From NCBI RefSeq assembly GCF_035083965.1, contig NC_089731.1, positions 10,142,001-10,206,000 on the forward strand: a DNA stretch of 64,000 bases, in the 5' to 3' direction. Shown in pieces: positions 1-64,000 of this stretch. The notes below the pieces were generated by a model, which did not search any database, was not told the DNA's origin, and was given only the letters and a program-made list of their open reading frames with translations. Each line of letters starts with the position of its first letter. The stretch's first letter is position 1. This stretch comes from Branchiostoma lanceolatum. Lineage: Eukaryota > Chordata > Leptocardii > Amphioxiformes > Branchiostomatidae. A program made the translations under genes and the position numbers.

Positions 1-3000
1 CAAATGTAGAGGAAAATGTTCCTGACTATAGCTATAGGGCTGAAATGTGTGTGGTAATTGCTCAATATCCCTTGCACCAACCTTTTGGTACCTTGACTAG
101 TATTTCCGGATACCTGAGGCTTCACATCTCGAGTAGAGCCTGGTTTGAAGAAGTCTTCCATGATCCACAGGGAGGGAGATGAGGAACTGTCGCTGGAGAA
201 ATTAAAACAAAAAACAAACAATTTATGTGCTGTTATGAGGCATTGATGATAAGATCCCTACACAAGAGGCTAACAAAGTTTTAGAGATGATTCCAACACA
301 ATAATAGAACTTAAAGGCAGTTGAGAGTCAATGACTCAAAACAGATTTGGTCACATGCACCAACAGTTAAAAAAACCTCTTTCTCTGTTTTAAAGCTGTC
401 TTAAAGATTGCAAGCCTTATGAACTTAAAAGGATACAAAGGAGCATGTCAATACATTGTGGATGAACATTGATAGAAAAGGGGAATGAAGAAAAAAATTA
501 TCAAAATCCTCCTAAAATGGTTTCATCATTACACACCTGTCTGACTGGTGTTGATTACTGACAACTCGAGAGTTATTCTCCTTTGTCTTTCCTGATTTCC
601 CAGCTGCCCACTTCTGTGCAATAGCAAGAGTCTTCTTCAGACTTGGGGAGTCACTCTGAATATTTCTCCCCTGGCTAAATATATCTAAAGATGAGGGGTC
701 AACAGACTCCTGTGTCATGCCCTCTGCTTCACTTTCAATGAGCTCTTCCTCGCTATCTTGAGACTGCAGTATTTTCGATGGTGGGTTCTTCTTTTTTGAG
801 AACTGAACAACTTTATCAAAGGTGTCTTCTTTTCTGTCATCATAAGTGTTGCTAAAGTTCTCATCACTGTCCTGGAAATGCAGAATCTGTGAATCACCAA
901 ATGTGTTCTTTTTAGAAAGCCCTTCATTCAAAATGTAAGGCCCTTGTGGATAAACATAGGGCATTTCTTCAACTTCACTGACATCCTCCTCATATGGGTC
1001 ATCACTCTCTGGCTCCTCTACATCTGAGTACGGACTAACATATTGCTTGAAAGTGTCCCTCTTTTCACTGTTGGCATCTTCAGTTTCCCCTGGTGTGTTA
1101 ACCTGCTTCAGCCTGGTATCAGGATCATTAATGAAATGTTGTGGTTTGGACACTCTCTTTGCACTCCTAACGGAAGGCTTCAATCGTGGGACGTCTTCAT
1201 GGTCATCAAAGTCATAGACAGATGCGCCCTTAATCTGATCTGCACTCATAGACACATCTGTGTGTGGGCTTGGTCTCCACATCTGTATTGCTTTTCTTAT
1301 TTTCATGTGTTGCAGTCCTGTGGAAGACTGGGCAAGAGTCTTGGCCTCATATGTTGAGCTCTTACCACTGGCAGGAGTTTTGTTGCCTACCATCTTTGTC
1401 CTCCTCTTCTCCACACTTGCAGGCTTATCTCTAACTGCTTTCATCACTTCACTCTTACTGTTAGATAGGTCTGTGCAAGAATGTGATCTCTTCCTGAACC
1501 TCCCATATTGTCTCCAAGCAGGCAACTCCTCAGAAGACTGGAACGGAACTGGTGGGCAGTCTGGAGAAGGAGGGTTGGTGCTTGAATAGCTAACTACATC
1601 CTTTTTCACATTGCCCTTATCACACTGCTCTCTGTTTTCTGATTTTGACCTCTTACCATCTCTTGATGCAGTCAAAGATGGACCAATTCCTGTACCAAGA
1701 AGATCACTGATATCAATTGCTTCACTATCCATCTGACTAGCTTCTACTGCCTTATTTGTTGGCCTTTGTTTCTTTCTGCTCTTTCTCCCTCTCTTTGTAA
1801 CAGTGACCTGTGGCTCAACTGTTCCTTCTCTGTCTTTAATCTCTTGGTCATTTTGATCAGTGTGCTCTATCTTTGTTTCTTCTTCTTCTTGAGTTTGTTG
1901 TATCATTGACCTGGTCCGAACCTGAGGAAGAACTGTTGCTATGGGTGACTGTTTTCTCACACCTGACTTGACATGCTGGATGTCTGGTGAAAAAACAGGT
2001 TGTGCATCTCCTACATGCATTTTATACACTTCATTATCCCTGACTGAGGCATTGCCATCAGGTGATGTTCCAAACTGTTTGTGTATGGATTGTAAGGAGG
2101 AAGTTGTGTAAAAGGGTGGAAGCTGTCCATACTGCAGGTTGTAGTTACTCGTGGTTGTGCTCTGATGCTGAGTTGTCAGTCGGCTCCCGGATTCACCAAG
2201 ATTTCCATATTCACTGTCTTCATCTGGCCTTCTCTGCCCTTGGTGCTGATTGGTCATCCCTATCAGTTCCCTGCTCTGATGATTATTCCATCCATGTCTG
2301 TTTGTCTGTCCATGGTGCTGAATGGTGGATTCTTGGAGCCAGAGATGCTGTCCTTGGTGCTGATTGGTGTTCTTTGTTTCCTGCCTATTGTTTCCATTGG
2401 TGAGTCCCTGCCTTTCACTCTGATTGGTCAATGCTAAACAGGAAACCTGTCCAGAGTGCTCACCTGTGATATTATCAGCCATAGCCATGCTCTGTCCCAC
2501 AATCCTGGTAGAAGGTATGCTACTTTGTTGAAGACTGCTGTCTTGGTTACAAGGTCTTACTTCCATCATGTTCTGTTGCAACAAGCTCTTTTGTGGGTTT
2601 TGCAATGTACCAGTCATTCTTCCAGGGCCATATGTAGCTCCAGCTTCACTCTGTCTCATCCTTGTCATACCTGAAGACATTCCTGCCTGCACAGTTGTGG
2701 GATTTACTACTTCTGGTGATGTGGATGGTGCAACAGTATGGTAGCTAGGGTATGATATTGCTGATATTGCTGGTACACAGTGCAACTGATTGGTTGTATA
2801 GATGCTGGACAAAGCTAAGTTTGGTTGACCATAATTGTGTTGCTTTGACCATGTTGCTTGAATTCGGTCATCTTTCGGCTGTGTATCAGCCGCACTGATG
2901 TTCTGTTGCTTCCTATGCCGCTGTTCCTGTTGAGCAATAGCTGTTGACCATCGTGGGTCCTGATGAGAAACATTTTGTTCTTTGCTGCTGCTGTTATTTG

Positions 3001-5529
3001 TGGCCAGGTTTTTCTGTGATAAGTTACTACCACATTCTCCTCTTTTGTCCTTGCAACAATTGTGACTTTGCTTCTTCTTTTCTGTCTCATCCCTCTCCTT
3101 TGTCTGCTGTTCGAGCTGCTTCAGTTGCCTAAGGAGATGAGCATAATCTAGTAAGCATTTCTTGCTCAGCTCGATAGAAATGGTCACAACACAACTGTAC
3201 TTTGATATTAAAACTTGCTAGTTACATATGTGAAAGAAATACTGAGACAAGAAATGTAAGGATACTAATTGATCACTAAGGGTATATTAGTAACTAATTC
3301 TTGCTGATTTACAAACTGTGTCCTAAAATACTTATCCACCCAACCGTACAATGGGTGGATTCACTTTATATGTATGATCCCTGAGAGAATGTTATGGTGT
3401 TCAAAAAGAAACCTGAATACATGAACTAGTTGTACCTGGAAATTTCTCCACAAGACTTGATGCTCTCTTTCAGGACCTCTGTATTGACATTCTCCTTGTC
3501 CTTTAACTTTGATAGTTGCTCCCTTGTCAACTCCTGTCCAAGACAAACAGAACAAAATAAAACGGTGCTTTAAACAGTGCCGATTGTATCATATCGCCTT
3601 GTTTACCATGACCACAGCGGACAATGACACATAAGAAACCTTTCAACTCAAGAATAAGTCTTAAAGGAAAACAATAAGCCACTACTGTATTACCTTCAAG
3701 TTATCTAAAGGTGGATTAAGGTTTAGAGTATACACTACAATACCACCTTATCTAGAGGTGGATTAATTAATAAGGTTGAGAGCATACACAAGATCTTCTC
3801 TCTGTTGACTTCAAAATGCATACTACTGTATCAAAAGGTCATAATATCCAACCTGCTGTTTAGTCAATGTGGAGGTCAAAGTTGATATGATGTTGTCCTC
3901 CTTGGCAGCAAGTGCATCTTTTAGCTGATGTTTCAATTGTGAGATCTCAGCATCTTTTGCAGCCATTGCACTCTCCAGGTCACTCAGCTTGGCCTTGTCC
4001 TTCAAACAGAACAGGAAAGTTATTCTCCACAACAGATTGCTTTAAACAAGCTAAAAATTAAATCAGAATTTTACATGATCCAAACCTTCGGCTTTACACA
4101 CCTCTTCCCTCCTCTTGACAGCATCTTGTAGTCTTCCTGCATGTTTTCCCAGCTCATCAGTGACTTTCTGCAGCACCTGTTCAGCCTTCTCCCCTTGTGT
4201 TGTTGCTGTCTTGTCGATCTTGTCCTGAATCCCAGTTGTCAGGGTTTTCACTTCATCCACACAGTCCTAAAATGAGCAGATATATGTATATTACTTCTTT
4301 ACACACCCTTTCACATCATGAACGATTCAACTTGAAAACTTTCTCTAATGAGGAAGCTAGCAGACATAAAATCAGTTTATATGACCTCTTGCATATTTCT
4401 AGTCATATCTCAATTAACATATAAATCAATCAATCAATCAATCAACTTTTTGTATTTGATGGCCACTTGTTCTTCATCCATCCAGTCCTTTCTTCACATT
4501 ACTCTTACCTTATCAATGTAAACTGTTCATGGCCAGCAACAGCAGCTTTCAACATTGGCAAATTTCAGCTACATGTACTAGTATATGACAGAGTCTATTC
4601 CCAATTCAGTACAATGTAATGATACCTTCAGCATGGAGACAAACAAGTTCAGGATCTCCCTGTCATCTCTTTCTTTGGCCCTCTTCCTGTTCACTTCCAA
4701 CTGCTCCTGCAAGCTCATCTGGGGACATCCCCTGACCACAGAAATAGGCTGCCTGGCTCCTTGGGTGGGGAACAGAGCACTCTGGGCCTTGTACTTCTGG
4801 TAGTAGTTCACACTTCCTTCAGAGTCCTAGTAAATGGACAGAGCACTTTGTGATTCTGTCCTTTACCATTGGTAACTGTATCATATGTCTGTATGTGATA
4901 CAAAGATACTACTAGTAGTGATTCCTAAGCAAGGTGACAAAACTTTGCCCTGATTAGTGTAATAGCAGCCAGTACACTTTGTGGTTTTAAAATTATATGC
5001 TAATCCTTCATGCAAAATTTTAAATGTATAAAAGCAGAGAGAAGACAATAATGTTACCAAGCTCATGACTTGACATAAAACAGTTCTATTTGTATATCAA
5101 CTATATTCTGTGATGAAAAAGAATTATTGACACATTACACTGAAACGGTAATAAGTAACCAGCCCAGTAACCAAAAGTGTATCAACAAATGGATACAATC
5201 ACCGGAAAAATCATCTTGAAATATGCATAGTTACGCATTGTCAAGTGCTAGCTGATCGTAAACTGTAAAGGCAAATATCTCCTGCATGCTATATTTTGTC
5301 ACTCTCACAGTGTCACATGTCAACGTACATGAATTACCTGTTGTTGTGGAAAGAGAACATCAGAGTTCTGAGAATCGATCATCTGTGAATACATCCCCTC
5401 CGAGCTACCCGCCTGGCTGGACTGGGTCTGGCTGTTACTGCCATACTGCGGCCGGTCACCCTGCGAGTTCCGCCGGTAAAACCGCCGGCTGCCCAGGAGC
5501 TCTCGTGTGCTCAGCTGGTTGGTCAGCAT
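1..5529 (-). CDS. IHO1: IHO1/CCDC36-like meiotic double-strand-break factor (3' end beyond window)
   Basis: Minus-strand coding exons: 5529-5338, 4826-4626, 4266-4102, 3999-3853, 3533-3436, 3194-537 and a last visible exon from 192 down, which stays open to the window edge (a possible donor lies at 114/113). All junctions agree in phase. The start is the first ATG of the exon; the upstream exon ending at 6605 cannot join it in frame and is taken as 5' UTR. Residues about 65-131 resemble the conserved IHO1 block: a KYKAQSALF segment, then LQEQLEVNRKRAKERDD and ILNLFVSMLK, aligning by memory with human KYQTKPQLF, LLEQFEEKKKRAKDKCD and LYNFVSNVRE. Residues about 132-268 are coiled coil. Known role: IHO1 binds HORMAD1 on meiotic chromosome axes and promotes SPO11-dependent breaks. 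The single 2.66-kb exon encodes a long low-complexity region rich in Gln, His and Asn with TNQHQGQ-type repeats, so the protein exceeds 1150 residues, about twice the human length. Orthology is inferred from the short conserved block. Confidence 0.72.
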
Positions 5530-5598
5530 CTTGATGTGAGCCTGAATGAACATGCATCATACTAGTATATTAATTGCAATCATATCAAATAATTGGCA

Positions 5599-5846
5599 CC
5601 CTGTGGGGTCGTGTGGCGTAACGGCAGGGTCTTCGACTCAGAACCAAGAGGTCCCGAGTTCGAATCCCCCTGACGCCACCGATGTTGTGCCCTTGGGAAA
5701 GGCACTTTACACGACTTTCCTCACTTCGCCCAGGTGTATAAAGATAAAACTGGGTATGTTGTTATCTGTACATGGCACTGTTAATATAAGTTGTAAAAGC
5801 TTGAGTGCATTGCCACGTCGTCCTTGTCTGTCAAAAACCAAAAAAA
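5599..5846 (+). mobile_element. tRNA-derived SINE
   Basis: A tRNA-like head has an A-box-like GTGGCGTAACGGCAGGG and a B-box-like GAGTTCGAATCC (about 5656-5667). It is followed by a body with CCTTGGGAAAGGCACTTTAC, a motif common in invertebrate SINEs, and a short A-rich tail. It is flanked by a perfect 12-bp target duplication, AAATAATTGGCA (5587-5598 and 5847-5858). It lies in the IHO1 5' intron, opposite to the gene. The perfect duplication suggests a fairly young insertion. Confidence 0.85.
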
Positions 5847-5899
5847 AAATAATTGGCAATAACCATTTTTACTAAATGCCTGTAACTACTTGTTGGATA

Positions 5900-6140
5900 C
5901 TGTAAATGCAGAAATGTTCACGGTAGTTCTAATTTTATGTTTGCAGTTTTCACCAGTTAACTCTTTACCACAAACTTAAACACTTAAAACCACCGTAAAC
6001 TTAAAACCACAGCGGAAAGCTGTTCCGTTGTGTGACTGTAGTGCTACTATTGTTTCAAACACGAACTAAAAACCACAGCGAACACCCCATTTTCTCCCTA
6101 CCGTGAAATGAAATCCCCGCGAACATTTCTGCATTTACAG
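5900..6140. mobile_element. 241-bp MITE with TA target duplication
   Basis: Terminal inverted repeats CTGTAAATGCAGAAATGTTC and GAACATTTCTGCATTTACAG lie at the two ends and are flanked by TA, as expected for Tc1/mariner-like non-autonomous elements. The interior has short ACCACAG-type motifs and no coding sequence. A diverged copy in the opposite orientation lies at about 38152-38323. Confidence 0.8.
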
Positions 6141-6599
6141 TATATTACTTGTAGTTGCTGTGACAAAACATCTTGCCTTGCTGGCTTGCTTTGAATCAGT
6201 CTGGTCCCCACCAATGCTTTTCATCAAGACCCTGAGACTTCAGTGAAGTTCAGATCCCCCTCCCCCCCCCCTGAAATATATGAAATATAAACCACATTTG
6301 TTGGATATCTACATCCATCACCCAAATGCACGTACGTAAAAGATAAATACTACCAATTTTTTGTGATTAAAACGTACGAAAGTGTGTTGTGTATTAGAAT
6401 ATAGAATCAGTCAGTGTACATATGACACCACCACCATCAGCACATGCATCAAAAGTCGTCTGCAAAATTTTAATGAACTTGTCGTCTGCTAATAAAAATA
6501 CACGTTTTTTCTCAGTAGTTGGGATAACAGACAAAACTACTACCTTCTGTAGTTGCAGAAAGTTATTCCGCACACAAATTGACCAAACAACCCGTAACA

Positions 6600-6830
6600 C
6601 TCACCTACAGTTTTGCGAAATGGGACAGAATAGTCGTCACGCGTCATTTCATTCATAACTCCCGCCTGTCGCCTCCATTTTCCGATCTTCTTTCCCAAAA
6701 GTGTGTCACGTGACTAACGCGTGAAGACACGAGAAAAAACGAGACTAGGGTAGGGCGGTAAGTCCTGGATATCTTCGTGTTTCCTGGCAAAGTTTGAGCG
6801 AATTTCACGCAGTTTGGAGCGTGTAGGTAA
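6600..6830. promoter_or_regulatory. Divergent promoter shared by IHO1 and AP2M1
   Basis: A minus-strand 5' UTR exon ends at 6605 with donor GTGAGTG, and a plus-strand 5' UTR exon ends at 6826 with donor GTAAGC. The two transcripts must therefore start within about 220 bp of each other. Between them are a CACGTGA E-box-like site near 6708 and a CCTCCATTTTCC element compatible with YY1. No TATA box is visible. Transcription starts are inferred from the splice donors. Confidence 0.6.
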
Positions 6831-7985
6831 GCTAAGTACTCACTCACATTATATATAAAGCATTTTTACAAATCTGAGATGTATAAAAATGTTTTATGGT
6901 TGAATTTGAAGGCGATGTGTACCGTGCGAATTTGAATGATAAAAGATGGCTGACGGACGGTCACGCGCCGGATTTGGGGGTGGGGTGGAGCCGACTGGTG
7001 CTCGTGATGTGGTCCCTTTTGTCTTACGAATCACCTCGGCAGAGGTTGTAGGGTTTCTTTGTATAGAAATTATAATGTGATGAGAAAAAACACAGCATAC
7101 AACTTAAATGGTTCTTGTTTTTTGAAATAGATCTCATGAAAACTGGATTTTTTTCGAAAGGAAATGGGGGGGGGGGGCACTATGCCACCTACTGGGACTG
7201 TAGGACATAAGTAACATTTGGGCTCTTCCTGGGAATTCATTAATGATATACAACTAGTAGAAATTCGCCTTAGAAATTAGGCTGTTTATTTACCTACATG
7301 GAGTGGCAGCAATTTTGCAATTATCAACGTTACTCAGAGTCAAATTATCTCGAAAATTTGTTTGCTCAGGTCAGATTTGGTTGATGATTGATTTGCAGTG
7401 ATTTAATATTCTGTTTTGACTAATTAACATCTGTATGAAATACCCTTCAGGTGACTTTGGTTTCTAATGGTTTATGCAGATATACAGCATAGGCATAGGC
7501 CCCTTGTATTTGTAGGTCACATTCAAAGCCTGGGCCCCGAGATAAAAGAATGTGTCAGGAAATAGAGGAAGGAAAGGTTTTGTGTTGTCCTTTTTCCTGT
7601 CACCAAATTGACCAATAATAAAATCAATGTTGCGGATATCAAAACTGTTCTTGATTAATGTAAGTCAAAACACAGATACGTCCTTGACTCCTTGTTATGT
7701 GTTATGTATACATACTTTACAACTATAATACAAGTGTACATGTGACGGGTTATAAATTGGTGACATAATCTGTAAGAGTGAACATTACATGTTGTTATTG
7801 ATTGCTTTTTTTGGTCTCCTAGAGTATTTGTTAAGAAAGTTTTCATATTTTTGTTATATTTTCAATTTGTAGATGACCTTTTGCGTTTATGAAAAGACAT
7901 TTCATGTCAATCATTAGTTAACCTCCCGTTGGTTCTCTATGATTCATAAGTGTCATTTCTCATTCCTTTAGGATAAGCAGGCACC

Positions 7986-13470
<5,485 letters not shown>

Positions 13471-15918
13471 CGTAATGAATGGCCAGGGAATGAGACCAGG
13501 GAAAACCGGACAAACATAACGCCCATCCAACACCCCTGTCCCCAAATTATGCAGTCCAAATTTAACCAAGGATACATCAAGGACTGGTCCACATAGTTAG
13601 GAAAATGGGGGGTTACAAATGTCCTAGTAGAGGACATGTCTTTGTTACAGTGTATGTTTCCATGGAGCCAAATGTATCATGTAGTCAACACAGGTCTCAG
13701 ATGTTTGTTCTGATTCTCTAGAAGTGTTATATTGGTGTTAATCAGATTTTAAGGTGTTATGGACCAAGGCACACAAATGATAGGAAAGTGAGGAAACCGT
13801 AATTTGCTTTGCAAAGGAAGAATCTGTACATTACATATGCTTTACAGATGTGAAAATACCCAATTAGAATATGTTGAAAAGTTGTGCCTGGAACTATTTC
13901 ACTTACAGCATTTGCCTCATGAGGGAGTTAAGTTTCAGATGAAAATATAATTGTACCAAAAACAACTTAACTTACTTATTTCTGTGACTTTGGTGTTTCA
14001 AAATATGCATATATAAATTTTGATGCACAGACTTATGGGATTGTTTTTCAGAGTTAACTACAATCCCATGATGCATTTGGCTCCCCGGTATCAACATACG
14101 CTGTTCACGTCTACTCCAGAGAAAATTTGTAGAAAGTATTTACAAAAATAGTCTAATTATGTGTCAGGTAGAAGACTGCACTGTATAGGCAGTTGTAAAG
14201 TGATCAAAAGTGTCTTTTATTGTGCCCTAAATGTGAAAACATATAACTAGGAAGACAGAGGAGTGTGGACAAAATAAAATTTTTCTCTGTCATAGAATCA
14301 GTTGTAAAACATAGCATATTGTTATGCTCTGTATTAAGTGACACAATTTGCTGCAATAACATTGTAGATTGCCTCATTGATTGCTGTAACCATTATTTCC
14401 TTCTCACGGTATCTTTTGGTTAGTTACTACTACGAAAATGCCCTTCCTAACAATGTATTGATTAGGACAAAGCAATTATTAGTATTTAAAGTGATATGCA
14501 TTTTTTAGAAACTCGTCATCAAACGTGCAGTAGATTTCAGTGTTTTATCAGCAAACTTTAACCTTCTCCCTTCTAATATACAACCTTGGTACCAAATTTG
14601 TATTGGATATGTAATTAGGCAGCAGGGACAAGGTTAAATTGTAATATCCTCACTACATTAGTCCATAGCTTTTCTGAACCCTCGTCACTGTATTGTAGTC
14701 ATTCCAGAAGCTTTCCTTAGGTTAGATATAGCAATGAACCTTTGAACAGTGAAGTGTAACAATGCTCAGCAAAGTGTCACAGACATTAACCCCCTCCCCC
14801 ACATTATGACTACCATTTAGATGGTATGAACCAAAATCAAGCCTGTTGATTGGCCATTGCAAATGTCTATTTCAACGTCCAACAGTCATTTGCATACATT
14901 GACATCTTACCAGTTACCACAATAGTTACAGCAAGGAGGTTGAATATAGATCTATATTTAACCTCCTTGGTTACAGGAAAATACACAATACACTGGTAAA
15001 TGACGAAAACATGAATTGTTCCCTTTTATTTACAGCCTTTTTCTGTCGCTTTATGCCTACTCGTAATATCCAGTTAGTGTATTTTCAGAGGGGAGGCTTG
15101 TCTGACATTGACAACATTCGTCCATTGTACAAAGTGTTCTGTACTTTGTGAAGTAGCCATGCATTGGTGAAAATAAACAAATCTGTGCACTGCAGTACTG
15201 TACCAGTGTGGTGGCTGTCTGCTGATATTCAATGGTATACTAGTATTGATTAACAGTACCTGCTATGTGAGGCACATAATTATGGACTGCTGGATATTCC
15301 CAAAGAAATTTGTTCAGTCAAAATATGAAGGGAATTTTCTAGACTGGACTTTCTAGTCATAGATAATAGCACCGTGCACCTGATACATCTGTCTGCATCT
15401 TGTAGATTCCTTGTAGATTGAATTGAAAACACCCTCATAGAATAAAGACTTCTTACGACTGCAAACACTTCACACTGAGAAAAACTTGAGTGTGTTTGCT
15501 AAATCAACAAAGCTAAATCCGAGTTTCAGACATCCCCGGCTGTCTCAGGAATATACTATTACTAGTAACTTCCCTGTACCTTGTACCTGTACTGGGGTAC
15601 GTGTTATTGCCATAATTGTATGGAAATTTTAGTACGCAGTACTAGTCATCGACAGTGAGCCATCTTTCGCAAGTCATTAAAGATGCAAGAGATGAAACGT
15701 AGTCTAAACATAGTGTGTTTGGTCAAACTTGGTTTGGTAGCGGTGAAACTGCATATATCCTCTCCCCTGCGCTTTAGTTTAGATGTATTCAATACGAAAT
15801 GCCTTATTCATATCACAGATAATGCAAACACACACACACACACCACATGCAGCCCTTGCCTTGTATTTGGTTTTTACAAGCCATGGTAGACCGCTCCCGC
15901 CCCCATGGTGGTTGGCAA
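13471..15918. other. AP2M1 3' UTR and downstream intergenic sequence
   Basis: AT-rich sequence with no convincing coding frame. Possible polyadenylation signals AATAAA lie at 14273, 15172 and 15441 on the plus strand. A short CA run lies at about 15829-15842. Confidence 0.6.
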
Positions 15919-15940
15919 ACATAGCTCGCCTTGACCTTAA

Positions 15941-16439
15941 AGGCAACCAGAACATTTTATGAGGCTTGAAAACTGGAAATATTATAGTTACTGTAATCTT
16001 TGTGAAATCGACATTTAATGCCACTGTTTACCACATTTGCGTGATAATTTCATATCAAAAGTGTCCAAAAGCGGCACAAAAACAGTCTACATGGTGATCT
16101 TTTAGTTTCACGCGCCTATTGTAAATACTGTAGACACCAAAGCCCCGCCCACCTCCGTCAAAACGTAGAAATGCAAAATTAAAACATAAAAATGCAAATA
16201 TTTGACGGACATGTAGTCATCCTCTCATTGGTCGAACCGCTAATTGTGATGGACAGTCAGGGTCAGTCTACTAGGGCTTGGATTTTCTATCAGCTCTCAC
16301 CACAAAACGACATCGTATTTTTGCTCCTTTAATATCGATATGTAATGGTATGGTGTTATTGAAACTTATTATGTGTAGGAATGTCTAGAAATTGGAGTTT
16401 TTCAATTCAAGTTTCAAGCCTCAGAAAATGCTCTGGATG
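15941..16439. mobile_element. TTAA-type MITE, copy 1
   Basis: Begins AGGCAACCAGAAC right after TTAA and ends CTCTGGATG. The inverted ends pair over about 30 bp (AACATTTTATGAGGCTTGAA with TTTCAAGCCTCAGAAAATG). Unit B has the empty site CCTTGACCTTAAGGTCAG at about 24994-25011. The last three bases and the right TTAA copy are lost here. TTAA targeting suggests piggyBac-like mobilisation, but no transposase is present. Confidence 0.8.
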
Positions 16440-16639
16440 TCAGCTGTATAACCGGCAAGGGGCCAGCGTGCCCAGGCTGCATTTTCAAATGTTTCCCCGT
16501 AAAGGATAATTTCCAAGCAAATGTCGGGGTGGCTGAAACGTAGCGATTTAGTCTCTCCCTACATCTACTTGAATATTACGCCAAGGAAACATTATTAGTC
16601 GTCGCACATGGACCTGCTCGCCCGTCTGGGGATCATGAA

Positions 16640-16780
16640 TTAGTAATGCGGTATTTTGGTGCATGCGTATTGGTAGCCGAAAAGATGGCGGGCGGACCGC
16701 ATCATTTCACTGACGCTTACTTTCGCTTGCCCTTTTACAGCTGTAGCGTTTCACCAACATCCTAAACCCGCTGCTTCTAG
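16640..16780 (+). promoter_or_regulatory. Pannexin A promoter and 5' UTR exon
   Basis: AAAGATGGCGGGCGG (from 16681) matches the YY1 core often found at animal start sites. A probable non-coding first exon ends CTGCTTCTAG at 16780 before GTAAGAAT. The next acceptor, TTTCCAG, precedes 18185, 53 bp before the ATG. The same arrangement is conserved in unit B. Confidence 0.6.
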
Positions 16781-17058
16781 GTAAGAATATCATGCCATCA
16801 TCCTACCGTGTTGTCTAGTATATCTTCAAGAAATTGAAGTTTCCCTCTTTTCTGCGAATCGGAATTTCATTTGAGCACTATTCTCATTTATATACGGCAT
16901 ATTGGTACTCGTGCATAACGGCTTGACCAGTTGTACCAAATAGTTAAAAGAATGTACAAAAGTATATATTGTGACAAAGATATGCAGGAAGTGTTGTAGG
17001 TCTTTGTTTTGGTAGACATGGGACGGTTTGAAAGCTAGATAGGTAGTACGATTTTTAT

Positions 17059-17789
17059 AGCCCCATATTCAGGCTTTACTGCGGCCTTTTTATCTAATGA
17101 TGAGGTGACGAATTCTTGAATTTCGACCATGTTCTGATGAGTGATGGTTTCAGTTACCCTGATATATTGCCGATGTTGATGCAAATTGTAACCATCAGAA
17201 CACAATAGCAACCAGAAAACAGTGCGCCCGTAGAAGAGCCTGCTTCCAAGTTTAGATTTTCCACGTGTCAGGTCTAGAACCACGCGCATATAATTGCTTG
17301 ATGTCTGTATACACGTGGGTTTATGAATAGATCATACCTCAGTCCTATCCTGTCTCTATTTTCAGTTTCAGTTTTTGTTGGATTTTTTTTACCTATTATG
17401 TGCTTTCTTTTTGATGCACAATACAACTGACCTGCCATATGATTTCTCTTGGCCACCCGCAAAGTGTTCTCTTGGCAAACTAAAAATAGAGACAGGATAG
17501 GACTGAGGTCTGATGTAATTATAAACCCACGTGTATACAGACAGCAAACAATTGTATGCATCACCTGTGTGTGGTACAAGATCTGACACGTGGAAAATCT
17601 AACCTCGGAAGCAGGCTCTTCCACGGGCTCGTTGTTTTCAGGTTGCTGCCTAGTTCTGGTGGTTACACTTTGCACCAACATTGACAATATCAGGGAAAAC
17701 TTAAGCCATCAAAAGGCGGTTGAAATCTATGAATTTGTCACTCGTCATTAGAAAAAAAAGGGCCGTGGCAAAAGCCTGAATTGTGGGCT
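17059..17789. repeat. Long inverted repeat (~300-bp arms) upstream of pannexin A
   Basis: The left arm (17059 to about 17362) and right arm (about 17482-17789) are imperfect reverse complements over nearly their whole length. Shared blocks are TGTATACACGTGGGTTTAT, CAGTCCTATCCTGTCTCTAT, GAAGAGCCTGCTTCC and GATTTTCCACGTGTCAG. The loop is about 120 bp and no coding frame is credible. Unit B lacks it: its sequence diverges right after GGTAGTAC. It is probably a foldback-type element, and the family is unknown. Confidence 0.8.
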
Positions 17790-18184
17790 GCAAAAAATCG
17801 TCTTTAGAGGTATTTTCCGGCGTAGGACGCTCGGCGATGGCTAATTTTACGTGCGATTTACCTGCGATTTACCTGCGATTGACCTTGGTACACTAAAAAA
17901 ACATCGTACGATGTACCTACGTTATATGTGACCACCACTTTGTATGTGTTAACTATTGCACCCGGCTTTTCCCAAACGTACGACGTACGGCGCTGTCATG
18001 ACGGAAGAAACGCCATCGTAGGTACGACGTGAGTTTAGTGTGACCGGGGCTTTATTTGCAGTGGGTGAGTGGCCTGCGGGTAGCTTTACAGCGATTCTCC
18101 TTAAACACGATAGGACCAAGATAGTCCTGTTCGGGTGTTCCATAGAAACGTCATCTCTTCCCTCTATTCTTTCGTGATTTCCAG
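17790..18184. other. Intron sequence with a probable MITE remnant
   Basis: Contains repeated GCGATTTACCT motifs, palindromic CGTACGACGTACG-type stretches and a right end GTGTGACCGGGGCT that looks like a transposon terminus. No matching left end could be fixed. The intron acceptor TTTCCAG ends at 18184. Confidence 0.35.
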
Positions 18185-18237
18185 GGCGAACGCAGTGTTT
18201 CGAAGAATAACGAACTCCATCGTGAAGCCAGCGCAAC

Positions 18238-21200
18238 ATGACGTTCGCTATCAATGCCGTCGACGCCATCTTGAGCGACACTCTGTCGGCCCCAGGCAAG
18301 AGAAAGCCTTCTGTCACCGGACACAACATCGACACCGAGCTGCCGTTCGACAAGATGGTGAAGTGCGTCACTGTGGGCGTGCCTCTCTTTCTTATGTCGC
18401 TGTACTTCGCCAAGGAATTTGCTACAGGTAAGGCTGTGTAATCCGATAATGCTAGGGTCACAGTTCCAAACCAGGGCTCGGTCGGGTTATTTGCTGGGAA
18501 ACGAAAAATAAAATTGTATATTGAAAAATACAATATACACAAATAATTCTCAAGACTATATTTCTTTCGTTTTGCGTGTTTTGCTGTCTTTTGCAGCATG
18601 CCTTTCGCTTCAAAAACCTGCCCGGCCGGGCCCCGATTTGGAAACGTGACCCTAGCATCACTCATGATATGAATTATGTACAGGGCCAACGGGAAATAAA
18701 ATCCCACCGCTGCCACCAGTGTAACGCAGGAAAAAATGCTCGGTGCAAGATCCTTGAAAATGTCTCGAAACCAAGTGATGAGAAGCATTTCATACCTCCT
18801 AGGTGTGTCTTAGCTTTTTTCCTCGTGGATCAGCAAATTGCGGCAAGCATTCATGGCATACCATGCGCTTTGTAAATCACCAACATCTTCAGCTATAGCT
18901 CCAAATTAATGACTGAAACTTTCTTCTCCCGACAGACAGCTCGAACCACATATCGTGCTTCCCCCCGTTACATTTTGGCTGGGCACAGAGCGCCGTCATC
19001 TCTGCGTACTGTTGGGGCGAACTACGCGACGCTAACGTCGTTGTTGGCACAGGTAATATCTTAGTTTCCGTATAGTAATTGGGTTATCTTCTTTCTGCTG
19101 GTTCCAGAGGACTCATTGATAGCATGCTTCCCACCTCAGGACTTTGGGTCGGCACATGGGAAGTACCTAAATGTCTACTGCTGGACAGAGTTGAAATTTT
19201 CTAGGATCGCGTCGGGCCAGGCTAATACCACAGGTAGGGCGGCTGTGTCACATCTTCTCGTACCCCGTAGCTATAGTTTATAACTTCCCTTCTGAAATGT
19301 TGCAGATCTAGAGAAAACTTCTTTTAACAGGTTTTGAAACCATTTCAATATCATGATGTTTGACTTGTGATCCAGAAGAACGTAAGCACGTAAAACATCT
19401 TTGTTTCAAATTCTCTCCTAGCTAGTTTTGAACCTGGGTCACCTACCATGAAAATTTAGATGCTTAAAAATGCGATGTCCCTAACTAACCACTATATTGC
19501 ACTGGAATGCTTTTTGGCTCGATCGCTAAATTTTTTGTACCCTTAATGGTTGCGCGCATGCACGTGGATGTCTAAATCAAACCATTAAAGGCAACCAGAG
19601 CATTTTATGAGGCTTAAAAACTGGAAATATTATAGTTACTGTAATCTTTGTGAAATCAACATTTAATGCCACTGTTTACCACATTTGCGTGATAATTTCA
19701 TATCAAAAGTGTCCAAAAGCGGCACAAAAACAGTCTACATGGTGATCTTTTAGTTTCACGCGCCTACTGTAAATACTGTAGACACCATAACCCCGCCCAC
19801 CTCCGTCAGAACGTAGAAATGCAAAATTGAAACATAAAAATGCAAATATTTGACGAACATGTAGTCACCCTCTCATTGGTCGAACCGCTAATTGTGATGG
19901 ACAGTCAGGGTCAGTCTACTAGGGCTTGGATTTTCTATCAGCTCTCACCACAAAACGACATCGTATTTTTGCTCCTTTAATATCGATATGTAATGGTATG
20001 GTGTTATTATGTTTCGTTGGCGAAACATATTGTTTTTGTCAGGTTTCTTCTTCTCCTTCTCCTTCTTCTCCTGTCAAATCTTCAAATCGCTTCTTCTCGG
20101 TCGTCCGTCGACCAAATTAGCTGAAATTTGGTATGGAGGTAGAGTACGTGTATACCCCTAGACCTTTTTAAAATTTTTTTGATATAAGTTTTTAAAATGA
20201 TTTTATCGAGGTTTTTTGGTCATTTTCTGACAAAAGTCGCACATTATGGCCTCCAGTGCCGTGGTGTTGAAACCTAAGGACCTGAAATTTGGTTTAGTTG
20301 TGCATTGGATATTTACCCAAAGGACCCCATAATTTTTTTTGGTATACACTACTTCAAAATGATTTATTTTGCAATTTTTTGATGGAATTTTTGGTTATTT
20401 TCTCACAACTAGGTCATCTTGTAACATAAGCCCTCCTACACTTCCCCTGTCTGGGAGTTAAAACCAAGTAGATGTCAGGGGGTACCTCTACTAATGGTAT
20501 TACAGAAAGTTATATGTACCTTATGTTACATGGTACGGATATTATATTTGAGATGTAGGTACCTATAGGAAAGGTGAATACACCTGACAATTAATTATGC
20601 TAATGAGGACCTAATTTACATAATGGATGCATAAAGTTGTATGTCCCTTACCGTAAAAGCTGCGGATGTCATCTTTGAGATGTAGGTACCTTTAGGAAAG
20701 GCGAACACACCTGGCCATAAATTATGCTAATGAGGACCTAATTTGCATAATCAGTGCATAAAGTTGTATGTCCCTTACCGTAAAAGCTGCGGATGTCATC
20801 TTTGAGATGTAGGTACCTTTAGGAAAGGCGAACACACCTGGCCATAAATTATGCTAATGAGGACCTCATTTGCATGATTTATGCGAAAACTTGTAATTCC
20901 CTTACCGGAAAAGCTGCAGATGTCAGATTTGAGATGTACGTACCGTTAGCAAAGGTGATCACACCTGGCCATGAATTATGCTAATGAGGACCTCATTTGC
21001 ATAATTCATGCATAAACTTGTATTTCCCTTACCGTGAAAGCTGCAGATGTCATATTTGAGATGTAGATAGCTTTAGGAAAGGTGCACACGCCTGGCCATG
21101 ACATATGCTAATGAGGACCTCAATTGCATAATTTATGCATGATGTTGTATTCCCCTTACTGTAAAAGCTGCGGATGTCATCTTGAACATGTAGGTACATG

Positions 21201-23795
21201 TAGGAAAGGTGAAAGCACCTGGACATAACTTATGCTCATGAGGACCTTATTTGCATAAATTATGCAGAAACTTGGATTTGCCCAGGACTTATTTTGGGAC
21301 AGCCCATTTCTTGCATGAGGAGTATGGGCGAAACATCCTGACTTTGCTCTTAAAGCAAATGACGGCCAGTCTAGTTGAAACTTATTATGTGTAGGAATGT
21401 CTAGAAATTGGAGTTTTTCAATTCAAGTTTCAAGCCTCAGAAAATGCTCTGGATGCCTTTAAAAAGAAACACGGACGACCTATAACTTCGTCATTTCTGA
21501 ACACTATGAACTATTTCACTAAACTTGTGTATTTTCATCAACGTACTTTGCTTCATGTTCCATAGATGGAGCAAAGGTGATAACACAGCCGATGTCGCTC
21601 TTCCAACACAAAATCTTTCCCTACATCCTCCTGTGCATCGGAGCCATGATGTACCTGCCTGTTGTCTTCTGGAACGTTACGGCTGTACCTCCTTTACAGG
21701 TACAGATGAGATGAGATGTAGTATATCTCTGGTGTCGTCGAAGAGTACATGGAGGAAAATACAATGCCATAGATGATTCAAACGACGAGCATTTGAATCA
21801 AAGCCCCTAAGCCTTACTTCAGTTTCCCTCAAAGATCTTATATCCCCGACTAAGATCATTCACAGTAGCCTATTCCCTCAGCAACGATGACATTGGTTAA
21901 TCTATCTCCTCCCGTCCCCACCAGGCTGAGATGAGTGTGATCCTGACAGAGTTTGACAACACGTTCAGCAGAGCTGTCCAGCTGGCGTGTGAGATCCTGG
22001 GCAAACGTGATCCAGGCGACCTGAGAATGACACGGACAGAGTTCGACTCAGAGATGGCGAAGGTAGGACGAACTTTACCTAGAACTCTTTTCCTTTTCAA
22101 ATAGAGATCTTGCAAGAGTAGCGAAATATGTTGTTTATTAATAGGATTAAGATTGGGCACGTAGCTCATTTTGCGTTTGTGGTATCAAGGACCTGCCAAT
22201 ATTCAGCATGACGATTGAAGTGCATTTTTTTCATTTCAATCTCTGTCCAGGACATGCCAGATAGTGACTCATGTACATGTCTCTGTGGTACGTGTATTTT
22301 AGTTTGCCATTGCTTCTCTGTATCTCTTCCTTTGAACCGACGGTGCACGATTTATCTATTGTTCATCTGTAGGTGAAGACTGAGATGCCGTACGCCTTCC
22401 TGCTGTTTGAGAACTACCTCCTGTATAAGGTCAGGATAAACCAGCTCATCAGGCTGTACCTCATCAGGCAGATCCTGGTGCTGCTGGGGATCGCCTGCAC
22501 CATCGGTGGGTTTTCTTCTCTTCTTTTTGTCGAATAAGTACTGTCAACTAGACTCTCCTGTTTGTTTGTTTGTTTGTTTGTTTGTTTGTTTGTTTGTTTG
22601 TTGGAGCCTTTATCTATTCATGAATAACTCAAATCGATCTGAGGTCATGATCATGAGGGAATTGAGGTCATGAGGGAATTATAAGACAAAATTACAACAC
22701 AGATACAGGTAACAAAACATTCATGGTACTTCAAAAACACAGAACAAAGAGAATGTTCACGTATGACGGAACTTTGGATGAACGTATTAGAAATCAATTA
22801 CGTACTGTAGCTAACTGTACCATGCATGGACGTTTAAAATGGAAAAACGCAAAAGAGCACTGCTTATATTTCGGAAGGTTTTGACGCATCTCCAAGACGC
22901 AATATGCATGGGGCAGTTGGAAAGAGGCTGACGCAAAATTCTGCATGACAGCAACAACTAGTTACGTTAAAAGGGTTGTTAGTATTTTGTCTGTCTCTTA
23001 ATCCTGAGTCCTATATCAATTTCAGCGTATCTGTCGTACTTCTACTTTGAGGACCTCCCGGACGAGTTTTCCTGCAACATCCGTTCCGGAGAGCTGCTGG
23101 TCATGGAGAACATCCCAAAAGCCGTCAACTGTAAACTACCAGGCGTCGCCATGTTCCGGATCGCATGCGTCATCAACATCGCCTTCTACATTCTCATCGC
23201 TCTGCTCATCTTCGTCTACATCATCATAAAATATGTAGGCAAGAAAAGGGACAACGTGAAGATCTTCCGCATGCTCCCGTTCGTGTGTGTGGAAACGGAC
23301 GCGCTGGTTCCCAAAAGCTGGTTCAGCGACATCAACCTGCTGTCGGTGTTCCTGGTGAGTAACGTGACCGAAGTCAAGTCGTACTACCGCCTGTCCGAAA
23401 TAAGATGTCTGAAACACGCCATGGAGGACGACCAGGCTAAGGAAAACGAGGCCAAGCTGGAAGGAGTCATCACCGGTGATAACACGTCCCCTGGTGGCAT
23501 ATTGAACAAACTTCTTAAGGAAGATGAAGAAGTCAGCCCTCAAGAGGTGACTGTCGGTGATCTTGTCAACCTGATTGGAGAGGTGTCTTCAACGGCTGCG
23601 GCAGTCTCTCTGCCTCAATTTGGGTCCATTCTAGGACCAGGCCAAGCAGGGAGCAGTCAAGCAGGGAGCGGACAAGCAGGGAGCGGACAAGCAGGGAGCG
23701 GACAAGCACGAAAGCGGACGGGACAAGGGCAAGACAGCTTCAAGACAGGCACATCATCAGAAGGGGAGATGCAAGATTCCTGGCCATTTTTCTGA
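18238..23795 (+). CDS. Pannexin/innexin-family channel, copy A
   Basis: Exons: 18238-18427, then 2a 18936-19052 or 2b 19108-19233, 21566-21699, 21925-22062, 22373-22505, 23026-23795. The product is 493 residues with 2a or 496 with 2b. Family: large-pore channels of two-loop, four-TM topology. Visible: TM1 in FDKMVKCVTVGVPLFLMSLY; loop 1 with CFPP and YCW cysteines 18 residues apart; TM2 in FPYILLCIGAMMYLPVVFW; TM3 near LVLLGIACTIAYLSYFYF; loop 2 with FSCNIRSG and VNCKLPG; TM4 in VINIAFYILIALLIFVYIII; then NVTEVKSYYRL, similar to the vertebrate pannexin-1 ENISEVKSYKCL block. The cytoplasmic tail has GQAGS repeats. Loop 2 has no NxS/T sequon. Whether the protein forms gap junctions or single-membrane channels is not decided by sequence and may depend on the chosen loop-1 exon. 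Exons match copy B except for a small number of replacements. Confidence 0.9.
18936..19233 (+). other. Pannexin A alternative loop-1 exons 2a and 2b
   Basis: 2a (18936-19052, 117 nt) and 2b (19108-19233, 126 nt) both join phase-1 junctions and both encode the first extracellular loop. 2a: SSNHISCFPP and AYCWGELRDANVVVGT. 2b: DSLIACFPP and VYCWTELKFSRIASGQANTT. Both keep the two loop cysteines exactly 18 residues apart and the YCW-EL motif, but are otherwise largely different. 2b ends with an NTT glycosylation sequon; 2a and its junctions have none. The intron between them is 55 nt (19053-19107). Including both would insert two loops, and including neither would delete the loop. Mutually exclusive splicing is inferred. 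Confidence 0.88.
19420..19512 (-). repeat. Possible old tRNA-derived SINE remnant
   Basis: Contains TTGAACCTGGGTCACC and CTAACCACTATATTGCACTGG, which read in reverse like the B-box and A-box parts of a tRNA-derived SINE. The same remnant is in unit B near 28340-28425, so it predates the duplication. Borders are not visible. Confidence 0.3.
19589..21458. mobile_element. TTAA-type MITE copy 2, split by a nested insertion
   Basis: Starts AGGCAACCAGAGC after TTAA (19585-19588) and ends CTCTGGATGCCT before TTAA (21459-21462). Unit B shows the empty site AAACCATTAAAAAGAAAC (about 28675-28692), proving a TTAA duplication and precise borders. Without the nested segment at 20007-21374 the element is about 500 bp and nearly identical to copy 1. 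It lies in the pannexin A intron after exon 2b. Confidence 0.88.
20007..21374. mobile_element. Nested element with ~127-bp tandem repeats, Helitron/Helentron-like
   Basis: Inserted into the TTAA element between GGTGTTA and TTGAAAC (compare the uninterrupted copy 1). The left end holds the small hairpin GTTTCGTTGGCGAAAC and the right end holds GGGCGAAACAT and finishes in CTAG. About six tandem units of about 127 bp (AGATGTAGGTACC recurs near 20550, 20678, 20805, 20932, 21059 and 21186) fill the right half; each contains TTATGCTAATGAGGACCT. No coding sequence. Insertion at TT without a clear longer target duplication and the internal minisatellite fit non-autonomous Helentrons, but the class is not certain. 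Confidence 0.6.
22560..22603 (+). repeat. (TTTG)n microsatellite
   Basis: About eleven TTTG units in the last intron of pannexin A. Unit B has only about two units at the matching place. Confidence 0.95.
23638..23712 (+). repeat. Coding 15-bp minisatellite in pannexin A tail (GQAGS repeats)
   Basis: Four complete and one partial copies of GGACAAGCAGGGAGC keep the frame and encode GQAGS. Pannexin B (30823-30867) has two complete and one partial copies, so the tail length changed after duplication. Confidence 0.9.
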
Positions 23796-24388
23796 TAATG
23801 ATGGGAAACAATAGTTGCAACTATTAACTGCAAAACACAACAATGAAAACTGATAACAGCATTGATGCACAAGTAAGATTCTATAACAAAACATCACACA
23901 AAGAAATCAGAGGAGCAACTAAGGCTAAATCAGGAATAGAGCAAACCATTAATACATGTACAAGAATTTCCACAAAATCGCCCGTCATTCTATAATCATA
24001 CTTTCAGGGCAATGGACTCAGACTAGAACAGCTCTATACTTTCAGGGATTAATTAGACTGCAGTGCATTAGGCTAAGTCATGCTCTATGCACACTGTTGT
24101 CTGTTTATGTTGTGTTTGTGTCTCAGTTTACAAATGCACAGAGACTTTATCAGGTACTTATCACTCATTTCCTGTCCATTCTAGCTTCTGGTACTGTGAA
24201 AGATATTCTTGGAAGTGATTTTGGTGTAATATTTGACTATGCAAATGTTCCGTTGCTTAATGTCAAACTTTCTAATCCTCCCATCACCTTGTTTCCTACT
24301 CATTCAGATATATTTTTGTATTAAAGCACTCTATTATTATGCTTATATAGTTACACATATTACCTGATCCGAATCTGCCACAAAGACA
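23796..24388. other. 3' flank of pannexin A
   Basis: Non-coding sequence homologous to the 3' flank in unit B (30946 to about 31580). It likely contains the 3' UTR. Short open frames here are not conserved in unit B and are not reported as genes. Confidence 0.6.
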
Positions 24389-24553
24389 TCAAGCCTCCCA
24401 CATCTGCATGTGTCTGTAGAGGTCAAAGGTCATGTGAGGGGGTGTGGTCTGTAAATTGGCTGTGAGGGGAGGGATGTGCGTGGTGCTGTAGTCAGCTGAC
24501 TCAAACACAAGGTCGTCTGTGAAGAAGTCCATGATATCTGGCTCTTCTTGGAC
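24389..24553 (-). pseudogene. PPP1R35: Orphan copy of the last PPP1R35 exon
   Basis: A 165-bp minus-strand block matches the final PPP1R35 exon (32334-32498) over its full length, from the acceptor TTTTCAG-type site to the stop. It stays open, ending DLYRHMQMWEA where the full gene ends DLYRHMQMWEG. No other PPP1R35 exon lies beside it; upstream homology stops after about 145 bp of intron. It is a by-product of the segmental duplication and cannot make PPP1R35 by itself. Confidence 0.88.
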
Positions 24554-24698
24554 CTGAAAACAAACATACCAGTATAGGCACGCATTGACAAGTACAGCAA
24601 GTTAAAAGACAAAAAGTAAATAAAATATGAACAGCAAGTTTCACTTGTTTCTTTTATTTTTTGCCAAATAATGAAAAATGGGGAGAAAGTTTAAACAT

Positions 24699-24987
24699 GG
24701 GGTCTTGGGTGTGGGTCCCCTTTTTATTTATTCATACTAATACAATGTATTAGTTATAAAGAAGAAGGTTTTACCTTGATAACCTCCTTAGAGTAGGGTT
24801 GTAACAGTAACGGTTTGTCCCTTTTGCCTTGACGATGACGTCACTGGCAACAAGTCACCGACTGGTCACTGGCCATACGTCACAGAACCCACGTGAGAGA
24901 TAGTCTTCCTGACCAATGACCCTGCGCCCTCAACCTTACGACTTTCGGACCAATAGAGCGCCAAAACACGCGCCTATGTAAATTACT
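24699..24987. other. Spacer between the two duplicated units
   Basis: Holds a GGGTCCCC segment and AAGGTTTTACCTTGATAACCTCC, which resembles sequence in the PPP1R35 5' region near 34380-34440, so part of it is an interspersed repeat. No gene seen. Confidence 0.5.
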
Positions 24988-25199
24988 AGTTCGCCTTGAC
25001 CTTAAGGTCAGCTGTAAGCCGGCAAGGGGCCAGCGTGCCCAGGCTGCGGCATTTTCAACTGTTTCCTCGAAAAGGATAATTTCCAAGCAAATGTCGGGGT
25101 GGCTAAAACGAAGCGATTTAGTCTCTACCTACATCTACTTGGAGATTACGCCAAGGAAACATTATTAGTCATGGCACATAGACCTGCTCGCCCGTCTGG

Positions 25200-25351
25200 G
25201 GATCATGAATTAGTAATGCGGTATTTTGGTGCATGCGTATTGGTAACCGAAAAGATGGCGGGCGGACCGCATCATTTCACTGACGCCCTACTTTCGCTTG
25301 CCCTTTTACAGCTGTAGCGTTTCACCAACATCCTAAACCCGCTGCTTTTAG
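25200..25351 (+). promoter_or_regulatory. Pannexin B promoter and 5' UTR exon
   Basis: The same AAAAGATGGCGGGCGG YY1-like element (near 25250) and probable 5' UTR exon as in unit A. The donor follows position 25351 (GTAAGGAT). The coding exon acceptor TTTCCAG precedes 27092. Confidence 0.6.
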
Positions 25352-25629
25352 GTAAGGATACCCTGTCAACATCCTACCGTTTTGTCTAGTATATCTACTA
25401 GAAATGGAAGTTTCCCACTTTTCTGCGAATTGGAATTTCATTTGAGCACTATTTTCTCATCGATTTATATACGGCTGATTGGTACTCGTGCATAACGGCT
25501 TGGCCAGTTGTACCAAATAGTAGTCAGAATTTACAAAAGTATATATTGTGACAAAGATATGCAGGAAGTGTTGTAGGTCTTTGTTTGGGCACAGAAGGGA
25601 AGGTTTGAAAGCTAGATAGGTAGTACTTT

Positions 25630-26965
25630 CAAATTCTACCTACGGTACCTTCTTTATAGTCGAATTCCGAAAGCCCTACGTCAGTGAGCTTAACAAAGCG
25701 TATTGCGTCACCATCCCTGTCAGCCGTTTGTATCAAATTTACATTGGCCTAGTTTGCCAGGAATAAATAACACAAGGGATGCAGACACCCTGGTCATTAT
25801 TGTTATTTGTTGAAGCCATCCCCCGACAGACTTCTGTCAACAAAACGTCATATATATTATTAGGCGAGGCAAGCGTAAAGCGACGGGACGTCCGACCGGC
25901 AGGTCTCGTTCGGTTTCACAGTACATGTATTATCATCTCTAACCACTCTAACGTTACGTAGTTTTTCCAATGTCATTATCAGGCTTTACAAACCTTTTTG
26001 TTTTTTCTAGGCTTGTTCCCCACGTCCCGATCATGTCATGACCATGCACTAGTAGTAGGACTTTGTCGTCCCAAGGGATTTACAGTGTGCATTTTATCAT
26101 TCGGCTGGTAAGATAGCAGCGTCAACCGATATTCCCAGAGAGACGGAAGACTGACGTAACGGGCTATTCCACTTAGAGTTGTATGAGGGAGGGACCAAAC
26201 TTTTTCCAGCTTCTCCAGCTTCGTGTTAGAGTCCATCCATCTATGATTTCATGGATGCTACGTAGTATACCCCTCACAATTGCAATGCTCGATCCCACCC
26301 GAACGCTGTCCATTATCAACTGTCAATATGTCTGACAGCTTCTCCGCTGAGGAATTGGGTCAGGCTGTACTTAGAATTCGCTCTTATTTTTGTGGGTGGA
26401 GCGGAAAAACACAGATGCTATAGCATACATTTATATATATAATCCACCCAGAAACAATCTTATCCCATTCAATCCCCGTAAAAACCAGGTCAGTGACCTC
26501 TTGTAGATAGAAATAATCAATGAAGTTAAACCTAACACATGCTTTACGTATACGTTAGACCATTATTTTTTGTCTCCGATATTTCATTGCATTTCGATAT
26601 GTTCAAGACTGAGCAGGATAGCTGGCTAATAAAAAAGGCCCTCAATTACAACTATTTATATTAGTGATCATATTCATCGTTTTATTGTTTTGTAAGAATG
26701 GTGTATGCCCTGGATATGATCGAGTACCCCTCTGAAGTTGAACGTATCCTATGCATCTGTTATTCCTTCAACTCTGAAATATGATTGGCTTTATAATATC
26801 TGACAAAGACTACTTCATAACTTATTAAATCAAGAAGTCCTTGCCAAATATTATCAATCACTCTTACTTTGTTACTATTCATCCTTCTGTGCCAGAAAAT
26901 TAAATGATCAGTTCATAATCAGATTATTCCGATTGCAGAACTCGAACTTCATGAATGGTAACCTT
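25630..26965. other. Unit-B-specific 5' intron sequence
   Basis: About 1.3 kb with no counterpart in unit A, where the long inverted repeat and a MITE remnant occupy the matching place. No gene, transposon end or RNA gene recognised. Confidence 0.5.
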
Positions 26966-27144
26966 ATTTGCAGTGGCCTGCGGGTAGTTTTACAGCGAAT
27001 CTCCTTTTGTAACACGATAGGACCAAGATAGTCCAGTTCGGGTGTTCCATAGGAACGTCATCTTTTCCTTCTATTCTTTCGGGATTTCCAGGGCGAACGC
27101 AGTGTTTCGAAGAATAACGAACTCCAACGTGAAGCCAAAGCAAC

Positions 27145-30100
27145 ATGGCGTTCGCCATCAATGCCGTGGACTCCATCTTGAGCGACACTCTGTCGGCCCC
27201 AGGCAAGAGGAAGCCTTCTGCCACCGGACACAACATCGACACCGAGCTGCCGTTCGACAAGATGGTGAAGTGCGTCACTGTGGGCGTGCCTCTCTTTCTT
27301 ATGTCGCTGTACTTCGCCAAGGAATTTGCCACAGGTAAGGCTTTATGAACCGGTAATTCTAGGGTACGGGTCACATTGGTCGGACTGTTTGCTGGGAAAC
27401 GATATACAAAATTGTATATTAAGAAATATACACAAATTATTCTCAAGTTTATTTCTTTACGTTTTGTGTGTTTTGCTGCCTTTTGCATCACATGCCTTTC
27501 GCTTCAAAAACCTGCCCGGCCGTGCCCCGGTTTGGGAACGTGACCCTAGTATCACTTATCATATGAATTATGCATAGGGCCAACAGGGAATAAAATTCCC
27601 ACCGCTACCATCAGTGTAACGCAGAAAAGACTTGCTTGGTGTAGGATCCTTGAGAATGTCTCGGAACCAACTGATGAGAAGCATTTTATACCTCCTTGGT
27701 GTGCCTTAGCTTCTTTTTTTTTTCCTCGTGGATCAGCAAATTGCGGCAAGCATTCATGGCATACCATGCGCTTTGTAAATCACCAACATCTTCAGCTAGC
27801 TCAAAATTAATGACTGAAACTTTCTTCTCCCGACAGCCAGCTCGAACCACATATCGTGCTTCCCCCCGTTACATTTTGGCTGGGCACAGAGCGCCGTCAT
27901 CTCTGCGTACTGTTGGGGCGAACTACGCGACGCTAACGTCGTTGTTGGCACAGGTAATATCTTAGTTTCCGTATAGTAATTGGGTTATCTTCTTTCTACT
28001 GGTTCCAGAGGACTCAGTGATAGCATGCTTCCCACCTCAGGACTTTGGGTCGGCACATGGGAAGTACCTAAATGTCTACTGCTGGACAGAGTTGAAATTT
28101 TCTAGGATCGCGTCGGGCTGGGCTAATACCACAGGTAGGGCAATGCCACAGGTAGGGCGGCTGTGTCACATCTACGTAACCCGTAGCTATAGGTTATAAC
28201 TTCCCTTCTGAAATGTTTCAGATCTAGAGAAAACTACTTTTACCAGGTTTTGAAACCATTTTAATATCATGATGTTTGACTTGTGATCCAGAAGAACGTA
28301 AGCACGTAAAACACCTTTGTTTCAAAATTTCTCCTTGCTAGTTTTGAACCTGGGTCACCTACCATGAAAATTTAAATGCTTAAAAATGCGATGTCCCTAA
28401 CTAACCACTATTGCACTGGAATGCTTTTTGGTAATCTCCAAGCAGATCCACACGGGGCGCGAAAATCGTAAATGCTAGCCAGAGAAGGTCCAGTCAGCCA
28501 GAGAAGCTCCACCTTCGGGGCCGACTGGAGCTTCTCTGGCTGACTGGACCTTCTCTGGCTAGCATTTACGATTTTCGCGCCCCGTGTGGATCTGCTTGGA
28601 GATTAGCTTTTTGGCTCGATCGCTACATTTTCTGTACCCTTAATGGTTGCGCGCATGCGCGTGGATGTCTAAATCAAACCATTAAAAAGAAACACGGACG
28701 AGCTATAACTTCGTAATGTCTGAACACTATTAACTATTTCACTAAACTTGTGTTCATTCATCAACGTACTTTGCTTCATGTTCCATAGATGGAGAAAAGG
28801 TGATAACACAGCCGATGTCGCTCTTCCAACACAAGATCTTCCCCTACATCCTTCTGTGCATCGGAGCCATGATGTACCTGCCTGTTGTCTTCTGGAACGT
28901 TACGGCTGTACCTACTTTACAGGTACAGATGAGATGTAGTATATCTGTCGTGTCGTCCAAGAGTAAACAGAGGAAAATACAATGCCAGAGGTGTGATTCA
29001 AACGACGGGCATTTGAAACATAGCCCCTAAGCCTTACTTCAGTTTCCCTCAAAGATCCCCGACTAAGATCATTCACAGTAGCCTATACCCTCAGCAACGA
29101 TGACATTGGTTAATCTATCCCCCCCCCCCCCGTCCCCACCAGGCTGAGATGAGTGTGATCCTGACAGAATTTGACAACACGTTCAGCAGAGCTGTCCAGC
29201 TGGCGTGTGAGATCCTGGGCAAACGTGATCCAGGCGACCTGAGTATGACACGGACAGAGTTCGACTCAGAGATGGCGAAGGTAGGACGGACTTTACCTAG
29301 AACTCTTTTCCTTTTCAAATAGAGATCTTTCAAAAGTGGCGAAATATGGTGTTTCCCAATAAGATAAAAATTGGGTACGTAGCTTACTTTGCGCCTGTAG
29401 TATCAAGGACCTGCCAATATTCAGCATGGCGATTGAAGTGCATATTTTCGTTTCAATCTGTCCAGAACATGCATGCCAGATATAGTGCTAGTGATGATGT
29501 CTCAGTGGTACATGTATTTCAGTTAACCACTATTCTCATGTATGTCTTCCTTTGAACTGACGGTGCATGACATATGTATCTATTGTTCATCTGTAGGTGA
29601 AGACTGAGAAGCCGTACGCCTTCCTGTTGTTTGAGAACTACCTCCTGTGTAAGGTCAGGAAAAACCAGCTCATCAGGCTGTACCTCATCAGGCAGATCCT
29701 GGTGCTGCTGGGGATCGCTTGCACCATCGGTTGGTTTTCTTTTCTTATTTTGTCGAATAGGTACTGTGCACCAGACTCTCCTTTTTGTTTGTTTCATGGG
29801 GTCATGAGGTAAGGTTAAGACAAAATTGTAACACAGATACAGGTTACCTGATTGAAGTCCGAATAAATCTATAACATATAGTCCTTATAAATCCATGAAC
29901 ATGTATCCTTACATATACACGGTAATTCAAAAACACTAACCAAAAGCAAGTTTACGTACGGCGGAACTTTGGATGAACGTATTAGAAATCAATTACTGTG
30001 GCTAACTGTACCATGCATGGACGTTTAAAATGGAAAAACGGAAAAGAGCACTACTGATATTTCGGAAGGTTTTGACGCATCTCCAAGACACAATATGCAT

Positions 30101-30945
30101 GGGGCTGACACAAACTTGTGCATGACAGCAGCATCTATAGCTAGTTACTTTAAAAGGAATGTTAGTATTTTGTCTGTCTCTTAATCCTGAATCCTATATC
30201 AATTCCAGCGTATCTTTTGTTCTTCTACTTCGAGAACCTCCCAGACGAGTTTTCCTGCAACATCCGTTCTGGAGAGCTGCTGGTCATGGAGAACATCCCA
30301 AAAGCCGTCAACTGTAAACTACCAGGCGTCGCCATGTTCCGGATCGCATGCGTCATCAACGTCGCCTTCTACATTCTCATCGCTCTGCTCATCTTCGTCT
30401 ACATCATCATAAAATATGTAGGCAAGAAAAGGGACAACGTGAAGATCTTCCGCATGCTCCCGTTCGTGTGTGTGGAAAAGGACGCGCTGGTTCCCAAAAG
30501 CTGGTTTAGTGATATCAACCTCCTGTCGGTGTACCTGGCGAGTAACGTGACCGAAGTCAAGTCGTACTACCGCCTGTCCGAAATCAGATGTCTGAAACAC
30601 GCCATGGAGGACGACCAGGCGAAGGAAAACGAGGCCAAGCTGGAAGGAGTCATCACCGGTGACAAGACGTCCCTTGATGGCAAATTGGACAAACTTTTTA
30701 AGGAAGATGAAGAAGTCAGCCCTCAAGACGTGACTGTCGGAGATCTTGTCAACCTGATTGGAGAGGTGTCTTCAACGGCCACGGCAGTCTCTCTGCCTCG
30801 ATTTGGGTCCATTCTAAGACGTGGCCAAGCAGGGAGCGGACAAGCAGGGAGCGGACAAGCACGAAAGCGGGTGGGACAAGGGCAAGACAGCTTCAAGACA
30901 GGCACATCGCCAGAAGGGAAGATGCAAGATTCCGGGCCATTGTAG
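27145..30945 (+). CDS. Pannexin/innexin-family channel, copy B
   Basis: Exons: 27145-27334, then 2a 27837-27953 or 2b 28009-28134, 28789-28922, 29143-29280, 29597-29729, 30209-30945. The product is 482 residues with 2a or 485 with 2b. Same topology, cysteines and junction phases as copy A. Differences include MAFAINAVDS instead of MTFAINAVDA, FFYFENLPDEF instead of YFYFEDLPDEF, and a shorter GQAGS tail. All frames are open, so both copies look functional. The exon 5 donor is GTTGGT, weaker than GTGGGT in copy A. The neighbourhood (PPP1R35 immediately downstream, convergent) suggests this copy sits at the ancestral right-hand border. Confidence 0.9.
27837..28134 (+). other. Pannexin B alternative loop-1 exons 2a and 2b
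   Basis: 2a is 27837-27953 and 2b is 28009-28134, again 117 and 126 nt with a 55-nt intron (27954-28008). 2a begins ASSNHISCFPP; 2b contains ASGWANTT, keeping the sequon. A 17-bp tandem duplication just after 2b gives a second donor (GTAGGG at 28152) whose use would shift the frame. Confidence 0.88.
28432..28605. mobile_element. 174-bp near-perfect foldback element with 9-bp target duplication
   Basis: Two arms of about 80 bp are almost exact reverse complements (ends TAATCTCCAAGCAGATCC and GGATCTGCTTGGAGATTA) around a loop of about 14 bp. Flanked by GCTTTTTGG on both sides (28423-28431 and 28606-28614). Unit A has the empty site GGAATGCTTTTTGGCTCG near 19505. A 9-bp duplication points to a Mutator-like mobiliser. 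It lies in the pannexin B intron after exon 2b. Confidence 0.92.
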
Positions 30946-32333
30946 TCGTCGACTTTTCTGCTAATGATGGGAAACAATAGTTGCAACTATTAACTGCAAA
31001 ACACAACAGTGAAAACTGATAACAGCATTGATGCACAAGTAATAAACTGTAACAAAACATCACACAAAGAATCAGGAGCAACTAAGGCTAAATCAGGAAT
31101 AAAGCAAACCGCTAATATAATACATGTACAAGAATTTCCACAAAATCCCGTCATGCTATAATCATACTTTCAGGGCAATGGACTCAGACTAAAACAGCTC
31201 TATACTTTCAGGGATTGATTAGACTCAAGTGCATTACTATTTAGGCTAAGACCCATGCTCTATGCACACTGTTGTCTTTTTATGTTGTGTTGGTGTGAAA
31301 CATAAGAGCATGTATCAGTTTACAAATGCACAGAGACTTTTCCTTAAAGTAAGGCACACTGATAACTTATTTCCTGTCCTTTCCAGCTTCTCGTATTGTG
31401 AAAGATCTTCTTGGAAGTGATTTTTGGTGTAATATTTGACTATGCAAATGTTCCATTTCTTAATGTCATCAAAGTATGTAAAACTTTCTAATTATTGTAT
31501 TATGTTTCCTACTCATTCAGTGGTATCTTTATAAGTACTCTATATCATGCTTCTGTAGTTACACATATTACCTGATTTGAATTAGTATAACAATACTAGT
31601 AGTAATAGAAAGCAAGGGGAAATGTTAAAAATAAAATGCACTGAATCGTAGAAGTAAAAAATTATTTGTTTATGTTAACAACCTCCAAGATACTTTGATA
31701 CGAACTCCACTTAGCATACATGCTATCAGAGTACATGTTATATTGTACCTTATAACACACATTCACCATAATGCTGGACGGACTGCCAGTACATTATACA
31801 ACTGTATTCAATCATATGTGGCCACAGCATACTACCACCTCTGAAAATGTACATTTGTACTCTCAAAGTTGCTTCTTTTGATGTAAAATAAAGCAAACAG
31901 AAATAAATGTTCCAATCATGTACTCGCCTAATAAATGCACAGGCTGATGAATTGAAGGTAGATGGACCATTTATAAGTAGGTTCCCCATTAAGAAAATTG
32001 GATCCAGCAAACTTTACTCAGGCTGGGTTCTTAATCAAATTAATGTGGGAACAGGCAATTTCTGCCTGTCAGAAACAGTACCAACATCAATACATCTCTG
32101 TAACTGAGAAGTGATAAATAAAACTACAAGTTATACCACAGATTCAATTCTAGTAACAGTTTATAACTGTGACAGAAAAACACATAATATAAGTGGTATC
32201 ATATACTATATATGTACATGCCAGAAGATAGAAGTGAAAGATTAATTACTCATCTCATACCGTTTTTAGTTCATTTCATATCGGTGTATCGAACAAAATC
32301 ATAAAGAGGTAGAGCGAATCTGCCACAAAGACA
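30946..32333. other. 3' flank of pannexin B and unit-B-specific sequence
   Basis: The first about 630 bp match unit A's 3' flank. About 31581-32317 is absent from unit A, whose sequence jumps from CCTGAT to CGAATCTGCCACAAAG. It is either an insertion here or a deletion there; no element ends recognised. No gene seen. Confidence 0.55.
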
Positions 32334-34153
32334 TCAACCCTCCCACATCTGCATGTGCCTGTAGAGGTCAAAGGTCATGTGAGGGGGTGCGGTCTGCAGA
32401 CTGGCTGTGACAGGAGGGATGTGGGTGGTGCTGTAGTCAGCTGACTCAAACACAAGGTCGTCTGTGAAGAAGTCCATGATATCTGGCTCTTCTTGGACCT
32501 GAAAACAAATACCAGCATAGGCATGTATTGACAAGTACAGCAAGTTAAAAGACAAAAAGTAAATAAAACATAAACAACAAGTTTCACTTGTTTCTTTTTT
32601 TGCCAAATAATGAAAAATGGGGAGAAAGTTTAAACATTTATAAAGATGGTCTACCATTAATTTGATTAAAAGTTCTTATAAGTTATAACAGACTAGGCAG
32701 GACAACACATGTAGTACTTTTGATTAACCAAAACATAGAAATCATAATATACCTGAGGTTTCTCATGTCTGACATCTTTCACCATGGATAATTTTTCTTC
32801 CACTGCTGCTTCCAGTACCCTTTGTACTGGTACATCTAGACTCACCAGGCCTGGAGTGATGGTAAAATTAAAATATGCCTTTTGTAAGATGGACAAGTAC
32901 AACATATAATATCTCAAAACACACTGTTAATACTGTGCTGATGGCTTCCTCAACTGTGTCTTGTAGCAGGGCTGTTGATCACAATATACATGTATATTCA
33001 CAACAATATCAACTTCTATTCAGCACACATGCTAGAAAGCCTGTCCAATGAAAAGAGCAGTATTATATATGGGGACATTCCTACTGTAAAACATCAGTGA
33101 TCTTATTCTTATGATGATTGTCTCTATACTTCACAAACACAAACAAGACAGGCTCAACAAAGGAGCTCACCTCTATACTTCTGTTCAGCAGGTGCAACGT
33201 TTACCCCCTCCGCACTTTTCTCAGACACCTTTTCTTGCGCCTGTTCCGATGTCTTCAGCTTCTCCAGGGCAGCTGCTTTGGCATCAAATTCACCAAATTT
33301 CAATTTCTGAGGGCAGCAAGAAGGTATTTTGTACATAAAGATGTCTTTAAAAAATCAAGTTAAATGCAGTTACCTTTCTGTAAGTGTAAACTAATAGTAC
33401 ATTATCAACATACTTTACTTATGATTTTCACATAATCATACTATTCACAGGTTGGTTCTATAGATAACTTATGTGTATACTAGTAGATATATCAGATAAC
33501 ATATTGAGGAAAAAGCAAACCATGCACTAGTAATACAATGTATCTTAGATGCTCCAATTCAAACAAAAACTTACCTGAAGTTCCTTTCCCAATGCTAATG
33601 TAGTGTTGAACTCTGGTCTGGCCAGCACACATTCCTCTGGTGCATCTGTCCCTGTCACATATCTGTCCTGTACAGTTTTCCTGTGTCTGCTCACTTGTAC
33701 CTTTGGTTGAGCACTCTTTGTAACTCTGGTCCGGTGAAATGTCACCTCAGAGTCTTCTTCACTTTGATCTGACCCTTCACTAACACTATCAGTTACATCA
33801 AATCTGACCCTCCTCAGTCCTGGCATGTGTCTTTCTACTCTGGGTTCCTTGACAATGTAAGGATACGACTTTGGTCGTACTGATACAATGTCTTTCAACT
33901 TTATGTCTTTTTTCTCTGGTGTGACTAAAAGATCTGGATCTGCTAGGTTAATTTCAGGTTTTGGAATCGGAGCAGGGACATTGTGAGTAGGTATGATGTC
34001 TGCTTCTTGAACTTGAACTTTAGGTTCTGTCTGTGAGAGCAGGTGGTCCTTGGCCAGCTGGGAGACAATGCCGTGGTCCTTGGCTGATGGCAGTGGAGGT
34101 GGGAAGGACCGAGGGAGGTGCTCGTTACCATGGCAAACTATGTGTGATGCCAT
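32334..34153 (-). CDS. PPP1R35: Protein phosphatase 1 regulatory subunit 35
   Basis: Minus-strand exons: 34153-33575 (coding part), 33306-33171, 32850-32753, 32498-32334; 325 residues. The start ATG is the first in an exon that begins at 34183 behind a 5' UTR intron. The PP1-docking RVxF-type motif is visible as LRRVRFDVTDS. The C-terminal half matches the vertebrate family: LALGKELQ, FDAKAAALEKL, EKSAEGVNVAP, GLVSLDVPVQRVLEAAVEEK, then a tail ending MQMWEG like human LRRWEA. Known role: a centrosomal protein needed for centriole-to-centrosome conversion and elongation that also binds PP1. The N-terminal half is disordered and acidic. It shares its upstream region head-to-head with SDHB. Confidence 0.9.
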
Positions 34154-34700
34154 GCTGTACTGGTCACAATTGAATGCAAGCAGCTGTGTAACATTAGAAA
34201 AGGAAAAGAAATGACATATTTGTTATATTTGATTTAGAGAACGCATGTACTACTAGTATCACATAACAGCCCAATCTATTTTAATACCCGGAGCCAGAAA
34301 CATCTATTATGGGCATCACTGTGAAGGGGTGCGTGGAGAGCTAGTAAATACAAAATGGGGGAGGGGGTCGGTCTAGGGTGGGGGTCCCCTTATTATATTT
34401 CCTATAAGTATAAACAAGGTTTTATCTTGATAAAACCTCCTTGATAAAACATTTAAGTCACAGATTCACAAACTGCAGGACAAACGGTAGCAACAACATA
34501 GTCGATCAGAAAACCGACGAAACCTTGTGTTTACGGAAACGTCAAACTCGAAAAATATATATACACTTGTCCACAACGTTTACGTTTCAGTGACAACGAC
34601 AAAGACTGCGTGCAACGACACAACAAATCCCAAGAATCAGTAAACCTCGATTCACCAGATACATATAACTCTCTTTTTCCTTATGATAAGCCAAACTCAC

Positions 34701-35175
34701 CTACAAAGGCCACGACACTGAAGGTAACTCAGCCTAAACAGTGATAAAAGTCCGAATTTCTGAAATAATTTTGAACGCCCGCCATTTTGTTCTTCTCCCA
34801 AGAGGATGATGGGAATGTCAACCACAAGAAAATAAAAATCAGTGTAATTCTTCATAATTGATAACAAGACTGACGTTTTCCCTTTATTTTTAACAATTAC
34901 GCAATAATCATTAACCACATTTTTGTATTTGTTGCGAATACTTGTTACGAAAGATTACATATGAGGTCACAGTTTGACCTTACATCATCACTGACCTGTG
35001 TTAGGTAAGCTCTGCCTTGTGTAACACTCGCCCATAATTTTAGAGGTTTTTGCGTTCGTCCTCAGTGCAGAACAACGTCGAAGAGAAGCCAGTGCGTCCA
35101 TCTACAGCGGAGAAGAAGACTTAGCCGTCATAGTAATTGTGTTATTTGTTGAAGGTCAATCTAAAGCTTCACAAG
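34701..35175. promoter_or_regulatory. Divergent PPP1R35/SDHB promoter region
   Basis: A PPP1R35 5' UTR exon ends at 34701 (minus-strand donor GTGAG). CGCCCGCCATTTTG near 34777 is a reverse YY1-like site. SDHB starts translating at 35176, inside AAGATGGCGTCC, another YY1-like match. The two genes are head-to-head within about 450 bp. Confidence 0.5.
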
Positions 35176-39029
<3,854 letters not shown>

Positions 39030-40549
39030 GTTCATAAACATGCTATTAATATTAATGAAAATATTGGACATATGTACATTATAGTCTCCGCTAAGCTTTG
39101 CACAAAACGTTAAAGAACATCCTACATTGTATTTGATTGGGTGTGACTCAAATTATCAAAACAAAAGGGTAGAAAAATTTATTGTCTCAATGTAGTGACT
39201 GCTCAATGCTTATACAATATCTAGACTTACACAACAATCCAAACATGAAGTAATGACCTCGAAAGGGTCACTTTACAAGGTTGCATAACTAGCAATACCA
39301 TATGAAAATCTGGTGTCAATTTATGCATCAAAAGGACGGTTTTTACATCACGTATTACATAGTATTTATGTATGTGTTCAAGGTCACTTCATACAGAAAT
39401 AGATGGTTCTTCTTATATTCGGCCCCACCTACATATAAACACTGAGTGTTACATGTACATGCATGTATGAACCTAGTGTATGGAAGTACAGAAGCTATGA
39501 GGATATACTCCTGATGATGAAGATAAACTTCTTTCAGCCATCCATACAACAGCTTTGACTTAGCTACTTAGTGATTTTGAATGAAGTGGCTGTGAAAATT
39601 ATTACACCATACAGAAATCATATGTCCTGACTTCTGCAGCTACAACAATTCTGAGATGGAATAAATGACAGTTGCTGTTCTCGGTGAATTTTGTTTTGCT
39701 GTCTTCCTTCTTGTTACTGAGTGGAGGTAATGATGTAGCAGAAACCAAGATGAATGGATGTCCATTCAGAATTAGGATGCATTTAATTTTTCTCTTTACA
39801 TAAGTGAAGGGACCTTGTGTGTACTAGGGACTAGGGTGCTTCATGAAACAGCAAAAATGTTGTCTTTAGAATTTAATTGGCATGTACATGTACTCAAGTT
39901 TGGTAAACTTTTTTGCCTCAAGGATGAAACTCAAGAGGTCTCTTGAAAGAATTCCAACGTACAATTGTTCCTTCCTTCTGAAGAAGATTGGAAAAGAAAC
40001 AATTCAAAACTTACGTCACAAAACTGTTGTTCAAGTGTTTGTCATTTATTGTGCCTTTTCCAAGTTATCAATATACAAACATGCTAACATCAAGTGTTTT
40101 TGATAACATAGTTGCCGTCAACTAAATCAAAATACCGATATCGTTTGGATACGAAAAAACATCAAACAATCCATTTGTCTTTGTTAAATCAGCCTCTTCA
40201 GTTAAACTTTATTTCATGAGCAAATGTTGGGCATTTTCGTGTCACCTTTTCTTGAAACTGTCCCTAAACAAACTGGTACAAAGAAGTATTCTCACATTAC
40301 ATAAGTGCAGATACATAAATGCAACACTATTATGGCAGAAAGAGTTCTGGACATATCTTTATTACTCCTTCACATATTACCAAGAAATAACAAGCAATTA
40401 AATACATAGGCATTTTAAGTGCCGTTGGCTTGGACACAAATTGTATCAAATACTAGACCATGTTGTTTTTATTGCTGTAATCTAAACAGTCTAAGCACAG
40501 CACAGTTGTGATGTCTTCTTTAATTAAGTGACAGCATCTTGGAAGGTCC
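39030..40549. other. Convergent intergenic region between SDHB and C7orf25
   Basis: Contains the two 3' UTRs. A plus-strand AATAAA lies at 39660 (SDHB side). TTTATT at 40358 and 40208 gives minus-strand AATAAA signals for C7orf25. No coding frame is supported. Confidence 0.6.
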
Positions 40550-43500
40550 TTAATCGCCCTCTGGGTCCATCAGTGTTGCTGTTTTCTCTTTTTGCTCTGT
40601 CAGAGCTCTGGACTCATGTTCAAATACACTGAAGACAACACCCTGAAAAAGAGGTTAAATTTCACTTATTTTCAAACATTTTGTTATTTCAAATGAATTT
40701 AAACAAAACCAACATCAGGCAGTCCTGCTTAAATACTTATATTTTTAACCCTGCATCCTATGGCAGTAACCAGTACAATTTTGATGCAGACAGTGCACTT
40801 GGCATGGAGAAGATAAAATGTTCCTGGTGGGAGATTGTACATTCATGTATTGTTTAGTCCCAAGACTCCCAACACTCACCTGGTTAGCAGCAGCTCGGAC
40901 AAAAGAAGAGTTTGCAGTGACAGTCACAGCATGGAGGCTATCCCCAGTTCCAAATATCACCTGCAAATATCAAACAATTCAAGTTTATGAAATTTTCAAA
41001 CTGATTGTGTTCTAGTAACAATCATGGGTACAGCTCCTGGAATATAGACCAGAAAGATTCCATGCAAACACATTCCTAAACATTTACCTATTAACATTTA
41101 CTTGAACATGCACTTGGCAGGTCAAATGTCACTGACCTTTGCCCTCTCCTTGACCCGACCACTCAGCTCCAGCCTCTCTGCCCTGTCCGAGGGCTGGTCT
41201 GCCACGACCTTGACCTTTTGAAGAAGCTGTTTTGCCCTATCTTTTTCCTCCACCCCTCCCACTGTGGACAGGATGGCGTGGAAGTCCCGTACTGCTGATT
41301 CACAGGCGATTAGTTCTCTTCCTGTGGAAAGCAAACTCGTTGTTGTCAAAAGTACTTTTTTCGTTGACAACTGTCATTTGACTTTGTTTAAATGGCTCTC
41401 TTTTCATTGAACAGTTTATGGCTTTCTTATATCTTAATATTAAGATGAATTGTGAATTGCACTCTCTGCTTGGCAAAAATATCCTCCAAAATTGTACTTC
41501 AAGTCTGATATAAATTTCCAATACTTTATTTCATGTTTATGTATCTTGTCAATGTGTCTGATTTTTAAAAAACTTTTCTTACTGTTTCATATGTAACAGT
41601 ATAAAGTGTAATTTATGAGCTCCTTTTCTAACAAATGCTTCTCTCTAGCTTGTCATGCTAGTTCTACTTTGGCGCAAAGTCCCTGCAAGTTAGATGATAC
41701 CTTTTATATATTTGTTCAACTCTGGTAATAAAGGTCTCTCCCTCTCCCACTCTGCTTGTTGGTTCAAAATGGGTTCCTGAAATCTGAACCTGCTCCTTCC
41801 GTTTGTGAGTGCCGACACCATGGCCAGCAGTGTTGTTACATCTAAGTTCAAGCACTGACATTCAGTCCGCGGGGGTGGCATGGTGTGGAGCGGTCCAGAG
41901 GAGGAGGAGGATACAGAGGAGTGACAGCTGTTCTCTTCTTCATCATCATCATCACTATCATCTACTTCTGTAGTCTCCCCTTCAACTGCAATTATCTCTC
42001 CTTTTACTTGGACTCCTAGTTCAAGTAGTTTTTCTGTCAAAAAAAGAAACACAGGCATGATTTGTAAACATTGAAAATATAATAAATTGCACTCAATAGA
42101 TCTGCATGTGAATATTTCTTCTATTACTTCTATTTAAAAATGAACAGACTCTTCCCTGTAGTTTTAGTACATTAGGACATCTCACCTGTTATTGGCTGGG
42201 TTATCCCATTGAAGAATGAGAAGACGACCTGAGGGATAGAAAACTTGAGAGGATTGTCAGCAGCAGCTGCAATATAGTCCTCAGCCTGGTCTATTACACT
42301 CTTCTCCCCATACTGGCCCTCCCCTGGTAGAGAAGGAAAATAATCCAACATCATGCACATATACCGGTACGTATTCTTTAGTAAAGAGAATGGTAAACAT
42401 CAGTTGTGAAAGAAATGAGCATTGTTGAACAAGGGTTTGAATCTCAGCCAACTGCAGTTCTCACACCAATGATAAATGCATTCTATCATATGAAAATACA
42501 AAGCTTGGATGTTTTGTTGAGAAGAATGCCTTTTGATTCACAAAGGTATCCACCGTATGAGAAGCTCTAAGACTGCAGTAGGGCAGCTTTTAAGACACGG
42601 AATGACATTGTATTTGTAATCATTATTGTTACAATGCTAAACTTTATTAACTGTAAGCTGTTAACATGTATATATTTTAACTTCAATTCTTAGTTTAATA
42701 CAGTGAAATGCACAAGGCGAGTAGTACAGTCTCCTGGCTCCCAGGAATTGAACCCGGGCCGCCAGCTCACAAACCCAACGCACCTACACAAGACTAAAAG
42801 GTCTGTACCAGTTAGACTGGTCAGTAAGTGGCGCTTAAACCACACTGTTATAACGGACTTACCCAGCCAAATGACATGCATTGCCTGTGCCTTCCTGGCA
42901 ATGACCTTCACCCATGTCAGGCCGTGATTGGCTGCCACATCTACAGTCAGAGTCACCCTGTTCCCTGATTGGTCGGTGAAGTGGAATGGGTGGAGCAAGC
43001 TGCTGATGGCTGGGAGTGACTCTGCAGTGGTGATGATGGCGCGCAGGTGTGTCAGGTTAGAACTCCGCAGGTGGTTCTCCTTCAGCTCCATGGAGCTCTT
43101 CTGGAGCTATACAAACACAGGAAAGGATTCATGTGATGTGAATGCCCATGTACATTATGTCAAATTCCATTATAACATCTTGTCTTTGTCAGCAGGGCTT
43201 AAGCCCTTTGTAATAGCCACAGGCTAGTTGGGCAGCCCTGAATGTGAGTGCTGAACTAATAAATAAATAAATGTGATGTGAGGGGGTCCAAGACATTCCT
43301 CATAGGCTTATCACAGCCTTTTGTTCTGTATACTAGTATCTGAATCTGTATAGCCGGTATAACCATCCTTCGGGCACACCAGCTTTGCAGGCACACGGCG
43401 CAGCAGCAGCTGGTTGTATTACACTGAACGTCCGTTTTATGTCCTGTGACCAAGGAGGTTATTCTAACCTCCTTGCTATGACTAAATATATATTTGCCAA

Positions 43501-43976
43501 ATCGTCAACTGCCACAGTCAAACATTGACTGCTCATAGACAAATTTCTAACACCGGACATCCTGGCGGCTACTGTAAACTTGGGGGAGGTAAAGTAAAGA
43601 GTCCATAGACTGACCTGACATATCTCAGCAGCACACATATCATGATATGAGATTGTTGACTGGCGTGTTGTGTCATGTAGCAGTTTACAAATTCTGAAGT
43701 TCTAGCTAAATTTCTAACCTGAGCTCTTTCCATCTCGAGATGATGAAATATGATGCAAGTGCTAGCATCTAGCCACTCTACAAAATACCCTGAATCTATG
43801 AGTGTGACATCTATGATACTAGTAACCACGACCTATCTAACCTTTTGTAGATAAGCCAGTTCAGCCTTAATCCTCCTCTGCAGCTTGACGCACCCCTCCA
43901 CTTGCAGCTCTTTCGCTCTGTCCATCAGGGCCTTGGCGTCGGTGATCATGTCTTCAACTTTCGACTCCAGTGACAT
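40550..43976 (-). CDS. C7orf25: UPF0415/DUF1308 protein, C7orf25 orthologue
   Basis: Minus-strand exons: 43976-43842, 43106-42863, 42323-42186, 42033-41701, 41321-41137, 40960-40880, 40642-40550; 402 residues, all phases consistent. Matches recalled human C7orf25 throughout: SNLTHLRAIITTAESL, VDVAANHGLTWVKVIARKAQ, GQYGEKSVIDQAEDYI, then an acidic DDSDDDDEEE linker, NLDVTTLLAMVSALTNG, ELIACESAVRDF and the C-terminal IFGTGDSLHAVTVTANSSF followed by VRAAANQ. The biochemical function of the family is not established to my knowledge, so none is assigned. It is convergent with SDHB. Confidence 0.95.
42690..42860 (-). mobile_element. Possible tRNA-derived SINE in C7orf25 intron 2
   Basis: Read on the minus strand it contains CCCGGGTTCAATTCCTGGGA, a B-box-like core in a tRNA arm, preceded by TAGGTGCGTTGGG, a possible A box. 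No clear target duplication. It abuts the donor of the preceding coding exon. Confidence 0.4.
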
Positions 43977-45026
43977 CTTGACAATATTTTGGAGCTTATT
44001 TGATAAATAGACTCTGTAAATAAGTTAGCTAAGACTCATGTGCAGGATGTGATCACATTTATCTAACTCCGTGTTTGTAAATGCAACAATATTTCCTGCA
44101 GGTGAAAGTTACGTAGTTCAAGGTGGGAGGGGGGCATCTGACAGCCGGCCCACGTCAGCTGATCGCCATCAGAACCGGTAGCGCCTAGCCTCTCCAGAAA
44201 CGACGTCGTAAGGTCTCAAGAACTCCCAACACACAGCCCACGTCCCGAAAAATATAGAGGAGCTTGTAGGAGGTGTAAAGAGGGCCTAGTGTGAGGTAGA
44301 CGACTTGAACGCTCCTCGCAAACGTTTCAAAACAACTTTCCGTGAACCAGGTATGGCGTAATAGTGAGCGACACATTCGCAAGGTGACGATTCGAGGAAA
44401 TTATGAGCTCTCCAAGTAGATGTAGGATTCGGCCCAGCCTCACAGTGTTTTACCGTATACGTGTGCTTTTGCACGTCGTATTAGAAATGCACCCTTTTCT
44501 ACTCCTCGACTCTCTTCAGATCAGAAATACCCCTTACTCTGACTGACTTCATCGATTCATGGTAGCAAAAGGACAAAATTGTGAAGGAGCCGGACGGAAG
44601 AACTTGAAGAAATTCTAAACAAAATATTATTCAGGTTGATTGCCTAGCCAATCTTTTAAAAAATTTAGTGCATAACTAAGAATTCCATGCACACATGTAC
44701 AGAACACGACAGGAAGCTAGTGGCACAGTGAAGGTTGGTCTGCACGCGTCACACGTAATATCAGTACATTACCGGAAATTAACTTTAAAGTCGAACTCCA
44801 TGATACAGAGCTCAGTATTGTAAGTCCAAAGGACGTCCTAAGAGAGTTGGAAAAATGGACCATGATAATACAAGTTGGTAACAATATAAAATACTGGGAA
44901 TTGAACCAATTTCCATCTATCAGCTGCAAAATATACTAATAAACGAATTTTAATAAAAGTCCAAAGGGTAAGTCTTGACGTAAACGTTCTGTCGTGAGCG
45001 GAAAAACACCGGAAATAGTCGACGGA
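43977..45026. other. Intergenic region between C7orf25 and PGRP
   Basis: Divergent 5' regions of the two genes. No coding frame, RNA gene or repeat recognised. Confidence 0.55.
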
Positions 45027-45104
45027 TATAAAAGTTATCTCGAGCCGTTATTGTAGCACATATCGGCACCGACTTTGTACCACTTCTGACGTGATCTTCA
45101 CAAG
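45027..45104 (+). promoter_or_regulatory. PGRP core promoter and 5' UTR exon
   Basis: TATAAAAG at 45027 is followed by a probable 5' UTR exon ending CACAAG at 45104 before GTACGT. The matching acceptor ACTCCAG ends at 45397, 20 bp before the start codon. Confidence 0.6.
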
Positions 45105-45417
45105 GTACGTAATTTATCTGGCATGTTCAGTTCTGTTCTATTCGCTTACAATGCGCAATGTCGCTATATCAGAAGTTGAAGTTATCATTAGTTCTTTATT
45201 TCAGGCGCTAACGGGCCTATGTTAAAGGCATGCATGACAACATAGAATATATACAAAGAGTATTTCTCAGAATCATCGCTGATAATATATGTACACGACT
45301 TTTAAAAAGGTTTTTGAAGTAGGAATTGTGCACGTGGTAGAATTCATTTGACCTCAATATTAATCTAAAGTTTGCAAATATTTCCTTGCTACTCCAGGCG
45401 TCCTACATCACGTGACG

Positions 45418-46289
45418 ATGAAACTCCTCTACCTGGTTCTCTTACTCGTCCCGGCCTGTGTCCAGGGTGAGTCGGCCTGTGACCGCCTGAACATGACCAG
45501 CAGGGCGGACTGGGGCGCAGAGCCGCCCAGGGCCCGCACACCGCTCAGCCACCCGACAACCAAGGTTGTGATTCACCACAGCGACAGCTACTGGAGACAC
45601 CTGTCCAACTGGGGAGGGTACAGCGACCAGGAGGAGTACATGGCGAGGGTAAGGGAGATCCAGCAGGAACACATGGGCAAAGGATGGGACGACATCGGCT
45701 ACAACTTTCTCATCGACGGCTTCGGCAACGTGTACGTGGGGCGCGGATGGGACAATACGTGAGTTTTTATTTTGTCAAGTTCATTCTGTTCTATACATGT
45801 ATATACATTAGCTCAAGATGGGATGTTTTACTATCCATATTATGTGATGATAGGATTGCTTTTCACTAACCAGGTTTGTGTCATTTATGAAATTTTTGTT
45901 TTGTAATTTTTGTCTGTGCAGTATGTGTTCTACTCTGTATATACTGACTGACATTGGTCATCGACTGTGTATTTGACACAGTCTGTATTTATTATCAAAT
46001 ATTAAACGTCTTTCCGATTAGGGGAGCGCACACACCCTGCTGTAACTCCGTCTCCATCGGAATCAACTTCCTTGGGTACTTCGAAGACGAACTGCCGACC
46101 AGAGCAGCCTTGGAGGCCGGGAAAACCCTGATAGCCTGCGGGAATGAGCTGCAGAAGATCGGGCCCGGGTGGGACTTCGGTTTGTACTGTCACTCCGACC
46201 TCGGTGCGGCCAGTGGGGATACAGACTGTCCCGGTGCCGCTCTCTGCGACTACGCCAACAGGAACTTCCAATACCCGTGGGACTACTAG
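45418..46289 (+). CDS. Secreted peptidoglycan recognition protein, predicted amidase
   Basis: Exons 45418-45758 and 46022-46289; 202 residues. The start is the ATG behind CACGTGACG; an open frame reaches slightly further upstream but lacks ATG. Signal peptide MKLLYLVLLLVPACVQG. One PGRP domain: SRADWGAEPPRARTPL, VVIHHSD, GWDDIGYNFLIDGFGNVYVG, RGWDN, TGAHTPCCNSVSIG, then YCHSDLGAASGDTDCPG. The amidase residues of the T7-lysozyme type are all visible: His in IHH, Tyr in GYNF, His in YCH and Cys in TDCPG. It should therefore bind zinc and cut the muramoyl-Ala bond rather than only bind. Role: extracellular antibacterial defence. The second exon holds the C-terminal half, a common PGRP intron position in phase 2. 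Confidence 0.95.
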
Positions 46290-48021
46290 CTACTTCAATT
46301 AGTCACTGGCCACATAAAAGCTAATCAGGATATGGTTATGATACATAATTGATTCCGTATACCATGACGTCGTATGACAATCATGTTTCCTTTAAATGTC
46401 AAGTCCCCTTTCATCTGGCAGAGTACGTATCATGTGACCTGGGCTTTGGTATCGTTTGTTTTTCCATTTCTGCACCGCGTGAACCAGTCGGATGTGACAT
46501 TCTGACGATCACTGAACCTTATACTATTTTGGAGGCACACAAAAAGCTGACGGACTAGCTTGTGGGAATCGATATGAGTGACTTATCAACCTTAGCATGC
46601 GCGGAAACGCCGATCGTTGCTGTTCTCAATACTTTTCCTGTCTCTTCATGTCGTCCACATTCCGACCTATTTTTCACAAAACAGACGGGGTACAATCTCT
46701 TACGTACAGGAATAATCAGCTAGATTCTCCCTTCTGTATAGTACGATAAACGATATCACATTTCCTCTAATAATTCAAACAAATCAAAGAGCAACTAGAC
46801 ATTTTGTGAGGTGAATCATATTGTATTAAAAGCGTCGATCTTTGTGCGTCTGTAAGAGGGACACATGTGATATGCACCCATGTGCAATTTACCCTAATTT
46901 CATTCAAAAGCAATACAATATCCGTCAATTTACATTACTAATTTACTTTCTGGTATTGTCTATTCATGTTGTATTCTTTCTTATTTCTTTGATCCTACTG
47001 CGGTTTTAAGTATTTTCAGTGTATGGAAATACTTGTGTTGCCCAATACATACTGGTGCTAAACACCTGTCGTCAACGAAATCTATTTGTTCAATATCTTT
47101 CAATATACTCCTGCTTTCAAGAAAGCGTGAACGTCTGAGACGACCCCTTGTCCGGAAATCTCTGTCAGGGGGTCCCACATGTAAATTTGCATGATCCTTC
47201 TTTAGTCTTTCCCCGTCAGTCAACGAAGCACAGACTGGTCACATCTGGGTCAGGTAAGGACGGCGGCATTCCTTATCAGTCCACGGCTTCTGCTACAAGA
47301 AGAGCCAAGAAACACGCACAAGGAGACTCAACCACGGGGATAAAGACTTAAGGTGAGTTTGTCTTCTAGAAGAAAACTTAAGATAACAAGTGGTTGCGCG
47401 TGCGGTATAGAGTTCTGTTGTTTCTATCAAACCTTCGGCTGAAGTTATACCTGGAGAGCTAGAGAGTCAGTGGAAGGAAACCAGTCATGTGTGTTCCTTT
47501 GTGTGGGCCCGCGGATGGTCACTGCATTCTAATCCTTTTGCAAATTGATCTTCGGTGTCTCCTCACCCTCCTTCGCCAGTACTAAAATGGAAGTTTGCTG
47601 TACGTTATCATGATGCTGTTGTAACGCCACAAAACTATGTGGTGCACGTAAAGTTGCCACATTTGACCTTTTCATCGCCTGAAAGTGCTGCATACCGATA
47701 TCTGTAAAAGCTGTAGGAAGTTGTGTTTCAATGGAACAAAACGTCCCGGAAATACCAAGGAAATAAGTCAAAGATACGTCTCTGAGAGAGAGAAATAGTG
47801 TTGATGTGAAAAACAGGATACACCCCCTCGAAGGTACTGATTGACGGTGTTTAGATACTGTGTAACTTCCTCAAACCTACCAACCCGTATAACTACATGC
47901 ATGGTGGCATGGGAACATCTTTATGTAAACAAACCACTTTGGCATGTACTCTGTATGCAATTCAGAGGTCGATCGCTATAAGGCGGAGTGACGGTGTAGT
48001 GAGTAGCGTCTGACTATGGGG
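46290..48021. other. Intergenic region; possible 5' UTR exons of the methyltransferase gene
   Basis: Mostly featureless. A small candidate exon lies at about 47220-47254 (after TCCCCGTCAG, before GTAAGG), and GATAAAGACTTAAG at 47338-47351 precedes the donor GTGAGTTT. Both could be non-coding exons leading to the acceptor at 48335, but this is weak evidence. Confidence 0.35.
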
Positions 48022-48243
48022 TAGCCTCTACCAGGCTCCGCGGATGGCTGGAAAATAGTAGAAATTGGCCAAATAGAGTGACTAGTACGCTAAGGGAGTC
48101 GGCTACGGAGAGAGGATCCAATATGTCATTCAGATCGGCAAACTGTACCCCTATAGCAGACTAACTCCTCTTTCATGTTTTTCTGCTGTCTATTTGGCCA
48201 ATTTCTACTCTTTCCAGTCGCCTCTAGAGCCTGGTAGAGGCTA
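48022..48243. mobile_element. 222-bp MITE with 8-bp target duplication
   Basis: Inverted ends TAGCCTCTACCAGGCTC and GAGCCTGGTAGAGGCTA, with subterminal GAAATTGGCCAAATAGA and its inverse. Flanked by CTATGGGG at 48014-48021 and 48244-48251. No coding sequence. The TAGCCT start resembles the element in SDHB intron 1, but the rest differs. Confidence 0.85.
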
Positions 48244-48340
48244 CTATGGGGCACGTTCAAGATCTTTGTGTATTTAGGTGTCAACCAATGCAACAGAGAT
48301 ACTGTTGAGGCTGATAATGACGTATTTGTTCCTAGTTGCC

Positions 48341-49509
48341 ATGGATATTGAAAATGCCGATCAGTACGCGAAGAACCGGGAGGGACAACAGAAGGTAGCG
48401 GTGGATCTGATAAACAGGTAGGATGGAATTGTTTTGATGTTCATGATACTAGCGAGCAACATCTTTTAAAATCAATCAATGAAAAGACATACAATGACAC
48501 TTTGCCACAGAAATTTGACATTGCGTTGCTGCATGCAAGTAGACCAACACCGTGACATCGGTCACAAATAAGAAATTTGAACTGCGCTAGACTTCTGTCT
48601 GCTAACTACACGTACGCTTTCTCCCAGGTACATAACGTGGCAGGAGGGTGACGTGGTGCTAGATGTTGGCTGTGGGACTGGAGAGATCACCAAACTCATG
48701 TCTCAGCAGCCGGGAGTCAAGTCTGTCGTGGGGATCGATTTGTCCTCAGACTTCATCAGGTATCATTGATGTTATCAAGTTGAGTTTCACATGATGTGTC
48801 GAGTTTGATACGAGCCCCCGATTGTCCAGAAAGCCAGAAAGTAAGACATTGATTAGCTATCGCTGTATTAGAAGCACAAAGATGGTCTAGCCGCCCGTCC
48901 CAGACATTTCTTTTTCTCATGTTAATTTTTGTTTGCAGTTTCGCATCAGAGAACAACGCTGGTGCGAACATCAGTTTCCACGCGGCCGACGCCTCCGACC
49001 CCGCCCACTTCAAACCTGAGTGGAAAGGTGCGTTCACCAAGGCCACCTGCTTCACGGTTCTGCACTGGATCCAAGACAAGAAAAGCGCCTTTAAGAACAT
49101 TTCCTCATGTCTTGAGTCTGGAGGGGAGCTGGTGATCAACTGTCTATTGGAGTCAGCGGCTCAAATAGGCCAGTTGGATCTGCCGAAGTGGAGGGAGTAC
49201 CTTAAAGATTTCACCTACAGCATCTACCCGTGGCCTAATGACGACATCGACGGAATGGGTCGGCTATTGGAGGAGGCAGGATTTGAAGTTCTGACGTGTA
49301 ACGGACAACCGGCCCCGCCCAAGTCTTTCCCGACCGATCCGGAGGGTTTGAAAGCTGTCATGCGCACAATGTTGCCCCAGCTCAAGTACATACCGGCCGA
49401 CGAACAAGACGACTACCTGACGGATGCCTACTGCGCAATCGCAGAAATGAGGAAGAACTTTAAGGAAGGTGATCCCGAAGCTGTTGTTGCGCATGTGCGC
49501 AAAGTGTGA
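48341..49509 (+). CDS. JHAMT-like SAM-dependent methyltransferase
   Basis: Exons 48341-48417, 48628-48759, 48939-49509; 259 residues. The start ATG lies six bases after the acceptor TTCCTAG. The Rossmann-type SAM site is VLDVGCGTGEITKLM with the acidic partner VVGIDLSSDF. Later family features are FTKATCFTVLHWIQDKKSAF (LHW motif), LESGGELVINCLLES and a C-terminal helical region. Length and order match insect juvenile hormone acid / farnesoic acid O-methyltransferases, which methylate a terpenoid carboxylate. A lancelet enzyme need not share that substrate, so only a small-molecule carboxyl methyltransferase is inferred. No signal peptide, so cytosolic. It stands alone, not in a visible cluster. 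Confidence 0.85.
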
Positions 49510-51849
49510 CTCAAGTCCCAAGTTACTAGTATCGTATTTCATTTTATAGATTCTTATTTACAGTTTTTTAAAAGATAAATCAAGAAAGTGTAGTGAATGG
49601 CTATCACTTCAAATCAAGAAGTCTTAACTCGTTTTGAGTTTCTTGTTGATAATGTCGACATATAAGCAGATTGAAGTTACCTTGGACAATGTTAGTGTTT
49701 GAATGATAACAGTGAGCCGTCCAACTGACGTCATTATACAATTAGTATTCATGAGGATGTTTATGTCTTACAAATATATGCAATAATTCGTTGAGTAGAC
49801 AGATGCCCTGTCTTGAGTGTGTATGTATGGCAAGGTATATAAATATCTATATACTCGGACCGTCAATGGATAGATAAGCTAACTCCTCTGTATGTGTTAC
49901 TTCGAAGTAGAAATAGTAAAATATGAATTTGTTGCTCGTGTTTTCCTTAATTTTGTCGTTAAGTCTGATGATTCCGAAAAATCGCACCGAACTCGGAGAT
50001 ACAGATTGTATTAGGTATACGGTAAGGAGTATTTTAGTGTAATTAACCACAGTCTATGTTATGATAAACGTCCACAGATTCATTTTTACAGGAATACTGT
50101 CATTTTTTTCGTACATTTGAACAAAACGTAAGGATGTATTTCAGTCGTCCAGTCATCACCCCACAAAACAAAATTAAACAAGAGTTCGGAGACTTCATAC
50201 CCCCATGAAATATTTTGAGCCTTTCTAGATTTCTTGTTTCATCTTGTCTCATCGATGAAACATATAAGGTTGTAATTAGCGTGATACATCTTAAATTGTG
50301 GCCTTCTCTAACAAAATTATATATCATATTGTATATGTGAAAGTCTTTTCCCTTGGCAAAATACCATGCTTACATTTCATCATAAATTATGCAAGTATCC
50401 TGTACATTCACATAATTTATGCAAAGTGATACACACCTTTAACTAACTTACACATGTCACAAGTATGTAATTCCCACCATGTTACACAAACAAATTATGG
50501 CACTTTCACATCAATTATGCAAACTATACCCTTCTTTGCATGATTAGTATCCGTATTTAAGTTCCACTTGCCATGAATAACATGCCACATGTATTAAAGT
50601 CCTATTCCGAACATCCTTGAAATCCGTTGCCCAAAATCAACCTTGACCTTCGTCTTTTCAAGACCTACCCGCATACCAAATATCATCATAATCCATCCCG
50701 AGGTTCATGAGTTATATTGACCACAAAATGTGGAAACACACACACACACACACGCACACACAGACAGACAAGTCAAAAATATACCTCCATTTTTCATGTC
50801 GGTAACAAACTAAGCTGTCCACCCTCAGAGCAAAATGGTTCGTTCTAAACGATACATACGGTTAACCAATCAGCGGCAGAAACGCCAACCTTTGACCGGA
50901 GGATAAAGTGACAAACCGTGCTCCGTGCCTGAGGGACAGGTGTATACGGTAAGGAAAACCATCAGTGACTAATTATCAGATACGTAATTTATTGATTGTA
51001 TGTTTAGAAATAAAAGCATTAAAATTAAGGGTGTACAGTTTTCCTAGATTTGATTTTTGCTACATGATCATTTCATAACCACTATGGGAAGTCCCTTAAT
51101 TTCTCACGGTGGGGATTTCCACAAACTGATGATTCATACTGACGAGAGTGTTGAACATACTGTGATACTGAACTTGTCTTCATTGTACCTTAGGGTTATT
51201 CAGCATAACCTAATGACGTATTAAGACTTCCTTGAGGACCTGTCAAGATTTCGGAAACCTTGACTTTACAGAAAAGCGACATGGCCAACGTTTGAAAGTC
51301 ACTCGCTGGAAACCGTTTGATGAATTTTGTGAAGAACCGGGCGTTTATTTGGCATGGCCAATCAAGGGAAACAAGGTACTGTCTTCACGTTTTCAATTCG
51401 TAAGTATATCAGTGATCATATGAGGCGTCTAGAACAGCAAAGTTTCTTCATGTAATGTCCTAGATACACTTCAAACGGTGCATTTTTGAACCCGGAAGTA
51501 GTCACTTGCTGAAACCAACCTCCTTGCTGAAACAGACGGTAGTTTGATACCTGATAGGTTTTGCTGATATGATGAATCATACGTCTTTCTGGCACCCTAA
51601 ACTGGCTTTACCTTATTCCAAATAGTGATGTAACTTACTAATACAAGCATCGAAAACATTAGCGTCTGTTCCGCCAAGGATTAGACAATATATGTTTCCA
51701 AAAGTAATCTGGCCACGGGTGACAGAAGCGCCCCCTATACAGTCAAACCTTGTTTAGCCAAAGGGACAACTCAAAGTAGTCGATGTTATCTACTATTGAC
51801 ATGTTTTGTATCGTCGATATTCCATCAAAGGTGTTTGTTTCTATTTCAG
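49510..51849. other. Intergenic region with repeat tail and candidate 5' exons
   Basis: About 50340-50790 holds several TTATGCAA-type motifs, a stretch with CCAAATATCATCATAATCC and a (CA)n run near 50740-50762, looking like the tail of an interspersed repeat of unknown class. A probable 5' UTR exon ends near 50949 (before GTAAGG). A candidate exon at about 51269-51380 (after CTTTACAG, before GTACTG) is open in one frame but its phase does not fit the death-domain exon directly. Confidence 0.4.
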
Positions 51850-52613
51850 GAGTATCGAAATACTTTTACGACATCGCTGAGGAAGTACCAGCTGACAAAT
51901 GGAAGGACTTTGCGCGAAAATTACAAATAAAGGAAGTCCAAATCGGTCGCATTGAGGCGGAAGAGAAAGGCATAGTGAAGGAATGCTGTATGAAGGTTTT
52001 AAATCAGTGGAGAATGAAGAACGGGAGGAAGGCCACTCTAGAGGTTCTGCGGAAAGCCCTGGAGGACGCTGAGTTAGGGGATATTGCTGAAAACATAAAA
52101 GGTTAGAAATTCTCGATCACATAACGTTACCCCAAGTAGATCTTTGGAGGGGGAATTATGACATTTTTTATGCCTTGCTTTTCTAACAGGTAAACTTCGC
52201 CCTTGTCATGGCAGCAAAATTACATACTACTTTCATCATCACGATGGCTTGCTATTTTCCTGACCCTTTGCTTCAAGTTACATATACACTGTACATGTAC
52301 ATGTACATAATTTCTGCCAAAAACTACCTGTAATGTTACTTCAAATTGTTGCCATAGAATATGTATACACGTATGTCGTTTTGATGATCAACGTCCATTT
52401 GTTCGTGTGTTGAGGATAGACGAGGAGCTTCACCTGAGGATACCTGTGCAGGAGACGGCAGGCAATGGCAGTGGTGCACACCAGCCGTCAACACAGTACG
52501 TATACAGTCAAGTGAGTCAGCCATCATCAGACGACATCAAGCGATCCGGTACAGGACTGCAGCCAGAAGACATGGACTGTGAAGATTACGACGACAGCCT
52601 TCTACTAGGGTAG
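51850..52613 (+). CDS. Death-domain protein, C-terminal exons
   Basis: Exon 51850-52101 (phase 1 in and out) encodes a complete Death fold: VSKYFYDIAEEVPADKWKDF, ARKLQIKEVQIGRIEAEEKG, then CCMKVLNQWRMKNGRKATLE and VLRKALEDAELGDIAENIK. The characteristic DWKDFARKLG-like and W-x-x-NGRKAT-x-x-L parts are clear. Exon 52420-52613 adds a polar acidic tail ending EDYDDSLLLG. Death domains form helical assemblies in apoptosis and innate immune signalling; lancelets have many such genes. The N-terminal part is not resolved: an ATG at 51783 reads through into the domain without splicing, or upstream exons exist. The CTATTTCAG acceptor favours splicing. Confidence 0.75.
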
Positions 52614-54403
52614 ATTTGGAATATGCCCCTCATTATGACCACTCTGTGGTTCACTACCAGGACTTTATATTGAACGTCGGCGTCATTTTGATTTCAAAAT
52701 AGGATTGAAATTTGAATGTGATAGCTATTTAGAAAGTAACAATGTACAGGAAATGTATAATTGCCCTTTATTGGTAAAACATCATTTGTGACCTGATGTC
52801 TAATCATTTGGTTTGTGACATGTCTTGATTATTGACATTCTTTGCCTTAGATGATCGCGTTTTCGAAAATAAAGTCAAAGAAACTTTCAAATTCTAAACC
52901 CCTTTGTGGGCCTTTCGCGATTTTCCGATTCCCAAAAAGACCGAAATTTGGCAATTTGACGGTCGTTTTGACACTTTTCTCGGTGCGGCCGGGAGAAGTA
53001 CTGCAGATTAGGCTCTCATAGGATATATTCTCCCGGCACAGAAAAATGTGAAAATATGAGACATATCACGCTTCAACACACTGAACATTGTCGCAGACAG
53101 GTTAAGTCGTCTTCACATACACGAGCTGATTTGAAAATGATAGATTTTCAGTCGCGGCGTGAGGAGCCCGTGTAACACCGTGACCGCCCGTGGAAGCGCC
53201 ACCTACATTCGTGTATAACGTTACGTTATTTTTTGTAGGTAAACCTGACCACAAAATGACATAAGGACATACACATACCTTCAAAATAAAGACTGGCCAT
53301 ATAGACTTACTGGTTTAATGATATTGTACTTTTCTGTGTGCAGCTTATGGATTTCGTATTGACACGTCACAAAGTGGCAAGGTGTCGTAGAGTCTATTTT
53401 GCAGATGATGGTGTAGCAAAAAATAATATGATTTCATTTCTTTCTTTTTGTAAACTGGGAAACATTAAAGATGCCATGCATAAATCATGTCATTGTGGCC
53501 TTACTTACTTTAGATTTATTCATATTGATTGATATATTGTCACACCCTGGAACATGGTGCTCTGAGCTTTCGGACACTCTTCAATGTCCTGTCACTGAGA
53601 TGATCTTCCTGGTTTACCGTGGCCAGGCGCTGACTGTGGGTGTCTGCTGTAGGTGGTGCGGCAAACTTCTGGGCGAGGAAGTTGTTTCATGCTGACAGAA
53701 GAGTTTTCTCCCAGTTTGCTTCGTTATCTCCATGTCCCTGATTGTGCTGTCAATGTAACTTCGATAGTCTTCCCGGACCGATTGTGAAGTCGCTCTAGAG
53801 GCTGTTAATCTTTTGGTGGTTTACTTGTCTGTGGCTCTGGTGCTAACGAGCCGTTTACGTAGGAAAGAGAGAGACGTTTTGCTGAATGCGTTCTGCTAAG
53901 TGCGTTCTGCGTTTTTAGTATACTTGATTTTATCCGCTAATTCTAAACATTAGCTTCCTGAAGTTCATTGTAGTTGCAAAACGTGTCGCGTTTATCTCTT
54001 AATTTGTACTTGTATATGCATGTTAGATTTACCTCACCGTGTTCCTCTGAATCGATGTTTCCCAAACAAATGAAGACTAGTACCTGGCGTATATATCTAA
54101 AGTGTCTGTATACAGTGCTTATAAACGCCATTTGTACATAGTATACTTATTCGATAGATGTATGCCATAACCTCAATGATTAAGCATACTGACATCAAAA
54201 GAACAAGAAAACCGGCACTGATGATAGAACCACTTTATTTTGAAATGTGAATCATGATGAAAGAAAGCCGCTTTAAGGTGAAGAAGGTATTTTCTGTTGT
54301 GAATGTCATACTGATGATAACTTTCACCAGAAATTATCTAAAGCTGATTCAGAGCCTTGCAGGGCTGCTTGTGGGAGGTGATGACGTATGGTCACGTGAC
54401 GTA
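52614..54403. other. Intergenic region, no gene seen
   Basis: Contains AATAAA at about 52869, probably the polyadenylation signal of the death-domain gene. The remaining short open frames lack splice context or family resemblance. Confidence 0.5.
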
Positions 54404-57400
54404 TTAGCCACTAACGCAGGAGAACCCAGTCGGGCCATCCTCCCTGCAGTGCCAGCCCGGACCGCAAGAGTACCGGGCGCAGTACTCCGTCCTGGCCCCT
54501 GCAACTGGGTCTGGTACTGTGGAAGATACGAAGAAACGTTTGGATGAGAAGAAAGCACGGACAAAGATGTTAAACTTTGTAAATACCACTGTCCTGGTTG
54601 TCCTATTGTTACTGGAGATTATCATGAATTTATGGCCAAATGCTGCAAGAATTTTAAGTTTTAGAAACAGTGAATGATCTTACTTTCACACTGGATGCCT
54701 GAAACATTGTCCACACAGACCCAGCCATATGGACACGGGTTGGGATGGCACAAGTCCAGATCTGCAGAAAAACACGTATGGGTTACACAAGCATTCTTTT
54801 TTGTGTGCTCTAGGAAGCTAGTGAGCTATGAATAGTTCTAATACACCTGTTGAATATTGGCAAATCATATGACAGTTTGGTTGAGTTATGAATCGTTTTA
54901 GTTCGAGTTCTGATAAAGGAAAGTTTCATATTCAACGTACCGCTTTCGCACAAGAGCCCGGTGTAGCCTCGGTCACAGACACATTCGAAGGAATCAACCA
55001 GATCGACGCAGGTGGCGTTGTTCTTGCAAGGCGTGGTTGCGCAATCATCTATGTCTGTAAAACATTTCATGGCCACATGAAATAATTGTTTTGACAGATG
55101 ATAACAAACTCTTGACATAGCATAATTTGTATGCTTTCACGATCACAGTGATGCCATTAGTCAGGAATGCAAACACCAAAAATGGCTCGTAGAGTAAAAA
55201 GAAGGATTTTTGAAAGGCGGTTTTATAACTACAACCAGAGATATCAAACAGTATACACTTAGACAGACAATGTACCACACATGATCAATATATGACGAAG
55301 AAGTTTTTGAGGTTTTCAATGGTAAGTGGTGACGGCAGTTAACAATTATCATATTTCATGAACGCTTACTTCACTACAAGGTGTATCACAGTATTCAGTC
55401 CTCTGTTTTTGGTTTGTTTGTTTGTTTGTTTGTTTGTTTGTTTGTTCGTTGACGATGTTGCCTTACTTTTCTCGCACAGGTCACCAGTGAATCCTACGGG
55501 ACAGTCGCAGGTGACGATGGAGTCAGCGAAGCAGGAGCTGCAGTTGCCTCCGTTCTGACAATGAGGGCAAACCTGAGCACCTGGGGACAAACACGTTGAT
55601 AAGTAGTTCTGACATTCTGCTAAAGCCCCCCTCTCACTGGACCCGCGGCACGCTGGCGGCGTCGCTGCGTCCTGTACTGGATCTGTGTTACCCTTGACTT
55701 TATAATGGGAGTATCATTCAAAACGCACAAGTATGACCAAAAAAAGATAACAAAACACACAAAGCTTTAAAAAGATTTGTTTTTTGTCGATGAAATTCGT
55801 TGAGTGCTTTGTCAATTCGAAAAAATCCTGCGTGAGGCGGGCCAATTGAGAGGGGGGCGTAAGACAAACGGAACGTGTTACTTTTCATCTATGGAGGCTG
55901 GGCATACAATGGGGAAAATGAACGCAACAGCGACGTGTTTTGGAAAGTATGGCTGTTACGTCCTGGAATATCAAGATGCGCATGCGCTGGTGTATGCACA
56001 CCCACTGTACGTATGCACTAACCGGATTCACAGACGAAGTTGTGTTCCTCGGAGCAGACGTGGTAGTTTCCCTGGTAGTTGTCCTGACTGTCCAGCAGCA
56101 CGCACTGGTCATACGGACCGTAGGCGGTCGGAGACATCCAGGTGGAACCTTGGAATCCGGAAACAATAGACTTAGCAGCCAAGATGTCGCGAGAAACGTA
56201 CATGTCAAAAATGCAGCAACTATTTCTTGACATTTCTTGAAAACGCATTCATGTTTTTCAAAGTCGTAACGATATCTACTATGCCAGATCCAGATCCAAT
56301 AATAAAGCTACACAACACATTTCTTTCCGTCTTTAAATAGTTGAATCACAGACAATGATGTAAGGTAAATATAAACTTGCACATGGTCAGTACTGACGTG
56401 ACCTATACTGATTTTGTTAACAGAGTTGAATCAAAGTCTTACCAAACACAGGAGTACCGTCGCTGTAAATCAGGGAGGCAGTCGATGTCCTGACGGAGGT
56501 CCAATGGGAGACGTCGCTGCCGTGACTGATGAGGTCAGCCAGCAGCTGCTGGTCCTGCGTTCCCTTCACGTCCGCTAGGTGTCCTCCCATGGTGGTGCAG
56601 GCGGTGGCGGCGTCTTTATGGGGCAGGCTGTCCGCGGAGAACCAGTAGCACTGGTTGGCGAAGATAGCTACAGCAACAAAAGGTAAACACACAGTATAAA
56701 CTAAGGGACATACAGCTGTCTGTTTACAGTTGGTCTAAGCTGAAACATACTCTAAATCCAACCATACAGCATGTCAGATATATAGTTGTTGTGTGTACAG
56801 CTGTATACTACAGATGAAAAGATAATGACGAAAAATTTGACATGTCAGACCTGTTTCACAGTTGTCTCCGGTTGTCTTGTCCGGACAGATGCACTTGTAT
56901 TGGTTCAGTCCGTCCACACACGTCCCTCCGGACAAACACGGATTGCTCGCGCACTCGTCGATTTCTGCAAAACATGAAATTAAGCACACAGAGCGTAATG
57001 TCATATTTCCTTTGCTAATGTTAGAATAGAATCATAAGCCAACCCCTCCCCCTTTCTCTATTTAGGCCACAAAACAACATTAACGTTGATTTCAAAACCA
57101 TCACCATCGTCATCATCATAGAAGAACCCTAGAAGAACGTCGTGTATGGAACTGAAAATGTGTCCCGTCACTGCAGCATCGGCACGAAAGGAAGATATTC
57201 ACCTGTTTCGCAGCTTCCTCCAGTCCAGCCAGGTGCGCACTGACAGGTGTAGCTGTTGACGTCATCCACGCAGGTGGAATTTGCAGGGCACGGCGAGCTG
57301 CTACACTCATCTATGTCTGTGAATAATAATGTATGCAAGTAGAAATGGTATCAGCTGAAAGCTAGGCTTCTATTTAGCATTTGGGTGTTTTATTTTCATT

Positions 57401-60400
57401 CAAACATAGTCGTCGAAGGAGAGAGAGAGAGAGAGAGAGATAAAGAGGGAGAGAGGAGAGAGGGGGGATGAAACTATACCTGTCTGACAACTATCTCCAT
57501 CCCATCCAGGTGCGCACTGACAGGTGTATCCATTCACTTCATCGATGCACGTGGAGTTCGACGGGCAAGGCGAGCTGCTACAGTCGTCCATATCTGAATA
57601 AACAATACTTCTGGATTACGCATAAGATGGATAGAGAATACAACACGCTAGGCGGACTATATATGGTCATCAAAATAATACACGTCAATAAACAACGTGA
57701 ACCAAGTGAGATATGAATGTCTTTGATGTTGTTCTATAAGCAGCTACATGTCAAACCAACTCGCCTGCGTCACAGTGGATTCCTGTCCATCCTGGGTCAC
57801 ATTGGCACGTGTAGTGGTTCTGGTGGTCCACGCATGCGCCGTTCAGACAAGGGCTGCTCTGACACTCGTCCACCATGTCTGTAATATACTTAGATAGTAG
57901 TCTTAGAATATCATCTAGTAAAGTTACGTGTAAGAATGTTTTAGCTATTTTACGGTGAGATGCTTCGACATGCACAGTTCTAGATGTCTTATAAACTAGC
58001 ACTCTTCTGTTCAACACTATTATCAAATTGCTACATGCTTGTTGTAATCTTTCTGTTTACGACGCTATTGGAAAATCTAGCTGCAGTACATGACATTGGT
58101 ATGCTGAGATCCGAGAAGACATTAAATCTTGTACATCTAGTATTGGTGACGTCTTGACGCTAACACGAGTCCAAAACCAACTCGCCTACGTCACAGTTGA
58201 CTCCCGTCCACCCTGGGTCACATTGGCAGTGGTAGTGGTTCTGGTGGTCCACGCATGCGCCCATAAGGCAGGGGTTGCTCTGACACTCATCCACCATGTC
58301 TGCAAAGTATGTAATGTCAGCGCTTTGTTTGTCAGAACTCTTAACCAGTGTGCCGTATGGCAAAATGATATCTTGCCGAAACTTAGTGCCAAGTACACTT
58401 GTTAGCAAGAGGATGAAATGGAGATGCTCTGAGCTTCTGATTTATAAAGTTTTCATCTTCACACAAAATATGGTACATACAATACGATAGATGAACCGCA
58501 ATCATGTCTTCTACCCAAAATTGAAGATAGAGTTTATGCATTGGACCAGCCACTTTCTTAGTGACTGTCTGTAGATATGATATTGCCATTGAAGGGTTGC
58601 TAGCTGACAGAGACCTTTAGTTATATAGTGTAAGGCATTGGTACAAGTGTATCTGATGTCTACCCTACAAGTGGACACATGTCCAGCCAACCCACCTATA
58701 TCACAGTGAATCCCCGTCCATCCGGGGTCACAGCGGCACGTGTAGTGGTCCTGGTGATCCACGCATGCGCCCATAAGGCAAGGGTTGCTCAGACACTCGT
58801 CCACCAGTTCTGTGAAGTATGACATTAGAAAATTGGTGGTTAGCTTTATCCAAGTTTATAAAATTGTCAGCAAAAAGGATTGTGCATTGTGTATAAGCCA
58901 CGAGAGGGACAGAGAGAGAGATAGAAAGATAGATTGACAGACAGAGACAAAGAGAGAAAGAATAGTACTTTCAGATTTAATGAAATTTGTTTTAATGTTT
59001 TCGGTCTAAGCTCTCTTGAACCACTGATTCAATCAAGACAAAAGAGGAGAATAGTGATGGTATGAAATTTGTATGTCGTGGAACCAACAGTATTGATATT
59101 AGCTTATAATACCGACAATCTACCATCTTTGACTATCTCACCTGTATCACAATTAACACCTGTCCATCCTGAGTCACATCGGCAGGTGTAGCCGCCTAGG
59201 TGGTCCACGCATGCGCCATTGAGACACGGAGAGTTCAGACACTCGTCGACCATTTCTGTAAAAGAAGTTCATTCAAAATAACACCTCAGTCCTGTTTTCT
59301 TCATTAAACTTGCTGTTGTTCTGGCAAGAAATCTCTGGGATAAATACTACAAACATTTTACATTGAGATATGGAAGATGTACAAACACTTTTAACTTCCG
59401 AAATGCTTACTACAGAAGTATGTAATCCAGATATTTCTTAGTGTACATCACACTATCTACATTTACATGTAATTTCACCACATGCCACACTTGACATACA
59501 ATCAGGTCTAACGTTGACTCGAGAGACTGTTTTGCATGTACTCAAATGACTAATTGTAGTGCTGAAGTGACGCTGGTATAACTGTGTTTTTGAAGTAGGT
59601 GATTTTGGATTGAAATCCTATCAGCGGACACAGCGGTTAGACCAAAAGGTAAAGCAGTCATCCTCAATTGATACCTTTTCAAGTTAGCTAGTACATAGTA
59701 GTGGGCTTCGCTACGGCTCACGTTTTGGACCAAGTACACAGGGTCACCCCTACTCTTGTCGATAAGTGTGTTGGGTTCCTTTACGTGTGGAGGTTTGAGG
59801 CTTGAGGCTTATGCCTGAAGCTCTCTCAATCATACACGGGTCAACTCGCCTGTATCACAGTTGACTCCCGTCCAGCCAGGGTTACAGTTACAGGTGTAGT
59901 GGTTCAGGTGGTCCACGCACGTTCCGTTCATGCACAGAGAGCGATCGCAGTCGTCTTCGATATCTGGAAAACATAAATATAAAAAGGTTAGAAACGTCAA
60001 AACTATGGACGCTACTGTTAACAGTTACTCAAATTTTCACGCATTATGCATGAAAGTAAGGGATAAGATATTGATACTTCCTGTGCTCAGAATATTCAAC
60101 AAATCAGAAGTGACCATTCATTACTTGTACACGTGCACTTACCATTAAGTACACACTTTGTAAACTATTACCATATCTTCTTAAGATTGATTTACAAATA
60201 TGATCAATTATGGACGTGTTACCAGCACTACATATATATCCTTTTGTTTTTGAGTTGTAGAATGCAGCCAGGAATGTTAACAAATCTTATGACTTTCTTT
60301 GTAAATGTATAGAAGTTGATAATGATTTATAAAAGAATAATAAAGAAGTTAATAATTTTTTCACCCGTTTCACACTTGAATCCAGTGGTCCAAGCCGGAC

Positions 60401-60837
60401 ACTTGCACACGAAGTTTTCCATAGTCCCTCCGTTCATGCACGGCATGTACTGGAGACCCTCCGAAACTGCGTATTAGAAGAGATGTACTATCGATGCAAT
60501 GATAACAATACTGATTTTCATCACTAACATAGTTAAACTGGTCTATGTGTACGTTTTATTGCAACAGATGACAGCCATATATGGAGATGTAAACAAGAGA
60601 TATCTACCACTCCAAAATCAAGATCATAGCATGTTCATAACACGCGTGCGAGACATCGAAAACGGAAGTTCCACTGCAGTACCATAGAAAGCCGGTAAAT
60701 GGCCCAAAATCTAATCGTCTCGAGGTCTAAAGAAGACCAACCCACCTACCAGGTATGAAGACAATCCAACTATGCATTCTGTTGATTAATCTTGTTAACA
60801 GACAGACACACACCCACACACACACACGCACACACCC

Positions 60838-60929
<92 letters not shown>

Positions 60930-62242
60930 GCGCCAGCACACACACACACACACACACACACACGCGCGCACGCACACACACACACACGCATATATTCACA
61001 CACAAACGCTGACGAAAACATAACCCTCCCGGCGAAGGTAATAAGCACCGACACTCCAGCCTCACCTGCACAAATGGCGTACATGTCGTTGTAGTTCCCT
61101 CCAATCAGGCCTCCGGAGGCGGTCTGGTAATCCACGCCCCAGCCGGGAGTCAAACCCCAGTAGTTTGGGTTGACCACAAAGGTGTCATCAAGGGGCAGAC
61201 AATGCACTTTGTCTTTGTTTCCACACAGTTTATCAGAGAGCACCTCGTGGGTAACACAGCTGACGCCGCCGTCGTCGTACTTGATGCAGCCCTGGGTCCA
61301 GTGAGTGGTACAAATATTCCTGTCTCTCCGGCTCCCTGAGTGGTTACATACATACCTCATCCCCGCCGCCTCACAAGCGGCCTTTATGTTAACGGCAGAC
61401 ATGTTTCCCGACACACGGACCTTGTAGAAGCCGTAACGGTCTACAGTGGCCAGGTACTCCTGCTGGCCTTGTGAGAGACACACAAAAGTTGGGATAACCA
61501 GAGCTCCACGACCCTGGGGCTTCGCGAACGATAATCTCAGATTTTTTCAAATTGTTTGAAAACAAAATATGGTTCGACTGGCCTATCCCCTATTGCAACT
61601 TAGATGCGCTAGATGCCAGGTTTAGCATAAAATGAAATATTTTTCGTGGAAGTTTGAAAATTAAAAACCTTCATTACCATACATGCAGATGTTTACACTA
61701 TGTACATTATTATGTGTATACTGTATAGTATTCATCGCTAGCGCTATCTATTCAAAAATATGTCTTGATAATCAACCTCTTATTATTTAAGACGAGGACG
61801 GTATGATATCTAAAAAACACCACAACATCCTAAGATTTGGATAAGAATCATTCCCAAACTGCAGTCACTTGTAATTTGATAATAGGCACGAGTCAAGGCC
61901 TACCCACGACGACGAGAGGGGTTCGCAATTCTTCAATTTATTCTTGCTAAAACGAACGAACTAAGGAGGCAACCAACAGATGAACGCAGTTGGAAAGGCA
62001 ACCTTATGACCAATGCGCATCTCTGAATATATCAGAAGAGAAATGCAGCAGTCCAGACATAAAACATGGTCGGCCTTCGAAAATCATTGAAAAATAAAAC
62101 ACCTCACAAGCTTATGATATTGACCACATCTCGGACGATATAGTTTTGAGTACAAAACGCACCCTGCTGGCGCGATGGTCTCACCTTGTGCCGAGGACGG
62201 CCAGGCCGTCACAGCCACGATCAAGAGTACGAACTGCCACAT
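54404..62242 (-). CDS. Secreted mosaic protein: novel Cys-rich domain, EGF repeats, C-type lectin domain
   Basis: Minus-strand exons: 62242-62185, 61467-61066, 60466-60365, 59963-59850, 59255-59142, 58809-58696, 58299-58186, 57878-57765, 57593-57480, 57316-57203, 56964-56851, 56667-56443, 56148-56023, 55580-55467, 55054-54941, 54761-54684, 54516-54404; about 747 residues. Signal peptide [19 protein letters not shown]. Next is an about 133-residue domain starting [17 protein letters not shown] that I cannot name. Then EGF units of 38 residues each (for example [28 protein letters not shown]), a C-type lectin fold split over two exons ([27 protein letters not shown]) lacking the WND and EPN/QPD calcium motifs, then more EGF and a terminal Cys-rich exon. 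All internal introns are phase 1, the mark of exon shuffling. Likely an extracellular recognition or matrix protein; ligand unknown. Confidence 0.8.
55408..55449 (+). repeat. (TTTG)n microsatellite
   Basis: About nine units in an intron of the EGF/lectin gene. Confidence 0.9.
57419..57442 (+). repeat. (GA)n microsatellite
   Basis: About twelve GA units in an intron just 3' of an EGF exon on the minus strand. Confidence 0.85.
60806..61010. repeat. Long (CA)n/(TG)n microsatellite
   Basis: About 200 bp of CA with a few CG interruptions (CACACGCGCGCCAGCACA near 60923). Lies in the intron between the first domain exon and the first EGF exon. The open frames it creates on both strands are artefacts. 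Confidence 0.95.
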
Positions 62243-62308
62243 CTTAACAGTCAGTTGAGCTCAGTTCAAACTCAGTAGTGTGTGACAAACTTGTTTTTGT
62301 TCTTGGCA

Positions 62309-62315
62309 TTTTATA
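62309..62315 (-). promoter_or_regulatory. TATA box of the EGF/lectin gene
   Basis: TATAAAA on the minus strand, about 67 bp upstream of the signal-peptide ATG at 62242. The spacing fits a short 5' UTR. Confidence 0.55.
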
Positions 62316-62529
62316 CCATTTATCATAATTCATGAGAACCTCACAGCTGACCGGTAGGAATGAACGCTATTTATATACATTTGACGCAAAAGTTCGGACT
62401 GCTAATTGGTGTGAGCTACCGTAAGGAGATAGGAAGTCAACATAGTGTCCGTGACACAGTAGTAAGGACATTTTGGCTAGTAAACAAAACTCTCCAAGTC
62501 TCTCCTAAAATCTCGTATACCCAATTTTA

Positions 62530-62957
62530 TGTTAAGCCTGGCATCTAAGTTGCAATCGGGGATAGGCCAGTAGAACCAGATTTTATTTTCAAACAATTTT
62601 GATTATTGTTGGCGAAGTTACGGGGTCGTGGAACTCTGGTTATCCCAACTTTTGTGTGTCTCTCACAAGGCCAGCAGGAGTACCTGGCCACTGTAGACCG
62701 TTACGGCTTCTACAAGGTCCGTGTGTCGGGAAACATGTCTGCCGTTAACATAAAGGCCGCTTGTGAGGCGGCGGGGATGAGGTATGTATCTCTCAACTCA
62801 GGGAGAGACAGGAATTCTTGTAACAGCCACTGGACCCAGGGCTGCGTCAAGTACGACGACGGCGGCGTCAGCTGTGTTACCCACGAGGTGCTCTCTGATA
62901 TACTATGTGGAAACAAAGACAAAGTGCCTGTTGACGACACCTTTGTGATCAACCACT
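62530..62957 (+). pseudogene. Inverted partial copy of the novel-domain exon
   Basis: A plus-strand copy, in opposite orientation, of 61165-61640, including the intron stretch with TGGCATCTAAGTTGCAATC, the acceptor TCTCTCACAAG (ending about 62668) and most of the domain exon. The first about 110 coding bases are almost identical to the functional exon. Later it has lost a short in-frame segment after AACAAAGACAAAGTG and stops before the end of the domain. No signal exon or EGF exon follows on this strand, so it is a dead-end fragment. It forms a large palindrome with the functional exon, with the signal-peptide exon in the loop. Confidence 0.85.
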
Positions 62958-63019
62958 GGGATTTCGGATTGATCCGCTTTTACCGATGCTGTGTGAAACA
63001 TTAAAAGTTCAACCCTCAC

Positions 63020-63418
63020 CTGCACACAGGGCGTACATGCCACTGTAGCTGAATCCTTCCCCGTTGAAGTTCTGCTGGCTGTCGACGTCCACGCCCCAGG
63101 CGACAACCTCACCCCAGAAGTTCGGTCGAACCACGAAGACGTCGTTAAGGGGCTGACAAGACAACTTGTCGGTGTTTCCGCACAGGTTTTGGGAGAGATT
63201 CTCTGTGGTGATGCAGCTGACGTCGTCGTGGTCGTACTTGATGCAGTCTGAGTTCCAGTGGAAGCCGCAGGTCCCGGTGCCTGAGTGGAAGCACACGTGC
63301 CTCATCCCCGCCCGCGCACACGTGGCGATGAGGTTGTCGTCGGTCATGGTTCCCGACACGGGCACCTTATAGAACCCGTAACGGTCTATAGAGGTCAGGT
63401 ACTCATACTGGCCTTGTG
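63020..63418 (-). CDS. Second intact exon of the novel Cys-rich domain (paralogue, partial gene)
   Basis: Minus-strand exon opening at the acceptor TCTCTCACAG (63419) and ending at a phase-1 donor GTGAGG after 63020. Translation is open: [87 protein letters not shown]. It is clearly paralogous to the first domain of the 54404-62242 gene, with all cysteines apparently kept. Its signal exon must lie beyond 64000. Its downstream partner is unknown: phase would allow splicing into the EGF exon at 60466, giving an alternative first domain, or the rest of its own gene has been lost. Confidence 0.7.
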
Positions 63419-64000
63419 CTGTGAGAGACAGGGACAAGTAGATTTTAAAGACAAAAATAAATAACTAGACCGCGTAACTTCGTGAACGATATCCTTAGCC
63501 TGTTCTAATCTTGGTGGACTTGCCTGGCCACCTTTGTCTGAATATATTTACAAGCACCTATCAGATGCCAGACCCAAAATAAGAAAAATGCTTACCATCA
63601 AACATTAAATAATTATAGCATTTCTTCATTACATCTGCAAATGTTGTCCAGTTTTGCAGAATTCATATTTAGCTATAGCTATGTATCTCATTCTTATGTT
63701 AAAATGTATTTCAACAAAAAATCATCATAACTACTTTTACACCGGTTAACTGTTGTCACAAACACATCATGTTATTTCACCAATGTCATTTCAGCACGTA
63801 GCAAAGACAGATGATGCAGACTCAAACTCTTACTAGTAAAAATGAGGAAGCACCCCTCTTTCTCATTTTTCACTAGAACACAGATACAAGAATTCTCTTT
63901 CATGTCATTTCGCACAAGACAGGTTGAAGAATAATATTAGCACCAAGCTATTTGCTTTTTTTCACTAGAATACATGTAAACAGATTACAGAATTTTCTTT
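63419..64000. other. Intron or 5' region of the paralogous domain exon
   Basis: AT-rich sequence with no further exon recognised. Confidence 0.5.

What the first reader, a model, noticed from the sequence alone, without database searches (positions are those of the whole stretch)
18936..19233. Pannexin A: mutually exclusive first-loop exons that toggle an N-glycosylation site
Seen: two adjacent exons with the same phase on both sides each encode the whole first extracellular loop with the two cysteines 18 residues apart and the YCW-EL motif. Only 2b has the sequon NTT; 2a has none, and loop 2 of the protein has none. The intron between them is 55 nt. Known: extracellular N-glycans keep vertebrate pannexins from docking, whereas many innexins without such glycans form gap junctions. 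Inference: one lancelet gene could make both a glycosylated single-membrane channel and a docking-competent channel by exon choice, bridging pannexin and innexin behaviour.
Basis: partly seen in the sequence, partly recalled or inferred. Interest (0 to 1): 0.92.

Follow-up and report, generated by a model that had tools for sequence, protein, structure and literature searches.

The report
Lancelet pannexin with swappable loop exons
A lancelet membrane-channel gene carries two alternative versions of the exon for most of its first outer loop, one with a sugar-attachment site and one without, and they also differ at the residue expected to line the pore, so one gene could make two different channels in an animal group reported to own only the sugar-tagged kind.

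Summary
In Branchiostoma lanceolatum a pannexin gene has two adjacent, homologous exons with phase-1 borders (2a 18936-19052, 2b 19108-19233; 55-nt intron), each encoding most of extracellular loop 1. The only extracellular sequon, NTT, lies in 2b. A tandem copy of the gene (27145-30945) has the same pair. Public proteins match letter for letter: gene A with 2b is 'isoform X1', gene B with 2a is 'isoform X2'. The 4 lancelet proteins found each carry exactly one of the two exons; the sequon is kept in both from other lancelets.

The exons also differ at the position of PANX1 Trp74, the extracellular pore constriction: W in 2a, S in 2b. Putting 2a for 2b raises the PANX1 score (+17.5 bits) and lowers the innexin score (-11.7). 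Best reading: alternative pore-entrance modules, with the glycan toggle as a second effect.

Docking by the 2a form is untested. The finding contradicts a published claim that every chordate innexin has an extracellular glycosylation site and that lancelets have one innexin. The open-access searches listed no description of the exon pair. Missing: read counts, 2a in other lancelets, channel assays.

The parts
18238..18427 (+). Gene A exon 1: start codon, N-terminus, TM1; ends in phase 1
   Evidence: AG/GT model reproduces P0001 letter for letter
18936..19052 (+). Gene A exon 2a: loop-1 module without sequon, W at the PANX1 Trp74 position
   Evidence: the same exon of gene B is in P0002 'isoform X2'
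19053..19107 (+). 55-nt intron between 2a and 2b; 1 difference from the gene B copy. No match to the branch-site motif yUnAy; looser UnA candidates at 4, 11, 26 and 34 nt from the 5' splice site
19108..19233 (+). Gene A exon 2b: loop-1 module with sequon NTT (N103), S at the Trp74 position
   Evidence: in P0001 'isoform X1'
21566..21699 (+). Gene A exon 3: end of loop 1 and TM2
21925..22062 (+). Gene A exon 4: cytoplasmic loop
22373..22505 (+). Gene A exon 5: cytoplasmic loop and much of TM3
23026..23795 (+). Gene A exon 6: loop 2 (no sequon), TM4, C-terminus, stop
27145..30945 (+). Gene B, tandem copy of the whole pannexin gene with the same exon order
   Evidence: gene B with 2a = P0002 letter for letter
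27837..27953 (+). Gene B exon 2a (no sequon, W at the Trp74 position); 1 nt differs from gene A
28009..28134 (+). Gene B exon 2b (NTT sequon, S at the Trp74 position); 3 nt differ from gene A

Best explanation
A tandemly duplicated pair of mutually exclusive exons supplies most of extracellular loop 1 of a lancelet pannexin. Choosing 2a gives a channel whose pore entrance carries an aromatic residue (W at the PANX1 Trp74 position) and that has no extracellular N-glycosylation site. Choosing 2b gives a channel with a small polar residue (S) there and a sequon in the outer part of the loop. The main effect is most likely a change of pore-entrance selectivity, gating and pharmacology; glycan-dependent trafficking or docking changes with it. 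Joint inclusion is most likely prevented by the 55-nt intron, which leaves little room between 5' splice site and branch point. Shown here: exon structure, homology, sequon, aligned residues, the tandem copy, and both exon choices in annotated proteins. Inferred: splicing mechanism, pore effect, glycan occupancy, docking.
For: Exon pair and phases; 0 of 20,000 shuffles reach the 2a/2b similarity. Both forms occur in annotated proteins, letter for letter; 4 of 4 lancelet proteins found have exactly one exon. C1-to-C2 spacing is 18 in all six sequences compared (2a, 2b, PANX1, PANX2, PANX3, INX-6), so C1+8 is the Trp74/Arg89/Ile74 position: W in 2a, S in 2b. Trp74 is the PANX1 constriction and its mutation disrupts ion selectivity (PMC7108861, abstract and passages; PMC10997603 passages). 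Same-gene swap of 2b for 2a: PANX1 6m02 170.6 to 188.1 bits, PANX3 7xl6 185.4 to 190.9, PANX2 7xlb 156.2 to 160.9, Pfam Innexin 33.2 to 21.5; fish and frog PANX1 proteins P0005/P0006 177.3 to 194.9 and 167.8 to 179.6. The intron is 55 nt in both genes against 220-2332 nt for the ten others. PMC6071210 (passages) states that too short an intron between two such exons prevents joint splicing. Both exon lengths are multiples of 3, so decay of double or skipped forms could not enforce the choice.
Against: No read counts: annotated proteins show use, not frequency or tissue, and I did not see the evidence behind the annotation. The protein set is clustered at 90% identity (member counts 4, 2, 5, 4), so a double-inclusion form could be hidden. 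Arg75, needed with Trp74 for anion selectivity in PANX1, is Ala in both exons, so the filter analogy is incomplete. No yUnAy branch site was found in the 55-nt intron, and the minimum efficient intron length in lancelets was not tested. 2a was seen only in B. lanceolatum. AlphaFold models failed (mean pLDDT 36.1 and 36.5), so positions rest on sequence alignment.
Confidence: 0.68

Rival explanations
1. One reading: the toggle is chiefly about docking. The 2a form makes innexin-type gap junctions, the glycosylated 2b form stays a single-membrane channel. (Not exclusive of the pore effect.)
For: The 2a form has no extracellular sequon. From the second cysteine to the PY of TM2 are 32 residues in 2a and 36 in 2b, like INX-6 (33) and unlike PANX1/2/3 (26, 26, 27). 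[quoted passage not shown] that the stretch behind the second cysteine is the outer lobe is my inference. [quoted passage not shown] Lancelets lack connexins (PMC8769644 and PMC6391747 passages).
Against: N103 is not at a vertebrate glycan position; it aligns by count with frog Panx1 residues 88-100, which are disordered, so its place at the docking face is unknown. 2a is the less innexin-like exon. [quoted passage not shown] PMC8769644 leaves open whether lancelets have gap junctions at all.
Confidence: 0.2
2. The glycan mainly governs trafficking: 2b goes to the surface, while sugar-less 2a stays inside or acts as a regulatory subunit in mixed channels.
For: Human PANX1 N255Q was found predominantly in the cytoplasm (PMC8096850 passages). 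A single exon choice would set the dose of glycosylated subunits.
Against: Does not explain the coordinated change at the pore position; no expression data.
Confidence: 0.2
3. One exon is a little-used relic or noise, and the annotated isoforms reflect rare junctions.
For: Only annotated proteins were seen; 2a was seen in one species; the 2a form falls below the Pfam cut-off.
Against: 2a keeps frame, splice sites, cysteines and YCW-x-EL in both tandem genes; 0 synonymous and 1 non-synonymous difference between the copies, too few to measure constraint alone. Between 2a and 2b synonymous sites are saturated while dN is 0.45-0.55, so both stayed coding for long.
Confidence: 0.1
4. Genes A and B are two haplotypes placed in tandem by mis-assembly.
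For: dS between the copies, 0.07 (exons 3-5) and 0.095 (exon 1), is not far above lancelet heterozygosity as I recall it.
Against: A and B differ at 18 of the first 375 residues, as much as B and the B. floridae x japonicum protein (17 of 375); A differs from that protein at 27.
Confidence: 0.1

Closest known systems
Vertebrate pannexins PANX1, PANX2, PANX3
   Same: Overall sequence (E-values from 2e-42 to 5e-57 to the 31 distinct solved pannexin sequences), 18-residue cysteine spacing in loop 1, constriction position at C1+8
   Different: In vertebrates the constriction residue (W, R, I) and the glycan site are fixed per gene; here exon choice changes both. N103 is at a different position; the PANX1 N255 position holds Val in the lancelet alignment; loop 1 behind the second cysteine is 5-10 residues longer
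Innexins, e.g. C. elegans INX-6
   Same: Pfam Innexin match of the 2b form (33.2 bits, cut-off 25), innexin-like length of loop 1 after the second cysteine
   Different: No evidence of docking; the 2a form is below the Pfam cut-off; no innexin chain was among the matches to solved structures up to E 0.001
NALCN alternative selectivity filters (exons 15 and 31)
   Same: One channel gene, alternative exons that swap selectivity-filter residues (PMC3557258, abstract)
   Different: Unrelated channel with four repeat domains, no sequon toggle (the latter from my knowledge); here the large-pore family
Slug Limax innexin 11 splice variants 11x1/11x2
   Same: Splice variants of an innexin that differ in a first-loop sequon (N85MT / N85LS; PMC8049302 passages)
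   Different: Both variants keep two loop-1 sequons; not a gain or loss of the only site
FGFR IIIb/IIIc exons
   Same: Tandemly duplicated mutually exclusive exons of chordates, studied also in amphioxus (PMC5703972 passages)
   Different: Receptor domain, not a channel

Membership tests
Innexin/pannexin family (PF00876) | Profile match above Pfam gathering score (25 bits) | tested here: inconclusive
   2b form 33.2 bits (met); 2a form 21.5 bits (not met), though the same 2a protein matches PANX3/PANX1 chains at E about 1e-55. In the database P0002 (2a) has no precomputed PF00876, P0001, P0003 and P0004 (2b) have it
Innexin/pannexin family (PF00876) | Four transmembrane segments | tested here: met
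   Hydropathy of the 2b form: 40-59, 121-147, 220-250, 276-315
Innexin/pannexin family (PF00876) | Two cysteines in each extracellular loop | tested here: met
   Loop 1 C70/C88 (2b) or C71/C89 (2a); loop 2 C257/C276 or C254/C273
Innexin/pannexin family (PF00876) | Oligomeric large-pore channel | not testable with these tools
   Monomer models failed (mean pLDDT 36)
Mutually exclusive exon pair | Adjacent homologous exons with equal phases | tested here: met
Mutually exclusive exon pair | One and only one exon per transcript | tested here: inconclusive
   4 of 4 lancelet proteins found have exactly one, but 90% clusters may hide others; no reads available
N-glycosylated chordate pannexin | At least one extracellular sequon | tested here: not met
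   Not met by the 2a form; met by the 2b form. Occupancy not testable
Gap-junction-forming innexin | Docking and cell-cell coupling | not testable with these tools
   Needs expression and dye/electrical coupling
PANX1-type filter | Trp74-Arg75 pair at the extracellular constriction | tested here: not met
   2a W-A, 2b S-A: half met in 2a only

The most novel reading that the evidence does not exclude
Chordate gap junctions made of innexin-type protein did not vanish: lancelets, which lack connexins, splice exon 2a into their pannexin to make a sugar-less, docking-competent channel, and exon 2b to make a glycosylated single-membrane channel with another pore entrance, so that one exon choice sets both docking and permeability.
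Probability: 0.2. Interest if true: 0.93.

Novelty: new variant of a known kind. Interest (0 to 1): 0.74.

Why it matters
Welzel and Schuster (PMC8769644) report not one chordate innexin without an extracellular glycosylation site and a single innexin in lancelets, and build on this a bottleneck account of why connexins arose. The 2a form is a chordate innexin homologue without such a site, and B. lanceolatum has two genes. That makes an old question directly testable: what, if anything, couples lancelet cells. It also offers natural paired channels differing only in loop 1, to test what the pore-entrance residue and the loop glycan each do in a large-pore channel.

Tried and rejected
Whole-genome search for other pannexins: no genome is held for this window. 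First exon borders were wrong in places (exon 3 of gene A; exons 5 and 6 of gene B by one base) and were corrected. In one search the rows for P0005 and P0006 show zeros because my motif finder failed; they were dropped and those proteins compared anew. AlphaFold on 6-row alignments gave unusable models (mean pLDDT 36.1 and 36.5), so no fold search was run. A third protein search restricted to loop 1 of the 2a form had 4 candidates and returned P0002 and P0001 only: no 2a exon from another species was seen, which may be absence from the database, 90% clustering or limited reach (P0003 and P0004 were not returned either). In one search the block 18936-19233 shows 22 differing columns of 315; 17 are gap columns from a short duplication at the gene B 2b donor, 5 are base changes. 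The donor scores use recalled vertebrate frequencies and carry no argument here. I rejected nonsense-mediated decay as the enforcing mechanism, since both exons are multiples of three, and U2/U12 incompatibility by eye only, against a recalled U12 consensus. PMC9013439 (tandem exon duplications) was searched for words on steric hindrance and had none; PMC10963430 had no passage on lancelet gap junctions.

My guess that the '>2 cysteines in lancelet loop 1' of PMC8769644 comes from gene models that joined 2a and 2b (four cysteines) was not checked: I may not look up its source data.

Not in print: the title lists (2 of 2 papers; 20 of 626; 20 of 201; 20 of 47; 10 of 41; 4 of 4; 1 of 1; 12 of 25) show no paper on this exon pair; I saw lists and abstract beginnings, and opened only the papers cited. 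Subscription papers are not covered. The annotated isoforms themselves are public.

Full report
What is there. The window carries a seven-exon pannexin gene (A) on the + strand: 18238-18427, 2a 18936-19052, 2b 19108-19233, 21566-21699, 21925-22062, 22373-22505, 23026-23795, with AG/GT at every internal border. Exons 2a and 2b are 117 and 126 nt, both flanked by phase-1 introns. Including either one, both or neither keeps the frame. The gene A protein with 2b equals P0001, 'pannexin-3-like isoform X1 [Branchiostoma lanceolatum]', over all 496 residues; this fixes the species and the gene model.

A second gene. A tandem copy (B) lies at 27145-30945 with the same exons, including 2a 27837-27953 and 2b 28009-28134, and again a 55-nt intron between them that differs at 1 of 55 bases. 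The gene B protein with 2a equals P0002, 'pannexin-3-like isoform X2 [Branchiostoma lanceolatum]', over all 482 residues. So each exon is used in an annotated protein. Of the 4 lancelet proteins found in three searches, 3 carry 2b (P0001, P0003, P0004), 1 carries 2a (P0002), none carries both or neither. The database is clustered at 90% identity, so further isoforms may be hidden. I did not see what evidence lies behind the annotation.

Real paralogues or haplotypes. A and B (2b forms) differ at 18 of the first 375 residues; B and the B. floridae x B. japonicum protein at 17 of 375; A and that protein at 27 of 375. Alleles should differ far less than species, so I take them as paralogues. dS between A and B is 0.095 in exon 1 and 0.07 in exons 3-5 (exon 6 not computed); the four other introns compared are 85-93% identical (the long intron after 2b was not compared as a whole). 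The stretch from 2a to 2b is less diverged: 5 base changes in 298, and 0 synonymous changes over about 54 synonymous sites. That hints at nucleotide-level constraint or gene conversion; the numbers are small.

The two exons. 2a and 2b are homologous (score 86; 0 of 20,000 shuffles reach it, maximum 50), 12 of 24 residues identical in the cysteine core. Synonymous sites between them are saturated while dN is 0.45-0.55, so the exon duplication is old and both have stayed under protein-level constraint. The 2b exon is nearly invariant between the species seen. 2a was seen only in B. lanceolatum.

The sequon. N103-T-T is wholly inside 2b and occurs in genes A and B, P0003 and P0004. The 2a forms have no extracellular N-x-S/T and no N-x-C anywhere. 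Other N-x-S/T lie at the inner end of TM2 or in the C-terminal part, and loop 2 has none. The position of PANX1 N255 holds Val in the lancelet alignment (P0005/P0006 against P0002). N103 is 15 residues behind the second cysteine, while the PANX2 and PANX3 sequons are 5 behind the first, so it is not at a vertebrate site. By count it falls in the stretch of frog Panx1, residues 88-100, that is disordered (PMC7108861 passage).

The pore position. All six loop-1 sequences compared (2a, 2b, PANX1, PANX2, PANX3, INX-6) have the two cysteines exactly 18 apart, so the core aligns without gaps. Eight residues after the first cysteine stand W74 in PANX1, R89 in PANX2, I74 in PANX3, A in INX-6, W in 2a and S in 2b (residue numbers). 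In PANX1 this residue forms the extracellular constriction; mutating it disrupts ion selectivity and changes the carbenoxolone response (PMC7108861 abstract and passages; PMC10997603 passages). Exon choice should thus exchange an aromatic for a small polar residue at the pore entrance. The neighbouring Arg75 is Ala in both exons, so PANX1-like anion selectivity is not predicted for either.

Direction of resemblance. With the rest of gene A held fixed, 2a in place of 2b raises the score to PANX1 (6m02) from 170.6 to 188.1 bits, to PANX3 (7xl6) from 185.4 to 190.9, to PANX2 (7xlb) from 156.2 to 160.9. It lowers the Pfam Innexin score from 33.2 to 21.5, below the cut-off of 25. In the 24-residue core 2b is nearer PANX2 and INX-6 (BLOSUM62 60 and 37 against 49 and 24), 2a nearer PANX1 and PANX3 (78 and 60 against 53 and 53). 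The PANX2 result therefore differs by measure: whole protein slightly for 2a, core for 2b. The sugar-less exon is the PANX1-like one.

How the choice may be enforced. The ten other introns of the two genes are 220-2332 nt; the 2a-2b intron is 55 nt in both. It has no yUnAy branch-site match; looser UnA candidates in a usable place lie 26 and 34 nt from the 5' splice site. PMC6071210 (passages) names too short an intron between two exons as a cause of mutual exclusion and notes that it applies to pairs only. Decay of double-inclusion transcripts cannot apply, as both exons are multiples of three. The minimum intron length in lancelets was not tested.

Docking. For: the 2a form has no extracellular glycan site, and from its second cysteine to the PY of TM2 are 32 residues (2b 36), innexin-like (INX-6 33), against 26, 26 and 27 in PANX1, 2 and 3. 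[quoted passage not shown] that the extra stretch is the outer lobe is my inference. Against: seven innexins with sequons are part of functional gap junctions (PMC8769644 section 4), the N255A gap-junction-like form may not be physiological (PMC9984531 passage), and PMC8769644 leaves open whether lancelets have gap junctions. I give this 0.2.

Against what is printed. PMC8769644 (abstract, section 4 part 1 and passages) states that no chordate innexin lacks an extracellular site and that lancelets have one innexin with one site. The 2a form and the tandem gene contradict both for B. lanceolatum. The words 'isoform' and 'splice' do not occur in its main text. PMC3808535 (passages) likewise reports a sole, Panx2-like lancelet sequence, in B. 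floridae. The remark of PMC8769644 on more than two cysteines in lancelet loop 1 does not fit the isoforms here (two each) but would fit a model that joined 2a and 2b (four); I could not check its source data.

Verdict. Observation confirmed and extended; interpretation partly supported. It is a new variant of a known kind: mutually exclusive exons are a known form of splicing, and NALCN offers a filter-swapping parallel (PMC3557258 abstract). A swap that changes pore-entrance residue and sole extracellular sequon together, in the chordates without connexins, appeared in none of the search lists named under Tried and rejected.

Noticed in passing
28120-28158: In gene B the donor of exon 2b is followed by a 17-nt near-duplicate, giving two successive CAG/GTAGGG donors; use of the second would add 17 nt and shift the frame.
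   Followed up: partly
16439-24698 and 25007-32637: The tandem duplication extends beyond the coding parts on both sides, in blocks of 86-94% identity, interrupted by copy-specific inserts.
   Followed up: partly
15937-16360 and 19585-20008: A 424-nt repeat, 97.6% identical, lies upstream of gene A and again inside its intron after exon 2b; perhaps a mobile-element copy.
   Followed up: no
20536-21279: 127-nt tandem repeat, 5.9 copies, in the gene A intron after exon 2b; no such array listed in gene B.
   Followed up: no
17048-17368 and 17477-17801: Inverted repeat arms of about 325 nt, 77.5% identical, upstream of gene A.
   Followed up: no
28432-28605: Palindromic element of about 175 nt (95% identical to its own reverse complement) in the gene B intron after exon 2b.
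   Followed up: no
42693-43106 (-), 48853-49506 (+), 58514-58855 (-): Open frames matching Pfam DUF5614, a methyltransferase domain and an EGF-like domain: 3 of 7 frames scanned matched; other genes of the window.
   Followed up: no
515-3217 (-): Open frame of 901 residues without a Pfam match at E 0.001.
   Followed up: no
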